From a virus, in the IMG/VR virus record IMGVR_UViG_3300030110_001528, positions 1-59,042 of that record: a DNA stretch of 59,042 nt; one strand, given 5' to 3'. This document shows, in pieces, positions 1-59,042 of the stretch. The number at the start of each line of letters is the position of its first letter. The first letter of the stretch is position 1. Position numbers and translations under genes: made by a program. The notes under the pieces are model-generated. The model made no database searches, had not been told where the DNA came from, and saw only the letters and a program-made list of their open reading frames with translations.

Positions 1-79
1 AACGTGTTTGCATCTGTGTTACTAGTCGCTCCTAGTACAATACCTTTTCCAGCAGTTGAGAAAAAGATGTCACCTGTTT
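1..79. repeat. Terminal direct repeat, left copy
   Basis: These 79 bases are identical to 58964-59042 at the other end. The tail-fibre reading frame continues exactly across the join when one copy is removed, so the contig closes into a circle of about 58,963 bp. A 79-base overlap is the sort of length an assembler leaves when it closes a circle at a fixed k-mer size. It is therefore more likely an assembly overlap than a physical terminal repeat of the virion DNA. Confidence 0.93.
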
Positions 80-3000
80 TTATATCAACATCACCATCAT
101 CTTTAATTCTCATTCTTTCTACAATTGAACCAGCTTCTGGTTTAGTTATAAATTGTAACTCCCCACCAGAATCATCCCCAGCGTTAGAATCGCTTGTTGT
201 TGCTATTCCTCGTATCCATGCAATCGTTTGTCCTTGTGCACCTGTACTACTGTCTGCTGAACCATTGTTAGTATTTATAAACCCAAGATGCCCTACCATA
301 TCTGCATCAGCGTTAGACCCTTTACCAAGAGCTAAATAACCACCATTACTCCCGCCTACAACAACTCCTTCTGTGTTTGATGCACCTAACATTGCAGTAC
401 TTGCTGTGTCTGTGGTAAGCACTCCAATACCACCACCAGAATTTATCCTCATTTTTTCTGCTAAAGTAGTACCACCATCAGCAGTAGTCCAAAACTCAAT
501 TCGTCCAGGCATATCGTTGCTTCCTGGAGTACCATCTACAGCACCACGAATTGAAGCTACAGGATGCGCTCTATCACTACCATCAGCACCTACAAAATTA
601 ATAATTCCGACATCATCCCCATCTTGAATAATCGTATCAGAATTTACAGAAGTTCCTCGGCTTTTACCTAAAACTAAATACCCACCAGCATCATCATTTG
701 CATTTCGCCAAACACTTAAAGAACCTGTGTCATACGTTGTACCCTCTACTTGAACTCGTGGTGAGATACCACCGATTGTTTCTGGTGTACTAAATCCTAC
801 TAAAACCTTACCAGCAGATGTTAATCTCATTTTTTCTGCAGCTGTTTCACTTGCACCAGTTTTAAATACAAGAGAGGTTGCATTTGAACTTGAACTGAAA
901 TCACCTTCTGATATTGCATCAATGCCAGCTGCAACTAATACTGCATCTGTACCTGCTCCCTCATCTGGTGCTTGGAAACTAATTGTGCCTAAAACATCAT
1001 CAGCAGCAATGTCATTGTCACCAGCTTGAAAGGTCAATGTAGGATATGTGTTGTCTGCTGTTCCAACCATTTTTAAAACAAGCCCACTATTATGAACATG
1101 ACGCAATTCTATTTCGCTATCAGCACCATAAAAAATAGAAGATCCATCTGTTAATAAATTAAGATCACCACCAGAAGTTAAACTCATCTTCGTAGCTGCT
1201 GCTTCACTGGCACCTGTCATAAAGTCTATTGACGTAGCATTAGCATCTGCTGCAAAATTACCTTCACTTCTTGCTTGGATGGCTGCTGATACTAATATCG
1301 CATCTGTCCCAGTTCCTTCATCTGGTGCTTGAAATGCTATTTTTCCTATTACATCATCTGCAGCTAAATCGGTCTCCCCTGTTTGCAATGTAAGTAAAAA
1401 TGGGTTATCGTCTGCTGTTGCTGTTGATTTTAATATTAATCCGTCATCAGGGTCATGGGTGATTGTTACATCTAAATCAGCACCAAAAGCTAAAATAGCA
1501 CCATCACTTTTTAATTGCACATCATGGTTAAATATTGCTGTTCCAGCATCGCTTCCATCTAGTGTAAGAAAAGTTGTATCAGAACTGCCATCAGTACCTT
1601 TAAATATAATGTCCGTATCATTGCCTTGTGCATCAATCGTAATATTACCAGACGATGTAGAAAGAGTAACAGCGGCATCACCAACCGTTAAATCATCAGA
1701 AGCCAAACCACTTACAGTAGCTGCTGCCCAAGAAACATCAGTACCATCAGATTTTAAAAATGTACCACTAGAACCAATAGCTAAAGCTGCTGGATCTCCA
1801 CTACTATCACCATAAATAATTTTACCTCTAGCCAACCCAGCCATTTTTGCTAATGTTACAGCATTGTCTTGTATGTCGGCTGTTTCAATAGTGTCATCTG
1901 GAAAAACGGGAACTTGTGCAAATGTAACAGCACCACCATCGGCTATCGTCATGGCATTGTCACCATCAGTATAATCAATCGTAGCTGTTTCAAGACTACC
2001 CGAATTGACAGTTAAACCAGTTGAATCAATTGTTACTCGTTTTGTATCATTTGCATAAAAATTAATTTGATTGGCTGTTTCAAAATCTATCTTTGTTTCG
2101 TCATCTTCTCCGATCTTAATATCCGTAGCAAGAAGAGAAGTAATGCCAGTTTGTGCTGCATCTACATTTAAAGTATTTGTAGATAAACTTATACCAGTTC
2201 CAGCAGTTAAGGCTGTTTTAGATACAGCAATAGCTGCACTAGATTTTATATCAGCGTTAACAATGTTTGTTATTGTGTTATTGTCAGAATCTATACTTTT
2301 GTTTGTTAAAGTATCTGTTGATAAACGAGATACTAATGTTGAGTTACCACCAGTAGGCAATGTTAAAACATCTGAAGCACTTGCAGAGTGTGGCTGTGCC
2401 TGTAGTGTCTGTGCGTGAGCATTACTAGATTCACAGTAAAACTTTAGCTTGGCAACTGATCCACTATCTGTTTTTAAGTCTATCTGACCACCTTCAACTG
2501 TAAGGTCATCTCCAACTGAAACATCCCCTGAGACAGTTACGTTCCCCTCATGGGTCAATCGCATCTTCTCAGATGCTGCTTCTGAAGCTCCTAATTTAAA
2601 TACCAAATCCGTATTATTAGCATCTGCTGCAAAAGTTGCATCTGCTTCAGCAACGATTGATGCAGACGTTAATATAGCATCCGTTCCACTAGCTTCATCA
2701 GGTGCAGAAAATTCTATTGCCCCCAATACACTTCCATCTGTAATAGTAGTGTCAGAAGATTGTAACTTTAGTATTGCACCATCGGAAGATTTTAAAGTGA
2801 CATCATCGGAAGCATCTAAAAACACTGCCTTGTCAGCAGGATATGTCATAAAGATTGTTCTTGTACCAGATGACCAGTTCACAGCATTGTTAGAATTAGA
2901 ACTAGCCAGAACAGTTGTTCGGGCAAGCGTTGTTCCAGAAGACGTAAAAGTTCCTAGTCCAACCTCAAAATCTGTATTGTCCGTACAAGCGTAATAAGTT

Positions 3001-3125
3001 GTGTCGCTGTTGCTTAAATTAGCCGTAAAAGTCTCAAAGCCAGTAACAGCACCAGCAAGCGTGTACGTTCCTGTACCTGTTGTGGTTGTGGTTTCCTTAA
3101 CTCTGTCTTTTATTGTTAAAGCCAT
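1..3125 (-). CDS. Large repeat-containing tail fibre protein, N-terminal part (cut by the contig end)
   Basis: The gene starts at ATG 3125 (MALTIKDRVKETTTTTG), sharing one base with the stop of the upstream gene in TAATG. It stays open to base 1: 1041 codons plus two bases, TT. On the circle the next base is 58963 (G), giving TTG (Leu), and the frame continues as LEDYEEGSFVPS to a stop at 58537, about 1183 residues in all. The protein has at least three copies of a roughly 65-residue module with the core 'APDEGTGTDAILVSA', then 'TGASEAA-EKM-LT', near 2750-2560, 1360-1150 and 1010-790. The same module occurs in the collar protein at 55763-57466. This beta-rich composition is typical of marine phage tail fibres. 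It is probably a host-recognition or distal tail protein, but the exact role is inferred. Confidence 0.88.
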   Translation of the reverse strand, partial: MALTIKDRVKETTTTTGTGTYTLAGAVTGFETFTANLSNSDTTYYACTDNTDFEVGLGTFTSSGTTLARTTVLASSNSNNAVNWSSGTRTIFMTYPADKAVFLDASDDVTLKSSDGAILKLQSSDTTITDGSVLGAIEFSAPDEASGTDAILTSASIVAEADATFAADANNTDLVFKLGASEAASEKMRLTHEGNVTVSGDVSVGDDLTVEGGQIDLKTDSGSVAKLKFYCESSNAHAQTLQAQPHSASASDVLTLPTGGNSTLVSRLSTDTLTNKSIDSDNNTITNIVNADIKSSAAIAVSKTALTAGTGISLSTNTLNVDAAQTGITSLLATDIKIGEDDETKIDFETANQINFYANDTKRVTIDSTGLTVNSGSLETATIDYTDGDNAMTIADGGAVTFAQVPVFPDDTIETADIQDNAVTLAKMAGLARGKIIYGDSSGDPAALAIGSSGTFLKSDGTDVSWAAATVSGLASDDLTVGDAAVTLSTSSGNITIDAQGNDTDIIFKGTDGSSDTTFLTLDGSDAGTAIFNHDVQLKSDGAILAFGADLDVTITHDPDDGLILKSTATADDNPFLLTLQTGETDLAADDVIGKIAFQAPDEGTGTDAILVSAAIQARSEGNFAADANATSIDFMTGASEAAATKMSLTSGGDLNLLTDGSSIFYGADSEIELRHVHNSGLVLKMVGTADNTYPTLTFQAGDNDIAADDVLGTISFQAPDEGAGTDAVLVAAGIDAISEGDFSSSSNATSLVFKTGASETAAEKMRLTSAGKVLVGFSTPETIGGISPRVQVEGTTYDTGSLSVWRNANDDAGGYLVLGKSRGTSVNSDTIIQDGDDVGIINFVGADGSDRAHPVASIRGAVDGTPGSNDMPGRIEFWTTADGGTTLAEKMRINSGGGIGVLTTDTASTAMLGASNTEGVVVGGSNGGYLALGKGSNADADMVGHLGFINTNNGSADSSTGAQGQTIAWIRGIATTSDSNAGDDSGGELQFITKPEAGSIVERMRIKDDGDVDIKTGDIFFSTAGKGIVLGATSNTDANT

Positions 3126-3571
3126 TACTTCAACTCAATACTCAAGTTTGTTGCGTTAATTCTAAATATATCATTCTGTGCTAATGTCTTACTTGCATCC
3201 AATTCTCCAACAAACAGTATGTTACCACTTGAACTTGCATCGGCTATAATCACATGAGTAATCGTTACATTGCCACTATCTGACTTTGCTGGAAACTCAA
3301 TTGCACTTGTGTTCTTGGCTGTCTGTGTATCTGTTGAGTCAGCACCTATTGTTGTCCAACTAGCTGCGGCAACTTGCTGTCTTGCATAAGCACCAAAACT
3401 TGCTTCTGTTACTGAACCTGTTTCAGCGGCAGATACGGCTGTTGCTAGTCCTACATAAATACTGTCACCAGGACTTGCAAAAGTAACGCCTCCTATAGCT
3501 GCATTGTTTTTAAATAAAAAGTTTAACAACCTTCTTTCTAAATAATTGGTTGCTGCATTTGAAGTTGCCAT
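3125..3571 (-). CDS. Small tail-associated protein (minor tail or fibre-associated family)
   Basis: 148 residues. GGAGATAAA precedes ATG 3571. The order of 'NAATNYLERRLLNFLF', then 'YVGLAT', 'ASFGAYARQ' and 'NDIFRINATNLSIEL' follows a pattern I know from small phage tail proteins that sit beside fibre genes in many dsDNA phages. Its stop overlaps the start of the large fibre gene as TAATG, so the two are translationally coupled and probably belong to the same tail substructure. There is no enzymatic motif, signal peptide or membrane segment. Family assignment rests on pattern recall only. Confidence 0.65.
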   Translation of the reverse strand: MATSNAATNYLERRLLNFLFKNNAAIGGVTFASPGDSIYVGLATAVSAAETGSVTEASFGAYARQQVAAASWTTIGADSTDTQTAKNTSAIEFPAKSDSGNVTITHVIIADASSSGNILFVGELDASKTLAQNDIFRINATNLSIELK

Positions 3572-3581
3572 ATTTTATCTC

Positions 3582-4436
3582 CTATGTTCTTTGTCTTCTA
3601 GGTAGCCCTTGCCTATAAGCATCAGCGTTTTCTCTGGATTCAGCAAAATCTTTTAATCGGCTTACTTCTTCCATAAATCTATCACTATACATTTTTATCA
3701 CATCTGGTTCACCTTTCATAAATATATACGCTTCTACAAGCGATCCGTAAAGCATAGCGTTAATAGAGTTTTTACTTAACCAAGTTGTTGTTGTATCACT
3801 TGATATAGCTGAAATAGCTGAACTGTGAGAAGTTGTACCACCTGTAACTGTTTCTCCAACAGTAAAATCTGTTGTTGGAACTATTATTGTAAGTTTATTT
3901 GTACTATCATCTTTACTGCTAATTGTAGCCGTTGCACCACTAGCAGCACCAGTAATTGTTTCATTAACGGCAAAGCTACTTGTTTGTCCAACAGTCAGAA
4001 CAATTGTACTATCTGCCAAACTAGTTGGTTTGTAATAGTAATGTAATTCACAAGTGTAATTACTATTTGGTGTAGGAGCTAATATAAAGTTATCAACATC
4101 AAATCTTGCATAATATTTGGGAACACCTGTAGTTGCAGGATTAGGATTATACTCTTGTACAAAGTTAACATCTTTTTCTAATAAAAATTGAACATTACTA
4201 GAATTAGTTATTGACAAACTAAATGGAGAAAAAAAGTCTGTCGGTACAGATAAAAATTTATCAGAAGAACTTGTTGCACTTGTTACATTTTTACGAAATA
4301 CTTCAAAATCAATCATTTTAAAAAGACGATTTTCTGTAGATCTAATAAAATTTCTTAAATTATTTTTAAAAGTTGTTTCAGAATTTTCTGTATAATCTTG
4401 AATAGCTGTTTTTAATGTTGTTAATGTATAACTCAT
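3582..4436 (-). CDS. Putative head-tail adaptor or tail structural protein with an inserted beta domain
   Basis: 284 residues. ATG 4436 is preceded by GGAG and begins directly after the upstream stop. The N-terminal half ('DYTENSETTFKNNLRNFIRSTE', helical) and the C-terminal helical stretch ('YGSLVEAYIFMKGEPD') resemble phage adaptor proteins that dock on the portal ring. Residues about 145-215 form a Ser/Thr/Gly-rich insertion with two copies of a 'VGE/VNETITG-TSG-TA-I' unit, a decoration seen in other marine phage structural genes. It lies two genes from the gp4-like adaptor. The role in the connector or tail is inferred from position. Confidence 0.6.
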   Translation of the reverse strand: MSYTLTTLKTAIQDYTENSETTFKNNLRNFIRSTENRLFKMIDFEVFRKNVTSATSSSDKFLSVPTDFFSPFSLSITNSSNVQFLLEKDVNFVQEYNPNPATTGVPKYYARFDVDNFILAPTPNSNYTCELHYYYKPTSLADSTIVLTVGQTSSFAVNETITGAASGATATISSKDDSTNKLTIIVPTTDFTVGETVTGGTTSHSSAISAISSDTTTTWLSKNSINAMLYGSLVEAYIFMKGEPDVIKMYSDRFMEEVSRLKDFAESRENADAYRQGLPRRQRT

Positions 4437-4946
4437 TTAATTCTCCAATGTTACAGGACCAGCCGAAGCTATTTTACCGCCACCTTTTATCGAACCTGTT
4501 GTAGCTGTCGCAGAAACACTAACTGTATAATTGTCTGTATCAACAACACTTGCTATGGCATAACCTATTGCTAGTTCCATTACAGAAGAAGATATACCAT
4601 CAAAAGGAGCCACATCTCTAAAACGAACTTGGCTAGAAACGGTTCTTCCATGTGAATGTTCTTGAACTGTAATTGTAGTAGAGCTTTGTCCTGATGTTCC
4701 TGTTGTAAAAGGATTAACTCTTAACAATACAGATACTACAGGTTCTGATCTTGAAGGTCTTGAATTACGCAATGATTCGAGATCAGCTTTTTTACGAGTA
4801 GGGTCAAGTTGCGGGTGCTTTACTTCAAATTCATCTTTGCCAACCATAAATCCTGTCCACTCTTTACGCATATCTCCTAAACGATAACGAAATCCAGAAC
4901 GATCTGAAATTCCCCATGCGTTTTTCGGGTTTGCAAATTTTGACAT
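4437..4946 (-). CDS. Conserved phage virion protein of unknown function
   Basis: 169 residues, starting in a TAATG overlap with the adaptor gene upstream. The N-terminal half is basic and aromatic ('WGISDRSGFRYRLGDMRKEW', then 'EVKHPQLDP'), a signature I recognise from conserved hypothetical proteins in connector clusters of marine podoviruses and related phages. The C-terminal half is Ser/Thr/Val-rich and probably beta-structured. Context puts it in the connector or proximal tail. I do not know a biochemical function. Confidence 0.7.
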   Translation of the reverse strand: MSKFANPKNAWGISDRSGFRYRLGDMRKEWTGFMVGKDEFEVKHPQLDPTRKKADLESLRNSRPSRSEPVVSVLLRVNPFTTGTSGQSSTTITVQEHSHGRTVSSQVRFRDVAPFDGISSSVMELAIGYAIASVVDTDNYTVSVSATATTGSIKGGGKIASAGPVTLEN

Positions 4947-5614
4947 TAACCTACCTTATAGTAATCCATACTAGGAGTTATATTAAAAGATGATCTATCT
5001 CTATCTTCTGCCATAGCACGATCAAATTCTTCTTCATAAATATTTTTTAATAATTGTATACGATCTGGAGCACGTTTTAAAGATATATAATATGCTAAAC
5101 CTGCTGTTAAACATGGGTAAAAACGAAAAGGTACTTCTACAGTGTTTGTATGAGCATCAGCATCATTCATACGTGTCAAAGCGTCATAATAAAGAACGTC
5201 TGTGGAATTTTCTGGTGCGGGCCATATTTTAAGATTAGGAGTTATTTGTCTATCTAAAAAATATTGCGTGGGTCTTCCTGTCGTTGCTTTGTTAGGAATA
5301 GTTAAATAATCATCACGACTTATTCTTGTTACACTGTAATCTGTACTGCTTCTTCTAAGAACAACAGACAATATATCAATAACATCTGTTCCAAGAGAAT
5401 ATTCTGTATCATCAGCTGCTAATGCTTGAGTTCTTTGAACAATTGTCCATTGATTTAAACCACGATTAGCCCATTCAGCTAACATTAAATTAAGTGATCT
5501 TTTAGCAGTTTTTAAATCATAACCTGTACGAATTTCTAATCCACATCGTTCAAATGCTTCTTCTATATAGTCATCTACAGCAGGTTCAAAATCAGTCGAT
5601 CCAGATAAAGCCAT
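4946..5614 (-). CDS. Head-tail adaptor, P22 gp4-like or tail-accessory family
   Basis: 222 residues, ATG 5614 after GAGGT. 'ALSGSTDFEPAVDDYIEEAF' followed by 'ERCGLEIRTGYDLKTAKRSL' and 'ANRGLNQWTI' is the usual start of the gp4-like connector family in podoviruses, which binds below the portal and starts tail assembly. The helical C-terminus ('YYISLKRAPDRIQLLKNIYE') also fits. Length is close to the family norm. It lies between capsid genes and tail genes, as expected for a connector. Confidence 0.78.
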   Translation of the reverse strand: MALSGSTDFEPAVDDYIEEAFERCGLEIRTGYDLKTAKRSLNLMLAEWANRGLNQWTIVQRTQALAADDTEYSLGTDVIDILSVVLRRSSTDYSVTRISRDDYLTIPNKATTGRPTQYFLDRQITPNLKIWPAPENSTDVLYYDALTRMNDADAHTNTVEVPFRFYPCLTAGLAYYISLKRAPDRIQLLKNIYEEEFDRAMAEDRDRSSFNITPSMDYYKVG

Positions 5615-5621
5615 TTTTACC

Positions 5622-5807
5622 TCATATAATTTGCGTAATAAGAATTAAAACCAAAGAACATAGTTGAGCGATAGCTAAGATAACTATCGCCCATATTTTT
5701 TGGCTTAAAGATTTAATATCTTCCTTTAAATGAACAAGGTGATTATTTTCTATAGTATCTAATCGTTGATTAATTACTTTTATATCACCTTGTATTTTGG
5801 AAGACAT
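5622..5807 (-). CDS. Small membrane protein with coiled coil
   Basis: 61 residues, starting in a TAATG overlap with the upstream stop. Residues 1-36 are charged and heptad-like ('VINQRLDTIENNHLVHLKED'), and residues 38-60 form one hydrophobic segment ('WAIVILAIAQLCSLVLILIT'). A single C-terminal membrane anchor with a coiled-coil domain would fit a tail-associated membrane protein, a holin or a spanin-like protein. The position between virion genes does not separate these options. Confidence 0.62.
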   Translation of the reverse strand: MSSKIQGDIKVINQRLDTIENNHLVHLKEDIKSLSQKIWAIVILAIAQLCSLVLILITQII

Positions 5808-6208
5808 TAGTACCCTTTTCTTACTTGCATGATAATTGTATAAGTATCAGCACTTGAATGTCCAACGGTAGTAAACTTTATATCACCTGTTTTACCACCT
5901 CCAGAATTGTTCGGAATACCGCCAAAAGGAGTATAATCGTGATAACCAGATTGATTTTCTCCTAGTTGTATTGCTAAAATATCTGTTGAAGCATCAAACA
6001 AAATACTTACTTTCATGCCTGTACACTGCCACCATATTTTTTCAATGGTTGCATCAGTACAAGCTCGTCCACTTGCATCGGATGCTAAAGCACTAACATC
6101 AACTTTTGCAACAGCACTTTCTCCACTGCCATCACTAATGTTTGTAAACTTTAAAACAGCCGTTTTTAAGCCATCTTGTATAGTTTGACTTGCTACTGCA
6201 TCAGCCAT
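5807..6208 (-). CDS. Conserved virion protein, possible capsid decoration
   Basis: 133 residues, with AGGAGGATT before ATG 6208. Composition is beta-rich ('AVLKFTNISDGSGESAVAKV', 'TIEKIWWQCTGMKVSILFDA', 'ADTYTIIMQVRKGY'). This pattern recurs as an unannotated structural protein next to capsid genes in marine phages. There is no catalytic motif. A decoration or head-completion role is inferred from the neighbours. Confidence 0.65.
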   Translation of the reverse strand: MADAVASQTIQDGLKTAVLKFTNISDGSGESAVAKVDVSALASDASGRACTDATIEKIWWQCTGMKVSILFDASTDILAIQLGENQSGYHDYTPFGGIPNNSGGGKTGDIKFTTVGHSSADTYTIIMQVRKGY

Positions 6209-6255
6209 TTAATCCTCCTAAAAATGTAGGGGGGGAATTTCACCCCCATTTATAA

Positions 6256-7134
6256 TTACTCGTTAATTATTCTACTCATTTTTACATAATGACAATGAAT
6301 TGCTTCTGCAGCTCCTGCACCAGCTTCAATCCCAATGTAAGGAATTAAATCAATATCATCAGTCATTGCAGCTGATTTAGTTGTTCCAGTAGTAACCGCA
6401 GTTCCACCTGTGCTTCCAGATGTGCTTGTTACGTTGTACTGAACACCATTTACAAAAATAGACATTTGTCTTGAACTATCAAACTCTATTTTTAAATGAT
6501 AAATTGTAGAAGCAGCTACAGTTATTGGTAAAACACTAATATGATCAGTGCCACCAATACTATGAATAAAATGCAGTTTTGTAAAATCATCAAACGCTTC
6601 AGAGTTTGTAGCATCTGTTTGAAACTTAAAGTATGCTTGGTTAGCATCTGTCGCTACTAACTGGTCATTCGTAAGTTTTAAACCAGCCCAAGACTTTTGG
6701 TTGTCAATTGCAGGTAATGCTATTGATGTTTCCCAATGAACTTGGTTTTCAGTGCCCCATAAACATCCAGCCCATGCTGTTGCAGCAGTATCTAAATGTG
6801 GAGTAAGTATTGCTTGGTCTTCGTCTGCACCTGCTGTAGTTGCCACAATTCCTGCTGATGTTGTATTAAATGTACATAACGCTGTAGTCATATTAGTTCC
6901 AAGTGCTTCCCAGTTTCTGTTCAAAGCTCTTTGAACTTCAACTGTAGATACTTGGTCAATATTTGCATTTAAACCTGGTCTTTGTAAAAACCATTCGTCT
7001 AAATAAAAACGTCTTGTATCTTGTGGGTAATCTCCAAGAGTTCTATCTGATACTAAACCAGTAGTAGAATCTTTACTGATTAGTTTCATCCCATTTTGTG
7101 ACCGTATTGGTCCTGAAAAAGTTGAGTTAGCCAT
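6256..7134 (-). CDS. Virion protein with probable lectin-like beta sandwich
   Basis: 292 residues, AAGGAG before ATG 7134. The middle and C-terminal parts resemble LamG or concanavalin-type beta sandwiches: 'VHWETSIALPAI', 'AYFKFQTDATNSEAFDDFTK', 'IYHLKIEFDSSRQMSIFVNG' and a final 'IHCHYVKMSRIINE'. It lies directly downstream of the capsid terminator, so it starts the connector and tail block. A capsid or fibre decoration that binds carbohydrate is plausible, but this is inferred from fold-like patterns only. Confidence 0.62.
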   Translation of the reverse strand: MANSTFSGPIRSQNGMKLISKDSTTGLVSDRTLGDYPQDTRRFYLDEWFLQRPGLNANIDQVSTVEVQRALNRNWEALGTNMTTALCTFNTTSAGIVATTAGADEDQAILTPHLDTAATAWAGCLWGTENQVHWETSIALPAIDNQKSWAGLKLTNDQLVATDANQAYFKFQTDATNSEAFDDFTKLHFIHSIGGTDHISVLPITVAASTIYHLKIEFDSSRQMSIFVNGVQYNVTSTSGSTGGTAVTTGTTKSAAMTDDIDLIPYIGIEAGAGAAEAIHCHYVKMSRIINE

Positions 7135-7193
7135 GTCAATCTCCTTGTCTTGGCAAATGTCTACTTAATTGTAGTCAAGGTTTTTTTTACTAT

Positions 7194-7226
7194 ATAATAA
7201 AAAAAGGCGACTTGTAAAGTCGCCCT
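7194..7226 (-). terminator. Rho-independent terminator after the major capsid gene
   Basis: An 8-bp perfect stem (7206-7213 with 7217-7224, GGCGACTT/AAGTCGCC, 3-base loop) is followed on the minus strand by a T-run (plus-strand A-run near 7197-7205). It lies 26 bases after the capsid stop at 7250. Partial termination here would keep capsid transcripts more abundant than those of downstream genes. Confidence 0.85.
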
Positions 7227-7249
7227 TTAACATTTGTTCGGTTTATTAT

Positions 7250-8158
7250 TTAAGCACCCGGTGAACCAAAAACACAGCGAGGGTCAGAATATCCAAAAGA
7301 ATATCTTTCTCTTGCTTTAAATCTCATGTTACCAGTGTCAAAATCATCTTCCATCTGAGTCTTTAAAGGAGTTCTTTCAAAGTGTAAGAAACCTCTTGGA
7401 GCATCAGTTTTGATAAAAAACGCATCTGTATCAGTTAAAAAATGGTTTACAACGTAGCCATTTGGCAACATACCCATATTTTTCATTGCATTAATATCAT
7501 TGTCAGAAGTACCAGGTCTTAAAGTAGACTCTAATAAACGATCTGCAACAAATTGTAGTTGAGGCGGAATAATTAATTTCATGCCACGAAGAGCAATAAT
7601 CATATTTCTCTCATCAACAAATGTTGAAATGTCAATTAAAGCGTTCTCTAATGATGTTTCATTCAAATCAGCCGCAGTTGAAGGCTCATTTGCAAATGTT
7701 CCACCACCACCCAGAGGATGATCAGTAGCACAAAGCTCCTTACCATCACCACCAGTGAAAGAGCTACTAAACGCATTGTTTAGTGTAGCAGCAGCTTTAA
7801 CTTGTTTGCTGTGAGCCATAGAACGAGCTAATGCTCTTGTATATCTTGCACCTAATCTATCGTACAAGTTATCTTCCATAGCCTCTTGCGTTAAAGCAAA
7901 TGCTAATGCAATAGTTTCGTGAGTGTAACGAGCAGTATAAACTTCGTTAGCACTATCAAAACTTACTCCAGCACCTTCCGACTTAGTTGGGGCGTTGCCA
8001 AATCCTGACAACATTACTTCTTCCTCAAATGCACGATCAGAATTTTCCTTATCGTATATTTCAGTATGCTCTGCATCGTATCGGTCATATTCCATGCCGA
8101 ATAACGCATTTAAACCTGGCTCTAATTCTTTTGCCAGTTGTGCTCTACTTATAGCCAT
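7250..8158 (-). CDS. Major capsid protein
   Basis: 302 residues, AAAGGAG before ATG 8158. 'LAKELEPGLNALFGMEYDRY' at the N-terminus, then 'ALTQEAMEDNLYDRLGARYT', 'LRGMKLIIPPQLQFVADRLL' and the C-terminal 'MRFKARERYSFGYSDPRCVF' match HK97-fold major head proteins of this phage type. It follows scaffold and two further virion genes and precedes a terminator, as major capsid genes usually do. There is no N-terminal prohead protease domain, consistent with a separate scaffold. Confidence 0.86.
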   Translation of the reverse strand: MAISRAQLAKELEPGLNALFGMEYDRYDAEHTEIYDKENSDRAFEEEVMLSGFGNAPTKSEGAGVSFDSANEVYTARYTHETIALAFALTQEAMEDNLYDRLGARYTRALARSMAHSKQVKAAATLNNAFSSSFTGGDGKELCATDHPLGGGGTFANEPSTAADLNETSLENALIDISTFVDERNMIIALRGMKLIIPPQLQFVADRLLESTLRPGTSDNDINAMKNMGMLPNGYVVNHFLTDTDAFFIKTDAPRGFLHFERTPLKTQMEDDFDTGNMRFKARERYSFGYSDPRCVFGSPGA

Positions 8159-8171
8159 CTATCTATCTCCT

Positions 8172-8756
8172 TTAAGCTAACCCGGCACCTTTGACACCGA
8201 ATACATGATTACAAATTACAACATGCACGTTAGTATGTGCAGTTGCGACATCTGAGTTTTCAGGGTCTTGAGAAATGTCTATAGCCTTTAAAGGTAAAGT
8301 TGTTCCTGTACCTCCATCAGTGACTTGTAACTCAGCTCCAGAAATTCCAGTAGTAGTGCTACCAGAAGATGTATAGACAATATCAAAGTTACCCAAAAGG
8401 TCTGCTACTGGGAAAGCAATTGCAGCTTGAATTTCAAAAATAACCATAGGGTCATCAATGATAAAAGCAATTATATCTGCTGCAGCAGTACTTGCTGGAT
8501 AGTAGTTACTATAAACTTGCTCTCCAGATGTTGGGTCAGTATATTGACATCCATTAAATACACCAACAATAGGTACAGTTCCACCATCTGCGTGGACTTC
8601 TATGCCCCCACCAGTGACTTGCATTACCATGTCACCTTGAAATATAGCTGTATCATAATTGTTAGCAATTCTATATCGGCTTTGTCCTCCAGTGTAAGGT
8701 GTTCCACCTATTCTACCTACAGGACGCATTCCAAAAGCGGCATCTTTATTTGCCAT
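8172..8756 (-). CDS. Capsid-associated structural protein (decoration or head fibre type)
   Basis: 194 residues, AAGGAG before ATG 8756. It starts 'MANKDAAFGMRPVGRIGGTP' and continues as a beta-rich protein ('YRIANNYDTAIFQGDMVMQV', 'VVICNHVFGVKG'). Proteins with this start sit directly upstream of the capsid gene in many marine podoviruses and are found in virions. A head decoration or stabilising role is likely. Confidence 0.75.
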   Translation of the reverse strand: MANKDAAFGMRPVGRIGGTPYTGGQSRYRIANNYDTAIFQGDMVMQVTGGGIEVHADGGTVPIVGVFNGCQYTDPTSGEQVYSNYYPASTAAADIIAFIIDDPMVIFEIQAAIAFPVADLLGNFDIVYTSSGSTTTGISGAELQVTDGGTGTTLPLKAIDISQDPENSDVATAHTNVHVVICNHVFGVKGAGLA

Positions 8757-8770
8757 TTTCTTTCTCCTTA

Positions 8771-9241
8771 TTATTCATTAAAATTGCGATTTTTCCCAAA
8801 AGAAACATTAGAATTTCTTTGAGGTTTTAATTTTGGCATATTAGGATTATTTTCCCTCATCCAATCACTATCCACCGCATCCATTTGTGCCTGTGTTTTA
8901 TTTCTAAAATATTTGTCACGCTGTTCAACAATTTCTTCTGGAACTCTCGCTAACAACAATCCACCAGTGCCGATAACACCAGCGTTTTTGCCTTCATCAA
9001 TAACAGGAGCATCAAAATCTGGGTACTCTTCTGCTTTAACAAGTTCATAACCTTCTCGCCTTCTTTTAAAGACGTTATTACGATCATCATATTCCATGAC
9101 GGATTCACGTATCCACCTATGTTTGTATCCTACAGGTGCTTCAGGTGCATCTAAAGCTGACGGTGGTTTCCATTCGGCTTTTCGCTCTGTTTTTTCACGA
9201 GATTGCGAATCTCGACTTTTGCGATCTAAATTATCAACCAT
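8771..9241 (-). CDS. Conserved head-region protein of unknown function
   Basis: 156 residues, coupled to the scaffold gene by TAATG. It is charged and mostly disordered or helical, with a conserved aromatic core ('GYKHRWIRESVMEYDDRNNV', 'KRRREGYELVKAEEYPDF'). It lies between scaffold and capsid in a fixed order, a common position for small head-assembly proteins. I recognise the pattern from marine phages but know no function. Confidence 0.68.
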   Translation of the reverse strand: MVDNLDRKSRDSQSREKTERKAEWKPPSALDAPEAPVGYKHRWIRESVMEYDDRNNVFKRRREGYELVKAEEYPDFDAPVIDEGKNAGVIGTGGLLLARVPEEIVEQRDKYFRNKTQAQMDAVDSDWMRENNPNMPKLKPQRNSNVSFGKNRNFNE

Positions 9242-10188
9242 TAGCTTTGTCTCCCTGCTTCTAGTTTAGCAACTTCTTTTGCATAACGCTCAAGAGGAAT
9301 ATTCATCTTTTTTGCAAATGCAACTTGGCCCGGTGACAATTCCACCGTCTTTTTTCGCCCAGATTTTACAGACCGTCCATTAGACGTTGCAGGAGCAACA
9401 GTTTGGGCGTTTTGCCGTTTCTCCTGAAATTTGTTTGGAAAACTTTCTTTCATTCTTTTATCTATTTCAGCATAGTAATCATCTGAAGTAGGATCAAAAC
9501 CTTCTGAACCAACAAGTTGTTGATGCAATCCTTGAGCAGCACCTGTCATAACCATATCTGTACCAAACCAATTATTAGACTTCATCCATGTTTGTAACTT
9601 AGGATCAAGGTCTTCTACTTTTGGTGGTTGTTGTGGTTGTTGTTGAGCCTGTTGTTGAGCCTGTTGTTCTTGTTGCTGTTGTTGAGCTACATTTTGTTCA
9701 GAACGAGCCTTCTGAATACGAAGCCTTTCTTTTTCAATAGCTAATTTAGCAAGAACATCTTGTGCTTCTGCCATTTTTTCAGAATCACCAGAATCATAAG
9801 CTTCTTTAAAAAGTCTTTTAGCTTGATCATTTTGACTTTCAACACGAGTTCCATATTCATTAATGTAACCTTGGTCTAAATCATTAAGACGTTTTTTTAA
9901 ATTTTCATTTTCTGACTTTTGCTGTTGTGCATATTGTAAAGCAGCTTGAGCTTCTTCTAAAGCTTGTTTTCTTTTTGCTGTTAACTGATTAATTCTTTTT
10001 TTAACATTGTCAGAATAATCTGTTAATTCATCTTCTTGTGCTGAAACTTCTTTTTCCTGAACATTTGTTCGGGTTTCTTCTTTTTCAACAACTGGTATTT
10101 CAGTAGTTTGTTCGGTAGAATTTTCTTCTTCTACTTCAAAAGAAACAGCTTCATTATCTTCTACAGCATTTTGTGTCTCAATATTCAT
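9241..10188 (-). CDS. Scaffolding protein
   Basis: 315 residues, GGAG before ATG 10188. It is strongly acidic over residues 1-60, then a long helical, coiled-coil-prone region ('INQLTAKRKQALEEAQAALQ'), a Gln tract near residues 165-190, and a basic C-terminal helix ('SPGQVAFAKKMNIPLERYAK') typical of scaffold tails that bind coat protein. It lies immediately upstream of the head genes. Composition, length and position all match phage scaffolds. The Gln tract is coded by imperfect CAA repeats and may vary in length. Confidence 0.85.
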   Translation of the reverse strand: MNIETQNAVEDNEAVSFEVEEENSTEQTTEIPVVEKEETRTNVQEKEVSAQEDELTDYSDNVKKRINQLTAKRKQALEEAQAALQYAQQQKSENENLKKRLNDLDQGYINEYGTRVESQNDQAKRLFKEAYDSGDSEKMAEAQDVLAKLAIEKERLRIQKARSEQNVAQQQQQEQQAQQQAQQQPQQPPKVEDLDPKLQTWMKSNNWFGTDMVMTGAAQGLHQQLVGSEGFDPTSDDYYAEIDKRMKESFPNKFQEKRQNAQTVAPATSNGRSVKSGRKKTVELSPGQVAFAKKMNIPLERYAKEVAKLEAGRQS

Positions 10189-10206
10189 ATCTTTTCTCCA
10201 ATCTCT

Positions 10207-10689
10207 TTATACATAGGAAATATCACTAGGGTCAAGTATTGTTGCGATAATATTGTCATCATTTATCAATCTTACCTCTAAATTCTCAACTTTAAAGCGA
10301 TTTCCAGCATATCTTCCCATAAGAACCCAACTTTTCTCAGAACACCACGCTCCTGTTGGGAATTTCCCATTGTCAGAATAAGCATCTGGTCCAAGTTTAA
10401 CGACATAAGCGGCTACTGTTGCAAAACTTTCACGATCTCGTGTTGCATCAGGTATGTAAACACCGCCTTTTGTTTGAGAACCCATATAATAAGGTATAAC
10501 AAGTATCCTATATCCTACAGGTTGGGGAAGCCTTTCCAAAGCAGAACTGTCTAATTTGGAAGGGTCTTTTGAGTTTGGGTCAGTTTCTTGTTTTGGAAAT
10601 CCTTGTTTTATTGCGTTTGGGATTTCATTTGTTGCTCCTTTTTTACGTGCGTTAGCAATTCTTTCTGGCACGAATAGTTTTTTAACCAT
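10207..10689 (-). CDS. GroES-like co-chaperonin (Cpn10 fold)
   Basis: 160 residues from ATG 10689; a TTG two codons earlier is a poorer start. After a 45-residue basic extension come Cpn10-like elements: 'LPQPVGYRILVIPYYMGSQT' (strand and mobile loop), 'KGGVYIPD', 'VAAYVVKLGPDAY', 'GAWCSEKSWVLMGRYAGNRF' and 'VRLINDDNIIATILDP'. Co-chaperonins of this kind (T4 gp31 is the classic case) adapt host GroEL for capsid folding. It is placed just upstream of scaffold and capsid, which supports that role. It overlaps the preceding gene by 8 bases. Confidence 0.8.
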   Translation of the reverse strand: MVKKLFVPERIANARKKGATNEIPNAIKQGFPKQETDPNSKDPSKLDSSALERLPQPVGYRILVIPYYMGSQTKGGVYIPDATRDRESFATVAAYVVKLGPDAYSDNGKFPTGAWCSEKSWVLMGRYAGNRFKVENLEVRLINDDNIIATILDPSDISYV

Positions 10690-10879
10690 CTTCAATCTCT
10701 AAACCTTTCATCGCAGCTTTTATTTCATCTTCAGCGTAAGTCATGCCACGTATCTGACCTACAATGAACCGATAGTCCTCTATGGATTCTATCGCACCAT
10801 CCGAAAGCGTAACCATAAAGTTTTGTTTTCGCTCTCGTATGTTCTTTAACAAATGTTCGGCTAAATGTATTCCGTCCAT
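10682..10879 (-). CDS. Small conserved phage protein
   Basis: 65 residues, AAGGT before ATG 10879 and directly after the holin stop. It is helical ('LAEHLLKNIRERKQ', 'AIESIEDYRFIVGQIRGMTY', 'AEDEIKAAMKGLE'). Short proteins with a 'G-IES-EDY-YLVGQI-GL' core occur beside scaffold or connector genes in other podoviruses. Function unknown. Confidence 0.7.
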   Translation of the reverse strand: MDGIHLAEHLLKNIRERKQNFMVTLSDGAIESIEDYRFIVGQIRGMTYAEDEIKAAMKGLEIEDG

Positions 10880-11281
10880 TTATTTACCTTTTTTATTCAT
10901 TAATTGCAATCCTGTTTTACCGAACCTGTATCCAAATGAACTTCCAATACAAATATACAAACAGGTGGAGAACCAATTTGGCGTGGACTCCTCAAGAAAT
11001 ATAAATCCTTCCCTAACATATTCTTGCGAAAAAGGCAAAAATGAAGCCACTAGGATTGCCCCAAAAATTAGGGTCCAAAATTCATCTTTCCATGATCCTG
11101 CCATTTGTGCTGTAAGGTTTTGCTCATTAAGCATATCTGATGTCGCAGAAGTCTCATAGACCTTCGCTTCGGCTTTGGCTCTAGCGACTTTTACTTCTGT
11201 TTCAGCTTTGGCTTTATCCATTTTCCCTTGAATAAATGTACCAGCGATATTAGCAATAGGGCCTATTAATGAAGCAAACAT
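10880..11281 (-). CDS. Three-TM holin, GTA-holin-like
   Basis: 133 residues, starting in a TAATG overlap with GGAG upstream. It has an amphipathic Ala/Lys-rich helix at residues 15-50, 'GSWKDEFWTLIFGAILVASF' leading into a membrane segment, 'EYVREGFIFLEESTPNWF', and a second hydrophobic segment with 'ICIGSSFGYRFGK'. The order WKDEFW, 'P-W' and 'FGYR-GK' matches the three-TM holin family also found in gene transfer agents. It would form the lesion that releases the hydrolases encoded elsewhere in the genome. Confidence 0.75.
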   Translation of the reverse strand: MFASLIGPIANIAGTFIQGKMDKAKAETEVKVARAKAEAKVYETSATSDMLNEQNLTAQMAGSWKDEFWTLIFGAILVASFLPFSQEYVREGFIFLEESTPNWFSTCLYICIGSSFGYRFGKTGLQLMNKKGK

Positions 11282-11682
11282 TATATAATCTCCGCTTTAC
11301 CACGTTTTTCTAGTAGTTCTGCAAAATCTTTTTCTTTTTTACCGCCATCATACGCCCAAGCATATCCTTCATCAATCATTAATTGATTGACAGATACAGG
11401 AGAGCCATCAGCATAAATCCAGCCAAGCATTCTTCCATATTTTCCATCTTTCTCTGTAGCTATTGTCAATACTTCAGCTTCTCTTAATTTTCTTTCTAAA
11501 ACGATTTTAGCTTCTATACCAAATTTTTTTTCATCCCCATCACTTGTTCGACTTTCAGGGCTGTCTATCCCCGCAACACGAACACGTTCTTTTTTTGTAA
11601 GACTAAAACCTAAGTCAATATTGACATCTACAGTGTCTCCATCAACAACTTTAACAACATCTTTTATTTTATATTCATACAT
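11281..11682 (-). CDS. Thermonuclease-like (SNase) nuclease
   Basis: 133 residues. ATG 11682 lies in a TAATG overlap with the upstream gene; an in-frame GTG 12 bases earlier is less likely. 'VVDGDTVDVNIDLGF', 'RVAGIDSPESR' and 'KYGRMLGWIY' carry the staphylococcal nuclease catalytic set: Arg35, Asp40, Glu43 and Arg84 in this numbering. There is no signal peptide, so it should act in the cytoplasm, for example in host DNA breakdown or genome processing. It lies in a run of lysis and small basic-protein genes. Confidence 0.85.
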   Translation of the reverse strand: MYEYKIKDVVKVVDGDTVDVNIDLGFSLTKKERVRVAGIDSPESRTSDGDEKKFGIEAKIVLERKLREAEVLTIATEKDGKYGRMLGWIYADGSPVSVNQLMIDEGYAWAYDGGKKEKDFAELLEKRGKAEII

Positions 11683-11972
11683 TAGCACTTCCACCTTTTT
11701 CTAGCTTGTCGTAAACGACTGTTTGGATTTTTAGCTGCTTTAGGGAATTTTTTCATTTGTCCTGCACTTCTAGCACAATACGATTTTCTACGCTTAGAAG
11801 CTTTACTACCTTTTTTTACTTTTCCTGTCACAGCACCTTTTAATTTACTACCAGGATTATCTCTACGATATTTAGCAATACCTTTCTTGGTCATACCAGC
11901 ACCTTTTTTAGTAGCTCTCTTATGACCCCCACCTATGGTATGACCTTTCATACTACCTTTTTCTTTTGCCAT
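11682..11972 (-). CDS. Small Lys/Arg-rich protein, probable nucleic-acid binder
   Basis: 96 residues from ATG 11972 after GAGGAT; longer in-frame starts lack an SD. It is very basic, Gly/Lys/Arg-rich ('KKGAGMTKKGIAKYRRDNPG', 'SKRRKSYCARSAGQMKKF', 'NSRLRQARKRWKC'). This 'KYR--NPGSKL--AVTG--KKGSK--KRR-SYCARS-GQ' pattern is a recurrent small phage protein family. It could bind packaged DNA or virion components. It overlaps the upstream gene by 20 bases. Confidence 0.72.
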   Translation of the reverse strand: MAKEKGSMKGHTIGGGHKRATKKGAGMTKKGIAKYRRDNPGSKLKGAVTGKVKKGSKASKRRKSYCARSAGQMKKFPKAAKNPNSRLRQARKRWKC

Positions 11973-12648
11973 CGTTATCCTCATTATATAAATTATCAAA
12001 AACTTTGTTTACATCTAATGTATAGTCTAAATTAGATTTTGAATAATGTATATGTTGTGAAGGTAAAAAATCTGGAGCACCTTCACCTGTTTCAAACCAT
12101 GCTGGATGTGTAACACGAACTCGGTTATTTGGCAATGCTACTATGTTTCCTGTCCATTCTCCTGCATCAAGTAAATACATAACGTGACTTTGTTTATGTT
12201 GTGCTGGATCATCAGCAATCTCACTATCTGTATAATCAACTGTAAACAAATACTTTGCTGGATACATCTCCCCACCTATCTTTGCAAGCCAAGGACATGG
12301 AGTAGCTCTATCTAAAGTATAGACAGCATGCGTGTGAGATGAACAATCCCAAGGTTGAACATCATGTACTTCCATAGGTTCGGGCCATTCTTCGACAGGT
12401 ATGTCAGACATTAAAGCAGTTATAGGCATTCTAGCCCACATAGCTCCGCCATGCACATTTGATTCGTCTGTATCGTCTGTCTCACAACCTGTGAATATTA
12501 CTTGAAAACTTAAACATCTGTTAGGCATGGTTGTTACAGCTATAGCCATAGCATGTAAAAACTCTCCGTGATACCTAAGATGATTACAAGTATATTCCCT
12601 TCTCACCCAACATTTAAATTGAGGAATATTACTTTGCAAATAGGGCAT
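11953..12648 (-). CDS. Conserved marine-phage protein of unknown function
   Basis: 231 residues, starting in TAATG with the 55-residue gene. It is rich in Cys, His and Trp: 'PQFKCWVRREYTCNHLRYHG', 'SFQVIFTGCETDDTDESNVH', 'EVHDVQPWDCSSHTHAVYTL', 'LPSQHIHYSKSNLDYTLDVN'. I recognise this as a widespread conserved hypothetical protein in marine podo- and myoviruses. The many His and Cys residues suggest metal binding, but I see no known catalytic arrangement. Confidence 0.72.
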   Translation of the reverse strand: MPYLQSNIPQFKCWVRREYTCNHLRYHGEFLHAMAIAVTTMPNRCLSFQVIFTGCETDDTDESNVHGGAMWARMPITALMSDIPVEEWPEPMEVHDVQPWDCSSHTHAVYTLDRATPCPWLAKIGGEMYPAKYLFTVDYTDSEIADDPAQHKQSHVMYLLDAGEWTGNIVALPNNRVRVTHPAWFETGEGAPDFLPSQHIHYSKSNLDYTLDVNKVFDNLYNEDNDGKRKR

Positions 12649-12815
12649 TACTTCTTGACTAGTTTGTAGCCTTTCTTATTAGCCGCTGATCTAATCTGTG
12701 CTACAGTCATTACTTTACCGCCATTTTTCATGCCTTTAGACTTAACTTTACCGCCATTTTTCATGCCTTTAGGTCTAACTTTACCGCCATTTTTATAGCC
12801 TTTTTTCTTCATCAT
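12648..12815 (-). CDS. 55-residue repeat protein with tandem KNGGKV units
   Basis: The gene begins at ATG 12815 and ends in TAATG with the next gene at 12648. Translation gives three tandem units of 'KGMKNGGKV' type, encoded by a 33-bp tandem DNA repeat at about 12716-12796, then 'MTVAQIRSAANKKGYKLVKK'. It is strongly basic. The GG motif recurs in several other virion genes of this phage (see findings). It may be a small DNA-binding or virion-associated protein. The repeat makes copy-number changes likely. Confidence 0.7.
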   Translation of the reverse strand: MMKKKGYKNGGKVRPKGMKNGGKVKSKGMKNGGKVMTVAQIRSAANKKGYKLVKK

Positions 12816-12825
12816 TGTAATTCTC

Positions 12826-13107
12826 CTATGTTTTTTTTCTTCTTTTTAATGATTTCACTCTTCTAGGTCTACCCGCAGGTTGCCCTAATCTTTTCTTTTG
12901 TGCTATTCTAGTCCTTTTTTCTGTCTTTGTCATCTCCCCAGATGTTTTAGGAGTCTTTTTTGATATTCTTTTACTTGGTCTGCAATACGGAGTGCCTCGT
13001 TTCTCACCTTTTTTTCTTCCACAAGCCTTTCCTGTACGGACATCTTTCCAATCTTCTTTAAACCATCTTTTTAAAGCTAAACCTGATTTTGTTTTACGAA
13101 CAGCCAT
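12826..13107 (-). CDS. Small basic protein (DUF5872-like pattern)
   Basis: 93 residues, AGGAT upstream and TAATG start. 'MAVRKTKSGLALKRWFKEDW' followed by 'KDVRTGKACGRKKGEKRG' and 'TPYCRPSKRIS' resembles a known small phage family with conserved W-F-W-D and C-GR elements. About a third of the residues are Lys or Arg. It is probably a DNA- or RNA-binding protein, and it sits in a run of four basic proteins (11682-13337). Confidence 0.72.
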   Translation of the reverse strand: MAVRKTKSGLALKRWFKEDWKDVRTGKACGRKKGEKRGTPYCRPSKRISKKTPKTSGEMTKTEKRTRIAQKKRLGQPAGRPRRVKSLKRRKKT

Positions 13108-13337
13108 TAAAAAATCCTAGTTGTTTTCCGTCTTGAATTTTCTACTTGACCACAGCCTTTAGCGATAAAACCACCTTTATTCATCTTTACAACACCACCT
13201 AATGCTTTTTTTACAGTTGATTTACCATAATTGGCAGCACCAACTTTTCGACATTTTGCAATAGCACCAGAAGCATAAGCTGATGGAAAAACTTTATAAC
13301 GTGCTTTAACTTTTCTATAACAAGCATCTTTTGGCAT
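13107..13337 (-). CDS. Small basic Cys-containing protein with a GG motif tail
   Basis: 76 residues, AAGGAG before ATG 13337. 'DACYRKVKARYKVFPSAYAS' and 'GAIAKCRKVGAANYGK' match a common small phage family (C-KVK-RY-VWPSAYASGA--KCRK). The tail 'GGVVKMNKGGFIAKGCG' carries the GG motif shared with other virion proteins here. Possibly a packaged or DNA-associated protein; no function known. Confidence 0.74.
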   Translation of the reverse strand: MPKDACYRKVKARYKVFPSAYASGAIAKCRKVGAANYGKSTVKKALGGVVKMNKGGFIAKGCGQVENSRRKTTRIF

Positions 13338-13353
13338 ATTTTACTCCTTTTGG

Positions 13354-13393
13354 TGAGGGGTATCAATGGCACCCCTGCGATAAATACCCCTCA
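13354..13393 (-). promoter_or_regulatory. Intercistronic hairpin before the 13337 gene
   Basis: A perfect 10-bp inverted repeat (TGAGGGGTAT at 13354-13363, ATACCCCTCA at 13384-13393) lies 5 bases after the stop of the upstream gene and just before the AAGGAG of the next. There is no T-run, so it is more likely an mRNA-stability or processing hairpin than a terminator. Confidence 0.6.
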
Positions 13394-13398
13394 TAGTA

Positions 13399-13710
13399 TT
13401 ATTCAATTACTACATCTTCTGTGTACAATGTAACTTTCTGCTCTAACAACTTTAATTGTATCTCAATATCTCTCATTCGTACAATACTTTCGCTTACAGA
13501 TTTTGGTGGCTCCCATTCATCTATCCATGTATCATTTTCTTCCACTTCAATAGTCAACATATCCATTTGGTGTTCAAGAAATGTAAGTCTTTCGGTTAAG
13601 CCAAAGTACAGCCATACTGATAGTCCTGTTAACGCAATCATAGATATTAAATTCCTTAAAGGAATATTGATATGACTGTCATCACTGATTTTTAATTCTG
13701 ATTTACTCAT
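13399..13710 (-). CDS. Membrane-anchored coiled-coil protein, possible spanin-like or tail-associated
   Basis: 103 residues. One membrane segment at about residues 19-36 ('LISMIALTGLSVWLYFGL') is followed by a long coiled-coil region ('ERLTFLEHQMDMLTIEVEEN', 'IRMRDIEIQLKLLEQKV'). An N-terminal anchor with a periplasmic coiled coil is the layout of i-spanins, and the holin is 2 kb away, but no partner o-spanin lipoprotein is visible. Its ATG overlaps the end of the 51-residue gene upstream. Confidence 0.65.
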   Translation of the reverse strand: MSKSELKISDDSHINIPLRNLISMIALTGLSVWLYFGLTERLTFLEHQMDMLTIEVEENDTWIDEWEPPKSVSESIVRMRDIEIQLKLLEQKVTLYTEDVVIE

Positions 13711-13858
13711 TATTATTTCTCACTAAGTATGATTCTTTTTCATCAAAAACAAAAATTGCTTTTTCTTTTTCTGTTTCCTTAACTAATTCTTTTTCAAACT
13801 TTTTTTTAAATTTATTAATTCTCATTCTTAATCGTATTACTTTTTCTTCTAAATCCAT
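13703..13858 (-). CDS. 51-residue charged helical protein
   Basis: From ATG 13858, MDLEEKVIRLRMRINKF followed by a Lys/Glu-rich helix, ending 'SYLVRNNNE' with stop 13703-13705, which overlaps the next start at 13710. The start-stop coupling favours a real gene, but the upstream SD is weak. The frame also overlaps the downstream end of the 13815-14021 gene by 44 bases. Function unknown. Confidence 0.5.
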   Translation of the reverse strand: MDLEEKVIRLRMRINKFKKKFEKELVKETEKEKAIFVFDEKESYLVRNNNE

Positions 13859-14021
13859 TTTTTTGTTTACCACTTAAATATTTAGGGTCATTACTCTCCT
13901 TTTTTAGGTATGCAGTAAGTCGTGACGTAAACCCTTGAAAAAGCCGTTTGCTGATGCACGTTCTGGGAGCGGACCTTTTCTGCATATCTAAGGCACGTAT
14001 CCAGATCATTGAAATAGACAT
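13815..14021 (-). CDS. Small basic protein of unknown function
   Basis: 68 residues from ATG 14021, preceded by GGAG at suitable distance; the frame stays open to a TTG at 14054. 'SISMIWIRALDMQKRSAPRT' and 'CISKRLFQGFTSRLTAYLKK' look like real protein, with GC-richer codons than the surroundings. The DNA here is less AT-rich than its flanks, which may mean recent acquisition. No family recognised. Confidence 0.5.
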   Translation of the reverse strand: MSISMIWIRALDMQKRSAPRTCISKRLFQGFTSRLTAYLKKESNDPKYLSGKQKNGFRRKSNTIKNEN

Positions 14022-14070
14022 CTTCTTGTATCTCCGTTCCGTGTAAAATGACAATTAAGACCCATATCAC

Positions 14071-14805
14071 CTACTGGGAAACATTTGCTTGTGTATTAGA
14101 AACATTTGAACCATAACCACCACCAAACATACTCCCAAACATACCACCTAAACCACCCATAAATGGATTTTGCATCATATTATTACCTCCAAAACCAGGA
14201 AGTTGTTGAAAAGGTTGCTGAGTAGGTTGTTGTTGAAACATCTGACCTCTTCCACTTCTTCCAAACATACCACCCATGAATGGACTCATCATTCCACCAA
14301 ACATTCCATGTCCACCATATCCACCATAAGGTGACATACCAAACATACCTAATCCACCAAAGGGTGATCCATAACCACCCATCATACCCCCAAAAGGTAA
14401 ACCAAACATACCTCCCATTTGACCCATAAAAGGTCGAGGTTGTTGAAAACGATTTTGATTAAATTGTTGTCGAGCTAAATCCATCATTTTTTGGTATTGT
14501 TCGTTAATATCCATTGGTTCTGAAGGTGGTTTTACAGAAGGATCATATATAGGTTGGTCAAATTCAAAAGAGTCTTCACTAGGTTGTGGTGTTGGGGAAC
14601 CATCTAAATCACCCAAAAGTTTTTTTAACTTAGGCAATTTTGTTTTATCATCAAAAATACCTCCAGTACTAAAAGGATTTGGACTTTCTCTTTCTTGTTT
14701 TTGATAATCTTCAGCCGTATATTGAGGAAAAGGTCCTGTACCATATTTATGAAAACCATCTGCTGGGCCTGAATATCCTGTTGGATAAAACATTTGAAAT
14801 CCCAT
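14071..14805 (-). CDS. Gly/Met/Phe/Gln-rich low-complexity protein
   Basis: 244 residues, starting in TAATG. Residues 1-105 are Pro/Ser-rich. The rest is dominated by Gly, Met, Phe and Gln ('GGMFGLPFGGMMGGYGSPFG', 'GRGQMFQQQPTQQPFQQLPG'). No fold or enzyme motif. Such sequences are common in marine phage virion clusters and may be disordered linkers or condensate-forming segments. The start 'MGFQMFYPTGYSGP' is not a signal peptide. Confidence 0.65.
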   Translation of the reverse strand: MGFQMFYPTGYSGPADGFHKYGTGPFPQYTAEDYQKQERESPNPFSTGGIFDDKTKLPKLKKLLGDLDGSPTPQPSEDSFEFDQPIYDPSVKPPSEPMDINEQYQKMMDLARQQFNQNRFQQPRPFMGQMGGMFGLPFGGMMGGYGSPFGGLGMFGMSPYGGYGGHGMFGGMMSPFMGGMFGRSGRGQMFQQQPTQQPFQQLPGFGGNNMMQNPFMGGLGGMFGSMFGGGYGSNVSNTQANVSQ

Positions 14806-15134
14806 TATTTACCATTCTCCTTTGAACGAGTGAAAGCAGTCGTTCCCATAAAAGTAGCAACAATACCTAAATTTGCCACAACATACGTTGAAAGTAAAGC
14901 TGTTACCATTTCAACTCTTGTATCGGGTATTATAGGTGACATAACCAAAACAATAAGAAATATAGAAGACAAAGACGATACCCAACAAAGCATACGCTGT
15001 TGATCTTGCATTTTATCATTATTCTCAAGGCGTATCATTCGCTCTTCACGAGCTATTTCTTCATCGGTGACAATTCCGTCACCATCCAGATCATGTTTTA
15101 AAAATTTACTGTCTTTTTGAAGTTGTTTTGCCAT
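14805..15134 (-). CDS. EF-hand membrane protein, candidate holin-type protein
   Basis: 109 residues, TAATG start. Residues 15-26 (DLDGDGIVTDEE) form a complete canonical EF-hand calcium loop, with ligands at Asp15, Asp17, Asp19 and Glu26. Two hydrophobic segments follow, near residues 49-68 ('LCWVSSLSSIFLIVLVMSPI') and 78-100. A soluble EF-hand on two membrane spans is a recurrent marine-phage protein that I read as a possible calcium-tuned holin or antiholin. This is inference; only the EF-hand and membrane spans are seen. Confidence 0.75.
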   Translation of the reverse strand: MAKQLQKDSKFLKHDLDGDGIVTDEEIAREERMIRLENNDKMQDQQRMLCWVSSLSSIFLIVLVMSPIIPDTRVEMVTALLSTYVVANLGIVATFMGTTAFTRSKENGK

Positions 15135-15316
15135 TACTTATCGGTAAGCCATTTAAAAAACGGCTTCCTCTTTTTAGACCCAACAAATTCTTTAACCAAA
15201 TCCATAATGGTTTTTTTGTTTTTTACCCATGCTTCATTGGCTTCTGTAAAAGGGTCATCCCCTATGTATTGACCCTTTTCATCTCTTGCTCGTTTTAAAT
15301 CTTCTGTGCTCATCAT
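15134..15316 (-). CDS. Small charged protein of unknown function
   Basis: 60 residues from ATG 15316 (MMSTEDLKRARDEKGQY), with AAGGAT upstream; it starts 3 bases past the preceding stop. Its stop is in TAATG with the EF-hand gene. Hydrophilic, with a helix 'AWVKNKKTIMDLVKEFV' and a basic tail. The longer in-frame start at 15361 would overlap the preceding gene and lacks an SD. Confidence 0.6.
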   Translation of the reverse strand: MMSTEDLKRARDEKGQYIGDDPFTEANEAWVKNKKTIMDLVKEFVGSKKRKPFFKWLTDK

Positions 15317-15318
15317 AA

Positions 15319-15798
15319 TTATCCTTGTTGTCGTTTCATGTAAATTAAATAAAATATCCATATAAAAGCAATACCTATAACCGTTGCTCCAATAATAATA
15401 CTTGCTATTTCTAATACTTTTCTACGCATTTCAGCTTGAGCATACAAAGTTTCCTGACGCTGTTTTCTAATCTTAACTTGCATTTTTAACAAATCATTCC
15501 AAGCATTCGGTCCATGCGTCATATTTATCCAAGTGCGAAGTTCGTCTTCCATAGCTTCAGCTTTCTTCTTAGCAGCAAAAGCATCCATTGCTTCCTGTTC
15601 AACTGAAGAACCCGCAAATAATTTCTTAAACATAGGAGGGTTCTTCGCCATATCAACAGAATGGTTAACATCTGAAATAGCCCCCATCCAACGCCCTAAA
15701 TCCGAATACATAGATTCCACGTCACGCCCTGCGGAAAAGCCTTTTTTAATTAGCGTGAAAGCGGAACTAGCCGCAGCGATTGCCGTTACGGGGTCCAT
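15319..15798 (-). CDS. Conserved phage membrane-anchored protein
   Basis: 159 residues, AAGG before ATG 15798. 'MDPVTAIAAASSAFTLIKKG', then 'YSDLGRWMGAISDVNHS', 'EQEAMDAFAAKKKAEAMEDE', 'LRTWINMTHGPNAWNDLLKM' and a C-terminal membrane segment (about residues 132-153). This pattern is common among T4-like cyanophage and other marine phage structural clusters. Function is not known to me. The helical middle and C-terminal anchor would suit a virion or injection component. Confidence 0.72.
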   Translation of the reverse strand: MDPVTAIAAASSAFTLIKKGFSAGRDVESMYSDLGRWMGAISDVNHSVDMAKNPPMFKKLFAGSSVEQEAMDAFAAKKKAEAMEDELRTWINMTHGPNAWNDLLKMQVKIRKQRQETLYAQAEMRRKVLEIASIIIGATVIGIAFIWIFYLIYMKRQQG

Positions 15799-15814
15799 TT
15801 AAAAAACCTTGCAA

Positions 15815-16240
15815 TTAATAAATCCCACTATTTCTTTTGCCACTTGTTTGGCTGGAAGTTCCACCTGTTACTGCTCCACCTTTACTATAGTTTTTAACTT
15901 CTTTACCTGTTCTTTTTCTTGAACCAACTTCAGGAATAGGTGTATCTATAGTTTTTTGAAGATTTTTAAATGTTGTAGCTAAACCTTTAGTTGATATATC
16001 ATAAGGCATTTTTAAAACTTGACCAGTACGTTTTGCAACTTCTTTAAACTCATCAAATTTTGTATATTCTCTACCTTTTCTTCTTGAAGCCATAGAGCCA
16101 CTCTTTTTAGCTTCACCACCTCCATTATAGCCTTTAACTTCACCACCTTTTTTCATAAAACCCATTTTATTACGAACTTCAGTTGGTAATTTACCTAAAC
16201 CTTTATTACCTTCAGGTACTGACTTTAAGTTTTTTCCCAT
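15815..16240 (-). CDS. Lys/Gly-rich virion-region protein with GG motifs
   Basis: 141 residues, AAGGAG before ATG 16240. It has 'FMKKGGEVKGYNGGGEAKK' near residue 30 and 'NYSKGGAVTGGTSS' near the C-terminus, both copies of the [MFY]xxGGxV motif shared across this genome's virion proteins. Otherwise basic and low in hydrophobic residues. No enzyme motif. Probably a structural or DNA-associated protein. Confidence 0.62.
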   Translation of the reverse strand: MGKNLKSVPEGNKGLGKLPTEVRNKMGFMKKGGEVKGYNGGGEAKKSGSMASRRKGREYTKFDEFKEVAKRTGQVLKMPYDISTKGLATTFKNLQKTIDTPIPEVGSRKRTGKEVKNYSKGGAVTGGTSSQTSGKRNSGIY

Positions 16241-16242
16241 AA

Positions 16243-16473
16243 CTATTTCTCCTTCTTCTTTGGTCTACCTTTTTTCTTTGCCTTTGGCTCTGTAACTTTA
16301 GGTGTAGCTTTTACCTCACCACTGTCAACCACCTTTTCCACTACAGGTTCTTCAACCTTTTTTACAATAGTTTCTGCTACAGGTTCAGGTATTACACCTT
16401 CTTTAACTTGTCTTCTTTCTACCTTTTTCTGTTTTTCAACTTGATAGACTTTTGCCATTACTGAACTAACCAT
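16243..16473 (-). CDS. Small Lys/Glu/Val-rich protein
   Basis: 76 residues from ATG 16473, chosen because AGGAGGTCT precedes it; the frame is open upstream but lies inside the portal gene. It overlaps the portal stop by 8 bases. Lys/Glu/Val/Pro repeats ('EPVAETIVKKVEEPVVEKVV') end in a strongly basic tail ('KAKKKGRPKKKEK') with an AT-hook-like GRP core. It may bind DNA in the minor groove. Function otherwise unknown. Confidence 0.6.
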   Translation of the reverse strand: MVSSVMAKVYQVEKQKKVERRQVKEGVIPEPVAETIVKKVEEPVVEKVVDSGEVKATPKVTEPKAKKKGRPKKKEK

Positions 16474-18922
16474 TTTTAGACCTCCTATTGTTAGCGTTAA
16501 ATACTGCAATATCTTTTTGAGCCTGTATACGCTCTTCTGCAATACGTGTTTTATCATCTAATGTCTCCTCTTGGATATCAATTCTCTGTTGATCGACAAG
16601 ACGCTGATTTCTTTCTTTTTCACGTTCAAGTTCTTGTTTCTTTTCAAATTCTTCAGCTTTACGCTCTACATCCGCACCTTTTATAGACAATTCCTGTTTT
16701 CGTATTTCTACTAACGGGTCATCACCTGAAGATGGGGAAATTGTTTGAGCATACTTTTCTGTTAACTCACCAATAATCTCAGCAGCACGATTTTCAACTT
16801 GACTTTGAATCTGTTGCATCATTTGTGGGTTTTGTTGCATCATCATTTGTTCTTCTGGCGGTATTTCTGACATAACTTCGGCTTGTGCCATAGCTTCAGC
16901 CATCATACCTATGTGCTCTTGTATATGACCTTGCAATGTCATAACAATAGAAGCATTCATTTGTGCAACAGGCGTAGACAATATCGCCAGATGTGCTTCA
17001 ATATGAGCTTCGTGATTTTGTTGAGGGAATGCCTGTAATCGACCACCTCTCATTGCCTCTTGGTTTTCTTTAGCAGGGTTCATCGGCATTGGTTGTTTTG
17101 GTTGCGGTAATAACTGATCAATGTTCGATACACCTAAAGCTTCATACATCTTACGATAAGCTTGATACAAACCTTGTTCACCACCATGAATTTGGGGATT
17201 GCTTTGCACAAGTTGCAATTCAGTCTGTGCCAACGAGATACGTTGCGACATTGAAAAAATGTTCGGGTCACTTACTGGAATAACATCAATACGGTCATCA
17301 AAGTCAGTTTGCTTCACCATAGGAGGAGCACCGGGCACTTGATACGGATAAGGTGTTGCAACTTTAGCAAAAACTTGAGCTAAAAGTTTAAATTCCTGTT
17401 TTTGTGAATAATGAAGCCTTTTATGGATAGCACTCATTACTTTTGTACCACGTTCCATAATTGCCATCGTTGTTCCAACAGGTGTTTCTCCACCCATCTC
17501 ACTAATTTTCATGTCAGCCATAGAAGCAAAACGTCTACCTGAATCAACCAACGTACCAAGCAATTGATACAATGTTCCAGATGGCTCTTTAAAAGGTAAT
17601 GGCATCAATGATTGACGTATATCCATACCTGCAACATCAATGTCTCTAAACTCACCGGGTGATAAAGGTGTGTCTTCATCTCGTATTCTTGCACCCCTTG
17701 CTTTAAAGCCCGCAGGTAAATTACTTAATGTTCCTGCATCAATAAGCTGTCTTAATAAACTTGTAGAAGCTTTTGCAAGACCCCCCATCATGTGGGTTAA
17801 GCCAAAGCCATAAAATCCCAAACCGGGGAGAAACTTATAATGCACAAAATATTGTTTTTTACGCATTAAAGGATCAGATTCCTCATAATTCCTTCTTATA
17901 GAAAGTATATCACCAGTTTTTTCTAAAATAGATACAATGTAAGGAAATTTAAGTCCTGTCGGCTCTCCTTGTTCATCCATATCCTCAAAACCTTGCAAAT
18001 CAAGGTTAGTATGAACTTCATGGATAACCAAGTCTTCATCGTTAGATGAAGGAGACATACCATCAGATTTATCCAGTTCTTCTTGAATATCTGTGTAGTC
18101 ATTAGATGATGAGCTTAATTCGGGGAGGTCAATATCTTTATAAAACCCTGTAATTTGCAATTTACGCACATCATTTGTACTCATTGTCACAACATGAGTA
18201 ACACGACTTGCCGTTAATAAATCTGTAGCAGAATAAGGAACAATAACATCTTCTGCATGGACAAACTTACTTACAGCTCTTTGCAAAAGAGGATCAAAAT
18301 AGATTTTCTTAAAAGTTGAACCTACAATTGGCAAATAAAACAACATCTGGTCTAACTCTGGGTCAAACTCTTCCATTGTGCAAGTTATCTCATAATTCAT
18401 GTAATTCTTAACACGTTCTGCCTGTTGAACAACTTCGGGTGTTTCTTGACCCATAACATGAACTCTTACAGGTCCACCCGCTGGAAGTAACTCACGATAA
18501 GCTTGAGCTTGAAATTGTGTTATGCTTTCTGAGAGAAGCGGATGGATAACACCTGTTGCTCCCTCAAAAGGCTCAGATCGGTCTTCGTAGTTAACACCAA
18601 GAAGTTCTAAACCTGACTTATATATTTTTTCCCAATCATCACGAGATGATAAATCATCTTGAATGGATTGTGTTAAATCGCCTGAAACACGACCTAATTC
18701 ATCTTCATCTACAAAATCAGCCAAGTTAGCATCAAAAGGTATCTGTTCTGTTGGCATAGGTTCGTCTTGAGGAAGTTCACCTATAACAGCACTGCCATCA
18801 TCCATTTCCATAACATTTGGAGCCGCTGGCATCTCAACAACATCAACAGGTACGTCTGGAATTTGCCCTAGACCTTCTGGGATTATTGGTTCGCCACCTG
18901 GTCCTAATGGAATCTCAGCCAT
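16466..18922 (-). CDS. Portal protein (P22-like podovirus family)
   Basis: 818 residues, GGAGAG before ATG 18922. After a Pro/acidic leader come portal elements: 'QSIQDDLSSRDDWEKIYKSG', 'GVIHPLLSESITQFQAQAYR', 'ELLPAGGPVRVHVMG', 'FYLPIVGSTFKKIYFDP', then a helical stem and a Gln/Met-rich C-terminus (residues 590-760) typical of the barrel. It is the dodecameric ring through which DNA enters and leaves. It lies downstream of TerL with the 1020-residue gene between them, overlapping that gene by 8 bases. Confidence 0.9.
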   Translation of the reverse strand: MAEIPLGPGGEPIIPEGLGQIPDVPVDVVEMPAAPNVMEMDDGSAVIGELPQDEPMPTEQIPFDANLADFVDEDELGRVSGDLTQSIQDDLSSRDDWEKIYKSGLELLGVNYEDRSEPFEGATGVIHPLLSESITQFQAQAYRELLPAGGPVRVHVMGQETPEVVQQAERVKNYMNYEITCTMEEFDPELDQMLFYLPIVGSTFKKIYFDPLLQRAVSKFVHAEDVIVPYSATDLLTASRVTHVVTMSTNDVRKLQITGFYKDIDLPELSSSSNDYTDIQEELDKSDGMSPSSNDEDLVIHEVHTNLDLQGFEDMDEQGEPTGLKFPYIVSILEKTGDILSIRRNYEESDPLMRKKQYFVHYKFLPGLGFYGFGLTHMMGGLAKASTSLLRQLIDAGTLSNLPAGFKARGARIRDEDTPLSPGEFRDIDVAGMDIRQSLMPLPFKEPSGTLYQLLGTLVDSGRRFASMADMKISEMGGETPVGTTMAIMERGTKVMSAIHKRLHYSQKQEFKLLAQVFAKVATPYPYQVPGAPPMVKQTDFDDRIDVIPVSDPNIFSMSQRISLAQTELQLVQSNPQIHGGEQGLYQAYRKMYEALGVSNIDQLLPQPKQPMPMNPAKENQEAMRGGRLQAFPQQNHEAHIEAHLAILSTPVAQMNASIVMTLQGHIQEHIGMMAEAMAQAEVMSEIPPEEQMMMQQNPQMMQQIQSQVENRAAEIIGELTEKYAQTISPSSGDDPLVEIRKQELSIKGADVERKAEEFEKKQELEREKERNQRLVDQQRIDIQEETLDDKTRIAEERIQAQKDIAVFNANNRRSKNG

Positions 18923-21900
18923 ATAAACTCTCTCCTAAATCAAATATGTTAATATTATCCAACAAACTTACTCTTCCACCTTCTTTATAAGCTCTTAATG
19001 ACTTTCCTGACAAGTCTTTGTTTACAGGTATTACCAAATGAGTATTATTTAAATTCTCAGTCCAACCTTCCCATTTAATTGTATCAACATCTACACCCAT
19101 CTCTTTTGCAACAGATTTAAAAGCAGGTATAGTTGTGTTTTCATATCCTTTTTGTAATTTATTTTGCTTTTCTACAGAAGGGTCCCAATCATACTTTCCT
19201 CTACCACCAGCGTTAATATAAGCCTGTGCGTTTGGTAACACTACACCATCTAATCCTTTATCCGCAGCTACCCGCATTAAATCTCTCATCAGCACTTTTG
19301 TCCATTCACTTTGTGCAGGTAAAGGAGCATAAGGAATATCGCTAATGTTTGTAGTTTTTTCAAATGCTCTATCTTTATCCATTTTTGCAACAATATATTT
19401 TTTTACTGGTTCTGAACTAGTGTCCATTTTAAAATCTGTAGATGATGAATGCAGTTTCTTTAAATATTTTATATTTCCTTCAACATCATCGTCAAATTTG
19501 TTTGGTCTAATTAACCAATCTATATCACTAATAATTAGTGCAAGTTGACGATCTCCTTGACCCAATTCAATATGTTCAGCAATTTCAAGAGAACCATCTG
19601 GATCAGCATTTTCAAAAAATTTATTTCTTATATACTCTTGTTTTTCCTCTAATGAAACATTGCTTCTTCTTATTTTTTGAAATTCTGGGTCTTTTTTTAA
19701 ATCTGAAGCTGTTTTCCAAAGATTATCATATATGTCAAAGGAATGAGTGCTACCAATTGGATCAAGTAAATCTGCTATTTCACCATGTAAAGAACTAATT
19801 TTACTAAAACTTTGATCATTTGCATTAACACCTTCACTCATTGCTCTTGCTAATTTATGATTGAAGTCTAATTCATCTCTTGGGTTGGGTATTCCCCCCA
19901 TACCTTCCCACTCACCTAATTTACCACTTATACCCGCTTTTTCAATTAATGCTTGTTTTGCGTTTTGATATTTAATAACAGCAGGAAATTTCTGTAATTC
20001 TTTTGTTCCCTCATAATTTGGAATAGAGTATGCAACAAATTCTGAAAGAGCATTAAAAGATTCATTAGACTTACTACCCTCATAACCCATTTGATCGAAC
20101 AATACATTTTTAGCTTTTAAATTATCTAGGTTACTACCTAAAACTTCAAGCATGGCATCTTCATGTAATTCTTTAAGTCGAATTAAATCATTTGAATTTT
20201 CACCTAATATTGAATAATTTGGTTTTATTTCATTAGGAACATCTGAAGCATTTTCTAATTTTAAATCAACAATTTTCTGTTCATATATTGTGCCCAATTC
20301 ATTGCTAGGACTAATTTCATTTATTAAGTTTTTTTCTTCTATATTGTACGCTTCATTTTTCTGACTATAATCTTTATCTAGTCGTAATTGTTCGTGTTCA
20401 GTTAATTTATACCCTTTCCCTGGTCTTCCTTGTGTTCCTTGAGCTTTTGTATGTAAATCAGATTGAAACTCTTCTGGAACAAGATATTTTTTACCATTAG
20501 GATGTTCTCTTACAGAAACCCTTGACCAAGCAATGTTACCCCTAGAAAGTGCAGAAGGAGAATCTGAAGATATATGTGCTGTAAAATCAGAAGAACCAGA
20601 CGCATCATTAATTGTAATCATTCCATAATCTATGGATTCTTTTCCTGCCAACTCTTTACCACCTATTCTTTGGGTTTCTTGAAACATTTGTGGGATATTA
20701 CCTACATAAATACCACCACCTAGTTCGTTGCCAGTAAAAGGTACGTCATCAAAATCTTTTGGGTCTAGCTTGCCATAATCACTCATAAAATTGCTTCTTG
20801 AAACAATTTTATTTTTGTTTAGAGGAATATTTAAATTTTTGATTTTAGACTGCCATTCCTCAGACAAATTCATTAAAGCTCCTGTGCTTAATTTTTGAGG
20901 ATTAGTTTCATTTATTAAAGTTTGTTGATCAGAACTTAAACTAAAAATATCATCACTATCTTTTAATTGATTTAATCCTGTATCAACTAATTCTTTATCT
21001 TTGATACCGCCATCTTTTATTTGAGCATTTTTAATTTGATTATATATCTCTTTACCTGTTAACTGACCATCAGGACTGTCTATAAGAGTTTGTCGAGCAA
21101 TCACTGTTGAATTAAAATGAATAGGTCTTTCTCTAACAAATTGTGAATCTGGATCACCATAATTTTGTGCGTTATAACTTGTTCTTGATAAATGTAATTT
21201 AGCTCTTTCGTTAGGAGTGCCTAGACTCACAGTGCCATAATCTTGACCCTGTGCTTCTAAATACAACTTCTGGTCTTTAGGAAAAGCTTCTTCTGGCGAG
21301 ATAAAATTAAGATTTTGTTTTTCAGGAACTTTAGCTCCTTTTGCTAATGTATTTAATTCAGAATTAATCATTTTAACAATAGCTTCTTCAGGAAGCTTAT
21401 TGTCGTTCATCATTCTTATTGCACGATTATAAATATCAGGACGTTCTTCTTGAAAACTTTTCACCATATTTGTAAAATCTGACGTATATTCACCTTTAGC
21501 GGGAATCGTTTTAATTGAACCTAAATTTGCCAAAAATCTTTTAGTTTTTAAGGGAAGTTTCATGCCAGCACCAATAGCCAAAGCAGGAATTGCACCAACA
21601 CCGCTTGCTATACCCGCCATTTGAACTGTATCGCCAGCCGTTCCCAAAGCTTGAAGAGCAGATTCCAAACCTTTACTTGCACCACTAACATAATTGCCTT
21701 GTTGAAATTGTGATATGGCATCAGTAACATTCGCCCCAATAGATGGCAATTTGCCTTCCCCAAAAGGATTAGCAGCAAAACCTGCTGCGTCTGCAATACC
21801 ACCACCCGGTCCTAAACTAGCACCAAATTCTGTAATACCTGTAAGAATAGATTTTGCTTTTTCAGGTGTTATTAAGGGTGCTGAAGATATTTTCGGCTCA

Positions 21901-21977
21901 AACCCAGCAACCATTTCGGGCATTTTAATTGACAAATCTCTTTGATTAGATAGATCAAATATGTCTTCTACACCCAC
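18915..21977 (-). CDS. Very large internal or polyvalent-type protein
   Basis: 1020 residues from GTG 21977 (AAAGGTG upstream, TAGTG overlap). Residues 60-180 are Ala/Gly-rich ('GLESALQALGTAGDTVQMAG', 'GVGAIPALAIGAGMK'). The C-terminal region ('EWTKVLMRDLMRVAADKGLD', 'GVVLPNAQAYINAGGRGKYD') resembles modules in phage polyvalent proteins, which are injected with the DNA. It ends with the GG motif 'YKEGGRVSLLDNIN'. Its position between the 21977-22204 gene and portal suggests it is packaged. I see no firm catalytic motif, so any enzymatic role is open. Confidence 0.72.
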   Translation of the reverse strand: MGVEDIFDLSNQRDLSIKMPEMVAGFEPKISSAPLITPEKAKSILTGITEFGASLGPGGGIADAAGFAANPFGEGKLPSIGANVTDAISQFQQGNYVSGASKGLESALQALGTAGDTVQMAGIASGVGAIPALAIGAGMKLPLKTKRFLANLGSIKTIPAKGEYTSDFTNMVKSFQEERPDIYNRAIRMMNDNKLPEEAIVKMINSELNTLAKGAKVPEKQNLNFISPEEAFPKDQKLYLEAQGQDYGTVSLGTPNERAKLHLSRTSYNAQNYGDPDSQFVRERPIHFNSTVIARQTLIDSPDGQLTGKEIYNQIKNAQIKDGGIKDKELVDTGLNQLKDSDDIFSLSSDQQTLINETNPQKLSTGALMNLSEEWQSKIKNLNIPLNKNKIVSRSNFMSDYGKLDPKDFDDVPFTGNELGGGIYVGNIPQMFQETQRIGGKELAGKESIDYGMITINDASGSSDFTAHISSDSPSALSRGNIAWSRVSVREHPNGKKYLVPEEFQSDLHTKAQGTQGRPGKGYKLTEHEQLRLDKDYSQKNEAYNIEEKNLINEISPSNELGTIYEQKIVDLKLENASDVPNEIKPNYSILGENSNDLIRLKELHEDAMLEVLGSNLDNLKAKNVLFDQMGYEGSKSNESFNALSEFVAYSIPNYEGTKELQKFPAVIKYQNAKQALIEKAGISGKLGEWEGMGGIPNPRDELDFNHKLARAMSEGVNANDQSFSKISSLHGEIADLLDPIGSTHSFDIYDNLWKTASDLKKDPEFQKIRRSNVSLEEKQEYIRNKFFENADPDGSLEIAEHIELGQGDRQLALIISDIDWLIRPNKFDDDVEGNIKYLKKLHSSSTDFKMDTSSEPVKKYIVAKMDKDRAFEKTTNISDIPYAPLPAQSEWTKVLMRDLMRVAADKGLDGVVLPNAQAYINAGGRGKYDWDPSVEKQNKLQKGYENTTIPAFKSVAKEMGVDVDTIKWEGWTENLNNTHLVIPVNKDLSGKSLRAYKEGGRVSLLDNINIFDLGESLYG

Positions 21978-22204
21978 TAAAAAACACCTTTAAACGCTGA
22001 TTTTCTTTTTACTTTCACAACGCCACCTTTGTTAAAACGGAATCTTAACTGACCTGTATAAGGATCAATATTGAATTTTACGTTTCTTTTTTTATTATCT
22101 TCTGCATTTTTTAATGTTCTTTGCATGGCATTAAAATATTTGTCAGGCATCTTTAACAAGCCTTCTAAATCTGTTGGATTTGCAAAACCAAGCCTTTTAC
22201 TCAT
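21977..22204 (-). CDS. Small basic protein with GG motif
   Basis: 75 residues, TAATG start after TerL. 'NPTDLEGLLKMPDKYFNAMQ' is helical, followed by 'FNIDPYTGQLRFRFNKGGVV' and 'KVKRKSAFKGVF', so the [MFY]xxGGxV motif is again near the C-terminus in a basic setting. Coupled to the 1020-residue gene by TAGTG. Function unknown, probably virion-associated. Confidence 0.6.
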   Translation of the reverse strand: MSKRLGFANPTDLEGLLKMPDKYFNAMQRTLKNAEDNKKRNVKFNIDPYTGQLRFRFNKGGVVKVKRKSAFKGVF

Positions 22205-23682
22205 TAGTAATATTCCCTTTTTTCATCTCTATAGGAATCTTCATCTTCATAGTCACTTGGAGTTACAATAAACCCTCCTTGGCGAAAACGCAAGATAGCT
22301 TGAGTCATACTATCCGCTAAATCGTCATGTTCTCCATTGGGAAAGGCCGCACATTCTTCAACAACCTCATCGGCAAAATCCTTATCGGGCCTCCAAACCA
22401 TGCCACTTTCAAAAACGGGAGCACACGCATTCATACGTGTAAATTTGTCAGCACCACGGCTTGGAGTAAAGGGGGTTACAGGAATACCCATACGTCTTAG
22501 CTCATGGGTTAATGGTGTTCCTGTCGCCTTTTGTTCTATTAAAATCATATCGGGATCAAATTCTGTATAAAGTCTTTGAGCTACTTCTTTAAGTTCTGGA
22601 AAATCCCAGCGACCTCTTTCAGCATCAAGGAGTATAATCGCTTCAGGTTCTCCGTCTTCAGGTTCAAATATACCCCAAGTCGTAATGGCAGAGTAGTCAG
22701 CTCTTTCAGACTTGCTGTAAGCCGTATCATACGATTGTATAACGTAACTAACATACGGAGGTTCATCTTTTTCCCAAACATTCCACCATTCCCTTTTAAT
22801 TATCGCCCCTTCTTCGGCTGTCGGATTCTGAAGATATTGTGCGTTCCACTTCCCTATTGGGATTGATGACTTTACCGCTTCCAACTCTTTTTTCTCCCAG
22901 TATTGGGGCCACAACACGTTGCCTGTATCTGGAAATATCGCTGGAAATTCTACCACTTCCCATTGGTCAGCTCCTCCCTCTGCTTGTTTCTTTAAAACTT
23001 TTGCAGTCAAATCTCGAATACTCCATCGTGTCATCACAATAATAATAGCCCCACCCGGCTGAAGTCTCTGTCTTGGACCTGACGTATACCATTCATAAAT
23101 ATTATCCAAAGTCGTTGGACTCATAGCATCCTGTTCCGAAACAGGGTCATCAATAATCAGCAAATCAGCACCACGACCCGCCAACGCACCACCAACACCT
23201 ACAGCATAATACTCACCACCCTTATTCGTTGACCATCTCCCAGATGCTTTTGCATCAGATGCTAACGAAACATTAGGAAAAATATCGGCAAACTCTGGAG
23301 AATCAATCAAGTTCTTAACCTTACGACCAAAACCTACCGCCAACTCGGATGTATGTGTCGCCTGTATAATCTTGCTTGTCGGCTTCCTTCCCATCAACCA
23401 TGAAGGAAACAAATAACTCGCAAACTCTGATTTGGTATGTCGAGGAGGCATATTAACAATCAAACGATTGGATTTGCCATCAGCGACATTCTGTAACTTC
23501 TCAGCATATATCTTATGATGCTTACCCTCAATAAAGGCGGGCCATACATGCTTTACAAAATCAATAAACTTAGTCTGGTAAGTCTCTCTGTCATCAAGTT
23601 CCGACAATCGGGTGACAATCTCACCCAACTTTGTCATTTCATCGTCAGTTAAATACTCTGTCGGTATGTTGAAGTCGGTCAT
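22204..23682 (-). CDS. terL: Terminase large subunit
   Basis: 492 residues. ATG 23682 shares ATGA with the previous stop. The ATPase domain has a deviant Walker A (PPRHTKSE, residues 79-86), Walker B 'LLIIDDP' ending near Asp178-Asp179, and a coupling motif 'TRWS' at 218-221. The RNase H-like nuclease has 'SYDTAYSKSERADY' (Asp319), 'ILIEQKATGTPL' and a C-terminal 'HDDLADS'. All parts of a working packaging motor are present. TerS is not adjacent: it lies 6 kb away at 29877-30413, with the amidoligase region in between, which is unusual. Confidence 0.95.
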   Translation of the reverse strand: MTDFNIPTEYLTDDEMTKLGEIVTRLSELDDRETYQTKFIDFVKHVWPAFIEGKHHKIYAEKLQNVADGKSNRLIVNMPPRHTKSEFASYLFPSWLMGRKPTSKIIQATHTSELAVGFGRKVKNLIDSPEFADIFPNVSLASDAKASGRWSTNKGGEYYAVGVGGALAGRGADLLIIDDPVSEQDAMSPTTLDNIYEWYTSGPRQRLQPGGAIIIVMTRWSIRDLTAKVLKKQAEGGADQWEVVEFPAIFPDTGNVLWPQYWEKKELEAVKSSIPIGKWNAQYLQNPTAEEGAIIKREWWNVWEKDEPPYVSYVIQSYDTAYSKSERADYSAITTWGIFEPEDGEPEAIILLDAERGRWDFPELKEVAQRLYTEFDPDMILIEQKATGTPLTHELRRMGIPVTPFTPSRGADKFTRMNACAPVFESGMVWRPDKDFADEVVEECAAFPNGEHDDLADSMTQAILRFRQGGFIVTPSDYEDEDSYRDEKREYY

Positions 23683-26174
23683 GCCACACTACGTAATGAT
23701 CCTAAAAAGTTATCTACAGCAGTATCAAGCGTGTTAACCGAACCACCTTGGTTCATCGTTGCCGCTGGAACACCTTGCATCTTAAATAAATTCCTTAACA
23801 ATTCTGGCGAAATACCTGATGGCAATATAGGTAGTTGTTGCCTTTGAGGAATAACAGGCATGTTAAACTGTGGATACGGTGATATTTGATTAACATCAAA
23901 GTTCGGAATCCTATCAGAAGGAACAACAACACTGCTGTAATCAGGAGCTGTCTCTTCAACAGGGTCTGTCGGGGCAGCAATCGGTGGTGCAGGATCACCT
24001 GCAACCTCTGCTTCTGGCAACATACCAGAAATCATGTCACGCAACCTCTGCTCTTCGGCTAGTTTTCTCTGCTCTCTGTCTTGCTGACGACCTCTCTCAC
24101 GTTCATCAGCCTCATTGCGTAAAACGGAAGCTTGTGTATCAGCATAATACTGTCCAGCCCCAGCAGGAGTGCTCGTATCATAACCCATGAAATCTATGAT
24201 AGGTCGAGTAAATTGATTAAATCCAAATGTATTGTCAGGTGCACCTTGACCTGCTGTATAACGTGTTGCCTCTGGTTGAGTTATTGGTGTAAATGGTGTA
24301 ACAGGCAAAGCCGCCATTTCATCTATATTTGAATCATCAAATTGATCGCCTGTGAATACAGGTTGAGGAAGCATATAACTAGCCGCTCTTTCTCCTGCAT
24401 CTATATTTGGAATAGGATCAAAAATAGGAGTAGCACTACCTAGATTGTCAATATCACCACTTGGCTCATAAATACCACTTTCATCTAATTCAGTTTGTAA
24501 ATTTGTTCCATAGCCAGAACCATATTTACTGCCAGCACCTGTGGCTAAAGTAGACCGTGTAAATAGGTCGGGTTGCATAATTTTAAGCCTTCTTGCAACA
24601 TTTTCTGCATCTCTAGCAGTTTCTTTTTCTTTTGGTGTTAAATCTCTTGTTTTCAAATTCGTTGTAAAACCACCATTCCTAAAACCCTGAACAATGCCAC
24701 CTGTGTTGAAATTACTTCCGTAATCTTCAGCTTTTGCCCTTAAAGAAGGAGAAAGACTAAGACCTAACATACCACCCATTAATCCAGATTTGTCAGATTC
24801 ATTTAACAATTTAAGCATAGGAAATAATTGCGGGTTCATTTTTAAAAGTTCCATCAAACCACTCAATTTTCCCTCTTCTTCTCCTGAAGATGTCATTGGC
24901 TGTGCACTTGAACTTATCTGTTGCATAATATCTTCTAAGCTAATTTCAGGTTGCCTGTCTTTAGTAGGATATTGTGCAACAACAGGAGAACCACTACCAG
25001 CAACGCCTGTTTGTGCTGGAGCAAAAACGTCATCAATGCCTACATCGTAATTCGGCATATCAAATACAGGAACTTCAGGCCCTGACAGCTTTTCACCTTC
25101 TAAAACCATTCTTCCTATCTGATCCATTCCTTCAGGAGAAAGTCTTCTTTTCGCTAACTCTCTTTCAAGAATAAATGGGTCAACTACATCTATCGGTTTA
25201 AAAGTATACTCGCCTGTAGCTTCATCATAAATACCTTCAACTGGCTTATCAATTAATGCCTGTCTTTCTACACCACCACCAAATCTGTTAAATTCACCTG
25301 TATCTAACAAAGGATCAGAAATATTCAAATCATTTATAGGATAGTTTCTTGTTGATAACTTCTTCTCTATTGTTGATAACTCTTGCGGTTCAGAAGAAGA
25401 AGGTCTTGGAATCGGTAATGGAATAGGTCTTGATACTGGCAACGAAACACCAGAGCTTGGAACATCTTCACCAACCCTCAACATGTCAATATCCATTGGT
25501 AAGTTCGGCTTTGAAGTCGGCAAACCAATATCAGAGGTTTCTGGCTCAACATTCGTTGTTGTATAGTCAGGAACACCTTTCAATGAATCATCGGCTATAA
25601 TATTGTTAAGAATAACATCTTCAATAACTTTATCTTCTTCTTTTTGTCGGATAACATTCGCTAAACCACCACCTAAAGCTGATTGTTTCATAGCATTGGC
25701 TTCGTCACGAGAAATTATCTGCGATACCATACGACCCCTGTCTTCATCAAATACAGGTCGGGTTGAAATCCTACCCGTATCATCTGTCTGTATAATTGTA
25801 CCACCCTCTCGCATGTGGACAGGATCAAAAACATCAACCGAACCACCCATGTTCATCATCATCGGTGGTTGAGGTGGCATCATCCCCTGTTGTTGGGGCA
25901 TCATACCCTGTGGAGGCATTTGAGGCATCCCCATACCTTGACCTTGTGGCATCATCGGAGGCTGACCCATCGGGGGTTGCGGTGACGATATGTTCGGAAG
26001 AAGATTGTTCATGGTATTCATGGTTTTTGACTCTATAGCCGCCTTATAACCTTCCATGTAATCTTTCAATGCACCTCTTTTTTCAGAAGATACATGCAAA
26101 TTCATTGATTGTGGCTGATTTTGACCACTTTGAACAGGTGGTTGAAAAGGTTGAGGGGGTTGACCATATGCCAT
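23679..26174 (-). CDS. Large disordered structural-type protein with GG motifs
   Basis: 831 residues, GAGGA before ATG 26174. Pro/Gln/Met-rich N-terminus ('PPMGQPPMMPQGQGMGMPQM'), long acidic and Pro/Ser-rich middle, then a Glu/Arg-rich helix ('NEADERERGRQQDREQRKLA'). Four GG motifs: 'MNMGGSVDVF', 'HMREGGTI', 'FNTGGIVQGFRNGGF' and 'MNQGGSVNTLDTAVDNF' near the C-terminus. It is coupled to terL by ATGA. Position and composition suggest a packaging-associated or internal virion protein. No catalytic motif seen. Confidence 0.68.
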   Translation of the reverse strand: MAYGQPPQPFQPPVQSGQNQPQSMNLHVSSEKRGALKDYMEGYKAAIESKTMNTMNNLLPNISSPQPPMGQPPMMPQGQGMGMPQMPPQGMMPQQQGMMPPQPPMMMNMGGSVDVFDPVHMREGGTIIQTDDTGRISTRPVFDEDRGRMVSQIISRDEANAMKQSALGGGLANVIRQKEEDKVIEDVILNNIIADDSLKGVPDYTTTNVEPETSDIGLPTSKPNLPMDIDMLRVGEDVPSSGVSLPVSRPIPLPIPRPSSSEPQELSTIEKKLSTRNYPINDLNISDPLLDTGEFNRFGGGVERQALIDKPVEGIYDEATGEYTFKPIDVVDPFILERELAKRRLSPEGMDQIGRMVLEGEKLSGPEVPVFDMPNYDVGIDDVFAPAQTGVAGSGSPVVAQYPTKDRQPEISLEDIMQQISSSAQPMTSSGEEEGKLSGLMELLKMNPQLFPMLKLLNESDKSGLMGGMLGLSLSPSLRAKAEDYGSNFNTGGIVQGFRNGGFTTNLKTRDLTPKEKETARDAENVARRLKIMQPDLFTRSTLATGAGSKYGSGYGTNLQTELDESGIYEPSGDIDNLGSATPIFDPIPNIDAGERAASYMLPQPVFTGDQFDDSNIDEMAALPVTPFTPITQPEATRYTAGQGAPDNTFGFNQFTRPIIDFMGYDTSTPAGAGQYYADTQASVLRNEADERERGRQQDREQRKLAEEQRLRDMISGMLPEAEVAGDPAPPIAAPTDPVEETAPDYSSVVVPSDRIPNFDVNQISPYPQFNMPVIPQRQQLPILPSGISPELLRNLFKMQGVPAATMNQGGSVNTLDTAVDNFLGSLRSVA

Positions 26175-26224
26175 GCGTAATGTCCTCTTAAAATAGCTAT
26201 TAAGACGACACTACGATATTTTTT

Positions 26225-26608
26225 TTATTTTGACAATATGTTATCTAATTCTTTTATTGTCTGACGACACATTCTAAAAATATGACCGAACTGAATGTCA
26301 TCTTCGCCTTTTTTTAACTCTTTTACTATACCATCACGCAATCTTTCCATGCGTTCACGCTCAAATGACGTTAATTGAGCAAATTCTTCCTCACCAAAAT
26401 GCTTTTCTACCAGATATTTCATCGCATACTCCATTGAAAGTGACACCCTCGTATGTCCACTTTCATAAAATCTGTACATGCGGGGTGAAACTCCTATTTT
26501 CTCTCCCATTTTAGCTTGTGTCAAGCCAAGTTTATTGCGATATTCACGTAAATCATCTGGTTTCCATTTACTGTACGCACTTTTATCTCTTTTAGCTATT
26601 TTGTTCAT
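26225..26608 (-). CDS. XRE/Cro-CI family DNA-binding regulator
   Basis: 127 residues, GAGG before ATG 26608. Residues 19-50 ('LREYRNKLGLTQAKMGEKIG', 'VSPRMYRFYESG') form a classic XRE helix-turn-helix, followed by a helical region rich in charged residues. It sits at the entry to the structural operon (TerL, portal and downstream), so it may control the switch from early to late transcription. The two genes overlap by 17 bases, which suggests coexpression with the small gene upstream. Confidence 0.85.
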   Translation of the reverse strand: MNKIAKRDKSAYSKWKPDDLREYRNKLGLTQAKMGEKIGVSPRMYRFYESGHTRVSLSMEYAMKYLVEKHFGEEEFAQLTSFERERMERLRDGIVKELKKGEDDIQFGHIFRMCRQTIKELDNILSK

Positions 26609-26846
26609 TAGAAACCTCTACCAACATACCCGATGAAAGCAAATCTTTAACGAAAGAATCCTTAGAATCATACCTAAATGATTTTCCTGACCACATACTT
26701 GCCATTTTTGCGGTTTTTCTTAGAAATTCTTTGTCATTTTGACTCGATGACCAAGAACCTTTACGTATAAAATTAACAATGTCACCAGCATTTTCAGCCT
26801 GAAACGTAGAATAACTATCTCCATCCTTGTATTTAAAAGTTCTCAT
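26592..26846 (-). CDS. Small protein coupled to the XRE regulator
   Basis: 84 residues from ATG 26846, chosen because the conserved early leader GAAAGAGAGGTGTTAT lies directly upstream; the frame is open further but has no SD there. 'MRTFKYKDGDSYSTFQAENA', 'GDIVNFIRKGSWSS' and 'FLRKTAKMASMWSG'. No family recognised. Sharing an operon with a repressor-like gene suggests a regulatory or host-takeover role. Confidence 0.68.
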   Translation of the reverse strand: MRTFKYKDGDSYSTFQAENAGDIVNFIRKGSWSSSQNDKEFLRKTAKMASMWSGKSFRYDSKDSFVKDLLSSGMLVEVSNEQNS

Positions 26847-27074
26847 ATAACACCTCTCTTTCTTTATTGTTTTTGTAAACGATACAAAACTAAGAACGGG
26901 CAATAAGGTCTACCTTCCCTCCAACATATACCCCCTAAAGATCATCAGATGTTGTATCTCTGCTAGTACCTACGATCATAGCCGTCTAGAACAACTCCCG
27001 TCCATTAGCTCATTTCTAATACTACCAAATCACTCGTATATGTCATTCACTTAATTTTGTATCGTTCATATTTA

Positions 27075-27103
27075 TATATAGGCATTTTGTTACCTAAAAT
27101 CAA
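27075..27103 (-). promoter_or_regulatory. Leftward sigma70-type promoter
   Basis: On the minus strand: -35 TTGATT (27103-27098), 17-base spacer, -10 TATATA (27080-27075). The spacer contains GTAACAAAATGCC, matching the core found in the promoters at 29446 and 33540. It would drive the gene starting at 26846 and the XRE regulator. Confidence 0.72.
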
Positions 27104-27314
27104 GTGAGATTTTTTAAAAAAAATTTTTTGAAAATTTTTCGTGACCGTTTCTCTGAAACTCGCCCCGTGAGGGAACCGAGCGGGGTCCCCCCTTTTGGGG
27201 GGTCTTCCAGGCGAGCGGAGCGAGCCGATTTCCGATCCCAGAACGTAGGGTACCTGCCGATTTAAAGCCCATGAGTTGGATACAAATCCCGATCCCGTGT
27301 GTAACACGGGATAT

Positions 27315-27343
27315 AAAAAGCCCTGCGAAGCAGGGCTTTTTTT
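27315..27343 (-). terminator. Terminator after the amidoligase gene
   Basis: An 8-bp stem AGCCCTGC/GCAGGGCT (27319-27326 with 27330-27337, GAA loop) has an A-run on the left and a T-run on the right, so it can terminate in both directions. On the minus strand it lies about 50 bases after the amidoligase stop. Confidence 0.85.
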
Positions 27344-27349
27344 CTCTTT

Positions 27350-27374
27350 AGGCCCCTCGAAGAGGGGCCTTTTT
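27350..27374. terminator. Second terminator hairpin
   Basis: A 9-bp stem AGGCCCCTC/GAGGGGCCT (27350-27358 with 27362-27370) is followed by TTTTT on the plus strand. It would stop rightward read-through; on the minus strand it is the first stem after the amidoligase stop at 27391 and adds to termination by its neighbour. Confidence 0.75.
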
Positions 27375-27390
27375 AATGAGGCTGAGAGGG

Positions 27391-28548
27391 TCAAGAAAAT
27401 GTTTGTGCTCTCGTGTTGAAATACTCAAACAACTCATCGCTTACTTCTGACCATATGGAAGGATTACCTGCCCTATTCGCTGAAAGCATTGTTACATCTG
27501 TTGAACCGCTTCTAAAAGTCTTTAGAATTTTATAGCTTGCGAACTCGTCACCGCTACCGTATGATCTGCCGTTAGCTTGTTGCGTGTTGGTAACAATGGC
27601 ACCGTCACCAAAACGTGCTCTCATCTCTGAAATTCTACCTGCGATATTTGAACGTGTTGTACCAGTAGCCATCATTAAATCCTGCACTGTCGAACCTTCA
27701 TCGGTTCTACATAATTGATATATTTGATCTAGTCTTGTGCCTTGTCTGTATGGTTGATCGGGTGTTGTTGTCTCTGCTAGGTCATTTTGATATTCTAGAA
27801 AATGATTATCAGTAGTTTTATACAAAGTATAAATTAATTCTATCCAATTCATTATCTTTTTGCATTCAGTAGAACCGCTATTTTGTCTAAATTCTATAGT
27901 GCCTTTATACCTTCTACTTGTTGGATCGGATGGTTCAAAATTCACAGCATAAAATTTTCCACCAATAATAGAATTAAGTTCACTTAAAGTTGTTGCACGG
28001 TTCCAACGTGAACTGCTCGTCTGTCTGTCAATTGGTTTGCAATAGCTGTTATCAGTTCTACTATTAGGTAAAATATTATTGATTAATAATTGGTTCATAC
28101 CGTAACGTGTAGCTACTGTTTTCATTAAGTAAAAAGGCATTGGATCGGCTTTATTTTCGGAATAAAAACCGCTATTACCTTGAACTATATGATTAATTTG
28201 TTCTTTGCAAAAGTCTTCTGGATGCATTTTAGTATTGTCTAGCCATTCAATGCCAAAATGAACATGACCGCCACATTTAGTGGTAATACCTGCGTTAAGT
28301 TCTAGAAGTGCACCTTCAATTGTTAACAATTGATTATTAAGAAACGGACAAATAGCCATTGGCGGTAAAACAATTTCAAAGACTTGTTGGTCACTGCTTG
28401 TTGCGTCTGTGATAACCTTGCACCAATTTATATTATTACTTCTTAAAGCATTGGTAATTACTTCAATTCCACTTTGTCTTCTAGTAGTTGAACTTAAAAC
28501 TATTTCAATCTCTATTCCTATTATTGGTGTTTTATTAAATGTATACAT
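27391..28548 (-). CDS. Amidoligase (COOH-NH2 ligase, glutamine-synthetase-like fold)
   Basis: 385 residues from ATG 28548 (GGAAAAAA upstream). Family signatures are clear: 'GIEIEIVL' at residues 11-18, 'FEIVLPP' at 57-63, 'CGGHVHFGI' at 92-100 and 'GTIEFRQNSGS' near 220. These match the phage and bacterial amidoligases that use ATP to form amide bonds between carboxylates and amines. After about residue 275 a winged-helix-like segment follows ('IYQLCRTDEGSTVQDLMMAT', 'SNIAGRISEMRARFGDG'), an apparent fusion. It has its own promoter, operator and terminators, and its partner is the GGCT-like gene upstream. Substrate unknown. Confidence 0.85.
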   Translation of the reverse strand: MYTFNKTPIIGIEIEIVLSSTTRRQSGIEVITNALRSNNINWCKVITDATSSDQQVFEIVLPPMAICPFLNNQLLTIEGALLELNAGITTKCGGHVHFGIEWLDNTKMHPEDFCKEQINHIVQGNSGFYSENKADPMPFYLMKTVATRYGMNQLLINNILPNSRTDNSYCKPIDRQTSSSRWNRATTLSELNSIIGGKFYAVNFEPSDPTSRRYKGTIEFRQNSGSTECKKIMNWIELIYTLYKTTDNHFLEYQNDLAETTTPDQPYRQGTRLDQIYQLCRTDEGSTVQDLMMATGTTRSNIAGRISEMRARFGDGAIVTNTQQANGRSYGSGDEFASYKILKTFRSGSTDVTMLSANRAGNPSIWSEVSDELFEYFNTRAQTFS

Positions 28549-28573
28549 GATTTTTTCCTATGTTGTTTTAATA

Positions 28574-28590
28574 TATGGGATTATCCCATA
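28574..28590. promoter_or_regulatory. Operator palindrome TATGGGATTATCCCATA
   Basis: A perfect 17-bp palindrome (8+1+8) lies just downstream of the -10 box of the promoter at 28596-28624 and upstream of the amidoligase start. A sister site with the same layout, TATGGGAATTTCCCATA, lies in the recombination-operon promoter (45266-45282). It is a likely repressor site that covers the start of transcription. Confidence 0.78.
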
Positions 28591-28595
28591 CACTA

Positions 28596-28624
28596 AATAT
28601 ATCATGTAACATATTCCCTATCAA
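28596..28624 (-). promoter_or_regulatory. Leftward promoter of the amidoligase gene
   Basis: Minus strand: -35 TTGATA (28624-28619), 17-base spacer, -10 TATATT (28601-28596). The operator palindrome starts 5 bases further on. The start codon is 48 bases downstream. Confidence 0.78.
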
Positions 28625-28663
28625 GTAAAAAAAACAATTAAATACCAATAAAATCAATAACTT

Positions 28664-28744
28664 AGCGAGCCCTGCGGGCTCGTGTTTTCCAGCCCTGCGG
28701 GCTGGTTTTAGCCCAGCGGGCTGGGCTTAACGAACAATTGTTCG
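28664..28744. repeat. Array of three GC-rich hairpins plus a CGAACAATTGTTCG palindrome
   Basis: Three stems with the shared core AGCCC(T/A)GCGGGCT: CGAGCCC-TGC-GGGCTCG (28666-28682), CCAGCCC-TGC-GGGCTGG (28689-28705) and AGCCCAG-CGGG-CTGGGCT (28710-28727). The palindrome CGAACAATTGTTCG follows at 28731-28744. They stand out in AT-rich DNA between two transcription units. They may be redundant terminators, RNA structures, or sites for a protein. Confidence 0.72.
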
Positions 28745-28755
28745 TATTTACCAGT

Positions 28756-28780
28756 AAAAAAAAGGGTGGCGAAGCCACCC
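28756..28780 (-). terminator. Terminator after the GGCT-like gene
   Basis: A 7-bp stem GGGTGGC/GCCACCC (28764-28770 with 28774-28780, GAA loop) is followed on the minus strand by eight Ts (28763-28756). It lies 50 bases past the GGCT stop at 28830. Confidence 0.88.
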
Positions 28781-28829
28781 TGCGGGGGAAATCCTGCGTC
28801 AGATTTTCCCCGATCAAGTTATTTCCCGA

Positions 28830-29303
28830 TCAAATCTTTACCCGATGAAATGATCTGACCGAATTTTTTCTTGTCACGTTATCAAATTGCTGTGACTTGA
28901 ATTGCGACCAACCAAGTGATTCGTAAAGGTGATTGGTCTTGAGTCCAAAATCCTTGTACCCATCTAAGATACCATTAAAATAATGTGTGCTTGGCGGTAA
29001 CAAATCTTTTTGATTCATTACGTAAGTCATCATACCGTTAACAGTAATCTTGCGATACAAATGCGGGAATCCCTCATAGATATCTAAACTGTTTTCACAT
29101 TCGTCAGTGATCTGCCACACACCAACGGGTAAAAGGTCGTCAGCATTTCTGCTCGGCTCAATGTCAGCAACACCCCTAAACACTAATCTCCAATTAGGAA
29201 TGTAAGCAGAACCTAATTGTTTTGCATTAGGGCATCTCTTAGCCATTTGGGTCAAATTAAGATTTGACCCATAAGCAAAGTATAGTTTATTTTTTTCGTT
29301 CAT
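28830..29303 (-). CDS. Gamma-glutamylcyclotransferase-like (AIG2/GGCT fold) protein
   Basis: 157 residues, ATG 29303. 'LYFAYGSNLNLTQMAKRCPN' carries the YGSN substrate loop (residues 11-14), 'WRLVFRGVADI' follows, and 'LDIYEGFPHLYRK' contains the family's catalytic acid at Glu77. Enzymes of this fold cyclise and release gamma-glutamyl or similar amide-linked groups. Phage copies are known to occur beside amidoligases, as here: the next gene downstream is the amidoligase. The pair probably makes and trims an amide-linked modification. Confidence 0.85.
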   Translation of the reverse strand: MNEKNKLYFAYGSNLNLTQMAKRCPNAKQLGSAYIPNWRLVFRGVADIEPSRNADDLLPVGVWQITDECENSLDIYEGFPHLYRKITVNGMMTYVMNQKDLLPPSTHYFNGILDGYKDFGLKTNHLYESLGWSQFKSQQFDNVTRKNSVRSFHRVKI

Positions 29304-29415
29304 TGTTTTTTCTCTCTTTCTCGCTCTGTAATTTAAAGTTCATATCAAATGCAACTTTGGTTTTAAACTTATTAATCGCTTGTCTATGTCGTCTTGAAAT
29401 TGATTTTACGTACAT
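29287..29415 (-). CDS. 42-residue basic protein upstream of the GGCT gene
   Basis: From ATG 29415, with AAAGGAG at good spacing: 'MYVKSISRRHRQAINKFKTK', 'VAFDMNFKLQSEKERKNNER', KK. It overlaps the GGCT start by 17 bases. It is the first reading frame after the promoter at 29446-29474, and its strong SD suggests it is translated. Possibly a leader peptide or small nucleic-acid binder. Confidence 0.55.
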   Translation of the reverse strand: MYVKSISRRHRQAINKFKTKVAFDMNFKLQSEKERKNNERKK

Positions 29416-29445
29416 TTAAACTTTCTCCTTTTTGTTTATATATAT

Positions 29446-29474
29446 AATATAGGTATTATGTTACATGATGTCAA
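29446..29474 (-). promoter_or_regulatory. Strong leftward promoter for the GGCT gene
   Basis: Minus strand: consensus -35 TTGACA (29474-29469), 17-base spacer containing GTAACATAATACC, -10 TATATT (29451-29446). The first start codon is about 30 bases downstream. It shares its spacer core with the promoters at 27075 and 33540. Confidence 0.83.
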
Positions 29475-29876
29475 GGGAATAAATAATTTAATTTAAATTA
29501 ATTTTACAACAGACTCTCCTGTAAATCGACAGCACGCTGTACTCCTGTTTACGAACAATTGTTCGGGTTCAGGGATTCTTCAGGGAAATCAAAAAATCCC
29601 AGCGACACCACATCGCTGGTAGTTTGGGAGGAAATAATGAGTCGCTGGTTAAGCGATCCATTTAAATTTACTTCGAGAAGCAACTGCCGTCCAGTTAAAA
29701 ATCCGAACAATTGTTCAATCCAGCAGGATGTCGTCCTGCTGGCTACCTGTTGGGAGTACGAACAATTCTTCGGGTTCAGGATCAGGAACAGCGAATCCCG
29801 ATCCCGATTCCCGAACATTTCTGTGTTACGCTGGGAATCTCAGGTTCACGCTGGGCGTTTACCCCCCGTACCAGTG
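29475..29876. other. Non-coding region after terS with repeats and hairpins; candidate pac region
   Basis: No convincing gene. It holds a terminator (29591-29619), a 10-bp hairpin CCAGCAGGAT/GTCCTGCTGG near 29719-29741, and three CGAACAATT palindromes (29552-29565 perfect, 29704-29717 and 29759-29772 imperfect). Two lie in a near-identical 23-base direct repeat ending GGGTTCAGG. Short tandem CCCGAT words lie near 29800. Directly 3' of terS, this is where a packaging start site could lie. That role is inferred from position only. Confidence 0.6.
29591..29619 (-). terminator. Terminator downstream of terS
   Basis: A 7-bp stem CCAGCGA/TCGCTGG (29599-29605 with 29613-29619) is followed on the minus strand by GATTTTTT. 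It lies 258 bases past the terS stop and closes the early operon before the GGCT promoter. Confidence 0.8.
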
Positions 29877-30413
29877 TTATTTCCCAGAATCTCCCAGCTC
29901 TTCGCTATTATCGACTATCTCAACCCGAACATCTTTTGCTGGCGTGACGTTACGCATCCTTCCTTGAGCTAATTTCTTAAATTCTTCCAGTTTCTCAATG
30001 ATTTGATCCCGATTAAGTCCGTTCATATCCTCGTGCATAATGTGTTGCTTATTAACCAGTAGTCCAGTTGCCTTCAATCTCAGTTCTTCCGCACGTATTG
30101 CTTCCCCGATTTTACCATTATCCCAAGCTTCGTTACGCATCTTGAGTAAATCCCGAACAGACTTCTCAACAGTTACCCCGAACCTTGCGTTTGCTTCCAT
30201 ACGCATCTCTTGATATCGCTCCTGTACAACAGGATTACGCAACAACCTTACCGCATCAACAGTTGGATTACTGTATCCCGCTTCTCTTGCCGAAGCCGTT
30301 TGTGTCATATCCCGATACATGAAGTTATCCAAGAACCGTTGTTGTTTAGCAGTAAGTCTTTTCCACCCTGCTTTACTTTGTTCTTTCGTTAATGTTTCAC
30401 CAACCTTGCTCAT
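29877..30413 (-). CDS. terS: Terminase small subunit
   Basis: 178 residues, AGGAG before ATG 30413. 'KRLTAKQQRFLDNFMYRDMT', 'QTASAREAGYSNPTVDAVRL' and 'LRNPVVQERYQEMRMEANA' match the Terminase_2 family: an N-terminal helix-turn-helix that binds DNA, then 'KSVRDLLKMRNEAWDNGKIG' and a helical oligomerisation region, then an acidic tail. It is the last gene of the leftward early operon and is 6 kb from terL. Confidence 0.88.
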   Translation of the reverse strand: MSKVGETLTKEQSKAGWKRLTAKQQRFLDNFMYRDMTQTASAREAGYSNPTVDAVRLLRNPVVQERYQEMRMEANARFGVTVEKSVRDLLKMRNEAWDNGKIGEAIRAEELRLKATGLLVNKQHIMHEDMNGLNRDQIIEKLEEFKKLAQGRMRNVTPAKDVRVEIVDNSEELGDSGK

Positions 30414-30747
30414 ATATTCTCCTGTTTAGTATGGGTGTGAATGTTCCTTCTTCGTAATCCACACCCGAACAATTTATCGTGCTGGACGCTAAAAAAAATA
30501 TAGGGGGAGGTGGTGGGTTACTTACCACCCCCCTATACCCCCTATAGGGGGTAAGTCTCGGTAAGTTGGTAAGTTGTAATAAAATCAATGACTTAGCAAG
30601 CACAATTAACTTACCATAACAGGATGTAACCACCGTAACCACTTCCCGATTAATGTAATAAAAACAAACACTTAACAAGTTACCAACCAATCTACTTACC
30701 ACCGTAACTTCGTAACCCGTAACCTGTTGTTCACGTTTCGTACTCAT
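30397..30747 (-). CDS. Uncertain reading frame between zinc-ribbon gene and terS
   Basis: 116 residues. ATG 30747 lies in an ATGA overlap with AAGGTG upstream, and the stop overlaps the terS start by 17 bases, so the frame is set up like a real gene. The interior is odd: a Val/Thr-rich start ('TGYEVTVVSRLVGNLLSV'), a PPPPP run, and many GTTAC/GGTAAC words in the DNA (30500-30720) that look like iterated non-coding sequence. The end, 'GVDYEEGTFTPILN', matches a tail-fibre C-terminal consensus and may be a recombination remnant. Confidence 0.35.
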   Translation of the reverse strand: MSTKREQQVTGYEVTVVSRLVGNLLSVCFYYINREVVTVVTSCYGKLIVLAKSLILLQLTNLPRLTPYRGYRGVVSNPPPPPIFFLASSTINCSGVDYEEGTFTPILNRRIYEQGW

Positions 30748-30926
30748 TTTTCACCTTGTTCGTAACTACAATCAACACACAAATAGGTGTGGTCATTATA
30801 TAAGATAAACCAATCTTCTTCTTTTGTTATTTTGCATCTTGGACATTCTAAACTACTTGTCAACAACAGTTCTCTTTGTTGTTTTTTCTTATTACTTTTA
30901 ATAGGAAACGCAATAACTTCACCCAT
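30744..30926 (-). CDS. Small zinc-ribbon protein
   Basis: 60 residues, TAATG start after the SleB-type gene. Cys pairs 'CPRC' and 'CVDC', 21 residues apart, form a zinc ribbon; the first half is basic ('FPIKSNKKKQQRELL'). One of five tiny Cys-pair proteins in this 5-kb region. Such proteins often bind nucleic acid or host transcription proteins, but no target can be named. Confidence 0.72.
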   Translation of the reverse strand: MGEVIAFPIKSNKKKQQRELLLTSSLECPRCKITKEEDWFILYNDHTYLCVDCSYEQGEK

Positions 30927-31363
30927 TACTCATACTCCCATCTATAAAAACAATGCGTGTCAATGCAAACGGTATTGGTGAACGCATTAGCCCAATAAGG
31001 TTGAACATAATTAGCATGATAATGGGTTGAACCATCAGTAACGTCAATAGTAATTTGTTCGTTTATGACAACCCATGCGATACTTTCAGCCCAGCCGTAT
31101 GCCTGTTTGTCAGCAATATGTTCGGGTTTGCCATCACAATAGAAGCTAAAAGCACATTTATCCCGAACAATTTTACTGCTATCCCATGAATACCTCAACC
31201 CATCCGTGACAACTTCGCATACTGTGTTCGGGAAACGATAATCGTTTACTCGATTCATAACCACTTGAGCCACCGCTAATTGAGCCACCGTTGATTCCGA
31301 TCTTGCTTCAAAGTAGATAGCATAACTCATGCACGTTAAAGCCGTTGCGGTTTCAAGTAACAT
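30926..31363 (-). CDS. SleB-type cell-wall hydrolase (Hydrolase_2 family)
   Basis: 145 residues. 'YAIYFEARSESTVAQLAVAQ' contains the catalytic Glu19, followed by 'VVMNRVNDYRFPNTVCEVV', 'CAFSFYCDGKPE' and 'DVTDGSTHYHANYVQPYW', the fixed order of the SleB/CwlJ hydrolase family, which cleaves peptidoglycan glycan strands. Residues 1-16 are moderately hydrophobic but give no clear signal peptide. It sits next to terS, far from the holin and from the second hydrolase at 45872. Three sites of the dispersed CCGAAC word fall in this gene, each in a different reading frame. Confidence 0.86.
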   Translation of the reverse strand: MLLETATALTCMSYAIYFEARSESTVAQLAVAQVVMNRVNDYRFPNTVCEVVTDGLRYSWDSSKIVRDKCAFSFYCDGKPEHIADKQAYGWAESIAWVVINEQITIDVTDGSTHYHANYVQPYWANAFTNTVCIDTHCFYRWEYE

Positions 31364-31869
31364 TATAACCCCCTATTCTTCAACATGCGTTCAACTCTAT
31401 TAAGAGGGCGATTGCGAATAAGTTTATTTTCGGGAACCCTGCGTTTTTTATTACCACTTGATGTACGTGAATATTTTTTTTGACCATCATAGTCGGATAT
31501 TTCATCCAAGACATTTCGTGTTAGCACAGCTATTGAACCGTTAAAGGATATTTTACCATACTTATCGTACTCTTCGGCTCTTGGATCATCAACAAACTTA
31601 CCCCTACCCCAATCCTCAGCAAGACGTTTCTTTTTCGGCATATGTTTTGGTAAAGTCCATGATGGTTTATGCCATTGCGATTGTTGACGAGGGGAATTGT
31701 TCGGTTTCTTTTGATAAAGAATGTTTTTTACTTGCTCTACACTAAGACCAAATTTCTTGGCAACATCTTCTGTGGTGTGTATTTTGTCATGCTTGTATCG
31801 TTTCAATAACATTCCTTTTTGATGAAATGCTTTAACTTCTTTTTTAAATTCTTCTGAATACTTCGTCAT
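31363..31869 (-). CDS. Helix-turn-helix-type protein of unknown function
   Basis: 168 residues, ATG 31869 with a weak SD. Residues 1-52 ('YSEEFKKEVKAFHQKGMLLK', 'TTEDVAKKFGLSVEQVKNIL') resemble a transposase-like or sigma-like HTH. The rest is basic and Trp-containing with 'AEDWGRGKFVDDPRAEEYDK'. No catalytic motif. A DNA-binding regulator or adaptor is likely. Confidence 0.62.
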   Translation of the reverse strand: MTKYSEEFKKEVKAFHQKGMLLKRYKHDKIHTTEDVAKKFGLSVEQVKNILYQKKPNNSPRQQSQWHKPSWTLPKHMPKKKRLAEDWGRGKFVDDPRAEEYDKYGKISFNGSIAVLTRNVLDEISDYDGQKKYSRTSSGNKKRRVPENKLIRNRPLNRVERMLKNRGL

Positions 31870-31908
31870 TTATTTATTCTCATTTTAATTGAAATACATG
31901 TGGGTAAT

Positions 31909-32058
31909 CTATAAATTTTGTCGCCATGACTTAGAATGTTCTCGACATTTTACACAAATATTAAACCCTTTATAATAAACAATCGGGGGGGGATAATAAT
32001 ACTGTGATCTATAGTTTTGACGTACCCACTCGCCAATGAAAGGAACGAAAGTGAACAT
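31909..32058 (-). CDS. 49-residue protein with a Cys pair
   Basis: From ATG 32058, with GGGGGGA upstream: 'MFTFVPFIGEWVRQNYRSQY', 'YYPPPIVYYKGFNICVKCRE', 'HSKSWRQNL'. It has one CxxC pair and a later His. Start, SD and the lack of another frame support a gene, but at this length chance is possible. Related in style to the neighbouring zinc-ribbon proteins. Confidence 0.5.
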   Translation of the reverse strand: MFTFVPFIGEWVRQNYRSQYYYPPPIVYYKGFNICVKCREHSKSWRQNL

Positions 32059-32077
32059 TTCCCCCCTATTCCTTTAA

Positions 32078-32260
32078 TTAAATTCCGTTATGTAAGTATT
32101 CTTCTTGTTGAATTTCTAATTCATTGTTGTAACAATCTAAACATATAACGTCATTGGGTGACTTGTGATCTATGTTCGGAAATCTATAATCCGCAGGATC
32201 ACTATCACCAACCCAATCGGGTTTAACATTTTCATCATTACATTCTATGCACCTATACAT
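32078..32260 (-). CDS. Small zinc-ribbon protein
   Basis: 60 residues, GGAG before ATG 32260. Opens 'MYRCIECNDENVKPDWVGDS' and has a second pair 'CLDC' 34 residues later; acidic otherwise. It overlaps the preceding gene by 16 bases. Resembles the DksA/TraR style Cys-pair layout only loosely; no function assigned. Confidence 0.65.
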   Translation of the reverse strand: MYRCIECNDENVKPDWVGDSDPADYRFPNIDHKSPNDVICLDCYNNELEIQQEEYLHNGI

Positions 32261-32457
32261 AAACTTCTCCTCATGTGGTATTCATAATTTTCTATTTGGG
32301 AATCAATCTCATTGATAGTTGACCAATAAACCTCTGAATTACTGCCTAATCTAGGTTTAGATTGTTTTGCTCTGAACGGTTCTTCAACAACAAAAGAGTA
32401 ACCAACTTCATAGTCATCAAAATCTTTGTCAATGAGCGATGTAAATGCTTTAACCAT
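32245..32457 (-). CDS. Small acidic protein of unknown function
   Basis: 70 residues, TAATG start with the upstream metallopeptidase-like gene. 'MVKAFTSLIDKDFDDYEVGY', 'SFVVEEPFRAKQS' and 'NEIDSQIENYEYHMRRSL'. No motif. Coupled at both ends, so probably expressed with its neighbours. Confidence 0.6.
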   Translation of the reverse strand: MVKAFTSLIDKDFDDYEVGYSFVVEEPFRAKQSKPRLGSNSEVYWSTINEIDSQIENYEYHMRRSLCIGA

Positions 32458-32900
32458 TATGCCACCTCTTCAAAATGGCAGGAAACAACTTTAACTGTTC
32501 TGAAGTTTTTAGCATATTCGCAAATCTCCATCCAAATACCCTCAAATTGACCCTCTGTAACACCGTAGGACATTAAAGCACGTTTCATAATTCTACTAGC
32601 CGTATCTGTCCATACAAGAGAGTTAGCAACTGCAAACTTCCATGCACCAATCTCTTTTTCAAGAGTGTCATATTGCCACCCTTGATTACAACCAATAATG
32701 TGACCAATCTCATGCAAAGCCGAAACATAAAACCCCGTATTCTTCGTAGGTCGAATGCAGATAGTTCTTGTTTTTTGGTTTGCATAATACCTTGGAGTAA
32801 CATCTTTTAATGGTTGATAAATTACTTTGATCTTATGGTTTGCACATAACTCTTGTACGTGCAAAGCCATATCAATACGTTTTACTAATGCTCTAGTCAT
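32457..32900 (-). CDS. Zincin-like metallopeptidase (ImmA/IrrE-type layout)
   Basis: 147 residues, with the conserved leader GAAAGTGAGGTGTTAA before ATG 32900. 'VSALHEIGHIIG' supplies the HExxH zinc motif (His63, Glu64, His67). 'TLEKEIGAWKFAVANSLVW' follows at a distance suited to a third acidic ligand. The layout matches the small ImmA/IrrE (DUF955) zincins, which cleave repressors or act on host regulators. No HTH is fused here. A role in host takeover or in removing a repressor is plausible. Confidence 0.75.
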   Translation of the reverse strand: MTRALVKRIDMALHVQELCANHKIKVIYQPLKDVTPRYYANQKTRTICIRPTKNTGFYVSALHEIGHIIGCNQGWQYDTLEKEIGAWKFAVANSLVWTDTASRIMKRALMSYGVTEGQFEGIWMEICEYAKNFRTVKVVSCHFEEVA

Positions 32901-33270
32901 TTAACACCTCACTTTCTTTAGCCAAAATTGTACCGCCATCCTCGGTAACTAATTCCCATTTACCTTCGTAGTCAAAATTTTCAAATAATTTTGCAATTTC
33001 ATCTAATGTTTTTTTACCACTAGATGACATTCTATCGTAATCAAAATGTAAATCATCAATTAGACTAATAATTTCCAATTTTTTAATAAGAAATAAAACC
33101 TTATCTTTAGGAAAACCGTTATCTTCAATACAGTATTCAGTTTCACCTTTTAAAAAACTATTTACATAATCAATTACCTCTTTTGGTTTTTGACCTGCAA
33201 AATCTAATTTATGATTAAATTCAAAATCAAGAATTTTAACTAACTCTTTATAATCTTTATTTTTGTTCAT
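32893..33270 (-). CDS. Small early protein of unknown function
   Basis: 125 residues, starting in TAATG. Helical, acidic: 'YKELVKILDFEFNHKLDFAG', 'DKVLFLIKKLEIISLIDDLH', 'TLDEIAKLFENFDYEGKWEL'. It overlaps the next start by 8 bases. No recognised family; probably an early host-interaction protein. Confidence 0.62.
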   Translation of the reverse strand: MNKNKDYKELVKILDFEFNHKLDFAGQKPKEVIDYVNSFLKGETEYCIEDNGFPKDKVLFLIKKLEIISLIDDLHFDYDRMSSSGKKTLDEIAKLFENFDYEGKWELVTEDGGTILAKESEVLND

Positions 33271-33500
33271 TAGGCAGTCCTCGTAACTAAAAGTTTATTA
33301 TTGTAACTTGTAACAGAAACTTGTTTGTCAACATCAAGATTGCTTACGTTAATTAAATCTTTCTCATATAAGCCATATACTTCTGTATTTAGCACATCAC
33401 CCGATACATCATATTCATCATTATCAAAAATACCATTAGTCTTACCTACATAATGGATGGAAAACTTTCTGTCTGATGGGATATTAATATTTTTGTTCAT
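33270..33500 (-). CDS. Small early protein of unknown function
   Basis: 76 residues, first gene after the promoter at 33540-33568, with the leader GAAAGAGAGGTGCTAA directly before ATG 33500. Beta-rich: 'RKFSIHYVGKTNGIFDNDEY', 'SVTSYNNKLLVTRTA'. As the promoter-proximal gene it should be well expressed. No family recognised. Confidence 0.66.
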   Translation of the reverse strand: MNKNINIPSDRKFSIHYVGKTNGIFDNDEYDVSGDVLNTEVYGLYEKDLINVSNLDVDKQVSVTSYNNKLLVTRTA

Positions 33501-33539
33501 TTAGCACCTCTCTTTCGTTCTTTTGTTAGTGTATGATAG

Positions 33540-33568
33540 TTATATAAGTATTATGTTTCCTAAGTCAA
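33540..33568 (-). promoter_or_regulatory. Leftward early promoter
   Basis: Minus strand: -35 TTGACT (33568-33563), 17-base spacer with GAAACATAATACTT, -10 ATATAA (33545-33540). The leader and start at 33500 follow. The spacer core matches the promoters at 29446 and 27075. It starts a new transcript just after the modification cassette. Confidence 0.75.
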
Positions 33569-33595
33569 GTAAAAAAAACATTTTTTTTATTTTTT

Positions 33596-33754
33596 TTATT
33601 TTTCCTTATTTTCTTTAGGTAAATAAACAAGTACAAAACTATTACAATTTGGACATGATAAATTCGTAACCATCATATACTCTTCATTATCATCTTCTTC
33701 AATGTCGTGATCTCCACCCCAAATTAATTCTTTATTACAATGCCAACAATTCAT
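33596..33754 (-). CDS. 52-residue zinc-ribbon protein coupled to the CmoA-like gene
   Basis: ATG 33754 shares ATGA with the CmoA-like stop, with GTAGGAGGT upstream. 'MNCWHCNKELIWGGDHD', an acidic stretch 'IEEDDNEEYMM', then 'NLSCPNCNSFVLVYLPKENK'. Two CxxC pairs make a zinc ribbon. It is the last gene of the modification cassette and could be a specificity or recruitment subunit. That role is inferred from coupling only. Confidence 0.7.
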   Translation of the reverse strand: MNCWHCNKELIWGGDHDIEEDDNEEYMMVTNLSCPNCNSFVLVYLPKENKEK

Positions 33755-34404
33755 TTTCTACCTCCTACTGCATAACCCATAAAATTATACGATTGCCAAA
33801 TTTTAGAAACATTACCCAATTGTTTTAATTCTTCATTCAATTCTCTTTCAGTTTTACAAAACATCGAAACGGCTAACTGGGTATCTTTATCCAGAATCTC
33901 CTGATCCTGAAAATTTGTTCGCTTTTCCTGAACGTGCATCCTGTGTATAAGTGTCTGGATAATTGTGTTGTCAAGATATACTTTCTCAGCGATTAATAAT
34001 ATTGCACCCCGATTGATTCGTTCTTTTATCAACTGGAGTATACGTTTTCTTTTTCCCGATCCGAGAAACTGGAGCGTGAACATAGATATGATTACCGAAA
34101 CATTGTTCGGCTCTGGTAATATATCCTCGATGTCACCCAGTTTAAAATCAAACCCCGAATGGATTGTTTTTAATTTATTTTTATCAATCCCGATGTATTC
34201 ACAGTTTTCAGCTTTTGGCATCTGGGATAGAAACCGACCCGTTGAACACCCGATGTCAATGACTGCACTCTCTGGTTGAGCATATTCACACCCGATTCCT
34301 GTAAATATTTTAGTGAGCGAAGAATAGTTCGGGATTGACAACTCGATATGTTTGTCAAAATCCTCTATTGCTTTAAAATTAAATATTTTATAATGATGTG
34401 TCAT
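33751..34404 (-). CDS. CmoA-like class I methyltransferase-fold protein (candidate carboxy-SAM synthase)
   Basis: 217 residues; ATG 34404 overlaps the cytosine methyltransferase by 17 bases. 'FDKHIELSIPNYSSLTKIF' aligns with the CmoA start, Tyr27 matching E. coli Tyr39. 'VIDIGCSTGRF' is the SAM loop, 'GIDKN' and 'LGDIED' (Asp74, Asp91) are cofactor contacts, and 'FTLQFL' and the C-terminal 'IWQSYNFMGYAV' match CmoA closely. CmoA makes carboxy-SAM from SAM and prephenate. By hand alignment, E. coli Asn132 becomes Met108 and Arg199 falls at Asp174 next to Lys173, so carboxylate binding is not clearly kept. It could instead be an ordinary methyltransferase. No CmoB-like partner is visible, which argues against tRNA modification. 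Confidence 0.82.
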   Translation of the reverse strand: MTHHYKIFNFKAIEDFDKHIELSIPNYSSLTKIFTGIGCEYAQPESAVIDIGCSTGRFLSQMPKAENCEYIGIDKNKLKTIHSGFDFKLGDIEDILPEPNNVSVIISMFTLQFLGSGKRKRILQLIKERINRGAILLIAEKVYLDNTIIQTLIHRMHVQEKRTNFQDQEILDKDTQLAVSMFCKTERELNEELKQLGNVSKIWQSYNFMGYAVGGRK

Positions 34405-35545
34405 TTTCTTGCACCTGTTTTATTCTAGTTCCGAGCCATTCCATAACATTAATAGACATAGCCCGACCACAGGCTTCATATCTTTTTGATACAGGACATT
34501 CCTCCTTTGATTTGCCACGATAAGGTATTTGCGTGTAATTATCAGGCAAACCCTGAAGCCTTTCACATTCCAATGGCGTTAATCTCCGAACAATAGTGTT
34601 CCGAGCAACGCATGGTTGTCTGTTACCCCCTGTCATTGCGTTAAGCGTGGGAGAAACTTCCTCTTTTCTCACTCTTGGTGCTCCTCCATCAGGCGATCTG
34701 GGTTCAAAAACCACACAGGAAGAATTGTTCGGTTCACGCATCAGGACGGAATGATGATCGTGAGCTGTAATTTTGTACATAGCTCCATTCTGGTTTAATC
34801 CACTACCATTTGACTTTGAATGCCCCGATGCAATAGCAACCAAATCGGTGGCTGACTTGTAATCACGAGCGGCTATTGTTCCTGCGATGTCGTCTTGAGT
34901 GTATTGATCGCTTCGTGTAAGGCGGTGCGTAATTGTTCGGGTATCTTCTTCCCTTTTCTTCCTGCTCGGCGGAGGATTCCATGACAATGCTTTTCCGTCA
35001 AATAAAACCTTCGCTGGATTTCGCCAGTTTCGAGAATGTCCGACAACGAAGATACGCCTTCGCATTTGCGGGATTGCTCTTGGGAATCGTTGTGTTCGTA
35101 TGTATTGAGTGTCAAGAACCCTGTAGGCGAACCCATACCCGCATTCTGCCAACCCTCCGAGGAAGGAAGCAAGGTCTTTTCCTCCGTTAGATGACAAGAC
35201 ACCGGGGACATTTTCCCAAAGTACCCACTTGGGATTAATTCTTTTAATAAGGCGTATAAACTCAAGTGCGAGATTTCCTCTATCCGATTTAACTCCCTCC
35301 CGAAGTCCTGCCACGCTGAAGGTAGCACATGGTGTTCCTCCAACCAAGACATCTGGAGATTTTCCTCCGATGTTTTTCTTTTCGATTTTCGTAAAGTCGC
35401 CATAATTTTTTACCTCTGGGTAATGATGTTTTAAAATAGCAGAACGGAAAGGTTCTATCTCAGACACACCTATACATTCGTATCCAAGAGGTTCCCACGC
35501 CACACTTGCACTCTCTATTCCGCTACATATTGATAAAAATTTCAT
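34388..35545 (-). CDS. C5-cytosine DNA methyltransferase with altered cofactor-pocket residues
   Basis: 385 residues; ATG 35545 shares ATGA with the previous stop. Motif I 'LSICSGIESASVAWEPLG', motif IV 'GGTPCATFSVAG' (nucleophile Cys73), motif VI 'LWENVPGVLSS' (Glu111), motif VIII 'QMRRRIFVVGH', a target-recognition region (about 200-320), motif IX 'RRLTPLECERLQGLPDNY' and motif X 'RYEACGRAMSINVMEWLG'. All catalytic motifs are intact, so it should be active. Two usually fixed residues differ: Gln after the nucleophile is Ala74, and the motif X Asn (Asn304 in M.HhaI) is Arg361 (codon CGG at 34463-34465). Both positions line the pocket for the transferred group. No restriction endonuclease is adjacent. 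Confidence 0.93.
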   Translation of the reverse strand: MKFLSICSGIESASVAWEPLGYECIGVSEIEPFRSAILKHHYPEVKNYGDFTKIEKKNIGGKSPDVLVGGTPCATFSVAGLREGVKSDRGNLALEFIRLIKRINPKWVLWENVPGVLSSNGGKDLASFLGGLAECGYGFAYRVLDTQYIRTQRFPRAIPQMRRRIFVVGHSRNWRNPAKVLFDGKALSWNPPPSRKKREEDTRTITHRLTRSDQYTQDDIAGTIAARDYKSATDLVAIASGHSKSNGSGLNQNGAMYKITAHDHHSVLMREPNNSSCVVFEPRSPDGGAPRVRKEEVSPTLNAMTGGNRQPCVARNTIVRRLTPLECERLQGLPDNYTQIPYRGKSKEECPVSKRYEACGRAMSINVMEWLGTRIKQVQENDTSL

Positions 35546-35718
35546 TGTAATTTTTCTTTTTCTTTAGCTTCTTTTTTGTTTATTTCTTTAAGCTCCCGAT
35601 CACAAGCTCCACAACGAACATGTGTTGGGTCTTCTTTGTAAATTCTTCCTCTGGTCATCATGCCACACCAATCACAGTCAATGAAATTTTCATAATATCT
35701 TAAATAAGTATCACTCAT
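35542..35718 (-). CDS. 58-residue zinc-ribbon protein upstream of the DNA methyltransferase
   Basis: ATG 35718 shares ATGA with the primase-helicase stop, and its own stop shares ATGA with the methyltransferase start. 'YYENFIDCDWCGMMTRGRIY', 'KEDPTHVRCGACDRELKEIN' gives two CxxC pairs, 15 residues between them, then a Lys/Glu helix. It is clearly part of the coupled operon. It may be a DNA-binding accessory to the methyltransferase or a replication factor. Confidence 0.72.
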   Translation of the reverse strand: MSDTYLRYYENFIDCDWCGMMTRGRIYKEDPTHVRCGACDRELKEINKKEAKEKEKLQ

Positions 35719-37877
35719 ACGTTATCCCTCGCAGTTGTTGCCTCATATTCACCCCGACTCATAGTTCCATCAATAAGACCAAGCCACTTACGACCTCCTG
35801 CCGTGCTGAAACTAAACTTGTCAATTCTTCCTTCTGTAATCAATTCCCGAACAATTCCATCCAAAACTCTCTGGGATAAGTTTTGCAAAGCGTCTGGTGC
35901 ATCTAAATCAGTCAAGCGGTTACTCAAAGAATCAGCACCACCCTGTTGGCACAAAGCACGACCTTCATTTTCACAACGTCTAATCCATTCATGCAATGCC
36001 GTTTTTCTTAAATCCCGATTCGTTCCACTATTTAATTGAACAACATCATCAGTTCTATCCATCAAAAGACCTGTATCTAAATCCCGAACAAATTTTCTTA
36101 TTTGTCTTTTTGCTGGACCGTTTGACTTAACAACAGCACCATCGAAACATCTGTTCCTCTGGTATTCTATATCTAATTCTTTGCACTGGCGTTTCGCTGT
36201 ATTCTCATCCAGTTGCCACAAGGCAAAAGCACAACGAACACCATCAACAATGGCTGATGTACCCCGAATAAGATTACGAGCTTGTTCTGGTGTTGATATA
36301 ACTGTATCATCTTTAACTTTTGTCATGTGGTGGCACATCATAACTGACGCACCTGTTTCCGAACAAATCTTCGACATTAACCCAGTAAGTGCGGCTCCTG
36401 TTGCTGGATCAGAATTTACGTCTGCGTGAACAAACGAAGCCAACGGATCAAATATAATTAACTTCAGGTTGTTAATCTGTAATATTTGTTCGTATATACG
36501 CTCAAACTCTGCTGACGTTGTAAGTTCCCCATGAATACTTTGAAGAACAGGGAATACACCACCAACATTCGGCAATGATACAACCCGAAGTTCATTTTCA
36601 TACTCTAATCTTTCATTTCTTGGGTCTAAACGCTCTATTCTTCTGTGCATTTCGTCCTCATCATCTTCTGCTGTAAAGATAACGACATTACCAAACTCGG
36701 TAACATTACCCCCGAATGAATTACGCATTGGGTATCCACCAGTAACCTTCATAGCTAAATCAAGTGTAAGCATCCCCTTACCAGCATCTCCTGCGGCTGA
36801 TAATATAATTGGCACACCTAAAGGAAATGTACCGTCTACTATGAATTTTTGTTCGGGTGCTGGGCCAACGAATCTCGATATAAGTAAGCTGTCATCCAGC
36901 AAATTTATGTTTTGCTTGGTAAAATTGTTCGTAGTATTAAGAAAATCACTAATATCAAACCCTTCAGTTATGGCATCTGCCACATCCCATCTTTCAGGCT
37001 TGCCTCTGGGAAGAGTAAGCATTTTAACGGACTTCACGTTAGCATTCAGGGCTAATTCCTGAACAAGTTCAGCCAGTTTCTTACCTGCATTATCATTATC
37101 AGCCCATAATATAAGCTCTTTGCCTTGCAATGGAGAAAAATCGTACTGCGAAGCTGACTTTTTAGTAAGCATACCCGCACCACCCATCGTGCAAGTCGCT
37201 GTATAGCCCATGTTGTTAAGTGCATCAGCACATTTTTCACCTTCAACCCAGATAACTGTATCTGACGCTAAAATGTTCGGGATATTATACAATGGTCTGA
37301 CATCTGGCATCCGAGGATATGGGTGTTCGCCAGTAAATTGCCTAAATTCTTTCTTGGGTTTGCCATGCGTGTCCAGTACAGGATTACCTGATCCATCCCG
37401 AACAAGATACTTCCGAACCGAACAAATTGCCTGACCATCGGAGTTTTTATATAAATACTCAGAATCGTAGGGCGTTTGCCTGTTAATACTAACTTTTACT
37501 GGATTTTCTGCTGGTTGTTCCCGAACAAAGTTTTGAGGTTCACCTATGTATTCCGAAAACATCTCTTTAATTTCAGGAAGTCGCAAACCTCTACCCTCCA
37601 TTAATATCTTTACGATACCTCCGATACCGACACCTCCATTAAAATCCTGACCCTTCATAAAGTATGGACTTCTTGGGTTGATGTCGATCTTCAGGGATTT
37701 ACCCGATTCGCCTGAAGTCGAACCGATTGTAAACAAATCACCTGTTACTCTCCCTTGAGGAAAAGTATTACGAAGAACATCTATTTGAACCTGTCTTGGC
37801 ACTTTATTACTAATATTTTCAACTAGCTCACTTGCCGACATACTAGATTTAGTATTGTCAAATGGTAAAACACGCAT
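35715..37877 (-). CDS. TOPRIM primase fused to RepA-type replicative helicase
   Basis: 720 residues, GGAG before ATG 37877. The TOPRIM part has 'VIWVEGEKCADAL' (Glu212) and 'LILWADNDNAGKK' (Asp260, Asp262). The helicase part is RecA-like: Walker A AAGDAGKG at 361-368, 'VVIFTAEDDEDEMHRR', Walker B 'LKLIIFDPLASF' (Asp477), 'MMCHHMTK' sensor and 'IRGTSAIVDGVR'. The first 110 residues may hold a degenerate zinc or DNA-binding domain. It would unwind and prime phage DNA. As no DNA polymerase gene is visible, it probably recruits the host polymerase. Confidence 0.87.
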   Translation of the reverse strand: MRVLPFDNTKSSMSASELVENISNKVPRQVQIDVLRNTFPQGRVTGDLFTIGSTSGESGKSLKIDINPRSPYFMKGQDFNGGVGIGGIVKILMEGRGLRLPEIKEMFSEYIGEPQNFVREQPAENPVKVSINRQTPYDSEYLYKNSDGQAICSVRKYLVRDGSGNPVLDTHGKPKKEFRQFTGEHPYPRMPDVRPLYNIPNILASDTVIWVEGEKCADALNNMGYTATCTMGGAGMLTKKSASQYDFSPLQGKELILWADNDNAGKKLAELVQELALNANVKSVKMLTLPRGKPERWDVADAITEGFDISDFLNTTNNFTKQNINLLDDSLLISRFVGPAPEQKFIVDGTFPLGVPIILSAAGDAGKGMLTLDLAMKVTGGYPMRNSFGGNVTEFGNVVIFTAEDDEDEMHRRIERLDPRNERLEYENELRVVSLPNVGGVFPVLQSIHGELTTSAEFERIYEQILQINNLKLIIFDPLASFVHADVNSDPATGAALTGLMSKICSETGASVMMCHHMTKVKDDTVISTPEQARNLIRGTSAIVDGVRCAFALWQLDENTAKRQCKELDIEYQRNRCFDGAVVKSNGPAKRQIRKFVRDLDTGLLMDRTDDVVQLNSGTNRDLRKTALHEWIRRCENEGRALCQQGGADSLSNRLTDLDAPDALQNLSQRVLDGIVRELITEGRIDKFSFSTAGGRKWLGLIDGTMSRGEYEATTARDNV

Positions 37878-37912
37878 TATATTGTACTCCTAACCCCTCT
37901 TAACCCGAACAA

Positions 37913-38713
37913 TTAAATTTGTTCGGGTTTCACCCAGCAACTACTTTTAAATTCACACCTCTTACACTGATAATAATCAGAGTTCATAGCAACTCTAGGT
38001 AAAATCTCATTATGTTTAACTGCTGTTAAAATTTCAGCAGCTTTATCACTTGTTTTTTGAGCCAGTATTTTATCAAAAGCAACCAACTCATAATATATCT
38101 CAGAATTATTTTTATTAACTACCGTAAACAATGCAGGATTATCTGTCAAATTCATGTACGCTTGATACAATGCAATCTGTGAAGCATACGTTTGATTTGT
38201 CTCAGCTACACCCTTGCGAACAAATTCATTAAAACTTTTATCATTTGCTGATTTGCACTCCCAAAGCATAGGATATTTTATACCATCAGGACCCCCGCAT
38301 ACTACACCATCTATATGACCTTTTACCTGATCTTCTGCTATAGAAAACCCAAATTGTTCGCCATTTTTATCAGTGCTTCTTAAATCAAACCCTGCTTTTA
38401 TCAACCAACCATGAGCCATATCTTCAATTGTATGACCGAACTGGAATATTCTTAACAACTTAGCACTAAACTCGCTCTCTTTATCTGGCTTCTGACCCAT
38501 GTACCTGTACTGTATTTTACGAGAACATGAATCACCTAGAGAAGAAGCTCCAAGATATGTTCGTCTTTTCTGACTTTTGTTCGCCTCCTGAATCGCATCG
38601 TCAACTTTTTCCTTTATCATCTCGCACATTTTCTCCGAATGGGAAGTCTGTGTTTTCTTCTCCGATTGTGTATTTAAGCCAGATTGCTGCCAAATAAGTT
38701 TGTTCAAATTCAT
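37913..38713 (-). CDS. PD-(D/E)XK nuclease with Cas4-like Fe-S cysteine layout
   Basis: 266 residues from ATG 38713 (GGAGAGAG upstream); ATG 38629, with a closer GGAG, is an alternative that would shorten overlap with the previous frame. 'LGASSLGDSCSRKIQYRY' (Cys63), 'QFGHTIEDMAHGWL', 'VKGHIDGVV' (Asp135), 'LWECKSAND' (Glu152, Lys154), and C-terminal Cys250, Cys253 and Cys259 in 'CKRCEFKSSC'. One N-terminal and three C-terminal cysteines are the Cas4/AddB-type iron-sulfur set. It likely resects DNA ends in recombination or degrades host DNA. Confidence 0.85.
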   Translation of the reverse strand: MNLNKLIWQQSGLNTQSEKKTQTSHSEKMCEMIKEKVDDAIQEANKSQKRRTYLGASSLGDSCSRKIQYRYMGQKPDKESEFSAKLLRIFQFGHTIEDMAHGWLIKAGFDLRSTDKNGEQFGFSIAEDQVKGHIDGVVCGGPDGIKYPMLWECKSANDKSFNEFVRKGVAETNQTYASQIALYQAYMNLTDNPALFTVVNKNNSEIYYELVAFDKILAQKTSDKAAEILTAVKHNEILPRVAMNSDYYQCKRCEFKSSCWVKPEQI

Positions 38714-38870
38714 CTTCCACTCTCTCCATTCCTTGCAAAACAAGTATTAAAAATAAAATCTCCTGTTCATTAAGCTCAGATAACTTTTTATTCCAACCAA
38801 ACTTACCGAACAATTTACCTACTTCTTTTAATGTATTGTTTGGTTTTCCATTGATACCATTTTTTCCCAA
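38601..38870 (-). CDS. Small helical protein, weakly supported
   Basis: 89 residues from TTG 38870 with GGAG 8 bases upstream; the next in-frame ATG is far inside. 'LNEQEILFLILVLQGMERVE' and 'DEFEQTYLAAIWLKYTIGEE' look protein-like. It overlaps the upstream gene by 43 bases and the nuclease frame by up to 113, so one of the starts must be wrong or the overlap is real. Function unknown. Confidence 0.42.
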   Translation of the reverse strand: MGKNGINGKPNNTLKEVGKLFGKFGWNKKLSELNEQEILFLILVLQGMERVEDEFEQTYLAAIWLKYTIGEENTDFPFGENVRDDKGKS

Positions 38871-39118
38871 TTCCCAATCTCCTCTAAATTTGTTTTCATA
38901 AATGACATTGTAAATAATTCTTCATTTTCATGTATAGCTGTAGCGTAACCACTATCAGCAATGATGCCATTTTCTAACACTTTTTTTTCTATTATACTGC
39001 CTATCCTATCTATAACATCGTCATCTGATAAAAAAACACCGTCAACAGAAGTAAAAAAATCTATATTCTTTTCCCCTTCCTTAGTGTTTAAAACAATTTT
39101 TATTTCTACCTGTGTCAT
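38828..39118 (-). CDS. Small conserved-looking protein downstream of the helicase
   Basis: 96 residues, TAATG start with the helicase. 'VEIKIVLNTKEGEKNIDFFT', 'DDDVIDRIGSIIEKKVLENG' and 'ATAIHENEELFTMSFMKTNL'. Alpha-beta mix, acidic. No family recognised. Strict coupling to the helicase suggests a replication accessory protein. Confidence 0.6.
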   Translation of the reverse strand: MTQVEIKIVLNTKEGEKNIDFFTSVDGVFLSDDDVIDRIGSIIEKKVLENGIIADSGYATAIHENEELFTMSFMKTNLEEIGNWEKMVSMENQTIH

Positions 39119-40794
39119 TATGCCGCTTCCTTTTTAATTGCATTGGTTATCATCGCATCAATTGCATCTTTATTCCACAAATAATTTAAATAACAAGCAC
39201 CTCTGTACTTAGTCCATGAAAAATCAAATCCTGATATTATAATACCTGACCTAGATAACATTTCTTTTTGTTTGTCGCTTATTCTTTCATTCAACCACCT
39301 CTTTCCTTTCTTAGCACTATTACTGTCTTCAATCTCTCTCAGAAAGTCATCAGCCGATGCAATAGCCTGTTGCTTAGTTCCAATACTAACCATTCTTGCA
39401 CGACCACCAGAACGCTTTACAATGCCACAGGATAAATCACCTAAATCTGCTACCAAAGCAAAACCATTAAACCCTGTCGCTGACAAACACTTACCTGTAC
39501 CGAACAAATCCATCCACCGAAAAGGAGAACGATCAATAAGATCAATCTCTGTCATATTAAACTCTCTAAGATCAGTGTCTTGGTCTTTACCAAACTCGTA
39601 ACCACACATCGGACATTCTCTGACACTTAAAGGAACAACTGATTTGCACTCTGGACAAACCTTTTCTGGTGCTTGTCCTTGTAATTCTGATTCAGAACCC
39701 TCTAAATTAACATCATCTTCTAAAGAACCGTGTGTTAATACTGACGTTCCAAAGTCCAGCACAACGCAATCAGTTTTAATTATGTTCGGGTGTTCATCTG
39801 GATTTATAGTTCTAAGACCTCGACCAATCATCTGTACCATCGTTGCCTTATATGAACAGGGTCTTGTTAAAATAATACAGGATACAGGAGGTGCATCAAA
39901 GCCTTCAGTAAGCACTGCTACATTAACAACAACTTGCAAATCACCATTTGTCAAATCGTTCAGGATGTTAGCCCGAACATTTTTGTCTGTTTCACCAGTA
40001 ACAACCTCTGCTCTTACATTCTTTCCAACAAATTCATCACACAAATCTTCAGCATGAGCTACTGTTGAACAGAATACAACTGTCTTTCTGTCACTTGCTT
40101 TTTCCAACCACTCATCAACAACACGTTCATTGATAGCTCTCTTATTCATAATACGAGCTACTTGATCCATATCGAAATCAACCACAGTTTTCCGAACATT
40201 TTGTAATTCAGAACGTACACCAACGTCAATGACGTAGGTTTTTGGGGTGACAAGGAAACCTTCACGAATGAGTGTCGATATTTCAATTTGATGGGAACAA
40301 TTGGTAAAGACCTCACGTAAACCTTTCTTATCCCCACGATTAGGCGTAGCAGTAAACCCAACGATCTCAACTTTGTCGTTAGCATTTTTAGCATGATTAA
40401 TAATCCGAGTATAGGTATCTGCAACAACGTGATGACTTTCATCGACAACCACCATATCTATTTTTTTCATGTTTTCTAAATTGTTCGGTCTGGATAATGT
40501 TTGCACCATTGAAAATACAGTATCACCAGACCAATTTTTTTGTTCAGCATTAACTACACTGGTAGATATGTTCGGGTTAATACGCTGGAACTTATCTATA
40601 TTCTGATTAACCAGCTCATCTCTATGTTGAAGAACCAGAACATTTTTTCGTGAACCATGACGTTTGCCAATGAGAGATGATAACATTATTGTTTTACCCG
40701 CACCCGTTGGAGCAACAACAACAGTATTGCCATGCTTATCCAAAGCTTCCGATGCAGAATCAACTGCAACTTCTTGATACGGTCTTAATAACAT
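39118..40794 (-). CDS. SF2 DEAD/DEAH-type helicase with C-terminal zinc ribbon
   Basis: 558 residues from ATG 40794, chosen because the conserved leader GAAAGTGAGGTGCAA is directly upstream; the frame remains open 72 bases further without SD. 'LLRPYQEVAVDSASEAL' (Q-like motif), Walker A APTGAGKT near residue 30, 'MVVVDESHHV', 'GFTATPNRGDKKGL', 'VVVNVAVLTEGFDAPPV' and 'MVQMIGRGLR' give the full SF2 set. 'CPECKSVVPLSVRECPMCGY' is a zinc ribbon near residues 395-415. It probably remodels forks or recombination intermediates. The iterated array lies immediately upstream. Confidence 0.9.
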   Translation of the reverse strand: MLLRPYQEVAVDSASEALDKHGNTVVVAPTGAGKTIMLSSLIGKRHGSRKNVLVLQHRDELVNQNIDKFQRINPNISTSVVNAEQKNWSGDTVFSMVQTLSRPNNLENMKKIDMVVVDESHHVVADTYTRIINHAKNANDKVEIVGFTATPNRGDKKGLREVFTNCSHQIEISTLIREGFLVTPKTYVIDVGVRSELQNVRKTVVDFDMDQVARIMNKRAINERVVDEWLEKASDRKTVVFCSTVAHAEDLCDEFVGKNVRAEVVTGETDKNVRANILNDLTNGDLQVVVNVAVLTEGFDAPPVSCIILTRPCSYKATMVQMIGRGLRTINPDEHPNIIKTDCVVLDFGTSVLTHGSLEDDVNLEGSESELQGQAPEKVCPECKSVVPLSVRECPMCGYEFGKDQDTDLREFNMTEIDLIDRSPFRWMDLFGTGKCLSATGFNGFALVADLGDLSCGIVKRSGGRARMVSIGTKQQAIASADDFLREIEDSNSAKKGKRWLNERISDKQKEMLSRSGIIISGFDFSWTKYRGACYLNYLWNKDAIDAMITNAIKKEAA

Positions 40795-41036
40795 TTGCAC
40801 CTCACTTTCTATAATGTGGGAAGTTTTGCGTCCTACGTACTTCCCAAACGTAGTCCTAACGCACATCGAGGTGTTGACGCTAGAGAACTAAAAATCTTAT
40901 ATTTACAGGGTACAATCATACACGGATATGTCAATTGCACCTTCTTACAGCCTTTAAAACAAGCCGTTTTTTACCAAAACAGCCTTAACTCACCCCAACT
41001 GAATTTAACTCAGCCAACCTCAACATATCGAAACCC
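40795..41036. promoter_or_regulatory. Helicase 5' leader with inverted repeat
   Basis: The leader GAAAGTGAGGTG (minus strand, about 40799-40810) precedes the helicase start. Just upstream is an inverted repeat TGGGAAGT/ACTTCCCA (40817-40824 with 40839-40846) around a 14-base loop, with CTACGT/ACGTAG interleaved. A TTGACA box lies at about 40928 but no good -10 follows, so a promoter here is uncertain. The rest shows the A/C-rich strand bias of the adjoining array. Confidence 0.55.
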
Positions 41037-41607
41037 AACTGCCTAAACATGACTAACAGCACCTCTCCCCAAAATAACACAACTCAACTCAACTGCCAAA
41101 ACCCAACCAAGCACATCTCAACATACAACACCTTAACTGCCTGAACTTAACTGATCTTATCGCACACCAACATGACATATCGCACCTCACCCCAACTGCC
41201 TCAACTCAACTCAACTGAACAAAACTTAGCTTACTCCACCCAAAGGAACCAAACCCAATCTTACACAACCCAAACTGCCGTAACATAACAGAACTTAACC
41301 AACCGAACACTACCCGACCCAGACGAAATGCACCATACCTCAACTGCCATACCGAAACGCAAGTTAACTCAACGCAACTCTCCTCACCTCAACATATCAA
41401 CGGAACTGCCTTAACCAAACTTAAATTAACTGACCCGAACTGACCCAAGCAAACCCAACCCCAACTGAACTGCCGAAACATAACTAAGCAAACCTCACCC
41501 CAACTCAACGCAACGCAACTGCCTTAACAAAACCTAACTGACCTGACCCCTCCTCAACACTACACACCAAAACAGGCTGACCACAACGCACTAAAACCTG
41601 CCTAAAC
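41037..41607. repeat. Iterated AACTGCCNNAAC array in strand-biased DNA; candidate replication origin
   Basis: Ten copies of AACTGCC followed by two variable bases and usually AAC start at 41037, 41091, 41135, 41194, 41273, 41342, 41404, 41468, 41517 and (variant) 41596, spaced 44-79 bases. The plus strand is nearly a string of CAACT, CTTAAC and CCAAC words with few Gs, so a leftward transcript would be G/U-rich on an A/C-rich template. No convincing gene lies here. It sits between the replication block and the recombination block, as an iteron-type origin or partition site might. Confidence 0.8.
41039..41072. repeat. 34-bp direct repeat, copy 1
   Basis: Identical to 41598-41631. On the minus strand it reads as GGGGAGAGGTGCTG, then a start codon ATG at 41050 opening a 21-codon frame beginning MFRQ. 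The two copies bracket the iterated array. Confidence 0.85.
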
Positions 41608-41631
41608 ATGACTAACAGCACCTCTCCCCAA
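41598..41631. repeat. 34-bp direct repeat, copy 2
   Basis: Identical to 41039-41072. It overlaps the last codons of the gene at 41612-41962, and on the minus strand supplies an SD-like GGAGAGGTG and ATG at 41609, opening a 34-codon frame that also begins MFRQ. The repeat resembles the early-gene leader, so the array may have grown from a duplicated leader. Confidence 0.85.
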
Positions 41632-41962
41632 CTTCTTCATTTCTTCTTCTATATGCTTTGGATTTACACCCATTATTTTTGTATTTTGTTCCATCCTTAA
41701 ATTTTGAGGAAGGATTAATTATAATACAATCGTGAGTGCAATTTTTTCCAGATGGTTCTCCATAAGTTTTTCTATACTCGCAAATCTTTGCTTTTATTTT
41801 TATGTTAGTTTTTATAGAGGTGTCATGTTTATGACCAACAAACTTTAAATTAATGTCAATAGGAACACTAATTAATTCACAACCATCTTCTTCTCTAGTT
41901 TCTTGTATTTCATGGTCAGAAATTAATTTATTTATTTCCTTTAAAATATTTTTATCCATCAT
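41612..41962 (-). CDS. Small Cys/Lys-rich protein of unknown function
   Basis: 116 residues, GGGAGAG before ATG 41962. 'LKEINKLISDHEIQETREED', 'SVPIDINLKFVGHKHDTSIK' and 'KICEYRKTYGEPSGKNCTHD', with seven Cys in the second half. The last residues ('NEEVGERCC') are encoded partly by the direct repeat, suggesting the original C-terminus was replaced when the array was formed. No family recognised. Confidence 0.6.
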   Translation of the reverse strand: MMDKNILKEINKLISDHEIQETREEDGCELISVPIDINLKFVGHKHDTSIKTNIKIKAKICEYRKTYGEPSGKNCTHDCIIINPSSKFKDGTKYKNNGCKSKAYRRRNEEVGERCC

Positions 41963-42004
41963 TCACTCTCCCATTGATAAAATATGTGTCTTAATGAAGT
42001 GAGG

Positions 42005-42538
42005 CTATACAGCCTCACTCTTCACACTTTCTGATTCTAATGAGTCAGCAATTTCTGATAGTGAATCAATATCAATACCTTTTAAAGCACAGATACCATC
42101 ATGTCTATTAATCCATGCTCTTAATTCTCTACAGGCTTGACGACATAATTCAGCTACAACTTCTGGGTTGTTTAAATCAAATCTTTGATAGCCACCACCT
42201 TGAGCACGATTATCTATAGGTGAAATAAATGTAGGAAACCGAACAACTTTTTCATCTACAACTGTAATTGAGTCAGATATATCTATTGTTTCAGTCGGTA
42301 AATCCTTATATTGAAATGTAATTTTACAACCTGTAGCAAATTGTCTAGCTATTTGAATACGTTGCTTTAAAGCCATCTTTGCATCATCGTCAAAACCGAA
42401 CAATTTATAAACAGGATGATCTGGATTTCCTTGTAGCCAATCGACAAACTCGGCAGGAACATAACTGTTCCTGCCTGTCTGGTTAAGGTAATCGTTAATT
42501 ATTTTTTCACGATCCTTCTTACCAAATCTTTTTGCCAT
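42005..42538 (-). CDS. Conserved phage early protein of unknown function
   Basis: 177 residues from ATG 42538; a TTG nine bases earlier is unlikely. It begins 'MAKRFGKKDREKIINDYLNQ', then 'VPAEFVDWLQGNPDHPVYKL', 'MALKQRIQIARQFATGCKIT' and 'LCRQACRELRAWINRHDGIC'. It begins right after the 258-residue gene and looks like its partner. A hairpin (41999-42018) overlaps its stop. No function known to me. Confidence 0.66.
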   Translation of the reverse strand: MAKRFGKKDREKIINDYLNQTGRNSYVPAEFVDWLQGNPDHPVYKLFGFDDDAKMALKQRIQIARQFATGCKITFQYKDLPTETIDISDSITVVDEKVVRFPTFISPIDNRAQGGGYQRFDLNNPEVVAELCRQACRELRAWINRHDGICALKGIDIDSLSEIADSLESESVKSEAV

Positions 42539-42539
42539 A

Positions 42540-43316
42540 CTATGCAACTTCCTTCAGAAGATCGGCTCTTTTAACTCTTTCTTCCTGCATTGCTTCGTAT
42601 AATTGATGGCTAGTATTATCATGTGACTCAATCTCTGGATTTTCCAAAGCAAGTTTCTGACAAGTAGCACCTTCTTCTTTGGTCAACTCATCCCAAAGTT
42701 TTTGGTCTGAAGTTTCCTTGAGTTTATAACCACCCATAGGACCACCTTTCTCTATTCTCCAATCACCAAGACCACATAAAGTTCCTGCATTAGTCAAAAG
42801 AGAAGTAATATTCAATTGACTAAAAGTAGGACTAATATATCGAATAGTAACCTCAGAACACCATCTAGGTAGTTTAGCTCTAGTGCGAATATCGGGAGTT
42901 CTATTTATATCAGAAGAACGAACCACAGACATATTCATATAAGGTTTACCCCAAATATTAATATGTTCACCTACAACGTAGATACCACGATTAATACCTG
43001 CTTTAGTAACACCTTCAGTTTCAAGGGCAGAAGTTGCCATACCTCTCTTGATACCTGTAGAAGGAAAACTAAGATAAGAACCATCTTGACCATTGATGTA
43101 ACAACTATCCACAAATTCTTCTTCGGGATTGTGCTTGATATCCTTCTTCTGTGCGGCTGTTTTTTTAGCGGCTCCCATAAACAACGTACTCATAGCCTTG
43201 AGTGACATTGAATTATAAATTAAAGGACCTGTACCAACAATCTTCAATTTTATTGTTGATTGCTTTAGTCTTTCAACAGTTAATCCTGTTGATTTAGTTT
43301 CTTTTTTAATTGGCAT
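42540..43316 (-). CDS. Conserved phage early protein of unknown function
   Basis: 258 residues, with leader GAAAGAGAGGTGTTAA before ATG 43316. 'STIKLKIVGTGPLIYNSMSL', 'LSFPSTGIKRGMATSALETE', 'RTRAKLPRWCSEVTIRYISP' and 'LTNAGTLCGLGDWRIEKGGP' give an alpha-beta protein with Gly-rich loops, superficially like RAMP-type RNA-binding proteins. I recognise it as a protein family next to phage recombination genes but cannot name a function. Confidence 0.66.
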   Translation of the reverse strand: MPIKKETKSTGLTVERLKQSTIKLKIVGTGPLIYNSMSLKAMSTLFMGAAKKTAAQKKDIKHNPEEEFVDSCYINGQDGSYLSFPSTGIKRGMATSALETEGVTKAGINRGIYVVGEHINIWGKPYMNMSVVRSSDINRTPDIRTRAKLPRWCSEVTIRYISPTFSQLNITSLLTNAGTLCGLGDWRIEKGGPMGGYKLKETSDQKLWDELTKEEGATCQKLALENPEIESHDNTSHQLYEAMQEERVKRADLLKEVA

Positions 43317-43345
43317 TTAACACCTCTCTTTCTTTAAAATTAAAG

Positions 43346-43948
43346 TTATTTCGCCCAATCTGGAACATTGTTGTCAATTTGATTGACAGTAGGTTGCGAT
43401 GCAGTGTTGGACGGTGCCGCATTAGGAGTAGCACTTCCTGCAATGTAACCTGTTTGGTTAGGAGTTAGAGGAGCAACTAATTTGTTACGATCTGCGTAAC
43501 CATTAGTACCTTCCTCAATACCAATCTTAATACATAATTCCATACCATTTAATTGCTCAATACTACTAAGCTGTCTGCCCTGTTGGGCTTCTGGTGAATT
43601 ATCATCGGGATTGATACCCCTTGCACTTTCGATAATCAAACGCATAGTCCGTAAACCTATTTCTTTGGCTACAGGCACGTTACGTTCTGACATCTTATCT
43701 CCGTCAACAAAAAGTCTGTGCCAAACTTTTCGTCCATTGTGACCACTACCGATTATCGTAAATTCTAGTGGCAACCACTTTGCTCTTTTACCTGCTGAAC
43801 TAGACTTAAAAAAATTACCTTGTCCAAACTCTGGTATTTGTGTATCGCCACCTTGTAAAGATAAAACGACACGAGCAATTGTATTATTTGGAATTAATTC
43901 AAATTCCCCCAAACTACTGTCTGGTTGTATATCATTAAAATTAAGCAT
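43346..43948 (-). CDS. Single-stranded DNA-binding-like protein
   Basis: 200 residues, GAAAGTGAGGTAGAT before ATG 43948. N-terminal OB-like beta domain ('FELIPNNTIARVVLSLQGGD', 'WLPLEFTIIGSGHNGRKVWH'), then a Pro/Asn/Gln-rich linker and a short C-terminal tip 'IDNNVPDWAK'. Many SSBs end in an acidic-hydrophobic tip, and this layout is typical of phage SSB-like proteins next to Sak-type genes. It overlaps the Sak4-like gene by 8 bases. Confidence 0.7.
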   Translation of the reverse strand: MLNFNDIQPDSSLGEFELIPNNTIARVVLSLQGGDTQIPEFGQGNFFKSSSAGKRAKWLPLEFTIIGSGHNGRKVWHRLFVDGDKMSERNVPVAKEIGLRTMRLIIESARGINPDDNSPEAQQGRQLSSIEQLNGMELCIKIGIEEGTNGYADRNKLVAPLTPNQTGYIAGSATPNAAPSNTASQPTVNQIDNNVPDWAK

Positions 43949-44804
43949 TTTTATCTACCTCACTTTCTTTATCTGCTAATTCAAAATTAAGAGGACGTTC
44001 ACTTAATGGTTTGTTACCAGACATCTTTTGTAATAGTTTGCCAAGATGTGGCTCTTCTATTAAATCTAATCTGCCCGATCTATCTTTTGCAGGGTAATTC
44101 CATTCGTTTAATGTATGACAAACAAATGCCCTATATGCAGGATTATTCTCATCACCAGACATTATTGCCATAGTAATGACTTCATCAACAATACCGGGAA
44201 GCTCCCGACCTGTTTTAGAACCTTCAATTTGAAGGTCATGGATAGGGCGACCAAAATCGTCTACCCTACTATCAAGGATGCCAACAAATACAACATTTTT
44301 ATCTCTAATATGTTGTAAATGTGTTAACCACCCCATCATCTCTCTGCCTTGCATACCATAGGCAGCACGAGTGTCTAATCGACCATTCGATGTTTTACAA
44401 TCGGGTTGATTTTGACACCATTGGAAACACAATCTTCCTGCAACAGTAATACTGTCTATAAAAATTGTATCATATTTCGCTAATAATTCTTTTGGATTAC
44501 CGTAAGTTTGACAAACAGAATCATAATGTGCTTGAGAATATATTTGCTCTTCATTAATAGCAGGATTTGCACCGCCAAGATAACAAGCAAAATCACGGCA
44601 CTCAGCCCATGTTCTAGGACGAATAACATCTATGGGCCAAGCTTCAATAGCCGCATCCCCTGCTTCTAAATCCATAAACAAAGTTTTTTCTGAATCCATT
44701 GTACGGACAAGTGAAGTTTTACCGACCCCACTTGGTCCTACAACAACTATTTTATGACCACGTTTTTCTTTTAAACGATCTTCTGCTGAAATAATATTTA
44801 ACAT
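43941..44804 (-). CDS. Sak4-like RecA-fold recombination ATPase
   Basis: 287 residues, TAATG start. 'KIVVVGPSGVGKTSLVRTMD' holds Walker A at residues 23-31; 'YDTIFIDSITVAGRLCFQW' is Walker B. 'GREMMGWLTHLQHIRDKNVV' and 'EGSKTGRELPGIVDEVITMA' match the AAA_24/Sak4 group, which anneals single strands together with a phage SSB. The SSB-like gene is directly downstream, completing the usual pair. Confidence 0.85.
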   Translation of the reverse strand: MLNIISAEDRLKEKRGHKIVVVGPSGVGKTSLVRTMDSEKTLFMDLEAGDAAIEAWPIDVIRPRTWAECRDFACYLGGANPAINEEQIYSQAHYDSVCQTYGNPKELLAKYDTIFIDSITVAGRLCFQWCQNQPDCKTSNGRLDTRAAYGMQGREMMGWLTHLQHIRDKNVVFVGILDSRVDDFGRPIHDLQIEGSKTGRELPGIVDEVITMAIMSGDENNPAYRAFVCHTLNEWNYPAKDRSGRLDLIEEPHLGKLLQKMSGNKPLSERPLNFELADKESEVDKNA

Positions 44805-45226
44805 TACTCTTGCTCCTCAAAACTTACTTTGACACCTTGCAAGGAAACTGTACGAAACTCTTTAAGTTTTTCCTGCATCGTGGGTAAAGCATTTGTAAAT
44901 TTAGCCTCTGGAACACTAATAGAAAATTTTGCTAAATGATTAGCCTCTTCGGGAGTTAACTTATTAAGAAAATTAGTTAGTTTCTCTTGATCCCACTCTA
45001 CTTTTTTGCGTAACTCAACCTTTACTTTTTGGTTGCCATCAAAAATACTTGCAGTTCCAAAATCTTTGCCATCTTCGTGCAATTTTTCTTGGGCTTGTTC
45101 AGTATAACGATCTTCTAAAAATTTATTAAAATCATGTAATTGTTTTTGAGCTTCTTTAAGCTCATCCATCAATCTTGCTTGCGTTAAAGCTAAGTTAAAT
45201 TGATCAACACTTCTTACTACTGGCAT
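44804..45226 (-). CDS. Coiled-coil protein opening the recombination operon
   Basis: 140 residues, leader GAAAGCGAGGTGTCT before ATG 45226, first gene after the operator-controlled promoter. 'VDQFNLALTQARLMDELKEA' and 'QKQLHDFNKFLEDRYTEQAQ' are helical; 'VELRKKVEWDQEKLTNFLNK' follows. It is coupled to the Sak4-like gene by TAATG. The helical-hairpin look recalls nuclease inhibitors, but I do not assign it. Confidence 0.65.
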   Translation of the reverse strand: MPVVRSVDQFNLALTQARLMDELKEAQKQLHDFNKFLEDRYTEQAQEKLHEDGKDFGTASIFDGNQKVKVELRKKVEWDQEKLTNFLNKLTPEEANHLAKFSISVPEAKFTNALPTMQEKLKEFRTVSLQGVKVSFEEQE

Positions 45227-45261
45227 TAGACACCTCGCTTTCTTTTTTTTATTAGGAATCT

Positions 45262-45291
45262 TTAATATGGGAATTTCCCATAATAAGTCAA
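45262..45291 (-). promoter_or_regulatory. Leftward recombination-operon promoter with operator in its spacer
   Basis: Minus strand: -35 TTGACT (45291-45286), 18-base spacer, -10 TATTAA (45267-45262). The spacer is almost entirely the perfect 17-bp palindrome TATGGGAATTTCCCATA (45266-45282), so a bound protein would block RNA polymerase. The first gene starts 36 bases downstream. Confidence 0.82.
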
Positions 45292-45662
45292 GGGCTTTTT
45301 TTAGAAATTTTTATTTCTATGCCGAAAACAGCTTTCATTAATTTTTTTTTTAGTTTAAAATCAGCAGTTTGCACCCCTTTTGCATCTTCAACAATTTTTT
45401 CTTCTTTTTTATTTTCATGTATTAATGTGTAAACAAAATCTGCAATATAACGACAAATTTTTTGATCGTTTACTATAATATCATACTTAACTTGACGTTC
45501 TAAATCTTTTATTACACCACCTAATACCATAGAAGATAATTGACCATAACGCTCTGCCTCCCATTTAGAGTCAAATTTATATCCCATAAATTCTGTTTTT
45601 TTAGCGTTATACTTATTATACTTCCCATATCGTGTGGGATAGTGTATATTTTTTTTAAACAT
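45288..45662 (-). CDS. DUF1064-type nuclease-like protein
   Basis: 124 residues, ATG 45662; SD weak. 'KYNAKKTEFMGYKFDSKWEA', 'ERYGQLSSMVLGGVIKDLER' and 'RYIADFVYTLIHENKKEEKI' then 'VEDAKGVQTADFKLKKKLM' show the DUF1064 order, a small PD-(D/E)XK-like phage family thought to act as an endonuclease or junction resolvase. Likely active residues are the Asp of 'YIADF', the Glu-Asp of 'VEDAKG' and Lys after them. Its start lies opposite the rightward RHH gene, and its stop is just above the recombination promoter. Confidence 0.8.
   Translation of the reverse strand: MFKKNIHYPTRYGKYNKYNAKKTEFMGYKFDSKWEAERYGQLSSMVLGGVIKDLERQVKYDIIVNDQKICRYIADFVYTLIHENKKEEKIVEDAKGVQTADFKLKKKLMKAVFGIEIKISKKSP
45624..45640. 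promoter_or_regulatory. Possible third operator near the RHH gene
   Basis: TCCCATA and TGTGGGA face each other around TCG (one mismatch in a 7+3+7 repeat), 44 bases before the RHH start codon. The half-sites are those of the two palindromic operators but in the opposite arrangement. It falls inside the DUF1064 coding region, so it could be chance. Autoregulation of the RHH gene is the suggested role. Confidence 0.45.
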
Positions 45663-45683
45663 ATCTTATAAAGGATACATGAA

Positions 45684-45875
45684 ATGGCATCAAATGAAAA
45701 GTGGAAAAGTGTTAGTGTTGGAATAAAAACATATAAACAATTAGTTAAAATTGCAGAGGAAGAAGATCGTAAAGTTGGTCAGCAGATAGCTAATCTTGTT
45801 AAAAAAGAATACGAATTAAGATACGGCAATAATATTTCAGAGTTAGGATTAGCTTCAGCTAAATCAAATATTTAA
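45684..45875 (+). CDS. Ribbon-helix-helix regulator, the only rightward gene
   Basis: 63 residues, AAAGGAT before ATG 45684. 'WKSVSVGIKTYKQLVKIAEE' followed by 'EDRKVGQQIANLVKKEYEL' is an Arc/CopG-type ribbon-helix-helix: one beta strand, two helices, Gly-Gln in the turn. Such dimers bind short palindromes. It lies between the end of the lysozyme gene (convergent, 4-base overlap) and the promoters of the early block, the natural place for a phage master repressor. The 17-bp palindromes at 45266 and 28574 are its likely sites. Confidence 0.8.
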   Translation: MASNEKWKSVSVGIKTYKQLVKIAEEEDRKVGQQIANLVKKEYELRYGNNISELGLASAKSNI

Positions 45876-46315
45876 GATACTTTTTCCATACGTTCACAAA
45901 GTCTTTTCGCCCGTTTCGGGACCTGAGAAAACCACCTCGAATCAGCCATTTGAACGGATGCTTCTTTCCAATCGCCATCTTTTACAGCTTGTATCTTCTT
46001 TTTAAACTTGCTGTAACGAGGAAATCCGAGATTAAACATCATATTAGCACATATAAGCTGTACTTCCTCTGGGAGTTTAAACCAATCATCATACACTTTC
46101 TTACAATCATTAATGGTTGTTTGTATGTCTTGGTCAAACAATTCATTACATCTTTCCTGTGTAATGGGCGTTCCTACGGGAAGCTCAAACTCTTCGTCAT
46201 CTTCTCGACATAGATGCCCTATGCCGCACGTTTTAAGCCCAAGATGATCCAAATAGCTGACTAGCTTCACTCCTTCATCAACGGCTAATTCTTCTCTTAA
46301 TCTGTTTAAATTCAT
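45872..46315 (-). CDS. Phage lysozyme, GH24 (T4-like) family
   Basis: 147 residues. 'AVDEGVKLVSYLDHLGLKTC' and 'GIGHL' carry the T4 lysozyme catalytic set: Glu14, Asp23 and Thr29. 'MMFNLGFPRYSKFKKKIQAV' and 'SVQMADSRWFSQVPKRAKRL' match the C-terminal lobe. There is no signal sequence, so release needs the holin, or it acts as part of the virion since it follows internal virion genes. It is the second peptidoglycan hydrolase, beside the SleB-type enzyme at 30926. Confidence 0.9.
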   Translation of the reverse strand: MNLNRLREELAVDEGVKLVSYLDHLGLKTCGIGHLCREDDEEFELPVGTPITQERCNELFDQDIQTTINDCKKVYDDWFKLPEEVQLICANMMFNLGFPRYSKFKKKIQAVKDGDWKEASVQMADSRWFSQVPKRAKRLCERMEKVS

Positions 46316-46316
46316 T

Positions 46317-49310
46317 TTAAATTTTCCCTTGTAATGCCTGTGCTAATGCCAGTGTTTGTGGATTAGGATTAACACTTGGATTTGTTGCAAAAGGACTAAT
46401 ACCTCCAGCACTTGATGCTGCAGACGTTGGTTGCCCTACATTGATTTGTGCTAAACCCGAAGAATTGTTCGGAATTGATACATTCTGCTGGAGCTGAGAT
46501 AATTGTTGGCTCAATCCTGTATTATCCATTAATGCTTTAGCTTGTTTAGCTGTTTCTTGAAAACCGCTTTGTATAGCTTGACCTGTTGCCTGTCTTGCGG
46601 TGGGTATAGATGTCTTTAAAACAGCTCCAAAAGCTCTAGCAAAAGCACTTCTTCGATCTACATTTTTATTAAATTCTTTTCCGTATTTATCTAATACTTC
46701 TTTATAGAAGTTTCTATCACCCAGCAATCTGTTTAAAACAGCGTAACGAGCAATTTTACCTAAATTTTGTAACGGGCTGGCGGCAATGTTAGCTGCTACT
46801 AGATCACCACCTTGTACAGTTCTTGATACAAAATCCATTTCTTTACCGAAAGCAAACATATCTTTAGCTAAATCCTCACCAAAAAATTCTTTTAATTTAC
46901 CAGAGTTATTACTGTCTATTAATCTTTTTGCAAAAGCACTTAAACTTTTTGCATCAGTTAAAGGAGTAGAACCAAAATCTCCTATTAAAGACTTTAAATA
47001 AAATCCTTTTACTTTTTCTCTTGCTGGATCATCTAAGCTTCTAAGTATTCTGGATACTTCAGAAGCTTGTATATTGTTTTGAGCCAGTGCATCAGCGGCT
47101 TGCAATTCATTAAATTTACCTTCACTTACTTGTCTTAGAAAATTAAACTTTTTAACATTAGCTTCTTCTTTAGATGCTTTAAGAACATTTTGCAAAGCTT
47201 GCATAGTATCAGGACTGTCTTTCCATATTTGTTGAATTGTTTCCTCTGACAAATCATTAAAGTTTGTTTGAGCTATTTTTTGAGCTAATTCACGAATCTT
47301 TCCAGTTTCATTGCCGAACAATTCTTTAGCTGTGTTTCCTAGCTGGTCTATTTCTTTTAAAAACATTTGTCCGTTAAATTTATTTGGCGTTAAAGAATCA
47401 ATATTTGATTTTGTCATGGCGTTTCTTAACCATTGACCTGCCATCAGTTTCCTAAAATCTTCTTTCTTTCCAACTCCTGCGATATCACCTGTACCAATAG
47501 CATCAAAAGCTTTTCTTAATGTTTCTGGCTCATTGTTTTTAACAAGTGATCCCATCATGTCCTTGACATCAATATTTTCACCTGTTTGAACAGCGTTTCT
47601 AAGATTTTTTATACCACTTGCTGACTCTACATCTGAAAATATTTTCATTGTTGAATTGTACAAATTACGGTGTTCTTTAATTAATTTATCAGCTCTACTA
47701 AGAATGGTATCTCCAGCACTATCTTTAATAAAACTACTTTGACTGCTTAAAAAATCTTCTAAACTTCTAGGAGTCATAAACTTGTCTAATTCCTTTATGA
47801 CATCATTCATTTGGTTTAAGCCTTTTTGTGTGATGGCTGTCTTTACTCCTCTTGCTGAAGGAATATTAAAATTTTTACCTTTTAAAGTCTCTATAGCTTC
47901 TCTTAATTGATACATTTGAGAAAAAGATAAACTTGCTCTATCCCCACCGCCACGTTTAAATTTTGTAAATTCTTCTATTTTTTTAGATAAAGCGATTAAA
48001 TCTTTTTGGTCTGTATCAAGAATAGTGTCATCTATACCTTTTTTAATGCTTTTTAAATAATTTAATTCTAAACCGCCTTCTCTAAAAATTCCTTGTTGAA
48101 AAACAGGATTTTGTAAGATTGAATCTACTTGTGTAGCACTTTCAGTTATATTATCAGTAGCTTTTGTAAAAGCTGTTGTTAGATAATCTAACGCTTCTCC
48201 ATCTAAATTAGCATTTTTAGATGTAGCCGCTCCCATGTGTCTAATCAAATCATCCATCTGATTTAACACTACTTGTTGTGCTTTTACTTGAGAGCCTTGT
48301 ATGCTTTTATACATATCATCACTTGCTTTTAATAATATACTTCCTATTTCTTCAGGAGTAGCATCTTTGCCAACTTTTGCTTTGTAATCGTTAAGTATTC
48401 TTTGAATATTATCATTGTTATTTTTTAATCTAGTTGATGTACCAAATATTTTTTCACCAATAGCCTGTGCTCTTGCCAACAATGATGGAGCACCAACAGA
48501 GCCTAAAGCAGGTGTAACAGGAACTAAAGTTTCTTTACCGTCTATCATAACTTTTCGGTTAAGAGCACCACCAGCTGCTTCTATTTCTGCTTTTGATAAT
48601 TCTTTACCTGCACCAAAAGCTTTATAAACTTTACTTAATCCCCATAAAGGAATACCGACACCAAGCTCTACACCACCCGCTAGTAAAGCTTCACTACCAA
48701 CATCTTTAGCAACTTCACCAAAAGTTTGTCCTTGTATTCCTGCAAGTGTTTCACCTACTTCTTCTATCGCTTGTCCACCACCTGCACCAACGGCAGCTCC
48801 TGCTGCACCTGCACCAACCATTGCTAATGGACCAAATGGTGCGGCTAAAGCAGCACCTTTTACAGCACCTGAAACACCACCTGCCAGTTCAGGAGCTATA
48901 CCAGTAAGATCAAGAAAGTCATATTTACTAAACCCAGACTCATCAACAAGTGTAGGCATTTTTAAATCTAAACCTAACTTTTTACCTCCTGAAGGCAGGA
49001 TAGCAAGTCTACCTCTTTTATCACGAGTGTAGTCATCTTCGCCTAATCCATAGCTTGCAAGGGTTTTAGCTTCATCTTTAGCATCATCAGCAAGACCTAA
49101 TGTTGCACGTAACCCAGCAAGACGCACCCCTGATTTAGTATCGAACATTTGTTCGTCTTTAGATTCTTTTTTAACAGATGGTTGTTTTCCTAATCTTTTT
49201 CTTTCTGTTATAAATTTATTAATTTTTAATTGTTCTTCAACAGTTGGTGTATCACCAGCAATATTAACAACCACAGATTCGTTAGGTAATTTTATTCTTA
49301 TTTTTCCCAT
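46317..49310 (-). CDS. Large internal virion (ejection-type) protein
   Basis: 997 residues, AAGG before ATG 49310. Residues 140-190 are a glycine/alanine zipper ('GGVSGAVKGAALAAPFGPLA', 'GAGAAGAAVGAGGGQAIEEV'), suited to membrane insertion. Most of the rest is helical ('DTKSGVRLAGLRATLGLADD', 'GSQVKAQQVVLNQMDDLIRH'). Size, glycine zipper and place at the end of the tail block match the podovirus proteins ejected to form a channel across the envelope. The lysozyme directly follows. Confidence 0.78.
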   Translation of the reverse strand: MGKIRIKLPNESVVVNIAGDTPTVEEQLKINKFITERKRLGKQPSVKKESKDEQMFDTKSGVRLAGLRATLGLADDAKDEAKTLASYGLGEDDYTRDKRGRLAILPSGGKKLGLDLKMPTLVDESGFSKYDFLDLTGIAPELAGGVSGAVKGAALAAPFGPLAMVGAGAAGAAVGAGGGQAIEEVGETLAGIQGQTFGEVAKDVGSEALLAGGVELGVGIPLWGLSKVYKAFGAGKELSKAEIEAAGGALNRKVMIDGKETLVPVTPALGSVGAPSLLARAQAIGEKIFGTSTRLKNNNDNIQRILNDYKAKVGKDATPEEIGSILLKASDDMYKSIQGSQVKAQQVVLNQMDDLIRHMGAATSKNANLDGEALDYLTTAFTKATDNITESATQVDSILQNPVFQQGIFREGGLELNYLKSIKKGIDDTILDTDQKDLIALSKKIEEFTKFKRGGGDRASLSFSQMYQLREAIETLKGKNFNIPSARGVKTAITQKGLNQMNDVIKELDKFMTPRSLEDFLSSQSSFIKDSAGDTILSRADKLIKEHRNLYNSTMKIFSDVESASGIKNLRNAVQTGENIDVKDMMGSLVKNNEPETLRKAFDAIGTGDIAGVGKKEDFRKLMAGQWLRNAMTKSNIDSLTPNKFNGQMFLKEIDQLGNTAKELFGNETGKIRELAQKIAQTNFNDLSEETIQQIWKDSPDTMQALQNVLKASKEEANVKKFNFLRQVSEGKFNELQAADALAQNNIQASEVSRILRSLDDPAREKVKGFYLKSLIGDFGSTPLTDAKSLSAFAKRLIDSNNSGKLKEFFGEDLAKDMFAFGKEMDFVSRTVQGGDLVAANIAASPLQNLGKIARYAVLNRLLGDRNFYKEVLDKYGKEFNKNVDRRSAFARAFGAVLKTSIPTARQATGQAIQSGFQETAKQAKALMDNTGLSQQLSQLQQNVSIPNNSSGLAQINVGQPTSAASSAGGISPFATNPSVNPNPQTLALAQALQGKI

Positions 49311-49318
49311 AAAAAACC

Positions 49319-51247
49319 TTATTTAGTAGCATCAAATTCTAACATTCCGTCTTTACCTATTGTAGGGTCTTTAAAATTGATAGTGCTTTGATAAACAGAA
49401 GAGTCTTGTAATATAGACATTACATCATTAAAAACATTTTTATTTATATACATACTTGTATCTCCTAATGTTTTCAAACCATTTTCTATTTCTGCATTTC
49501 TACCTCTAAAAATTCCTCTTAATTGTTCTAATCTTTCTCTTTTCTCTGCTCCACTTAATGTTGCAGATGTTATATCACCAACAAGTTTTTGTAATCTTAG
49601 ATAATCACCCTCAGATATACCATTACCTGTTTCTTTACTTAAAAATCTTTTACTTTCTGCTAAAATTCTATCTGTCAAAGCTGAAGCTTTTGAAGTATTT
49701 GTTAAACCGTCATACTTTGTGCCATCTTCAGCAGTAAAACTTTGTCCCAAGTCTATATCTAAACCTATATTTTTAAGTTGATTTTGAACTTTTGAAAATA
49801 TAGTTCCAACAGCGTTAGAACTTAAAAACCCACCATCTTCGTCTGACATATCGTTAACAATACCTTCTAAAGTATCAATTAAACTCATAGTTTGGGTAAC
49901 ATTTCCGTGAGCTACAGCATAATTTCTAGCGGCTGTTTTACCATTCATAACGTATTGCATACCTGATTTAGTGTCAGAGGCTGTTTGAATATATAGGGTT
50001 TTTTCCATTCCTTGTACACCCATTTTATCAAAACCTTTTAAATCAAATCCTTGATTAGAAGCTTTTATAAGTTCTTTATTAATTTCGTTTTTATATTCTA
50101 AGTCTTTTTCTTTAGCAGTTAACTGAGCTTTCAAAATTTCTAACTGTTGTTTTTGTGCAAAATCAAGATTCTTTACATTAATTTCATTTAAGGCGGCTCT
50201 TTGTTCTTTTAACAATGCAGATCGTGATGCTTCATCTTTAGCAATTTCTCCAAGAGCATATTTACCACCAGCTAATTGACCTGCTTTAGCTTCTTTAATA
50301 GCAGATTCAGCTAATGGTAAGGCAGCTTCTCCAGCTTTACCAACTTCATTTAACATCTTTCCTACATTAAATTTCTTTCCTGCTTTGTTTTGCATAAGAT
50401 GTAAACCTAAAGCTGTCATAGCTGCTCTCATATCTGGTTTACCCGAAGGATCAATGCCTGTTGCTTCAAAAAATTCTTGTTTATATTTTTGTATATCTTC
50501 ATCTCTTGTATTGCCTTTTGAATCTTCAGCTAACAGTTTAGAATATTTATCTGCTGTTTCATCTACTAAATTTTGAGTGTATTTATCTAAATCTGATTGT
50601 TTTTTAGTAGGGTCAATAAATTCAACAGAAGGTAAACCTTGCTCTTCTGGTCCTTCACCTTCGGGAATAGTTGGGTCGGTTGCACCTGCACCTGCACCTG
50701 TTGTGTTTACAACTGTTGTGTTTGCACCATCTCCATCTGTAATAGCTTTAGGTATGGTTTTAATTTGATCTGGAATTTTTAAAGCATCTAATTGTTCTTG
50801 TATTATTTGTGCTGGGTCGTCTTTAATTTGATCTGGCACTCCCATAGGTTTGTTAAATAATTTATTAAAACCACTTAAATCATTTTTTTCCATATAATCT
50901 TGAAAGTTATCAGAAAAAGTATTTTTATCTTCGGGTTTTTTAGCTAAAGGACTTTTTGATCCAAGTATTGCAGGTATGTTTAAAATACCTTGTGCAGGTC
51001 GCATCCCAAAATCGTACAAACCTAAAAGAGTTTCTAATCCAGCATCAGTAGCAGAACCTAATCCTTTAAGAAGAGTTTCACCAATTGTTATATTTGGATC
51101 AGTGTAGTCTTTTGCAAGAGAACTAAATCCTTTATCTTTTCCAACAAGATACCTTTTACCACCTGTTATATCTAAACCTGCCAAACCCGGTAAGTTTGGG
51201 TAAGGGTTGAATATTTTATTTAACAATGGTCTATTATCTTCAGCCAT
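49319..51247 (-). CDS. Internal virion protein
   Basis: 642 residues. 'LGLYDFGMRPAQGILNIPAI', an Ala/Gly/Thr linker near residue 190, then long charged helices ('LNEINVKNLDFAQKQQLEIL', 'KAQLTAKEKDLEYKNEINKE'), and a C-terminal mixed domain. Helix-rich and without enzyme motifs, it fits the second of three stacked ejection proteins. It starts 2 bases from the stop of the preceding gene. Confidence 0.72.
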   Translation of the reverse strand: MAEDNRPLLNKIFNPYPNLPGLAGLDITGGKRYLVGKDKGFSSLAKDYTDPNITIGETLLKGLGSATDAGLETLLGLYDFGMRPAQGILNIPAILGSKSPLAKKPEDKNTFSDNFQDYMEKNDLSGFNKLFNKPMGVPDQIKDDPAQIIQEQLDALKIPDQIKTIPKAITDGDGANTTVVNTTGAGAGATDPTIPEGEGPEEQGLPSVEFIDPTKKQSDLDKYTQNLVDETADKYSKLLAEDSKGNTRDEDIQKYKQEFFEATGIDPSGKPDMRAAMTALGLHLMQNKAGKKFNVGKMLNEVGKAGEAALPLAESAIKEAKAGQLAGGKYALGEIAKDEASRSALLKEQRAALNEINVKNLDFAQKQQLEILKAQLTAKEKDLEYKNEINKELIKASNQGFDLKGFDKMGVQGMEKTLYIQTASDTKSGMQYVMNGKTAARNYAVAHGNVTQTMSLIDTLEGIVNDMSDEDGGFLSSNAVGTIFSKVQNQLKNIGLDIDLGQSFTAEDGTKYDGLTNTSKASALTDRILAESKRFLSKETGNGISEGDYLRLQKLVGDITSATLSGAEKRERLEQLRGIFRGRNAEIENGLKTLGDTSMYINKNVFNDVMSILQDSSVYQSTINFKDPTIGKDGMLEFDATK

Positions 51248-51249
51248 AT

Positions 51250-52305
51250 TTAAGCACTCGTTCCACGAGGAGCTACACCTTGTAAGGCTGTATAAGCTCC
51301 CACACCTGATAAGAAAGGATTAGGGTCAGGTGTCGCTGCTGATTTAAAGGTGCTGGCTATACTAGAACTTGGCATACCTGATATAAAGTTTGAACCAAGT
51401 TGAAGTCTTGTAAATGGCTCCATAATACCTTGCATTTGATTTTGTCTGTAGGCATCAAGAATTTGTTGTTGGTAATCTCTTCCAAAATTACCCATACCCA
51501 TCATTTGGTTTAAATCAGCTCTACCAAGTTCAGATGTTAATCTTCCAAGATCGCCTGTAGTTCCTGCAAAACGATTGTAAGCATCACCCATACCAGTAAA
51601 TTTACCACCAATATCTCCAAATCGACTACCAATCATTCCTAACTGTCCACCAAGACCACCCATAAGCTGTGTTCCTGTTAACATATTTTTCATAGCACCT
51701 TGGAAACCACCAGAGCGTAGTTTACTTAATGCACTTGCTTTTGTATCAGCAACATTTTTTGCAAGTTCTGCTTCTAAAACAGCCCCACGACCACTGCCTC
51801 TTGTGCCTTGACCCTTTCTCTGTAAATTGCTTAACAATTTGTTTCGTTGTTTTGTAGCACCTCTATCAATATCAGCTTCTGTTGCACTTACAACATCTTC
51901 CAAATAAGGGTCCATATATTGTTTGTATGCTTGACCAGGGTCAGCTAATTGTCCTAATCCTGCACCGATAGCTGTTGAACCAGCTCCTAAAGACCCCATT
52001 CCTGTGCCTAAAGCTCCAGCTCCAGCACCTAAAGAACCAAGACCTGCACCGACTTGATCCGATGCACTTTGCATAAATGGTGCATAAGACCCGAACATTT
52101 GTGGGGCATACGCCATCGCCATTTGTTGCATTGGGTCCATTCCTGCTATTTTAAAGTCAGGTAAATTAATAGGTCTGTCTATTAAACCAGGCGTTGTTTG
52201 AGAGTCACCATCAAATTGACCGAATACACTTTGAAGAATACGTTTTTGTAAACCCTCTAAGTAAGGAGGTAATCTATTCATTGATTCTACAGTTTGAACT
52301 GCCAT
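51250..52305 (-). CDS. Internal virion protein with Gly-rich repeats
   Basis: 351 residues, TAATG start. A run of 'GAGLGSLGAGAGALGTGMGS'-type repeats at residues 85-120 is followed by a conserved 'YKQYMDPYLEDVVSATEADI' block, 'RNKLLSNLQRKGQGTRGSGR', and Gly/Met-rich helices. The 'Y--PYQQ-V----AD-----' block recurs in internal proteins of marine podoviruses. Probably an ejected or core protein. Confidence 0.7.
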   Translation of the reverse strand: MAVQTVESMNRLPPYLEGLQKRILQSVFGQFDGDSQTTPGLIDRPINLPDFKIAGMDPMQQMAMAYAPQMFGSYAPFMQSASDQVGAGLGSLGAGAGALGTGMGSLGAGSTAIGAGLGQLADPGQAYKQYMDPYLEDVVSATEADIDRGATKQRNKLLSNLQRKGQGTRGSGRGAVLEAELAKNVADTKASALSKLRSGGFQGAMKNMLTGTQLMGGLGGQLGMIGSRFGDIGGKFTGMGDAYNRFAGTTGDLGRLTSELGRADLNQMMGMGNFGRDYQQQILDAYRQNQMQGIMEPFTRLQLGSNFISGMPSSSIASTFKSAATPDPNPFLSGVGAYTALQGVAPRGTSA

Positions 52306-53150
52306 TACGCCATCCCTTCTAAATTACCCATCATATCATAGGCTCTTTGTATTCCAAGATTTTGATTTCCATTACCTAAACCTTTTACAGCATCTTTTGT
52401 CAACACAAATTCTCCTGCTGTTAACATAGCAGGTACGTCATCAACCTTACCTCCACCTTCGTATGGCATTATCGCACCATCTCTTCGAGGGAAACCCGGT
52501 TTACTAATCTGTTGTGGCATAGCAGGTCCACCCATTGCTGCGTACCGTATTCCACCTATTTGACCACCAGGTCCACCTTGTCCAAAAGGCATTCTTTGGT
52601 AATTAAATGGTGATGAAGTATCTTCGTCATCATCTCCTGCAAGAAGTTGAGCTAAAAGACCTGCAGCTAATCCTTCACCTAATTTAGAATTTAATATACT
52701 TCCTAAAAAATTATCTTCCAGACCTATTTTTTTAAGCATATCATACGAAAGAGTATTCTTTGAAGGATCACTAGAACTACTAGAACTAGTATTAGTTTGT
52801 GATGGGGATACTCCTTTTTTCATACCTTCGTTAAAAGCACCAGTTAAAATATTTGATCCAGTGCCAGCCCTAACAGGAACATTTGTTCGGGTTTGAGGAA
52901 TAATATTAGGGAATTTTTCTTGCAAAGCAGTTCCTCCAATGCCACCTAATAAAGCTGATTTAAGGGCATCTTTTGGCTTACCACCCATTACCAAGCTTCC
53001 TATTCCACTTGTCAAAGCTTTGGTTATAAAAGGATTAGACCCCGCTGTTGTCAGCCCAAGAGCTTTCAAACCAGTTCCAGCCATAGGGCCAAGAAAAGTA
53101 CCAGCAGCGGCAGGAAGAACAACTTTTTTTAATATATCACTTAAACCCAT
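52305..53150 (-). CDS. Virion protein with C-terminal GG motif and tape-measure-like tail
   Basis: 281 residues, AGGAT before ATG 53150. Ala/Gly-rich hydrophobic N-terminus ('AGTFLGPMAGTGLKALGLTT', 'LLGGIGGTALQEKF'), Ser-rich linker, 'GLAAGLLAQLLAGDDDEDTS', and a C-terminal motif 'YEGGGKVDDVPAMLTAGEFV' with 'LTKDAVKGLG'. That end is seen at the C-termini of phage tape-measure and related tail proteins. It is probably part of the tail or ejection complex. Confidence 0.7.
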   Translation of the reverse strand: MGLSDILKKVVLPAAAGTFLGPMAGTGLKALGLTTAGSNPFITKALTSGIGSLVMGGKPKDALKSALLGGIGGTALQEKFPNIIPQTRTNVPVRAGTGSNILTGAFNEGMKKGVSPSQTNTSSSSSSDPSKNTLSYDMLKKIGLEDNFLGSILNSKLGEGLAAGLLAQLLAGDDDEDTSSPFNYQRMPFGQGGPGGQIGGIRYAAMGGPAMPQQISKPGFPRRDGAIMPYEGGGKVDDVPAMLTAGEFVLTKDAVKGLGNGNQNLGIQRAYDMMGNLEGMA

Positions 53151-53158
53151 AACGTATC

Positions 53159-53482
53159 CTAACTTATTTCTAAATAACTAGCAACTATATGTAAACGATT
53201 ACCTGTAGCTACTTGTGCTTTTAATATTTCAGAATCTTGTAACACTAAAGGCTGTGTTAATAGTTCAACTGTTGCTTTTGCTGATATAGCCTTATCTTTA
53301 AATATAGGTATTACGGCAGAAGCGGTATCTGTTATTGTTATCGTAATTGTATCAGCATTATTACTGTCCTCTGTTACAAGTATAGATTTTATTATATTTG
53401 TCGCACCCGCAGGTGTTGTTAATATAGTTTCATTATCTGTATCAGTAAAATCAAATTTTGCGTTTTTATATGTATTAGCCAT
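53159..53482 (-). CDS. Small beta-rich virion protein
   Basis: 107 residues. 'ANTYKNAKFDFTDTDNETIL', 'TTPAGATNIIKSILVTEDSN', 'SEILKAQVATGNRLHIVASY'. Coupled to the 53-residue gene by TAATG. This pattern occurs as a small structural protein near nozzle genes in marine podoviruses, with a jelly-roll-like look. Exact role unknown. Confidence 0.68.
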   Translation of the reverse strand: MANTYKNAKFDFTDTDNETILTTPAGATNIIKSILVTEDSNNADTITITITDTASAVIPIFKDKAISAKATVELLTQPLVLQDSEILKAQVATGNRLHIVASYLEIS

Positions 53483-53643
53483 TAATCAAAAAACCAACTT
53501 ACTGCTTCATTACTGTTTGACACAGACGATGAATTTGTTTGTGTTATAAATAATTCTAATGCTCTTGTTAAGTCTTGCATGTATTGTCTATCAATTTGTT
53601 CAGGAGGTTCTGGTAATCTCGGTGGAACAAGTATAACTGACAT
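53482..53643 (-). CDS. 53-residue protein between nozzle and virion genes
   Basis: ATG 53643 in TAATG with the nozzle gene, and stop in TAATG with the next gene. 'MSVILVPPRLPEPPEQIDRQ', 'YMQDLTRALELFITQTNSSS'. Coupling at both ends and the amphipathic helix make it a convincing small gene. 'LPEPPE-YD--Y---L-RAL' is a pattern I know from short proteins in this position in other marine phages. Confidence 0.72.
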   Translation of the reverse strand: MSVILVPPRLPEPPEQIDRQYMQDLTRALELFITQTNSSSVSNSNEAVSWFFD

Positions 53644-55763
53644 TATCGCCTCCCATCAGGTCGAATATCAATTCTTGGAGAACCTAATTTCCATTTCATT
53701 TTTAAAGCACTTGATGCAATTCGTAAAGCAAAAGATCGACCTCTTGCCCTTAAATGTAATTGATTTGTGTACTCTTCAACAGGTGAAGTAGATGTTCTTG
53801 TAGTTACTCCACTGTCTGTGTCATTAAAATTATTACCGGGGAAATTACGAGCTTTAATTGTAAAAGTTGCCGCAGGGCTACTGCTCGTAAGTGAACCATC
53901 AAACGTAAGATCGGGGATAACTCGTTGTATCAAACTAAAACGATCACCATCACCAATATCCATAGAACCTGACTCAACATAAGAACTCATAGCCGAACCA
54001 TCATCATCATATCCAAATTCATGGTTGTAAAGATAACCTCCCCCTGCGGCTATGGGGTAAAAACGTGTTCCACGATCAATCCATGATGTTCTTACAATTG
54101 ATCCATAATACCAAACTTTTTCAGCATAATTGTAAACAACATAACGATCATTTTCGCCTGTGCCATCATTTGCTAATGAATTGCTTTCGGAAGGATAAAA
54201 CCAAATAACTTCGCTAAACTCGGAGTTAATTGATGCGTACACTTTATCTTTTTGCGAACTATTAAAATCTAAAAAAACTTTATCTTTGACAGTACAAGGC
54301 AATTGTTGCGTTTGACCAGCATAAACGTAAAAGTTATCAGTTCCCATCCAAAAAACAACATCTTCTGTAGCCACAGCTGCTTTAGGCCCCATAATTGTAA
54401 TGTTTGATGATAACTGACTAATACCATAATATAAAGGATCACCAATATATCGCAATGTATGCAATGATCTATCTGTCCAAACAAGTATCTCACGTTTTGT
54501 TTCAACTGCTTGTATAAAAGAAGAACCAGAACCTATACTTAAAAAACTAGCACTTGTGTCTGAAGATACAGTCCACACAAGAGGGTCATTATAAGTTGAA
54601 AATCGTATTAATAACGGGTCTTGAACTGTTGTTCCATAAGTATTTGCTCCAAATGCAAAAGTATGTCCTTGGTCACTAACAAGAACTTGTTTTGCAATAG
54701 TTGGAACATTAGCAGCTCCTGATACTGTGCTTATCTCTACGGCACGAGTTGTAAGACCATTGGTTTTATCCCAATAATAAATAGCACCATCTCTAGGATT
54801 TATTAATAAATCCTCATTAAAATTATCATGCGACCATGTTCTCAATTCGGTTTTAGTAGCTACAGTACTAGCATTACCCCAGCCTATAAAATCATCGGAC
54901 GCTGTAGCGTTGCCTTTTGCAAGCCGAACAATTGTGTTGTCAGCATGAGTAGCTGCTGTTGTACCACCATGATTTCTTGTAACATTTAAGGTGTTATCAT
55001 CAGTATCCCCTGCAACCAGCATAAGTTCTTCGTCAATTAAAATAACATCCCCTGCGGTGGTTATGCCTGTTTCATCGTCAACATCAATAGCTGTTTCACT
55101 GTCATCAAGGGCTTCGGCTAATTGTGTTGTCAAGGCTCCTGCTGTTGTTCCACCAAATAACCCAGAACCCCAACCTGTACCACCAACTTGAGAATCAAGG
55201 CCCGTGGACAATTGATAAGCAGCATCCGTAGCACTGCCCCCTGTGCCAGAATCAGAAGCATTGGCTGCTACACTAGCCGTAAAAGTGTATACGTTTGCGT
55301 TTGTAACCGAAACAACCTGATGTTCTGCGTTAAGTATGGTTGCTGTAATAACGCCTCCTAAACTAACAGCAGAACTAAAAGTAACAAAGTCACCTACGTT
55401 AGCTCCGTGGTTTGATTCCGTAACGGTTATAGTTGTTGAACCATTCGTTGCGGCAAAAGTTGTAGAGTTTGTTGTTGAAGTACGAAGAGGTGTTATATCA
55501 CTAAACGATGCCCCCTCTTCAATGTAATATTTAAGGTGCGTTCCTATTCCTAAATAATCTGATCCGTCTAACGCTATCCAATTATGCAACCGTCTTGCTG
55601 TGCCTTGGTACGTAGAAGCTGAATACTTTTCCCAACCCCCTATTTTCTCTGGATAACCCATTCTAAACCGAACTTTATCACAATCAGACCAACCTCCTTC
55701 GTTACTATACGAAGTAACTTCTCTATTTATACCTGGTCTAAATTGTAGTTTTGTTAAGGGCAT
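53643..55763 (-). CDS. Tail nozzle or hub protein (P22 gp10-like, beta-propeller type)
   Basis: 706 residues, TAATG start. 'LQFRPGINREVTSYSNEGGW', 'SDCDKVRFRMGYPEKIGGWE' at the start; two inserted beta domains near residues 95-180 and 205-280 ('TTITVTESNHGANVGDFVTF', 'AIDVDDETGITTAGDVILID'); then propeller-like repeats ('REILVWTDRSLHTLRYIGDP', 'DVVFWMGTDNFYVYAGQTQQ'). C-terminal 'SFALRIASSALKMKWKLGSP'. This is the expected nozzle protein below the connector and supports podovirus morphology. Confidence 0.78.
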   Translation of the reverse strand: MPLTKLQFRPGINREVTSYSNEGGWSDCDKVRFRMGYPEKIGGWEKYSASTYQGTARRLHNWIALDGSDYLGIGTHLKYYIEEGASFSDITPLRTSTTNSTTFAATNGSTTITVTESNHGANVGDFVTFSSAVSLGGVITATILNAEHQVVSVTNANVYTFTASVAANASDSGTGGSATDAAYQLSTGLDSQVGGTGWGSGLFGGTTAGALTTQLAEALDDSETAIDVDDETGITTAGDVILIDEELMLVAGDTDDNTLNVTRNHGGTTAATHADNTIVRLAKGNATASDDFIGWGNASTVATKTELRTWSHDNFNEDLLINPRDGAIYYWDKTNGLTTRAVEISTVSGAANVPTIAKQVLVSDQGHTFAFGANTYGTTVQDPLLIRFSTYNDPLVWTVSSDTSASFLSIGSGSSFIQAVETKREILVWTDRSLHTLRYIGDPLYYGISQLSSNITIMGPKAAVATEDVVFWMGTDNFYVYAGQTQQLPCTVKDKVFLDFNSSQKDKVYASINSEFSEVIWFYPSESNSLANDGTGENDRYVVYNYAEKVWYYGSIVRTSWIDRGTRFYPIAAGGGYLYNHEFGYDDDGSAMSSYVESGSMDIGDGDRFSLIQRVIPDLTFDGSLTSSSPAATFTIKARNFPGNNFNDTDSGVTTRTSTSPVEEYTNQLHLRARGRSFALRIASSALKMKWKLGSPRIDIRPDGRR

Positions 55764-57466
55764 TATAGTTTAACTATATAGTTTAAGATTATTGTAGGTT
55801 GTACGTTGTTGTGTGCTTGACCTCCTGTTATGTCAACGCCAGAGGAATTAGCCAATGGACCAGCATTAGCATCCACACCTACGTTCCCTGTACCCGATCT
55901 ACTTAATCCTGTTGTATTTGAACCACTTGCTAGATTAGCTTCGTTAGTCCTGTTTGGAATGTGTGTGTGTTCTGCAAGTTGTACAGCAGTTAATGTATGC
56001 GTTTCAGAACCACCTGTGTCTCCCAATGTATCTCCATTCAAACCACCCGTTTGATCTGTAAGTCTGTTCGCTGAAGAACCCCCCATGTCATCTTGACCTG
56101 CAACAACACGACCTCTTAGATCGGGAATACTAAAATCGCCAGAACCACCAGAACCTGATCCATAAGTTGTTCCTATTGCTGCATGAAGAGCATAATAGGT
56201 TGATCCAGAGGAACCTTGTGTTACAGCTTGTCCATAACAAAAAACCCACCCTGTCGGTGCTGATGTTCCTCCGTAAGGTACAATAACACCTGCTGGAAGA
56301 GGAAGTACACTAACACCTGCAATAGTAAAAGCATCGGTTTCCAATGTACCATCAACATCAACGTCACCTGAAATGTCTAACTCTATCGCTGATAAAACAC
56401 CAGCAGAAGACAACGCCATTTTTTCTGTGGCTGCTTCGGAGGCACCTGTTTTAAAACTTAACTTTGTAGCGTTGTTATCTGCAGCAAAAGTACCTTCAGC
56501 AACTGCTTCAATAGCTGCGGCTATGGCTACAGCATCAGTGCCATCAGTATCACCTGCTGTAAAAGTAATTTTTCCAATTACATCATCCGCAACAATTGCA
56601 TCTTCTTCTGATTTAAGATTTAGTGCAACTGGACTATCATCTGTTCCGTTAACAGTATTTGTTAACGTCAACCCACTGTTATGAACATGAGTTAGCGTTA
56701 TCTCACTATCTGCACCAAAATTAATTGACTTGCTATCTGTAACTATATTTAAATCACCTTCATGGGTTAAACGCATTCTTTCTACAGCAGCATTATCACT
56801 ACCAACTGTTGTAGCCAATTTAAGCACTAAATCAGTTGCGGTTGAATCATCATCAAATTCATCGTCTGCTTCAGCAATTATTGAAGCGGCAACTATTTGT
56901 GCATCACCATCACTGCCATCACCTTCGTTGGGAGCTTGGAACTGTAACGCACCTAGAACGTCACCATCGGTAATGGTTGTATCACTTGTTTGAAGTGTTA
57001 ATAACGCTCCATCAGATGTTTTTATTGTTACATCAGAGGTAAAAGATTCTGTTCCTGTTTCTATAGAAGCGACTGCTGCTCCTGAACCTGCACCATCAGC
57101 ATATACAATAGCTGTTTTACCCGTTGTAATCGTAACTGTGTCACCCGTGCCTTGTTTTATGATAATAGATTGGCTTGTACCATTTTTGATAAAATAAAGT
57201 TTATCCTGATCGTTTGGAGATATTGTTACAGTGTTCGTTCCACTCGGACTACCACCAAATACAAGAACTTTATAATGACCATCAGAAGCTGCTCCATCCG
57301 TTGTCGTTAAAGTATGTGTAGTTCCAGATAACGTAATGGCACCAACACCATTAATAGCTCTATCAATTATATCAAAGTTTGTGTTGGTGGTTGCACCCCA
57401 AGTACCTGATTGATCTCCTGTACCTATTTTTTCTATGCCGTTATTAACGGTATACGTACTTGCCAT
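55763..57466 (-). CDS. Tail collar fibre protein
   Basis: 567 residues, GGAG before ATG 57466. Residues 385-470 form a phage tail collar domain ('LPAGVIVPYGGTSAPTGWVF', 'CYGQAV', 'DFSIPDLRGRVVAGQDDMGG'), and the end 'HNNVQPTIILNYIVKL' is typical of collar fibres. The N-terminal half has two copies of the module seen in the 1183-residue fibre ('TDGDVLGALQFQAPNEGDGS', 'LTHEGDLNI'). It likely forms a fibre that contacts the cell surface. Confidence 0.85.
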   Translation of the reverse strand: MASTYTVNNGIEKIGTGDQSGTWGATTNTNFDIIDRAINGVGAITLSGTTHTLTTTDGAASDGHYKVLVFGGSPSGTNTVTISPNDQDKLYFIKNGTSQSIIIKQGTGDTVTITTGKTAIVYADGAGSGAAVASIETGTESFTSDVTIKTSDGALLTLQTSDTTITDGDVLGALQFQAPNEGDGSDGDAQIVAASIIAEADDEFDDDSTATDLVLKLATTVGSDNAAVERMRLTHEGDLNIVTDSKSINFGADSEITLTHVHNSGLTLTNTVNGTDDSPVALNLKSEEDAIVADDVIGKITFTAGDTDGTDAVAIAAAIEAVAEGTFAADNNATKLSFKTGASEAATEKMALSSAGVLSAIELDISGDVDVDGTLETDAFTIAGVSVLPLPAGVIVPYGGTSAPTGWVFCYGQAVTQGSSGSTYYALHAAIGTTYGSGSGGSGDFSIPDLRGRVVAGQDDMGGSSANRLTDQTGGLNGDTLGDTGGSETHTLTAVQLAEHTHIPNRTNEANLASGSNTTGLSRSGTGNVGVDANAGPLANSSGVDITGGQAHNNVQPTIILNYIVKL

Positions 57467-57475
57467 TTTATTCTC

Positions 57476-57958
57476 CTAACTTGTGCTTACGTCTGTCCAA
57501 GTATCGCCTGTGTGTGTAATATCTGTCCAAGTATCGCCAGAATGTGTGACCTCTGTCCACGTCACAGTAACACTCGGTGTAACTTCTGTAAATAACAATT
57601 CTCCAATAGATGATTGCGTTACATTAAAATCTTGTGTAGATACGCCTGTTAAAATAGCTGTACTTACGGACAATTGTTCGGCTAAAAATTCTATATTTGT
57701 TTCTAATTCTGTGCCTTTAACAAATCGTCCAGGAATATCGCCTAATCCAAGATTAAAACTTATACTGGTAACAGGGATGTCAGGAACAGACGTACCAGCA
57801 GAGGTTTGAGTATATATCGCTGATATATCGGCAATACCTGTCAATATACCTATTCCAGCAGATGCTTTAGAAGCAATGCCACTCATCTCTGCATTAGCTT
57901 CAAGTATTTTACTTATACTACTAATCGGTGTTTCAGAAAAAGCGACATGACCTAACAT
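57476..57958 (-). CDS. Tail-region protein with C-terminal TWT repeats
   Basis: 160 residues, TAATG start. Hydrophobic Ser/Ile-rich N-terminus ('SSISKILEANAEMSGIASKA'), then 'LGLGDIPGRFVKGTELETNI', and three short C-terminal repeats of 'HTGDTWTDV' type encoded by a near-perfect DNA tandem repeat (57480-57560). No enzyme motif. It lies between collar fibre and the small genes of the fibre block; probably a structural component. Confidence 0.65.
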   Translation of the reverse strand: MLGHVAFSETPISSISKILEANAEMSGIASKASAGIGILTGIADISAIYTQTSAGTSVPDIPVTSISFNLGLGDIPGRFVKGTELETNIEFLAEQLSVSTAILTGVSTQDFNVTQSSIGELLFTEVTPSVTVTWTEVTHSGDTWTDITHTGDTWTDVSTS

Positions 57959-58191
57959 TACTGAGTAACTTCCTCTTTGGCTTTAAACTCATCTTTTTCT
58001 TCAACGGAATTTATTAAGGCTCCTGTAAAGGCGTTTTTGGCTATTTTCTTCTGATCTAATTGAAATGCCAACTCGTCTTCTTGCGTTTGCAAATCTTTAA
58101 TCTGACGAATAATGTAGCGTTGGTTCGCTGTCATCTCATCTTGGTTGTATTCATTGCCGTTAATATTTATTACGTTTGTTTTGTCTGTCAT
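57958..58191 (-). CDS. Small coiled-coil tail-region protein (DUF6447-like)
   Basis: 77 residues, GGAG before ATG 58191. 'NVININGNEYNQDEMTANQR', then 'YIIRQIKDLQTQEDELAFQL' and 'KKIAKNAFTGALINSV'. This short form, a beta hairpin 'I-I-G--Y--DE' followed by one long helix, is a common small protein in fibre regions of marine phages. It is probably a fibre-assembly chaperone or linker. Confidence 0.75.
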   Translation of the reverse strand: MTDKTNVININGNEYNQDEMTANQRYIIRQIKDLQTQEDELAFQLDQKKIAKNAFTGALINSVEEKDEFKAKEEVTQ

Positions 58192-58231
58192 TTTATTCTC
58201 CTGTTATGCGACTAAATCTGCTAAAACGCAT

Positions 58232-58522
58232 TTATCTTTTACTTTCAATAAATGTTTTATATTCTGCTTTTATTGCATCAGTCCAAGCAGATTCAGCTAC
58301 AGACTTTACTTGAGTTCCGTCAAAAGCTGATAAGTCAGTATCTGTGTGGGTAAATTTTCCATCACTATCTTTCTCTGTATGATATGGAACTAATGTACCT
58401 CTTTCAAAAGTTCTTGAAATTTCCTTATCATCTCTCTTAATAACGAGTGCTTTTCTCCACTCAATATTCCACTTTAATTTTACAGTTACAATATCGTATT
58501 CTGTTGATTCACTTAAAGCCAT
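58232..58522 (-). CDS. Small conserved tail-region protein
   Basis: 96 residues, GGGAG before ATG 58522. 'MALSESTEYDIVTVKLKWNI', 'EWRKALVIKRDDKEISRTFE', 'RGTLVP' and 'VKSVAESAWTDAIKAEYKTF'. The pattern of a short beta domain with 'V-V---WR---VI-RDG-EI' is common next to fibre genes in marine phages. No function known. Confidence 0.72.
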   Translation of the reverse strand: MALSESTEYDIVTVKLKWNIEWRKALVIKRDDKEISRTFERGTLVPYHTEKDSDGKFTHTDTDLSAFDGTQVKSVAESAWTDAIKAEYKTFIESKR

Positions 58523-58536
58523 TTTTTTCTCCCTAA

Positions 58537-59042
58537 CTAATCTACAAAGTATGTGGCATTAATTATAAAATTTGTACTGCTATCTATATTTAGCCAATTA
58601 CCACTAGTTGCTGCTATGTCTGTAGATGTCGTGTCATAGATATAGATTGCAGTAACATTATTGTTTATCCTTGCATAGACTCGACCAGAATTAGAACGAC
58701 CTGTTCCAGGGTCAGCACTTATTCCCCAAACTAGTATGTCAACTGCGGCATAATTCGTAACACCACTTCCAGATGTAAAAGGTAAATTCCCTAAAATTAT
58801 AGTTCCACTTGGGCTGTTCGTACTCGTTGTATAAAGATAACCACCGATATGAACGGCTTTTCCAACCTTTCTGTAAAAGAGAGTGTTGTAACTTGAGTTC
58901 CATGCAAAGTTTCCACTATCAGCATAAGAGGATGGCACGAATGAACCTTCTTCATAATCCTCCAACGTGTTTGCATCTGTGTTACTAGTCGCTCCTAGTA
59001 CAATACCTTTTCCAGCAGTTGAGAAAAAGATGTCACCTGTTT
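58537..59042 (-). CDS. Large tail fibre protein, C-terminal part (same gene as 1-3125)
   Basis: From 58963 downward this continues the frame of 1-3125 as LEDYEEGSFVPSSYADSG and ends at 58537; bases 58964-59042 repeat the start of the window. 'DYEEGTFTP'-like openings mark the C-terminal domains of many marine phage fibres. The domain here is about 142 residues, beta-rich ('YNTLFYRKVGKAVHIGGYLY', 'PSGTIILGNLPFTSG'). An annotation of the linear contig would split or lose this gene. Confidence 0.88.
   Translation of the reverse strand, partial: TGDIFFSTAGKGIVLGATSNTDANTLEDYEEGSFVPSSYADSGNFAWNSSYNTLFYRKVGKAVHIGGYLYTTSTNSPSGTIILGNLPFTSGSGVTNYAAVDILVWGISADPGTGRSNSGRVYARINNNVTAIYIYDTTSTDIAATSGNWLNIDSSTNFIINATYFVD
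58964..59042. repeat. Terminal direct repeat, right copy
   Basis: Exact copy of bases 1-79. One copy should be removed to obtain the circular sequence. Confidence 0.93.

Follow-up and report, generated by a model that had tools for sequence, protein, structure and literature searches.

Phage P1 pac has repeated sites near terS, and the alpha protein of phage P4 is a primase-helicase that has a winged helix at its C-terminus and is paired with repeated sites that contain GAACA. The stoperators of mycobacteriophage L5 and the Cluster A phages are tens of copies of one repressor site, scattered along the phage genome in transcribed as well as control regions (PMC9283540). Those of L5 are asymmetric 13-mers that follow the direction of transcription and bind a monomer; most are intergenic, and L5 is temperate (PMC9283540). 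The SOS box of dnaE2 from Mycobacterium tuberculosis is bound by LexA with a KD of about 2 nM (PMC8607333). Here we describe a phage genome with features that recall each of these systems.

The window (the whole stretch of DNA that was analyzed) is a virus record of 59,042 bases. It has a terminal repeat of 79 bases (58964-59042 matches 1-79), which makes a complete circular assembly of about 58,963 bp probable. The minus strand carries nearly all recognisable genes of the record. The main ones are:

22204-23682: TerL
26225-26608: XRE-type HTH_3 protein (HTH_3 match, E = 9e-11)
27391-28548, minus strand: amidoligase-like gene (PF12224), without CGAACA and without TCGGG in the sense orientation
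28830-29303, minus strand: gamma-glutamyl cyclotransferase-like gene (GGCT), between terS and the amidoligase gene
29287-29415, minus strand: basic ORF of 42 amino acids that overlaps the start of GGCT and is kept in close relatives (sequence and alignment)
29877-30413, minus strand: terS, the small terminase (Terminase_2), universal 5' neighbour of the palindromes
34388-35545: DNA methyltransferase
35715-37877, minus strand: primase-helicase, with many conserved half-sites within the gene and a predicted C-terminal winged helix
37913-38743: Cas4-like nuclease
39118-40866: helicase
43941-44804: Sak4
44804-45226: ParB-like match, below the cut-off
45288-45662: Holliday-junction resolvase

The phage family is apparently virulent, and it is apparently common and marine. 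In six family records, there was no match to an integrase (PF00589 or PF00239), and lysogeny is disfavoured. The same six records had no ParA-type ATPase (AAA_31) and no resolvase. Our search of replication-module proteins found no DNA polymerase, and an Rfam search gave no match. Thin evidence points to Alphaproteobacteria as the host. Cellular contigs with a related TerL were found in two alphaproteobacterial MAGs and no others, and these contigs may come from phages and have been mis-binned. A protein of Wolbachia phage WO shares 39-45% identity with the primase-helicase, while the terminase, by contrast, is pelagiphage-like. A stretch of 115 bp (33641-33755) is 70-81% identical to pelagiphages HTVC027P and 023Pt_psg01, in a region that is otherwise dissimilar.

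Between terS and the amidoligase gene, we identified these sites and signals (the sigma70-like promoters were called by consensus match only):

28596-28624, minus strand: sigma70-like promoter TTGATA-17-TATATT before the amidoligase gene (10 of 12 consensus bases)
28731-28744: perfect palindrome CGAACAATTGTTCG, directly after the terminator of GGCT and about 107 bp upstream from the amidoligase promoter's -35 box
28763-28781, minus strand: intrinsic terminator after GGCT, followed by the palindrome at 28731
29446-29474, minus strand: sigma70-like promoter TTGACA-17-TATATT ahead of the small ORF and GGCT, matching the consensus at 11 of 12 bases
29552-29565: perfect palindrome CGAACAATTGTTCG, about 78 bp upstream from the small-ORF/GGCT promoter's -35 box
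29599-29619, minus strand: terminator-like hairpin, followed by the palindrome at 29552
29704-29717: near-perfect palindrome CGAACAATTGTTCA, with one mismatch, a perfect inner 12 bp, and a hairpin alongside
29759-29772: near-perfect palindrome CGAACAATTCTTCG, with one mismatch, within a 24-bp direct repeat shared with the site at 29552

The first-pass annotation had reported four palindromes in 1.1 kb of intergenic DNA, two of them within a near-identical direct repeat. All four coordinates were correct (two exact copies and two with one mismatch each), and we confirmed the repeat: TACGAACAATTGTTCGGGTTCAGG at 29550 and TACGAACAATTCTTCGGGTTCAGG at 29757 differ by one base. The location between terS and the amidoligase gene was also right, but GGCT and the 42-aa ORF occupy part of the region, so it is not wholly intergenic. 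The terS-GGCT gap holds three of the palindromes, and the GGCT-amidoligase gap holds one.

If up to three mismatches are allowed, the 14-bp palindrome has 31 matches in the genome, versus 2.8 expected (the largest count in 100 shuffles was 8). GAACAATTGTTC is the only perfect 12-bp palindrome that is repeated in the window (3 copies), and four of the seven near-perfect sites lie inside 1.04 kb (P ~ 7e-4 for clustering). The palindromes are upstream of the promoters, not over them, and have AT-rich tracts and hairpins on either side. Among relatives, the 50-nt flanks of the palindromes fold more strongly than random positions of the same regions. Two other features of this region are worth recording. 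Both promoters have ATGTTACAT/ATGTAACAT in the spacer, which is possibly a second operator. Also, tandem hairpins CCAGCCCGCAGGGCTGG lie at 28660-28725, between a palindrome and the amidoligase promoter, and their stems vary yet remain paired in relatives (e.g., CTGTCTGAAAGACAG).

Half of the palindrome, the word CCGAACA, is 11-fold enriched in the window (49 copies versus 4.3 expected). The copies and their degenerate partners define a domain:

28549-41500, both orientations: half-sites and degenerate palindromes (50 CGAACA, 37 of them inside genes)

The density of CGAACA is 3.6-4.7 per kb within this domain and 0.55-0.62 per kb elsewhere; in the late genes, CGAACA is near chance and not avoided. 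Two sets of 80 relatives each show the same sharp edges of the domain, one at the helicase and the other shortly ahead of the late operon. The half-sites are about equally common in the two orientations, and they show no regular spacing: the gaps between them are random (CV 1.07, versus 0.75-1.26 for random placement). The palindromes had been proposed as the nucleation site of a system whose half-sites are spread over the genome. The spread over the genome was wrong, as the half-word is restricted to an early/replication module of about 13 kb (28.5-41.5 kb). The idea of a strong centre with half-sites around it finds support in the relatives, in the conservation at synonymous sites, and in the spacing-specific second half that are described below.

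Codon usage in the early module differs from that in the rest of the genome. Still, in the early genes of the window, CGAACA and TGTTCG occur 21 and 16 times, versus 3.8 and 5.2 times after synonymous shuffling. Across 80 distinct primase genes, 41% of site positions are shared at 65-70% nucleotide identity, versus 11% for permuted words. For example, the codons for the primase residues PNI, which are invariant in 80 of 80 sequences, spell CGAACA in 66 of 80 (3.9 expected). Pooling the site columns of the primase gives 537 versus 94.5, which is biased upward because the listed columns were chosen for holding sites. For the second half-site, GTTCG, the palindromic spacing is the only one with enrichment (108 distinct contexts, versus 0-18 at neighbouring offsets), which implies that the dispersed sites are, at least in part, degenerate palindromes with a dimer-like arrangement.

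To compare relatives, we fetched 80 loci with TerL and 80 loci with the primase. In the TerL-anchored loci, the enrichment of CCGAACA is about 10-55 fold between -10 and -4 kb; from -3 kb on, through TerL and the next structural genes, the word is near chance. In the primase-anchored loci, it climbs abruptly at -3 kb, which is the position of the helicase. The palindromes themselves are conserved, contrary to one part (no conservation) of the refuting outcome that had been named for them. All 21 of the relatives that we examined have perfect or near-perfect palindromes between terS and the amidoligase gene (up to ten). In 124 terS-amidoligase regions, the core ACAATTGT occurs 404 times (193 of these are the full CGAACAATTGTTCG), versus 0-4 times for each of eight control palindromes, and just four of the regions (L021-L023 and L058) lack any palindrome with this core. 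Among the matches listed from a scan of IMG/VR for the 16-bp CGAACAATTGTTCGGG, 103 of 119 loci encode relatives of the window's proteins. Overall, the pattern of palindromes and half-sites is a signature of a marine phage family.

Across five aligned close relatives, the palindromes at 28731 and 29552 are invariant, without compensatory changes, so we interpret them as sites in DNA and not as stems in RNA. The counterpart of the palindrome at 29759 is CGAATAATTGTTCG or CGAAGAATTGTTCG in relatives. In two records (G007 and G008), the dispersed sites have shrunk to the neighbourhood of terS, and the primase and helicase genes are at background. Further out, in HTVC023P, HTVC027P, 023Pt_psg01, and DSL-LC04 (whose TerL proteins are 56-62% identical), the half-word is absent from the most enriched words, and a search near TerS for palindromic words of a similar kind gave no comparable cluster.

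Our main reading, to which we assign a probability of roughly 40%, is that the palindromes are operators. The DNA-binding protein that recognises them would be dimeric and probably encoded by the phage, and it would control the early module. The few to ten full sites in the terS-amidoligase control region, which adjoin terminators and lie about 80-110 bp upstream of the sigma70-like promoters, would be the strongest sites of the family. About 50 sites that would be weaker, each with one good half and a degenerate second half, are conserved throughout the early and replication genes. We infer that the binder would occupy the full sites first and the weak sites as its level climbs, and that filled sites may repress or road-block transcription of the early module; the late operon has only background numbers of sites.

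The best candidate for the binder is the amidoligase, because its conserved C-terminus is HTH-like and its gene is directly downstream of the palindromes:

27514-27756, minus strand: C-terminal HTH-like domain of the amidoligase (about amino acids 265-345), candidate binder of the palindromes

PF12224 (Amidoligase_2) is matched by all 19 family amidoligases, and the C-terminus is among the best-conserved parts of the protein. In this part, 13 of 19 members match DUF3489 (best E = 1.2e-5), and there are scattered weak matches to HTH_23, HTH_11, MarR, and LexA. By our own reading of its sequence, DUF3489 is probably a helix-turn-helix, and these weak-to-moderate profile matches suggest the same identity for the amidoligase C-terminus. 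Nearly all regions long enough to include the amidoligase gene have it beside the palindromes. If the amidoligase is the binder, it would regulate its own promoter. We saw no covariation of the amidoligase's recognition helix with variants of the palindrome; for example, L022 has CGAAACTTTGTTCG, and its helix is almost that of the window.

Another word is unevenly distributed in the same part of the genome. TCGGG is strongly enriched on the coding strand at 27.0-41.0 kb (minus strand) and in relatives, and it is nearly absent from the late genes. In the domain of the relatives, there are 1443 coding-strand copies versus 35 expected from outside. With the palindromes masked, the terS-amidoligase gaps hold 495 sense and 28 antisense copies, from loci many of which are related or overlapping. 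The word is nearly or wholly missing in L088, L119, and L151, and L004 and L012 have TCGGA instead. We did not adopt TCGGG as a Chi- or KOPS-like polarity word because its orientation does not flip at a single point: the word is missing from the amidoligase gene but occurs in the gene's 3' flank. As for tagging at the RNA level, the few inverted genes keep the genome orientation (6 to 0), which is a small number. It is conceivable, though doubtful, that the early domain is silenced or packed by the amidoligase-fused HTH protein, which would load on the LexA-box-like palindromes next to terS and on the roughly 50 half-sites fixed in position within early genes, and that TCGGG would add another layer to this switch. 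A noncoding stretch of about 640 bp directly upstream of the helicase (40970-41612, minus strand) is C-poor and G/T-rich and has about nine GGCAGTT repeats, one per 45-80 bp. This stretch is present in L085, L089, and L101/L102 and absent in L088, L104, and others.

The early/late junction has an element of its own:

27246-27255, minus strand: conserved 10-mer AGGTACCCTA, just 3' of the amidoligase gene

The 10-mer is invariant in about 100 loci, in 1-5 copies that are often 20 and about 145 bp apart, and is possibly a late control element or a packaging site.

The junction element bears on the possibility that the palindromes are TerS recognition sites (a pac region), with the dispersed sites permitting imprecise initiation. 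We consider this role, one of those suggested in the first-pass annotation, unlikely; it keeps some probability because every palindrome is 3' of terS. This was so for 169 of 169 perfect palindromes in IMG/VR loci with TerS, among the matches listed, at a median distance of 755 bp. TerS is present wherever its region is covered, the HTH region of TerS is well conserved, and TerS is related to solved TerS structures of a pac type, which we take to be the SF6/SPP1 type. However, a pac region is not known to include about 50 half-sites that are individually conserved in early genes as far as 12 kb away. The half-sites in the primase and helicase genes and the separate 10-mer at the junction do not fit a simple pac site. 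Also, the recognition helix of TerS is the same in contigs with altered palindromes, and TerS-pac binding in published phages is weak and hard to measure (PMC9611059).

About equally unlikely is an origin of replication, in which the palindromes would be iterons bound by the C-terminal winged helix of the primase-helicase, as for P4 alpha, and the dispersed half-sites would help to load or organise replicating DNA. The primase-helicase is universal. Its C-terminal winged helix is predicted with a pLDDT of about 80-89 (the model of the whole primase is poor, with a pLDDT of 60), and Foldseek on the C-terminus gives winged-helix matches with E = 0.05 at best. The AT-rich tracts and hairpins beside the palindromes and the lack of a DNA polymerase among the replication-module proteins searched would also suit an origin. 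But in L183 and L205, the winged-helix sequence is down to 28-31% identity and the palindromes are still perfect. Furthermore, there is no switch of GC skew at the palindromes, and half-sites dispersed across 13 kb are untypical of an origin.

A role as SOS boxes of the GAAC-N4-GTTC type, by which the host's LexA would control the region, is quite unlikely for the palindromes. The variants AGTACAATTGTTCT in L063 and L065 resemble cyanobacterial LexA boxes, and CGAACAATTGTTCG is exactly the core of the dnaE2 SOS box of M. tuberculosis (PMC8607333). Yet the AATT centre is almost fixed and there are dozens of conserved half-sites, which is not how SOS boxes behave. The alphaproteobacterial LexA box is GTTC-N7-GTTC, and it is absent from the window. 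Among 11 family records, none has a LexA domain at the tool's threshold; one amidoligase has a marginal match to LexA_DNA_bind (E = 0.018).

A CI-like repressor role for the XRE-type HTH_3 protein is very unlikely. A 14-bp palindrome fits a CI-like dimer, and Arg43, Tyr48, and Glu49 of this protein are invariant in the aligned sequences. But the start of its gene has no palindrome, and the lack of an integrase match in six family records also counts against a CI-like repressor. As an obligate binder, it is excluded because 13 of 62 contigs that span from the amidoligase to TerL have no profile match and keep the palindromes.

A partition site (centromere) of a plasmid-like phage, which had also been suggested, has almost no probability left: a cluster of palindromes flanked by weaker sites does look like a centromere, but the role is disfavoured because the six family records have no ParA-type ATPase or integrase (nor a resolvase), and the ParB-like match is below the cut-off. 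CG-containing words can mirror the codon bias of an early module, but a compositional or coding artefact without function is hardly credible, as the sites exceed controls made by synonymous shuffling, by permuting the words, and by sliding the half-sites, and perfect palindromes in noncoding DNA exceed theirs too.

If the operator reading is correct, then this is a dispersed-operator array in a phage without a detectable integrase, mostly within coding sequence, with individual sites kept across deeply diverged members of a marine phage family that is apparently common. It would offer a tractable system for the shut-off or organisation of an early module without lysogeny, suggest a possible regulatory role for the unexplained amidoligases of phages, and account for why the sequence of a mycobacterial SOS box is the signature of a family of ocean phages.

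How does the locus compare with the systems we began with? Like the pac regions of SPP1 and P22 (PMC9611059), the window has repeated sites close to terS; unlike those of SPP1, P22, and P1, its sites are palindromic, are outside terS, and are accompanied by kilobases of weaker sites in early genes. Unlike the iterons of P4 alpha, the sites are palindromic and extend over 13 kb, and the winged-helix sequence is not conserved along with the site. The 14 bp are identical to the Mycobacterium dnaE2 SOS box (GAAC-N4-GTTC; PMC8607333, Table 1), but they occur in phages in which no LexA domain was found (11 records), with a near-fixed AATT centre and dozens of conserved half-sites. The family's amidoligases match Amidoligase_2 (PF12224), and in members of this phage family we noted a C-terminal domain that is HTH-like (DUF3489-like). 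As with the stoperators of L5, there are many dispersed copies of one site, although a repressor role is something that we infer here. In contrast to the stoperators, the site here is an unoriented 14-bp palindrome that is limited to the early module and lies for the most part within genes, and no integrase (PF00589 or PF00239) was found, unlike in temperate L5. By this comparison, the arrangement appears to be most like the L5 stoperators, apart from two features of membership in that class: its site is an unoriented palindrome, and no integrase was matched.

Follow-up and report, generated by a model that had tools for sequence, protein, structure and literature searches.

The window, that is the whole 59,042-nucleotide stretch analysed here (IMG/VR record IMGVR_UViG_3300030110_001528, a 59-kb marine phage record), carries on its negative strand a complete C5-cytosine methyltransferase ORF that overlaps the ORF of a CmoA-like protein by 17 bp (34388-34404). 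ATGA junctions at 33751-33754, 35542-35545 and 35715-35718 couple this gene run to its neighbours, and both the overlap and the coupling lie where an earlier note on this DNA had placed them. The features of the run are listed below.

33596..33754, - strand: small protein with a zinc ribbon, coupled in translation and probably a passenger; present at 11 of the 40 Arg loci but at none of the 30 Asn loci (classes defined below), also in HTVC027P and cyanophages
33751..34404, - strand: predicted CmoA-like carboxy-SAM synthase, 217 aa; TIGR00740 4e-22 (below cut-off), phrog_4752 5e-37, fold match
34388..35545, - strand: predicted CmoX-like DNA cytosine-C5 carboxymethyltransferase, 385 aa; PF00145 7e-50, Arg and Ala in the pocket, CmoA-coupled clade
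34463..34465, - strand: codon of Arg361 in motif X, aligned with M.HhaI Asn304 and SpCmoX Arg350
35324..35329, - strand: codons of the nucleophile Cys73 and of Ala74, the latter aligned with M.HhaI Gln82 and SpCmoX Ser99
35542..35718, - strand: small CxxC/CxxC protein, coupled upstream; no family above cut-off, at 4 of 40 Arg loci
35715..37877, - strand: Toprim/AAA replicative protein (PF13481, PF13155), lying upstream within this gene run and listed for context only

The methyltransferase and CmoA-like genes both show dN/dS of about 0.1 against close relatives, indicating purifying selection, and dozens of contigs carry the two together; it is therefore not a chance arrangement. The small zinc-ribbon genes noted earlier on either side are indeed ATGA-coupled to the pair, but were rejected as parts of the system: they look like passengers, since many cyanophages and the Pelagibacter phage HTVC027P have the downstream one as well, and the CmoA-like genes, found in only 13 phage records, occur in no Pelagibacter phage. 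The window terminase is nearest to those of phages 023Pt_psg01 and DSL-LC04 and of Pelagibacter phages HTVC027P and HTVC023P, and near the terminase genes the window also encodes an Amidoligase_2 protein (PF12224, 27391-28548) and a GGACT-like protein (PF06094, 28830-29303). A Pfam search of ten further unknown window proteins gave no match, and CmoB, the partner of CmoA in its tRNA pathway, was not seen in the window.

Cofactor pocket and CmoA-like partner

Phage DNA carboxymethylation is a kind of modification that has already been published, which justifies the doubt in the earlier note as to whether such systems had been described. Yang et al. (December 2025) reported a CmoA/CmoX/CmoY DNA hypermodification system in Synechococcus phage S-B43 (PMC12783734; PDB 8YF3), in which CmoA makes carboxy-SAM (Cx-SAM) and SpCmoX, a C5-methyltransferase homologue that accepts only Cx-SAM, produces 5-carboxymethylcytosine (5cxmC) at GC sites. 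A Cx-SAM-bound crystal structure has Arg350 of SpCmoX, at the position of M.HhaI Asn304, binding the carboxylate (PMC12783734). CmoY then ligates glycine to the carboxymethylated product, and the modified base present in S-B43 DNA is solely the glycine amide; resistance of carboxymethylated DNA to HhaI has been shown for SpCmoX (PMC12783734). A literature search of partial coverage, with preprints and most subscription journals outside it, found no report of natural 5cxmC other than this one. The window resembles the S-B43 system in placing a CmoA homologue beside a C5-methyltransferase that has Arg at the position of M.HhaI N304 and a small residue at that of Q82, which predicts the same chemistry, and differs from it in gene order, the window having CmoX and CmoA genes in succession with an overlap.

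The window methyltransferase has the core motifs of its Pfam family, motif IV reading GGTPCATFS and motif X EACGRAMS. The hallmarks of ordinary 5mC methylases, PCQ in motif IV and Asn in motif X, are absent, Ala74 directly following Cys73 and Arg361 (codon CGG) standing in their place. An alignment with M.HhaI (numbering derived by hand) sets A74 on Q82 and R361 on N304, and an independent profile alignment with the S-B43 CmoX family and SpCmoX sets C73/A74 on C98/S99 and G360/R361 on G349/R350, so that ORF, codon and both alignments agree on the complete enzyme with Arg361 and Ala74 that had been described. The motif X Asn is present in all 32 Asn-class viral relatives and in all readable bacterial relatives. 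The Q82 and N304 positions were earlier chosen by protein engineers to admit extended cofactors (PMC10666283). The engineered carboxymethyltransferase M.MpeI N374K, as far as it is treated in PMC12783734, likewise has a basic residue at the same motif X position, but is a laboratory mutant with Lys instead of Arg and acts at CG. The AF2 model of the window methyltransferase (pLDDT 50) is too poor to place Arg361 relative to the cofactor.

For the CmoA-like protein, TIGR00740 (CmoA) is the best NCBIfam model and covers residues 7-208, in keeping with the proposed match over the whole length, but the score of 79 bits falls short of the cut-off of 193.3; the proven SpCmoA is also below it, at 115.6 bits. 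The predicted structure (pLDDT 82.5) finds its best folds in E. coli CmoA and H. influenzae YecO (4iwn, 4gek, 1im8; TM about 0.79), and the top six Foldseek hits are all CmoA/YecO. Identity to these proteins is only about 27%, and Asp62, Gly64, Ser66, Asp89, Asp117, Phe137, Glu164 and Lys198 are conserved in the window protein. In E. coli CmoA, Arg199 forms a salt bridge to the carboxylate and Asn132 contacts the methionine part (PMC3663124). These two positions are Asp and Met in the window protein, which the earlier note had counted as a weak point, and position 199 is Asp or Glu in all of its phage relatives. Judged by these residues, the loss of Arg199 is no argument against carboxy-SAM synthesis by phage CmoAs, because SpCmoA, a proven Cx-SAM synthase, lacks both residues and has Glu and Leu instead.

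Gene linkage and lineage of the Arg-type enzymes

Relatives of the methyltransferase in IMG/VR split into two classes without intermediates, Arg361 occurring with Ala74 and Asn361 with Gln74. The co-occurrence of motif X Arg enzymes with CmoA-like genes that had been suggested as a check is marked: among dereplicated loci, a CmoA-like gene adjoins 37/40 of the Arg+Ala class versus 0/30 of the Asn+Gln class (Fisher p = 1e-16, too strong a figure since the loci are related), counts that overstate independence because the linkage within this lineage is one evolutionary event that was inherited many times. Nearly all Asn loci extend at least 0.8 kb downstream, where the CmoA of the Arg class sits, and no CmoA was found in the complete records of seven of the Asn-type loci. 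Stand-alone CmoA is missing at Arg loci L034, L036 and L025, though in the L034 and L025 records a protein of 1200-1500 aa contains a CmoA-like domain; locus L047 is cut off 103 bp after its methyltransferase. The reverse search, anchored on CmoA irrespective of the methyltransferase, recovered an Arg-type enzyme in 35 of 38 loci. CmoY, an AsnB-like amide ligase, lies next to the methyltransferase in nine dereplicated Arg-TPCA loci, its homologues there being 44-51% identical to SpCmoY, and the CmoY-anchored loci proved Arg-type wherever motif X could be read. An Arg variant common among methyltransferases that have no CmoA-like neighbour would, by the earlier note, have refuted its proposal, but the variant is absent from the Asn-type phage relatives, and neither the variant nor a CmoA neighbour was found among about 80 bacterial-genome relatives.

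These counts bear on the alternative that the methyltransferase makes 5mC in the ordinary way despite its unusual motif X and stands beside an unrelated small-molecule or tRNA methyltransferase. CmoA-like proteins are homologues of Rossmann methyltransferases, and the window protein misses the NCBIfam cut-off and the canonical Arg199, as such a reading would have it; however, the proven SpCmoA has the same apparent defects, SpCmoX accepts only Cx-SAM (PMC12783734), and the strict linkage of Arg+Ala enzymes to CmoA and the CmoY partner held in common make this reading very improbable.

Several other arrangements were observed. Phage proteins of 1500 and 1223 aa with a CmoA-like domain are encoded at L197:931-5430 (record G001) and L198:1805-5476 (record G002), the former matching phrog_4752 (8.6e-18) and TIGR00740 (2.7e-7); both phages encode an Arg-type CmoX but lack a separate CmoA, and in them carboxy-SAM synthase may be fused to a large phage protein. 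Staphylococcus phage vB-SscS-F1 (L187:5974-8492) has a run of CmoA-like, AsnB/QueC-like and C5-methyltransferase genes; the methyltransferase has Gly at motif X and Gln behind its PC, so that this is another arrangement, one that might make carboxymethylcytosine or might not. On three phage contigs of 100-200 kb (L378-L380), distant CmoA-like genes (38-46% identity) lie beside GFPC-type methyltransferases that lack the Arg, L380 having two of these, one with an odd motif X (CSGIPT). A gene resembling ThyX (flavin-dependent thymidylate synthase, by eye) directly follows the carboxymethyltransferase at L046:11622-12251 and L025:11106-11735, in L046 lying between it and CmoA.

In phylogenies ('quick' builds with the two trait columns left out and long-branched SPPC rows), the Arg-TPCA enzymes group in a single clade (SH-aLRT 91) whose sister is the Asn/Gln enzyme L024 (L024:9986-11155), and clade and sister together are nested among TPCQ/Asn methylases that are relatives of phage P1 Dmt. 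L024 is 67% identical to the window methyltransferase, has Gln and Asn in its pocket, and has no CmoA in its record. The P1 Dmt-like phage enzymes, including that of Pseudanabaena phage Pan4 and L024, are the closest sequence relatives of the window enzyme and share its motif order and long variable target-recognition region; they differ in their pocket Gln and Asn and in lacking CmoA throughout the loci and records that were examined, and are expected to make 5mC. The S-B43 group stands apart in the tree, with the SPPCQ/Asn enzyme of Aphanizomenon phage CL131 outside that group. Constraining all Arg enzymes to a single clade with SpCmoX costs 97 log units and is rejected (AU p = 0.00013).

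These trees leave little room for the reading that the methyltransferase truly belongs to the published CmoX family and that its SPPC motif drifted to TPCA. Such drift would account for the same Arg, the same small residue after the Cys and the same partners, but the nearest relatives outside the clade are Dmt-like TPCQ/Asn enzymes, with L024 so close, the phmmer match to 8yf3 is only 5e-4, and a single Arg clade fails the AU test, so that drift seems most improbable. Of the published characteristics of CmoX (PMC12783734), the window enzyme has the PF00145 homology, the Arg at N304/R350 and the CmoA neighbour, and lacks the SPPC motif, which is GTPC in the whole clade, and membership of a single clade with SpCmoX. 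The published census of 5,615 CmoX sequences was selected by SPPC and Arg350 (PMC12783734), a requirement that explains why the window's family is missing from it.

The window transferase, GTPCA where the S-B43 enzyme is SPPCS, thus appears from sequence comparison to be analogous to CmoX and to have originated separately, among the P1-Dmt-like TPCQ/Asn methylases. Its position outside the CmoX group suggests that the switch from Gln to a small residue and from Asn to Arg was reached separately in two lineages. Related CmoA and CmoY genes adjoin both transferase lineages, and one shared CmoA/CmoY module with two separate transferases would be the simplest account.

Predicted modification and its final base

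The two overlapping genes are best read as a DNA carboxymethylation cassette with 5cxmC as product and a separately arisen CmoX analogue as transferase, to which we assign a probability of roughly 0.87. Natural carboxymethylation of phage DNA, as the earlier note proposed, is supported by the analogous S-B43 pair, for which it has been demonstrated (PMC12783734), and by the Arg/CmoA linkage. The sequences, residue equivalences, gene linkage and phylogeny are those of this analysis and the chemistry is that of the S-B43 proteins; the activity, site and role of the window proteins we infer. The CmoA-like protein would convert SAM and prephenate into carboxy-SAM, and Cys73 of the methyltransferase would attack C6 of cytosine, with transfer of the carboxymethyl group to C5. 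Arg361 is proposed to pair with the carboxylate of the cofactor and Ala74 to make room for it, so that carboxy-SAM would be favoured over SAM. The resulting 5-carboxymethylcytosine at recognition sites in the phage DNA would probably guard against restriction, and in the window phage may give protection from host nucleases. Sister phages would go on to amidate the group by means of a CmoY-like ligase.

A profile search of the window record, which may be incomplete, found no match to CmoY, a partner in which sister loci resemble S-B43 and the window does not. Bare 5-carboxymethylcytosine is consequently the likeliest predicted product in the window phage, although the end product is unsure because several sister genomes also lack CmoY. 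The same enzyme could instead supply 5cxmC to an unrecognised or host ligase, or to the window amidoligase (27391-28548) with its GGACT-like neighbour (28830-29303), leaving an amide as the final base. This is rather unlikely: the glycine amide alone is present in S-B43 DNA (PMC12783734), CmoY occurs in sister loci and the window does encode an Amidoligase_2 protein, but CmoY is absent from close relative G011 and from most of the sister records that were searched in full, including two of about 60 kb, as well as from the window. Among Arg-type records, Amidoligase_2 was seen only in the window and G011, and its nearest phage relatives, in Bacillus and Porphyromonas phages, occur without a CmoA-like gene. 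The amidoligase/GGACT pair was rejected as a systematic ligase partner, there being no link to the Arg type elsewhere.

What is new here, on the phylogenetic evidence, is a transferase of a lineage distinct from the published CmoX group. It is likely that natural DNA carboxymethyltransferases arose at least twice from different C5-methyltransferase lineages, each time through changes at the same two positions (Gln to Ala/Ser, Asn to Arg) and in partnership with the same CmoA/CmoY module, that the SPPC census missed the second lineage, and that some members, like the window phage, may keep unamidated 5-carboxymethylcytosine as the final base. Published counts of such phage systems would then be lower bounds. 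The family would offer a clean case of convergent cofactor switching, and as L024 is a close Asn/Gln sister enzyme it provides a natural control for directly testing whether those two residues convert a methylase into a carboxymethylase. It would also extend natural cytosine carboxymethylation to a second enzyme scaffold, whose recognition sites are probably different and which would be of use in DNA labelling and in sequencing chemistry.
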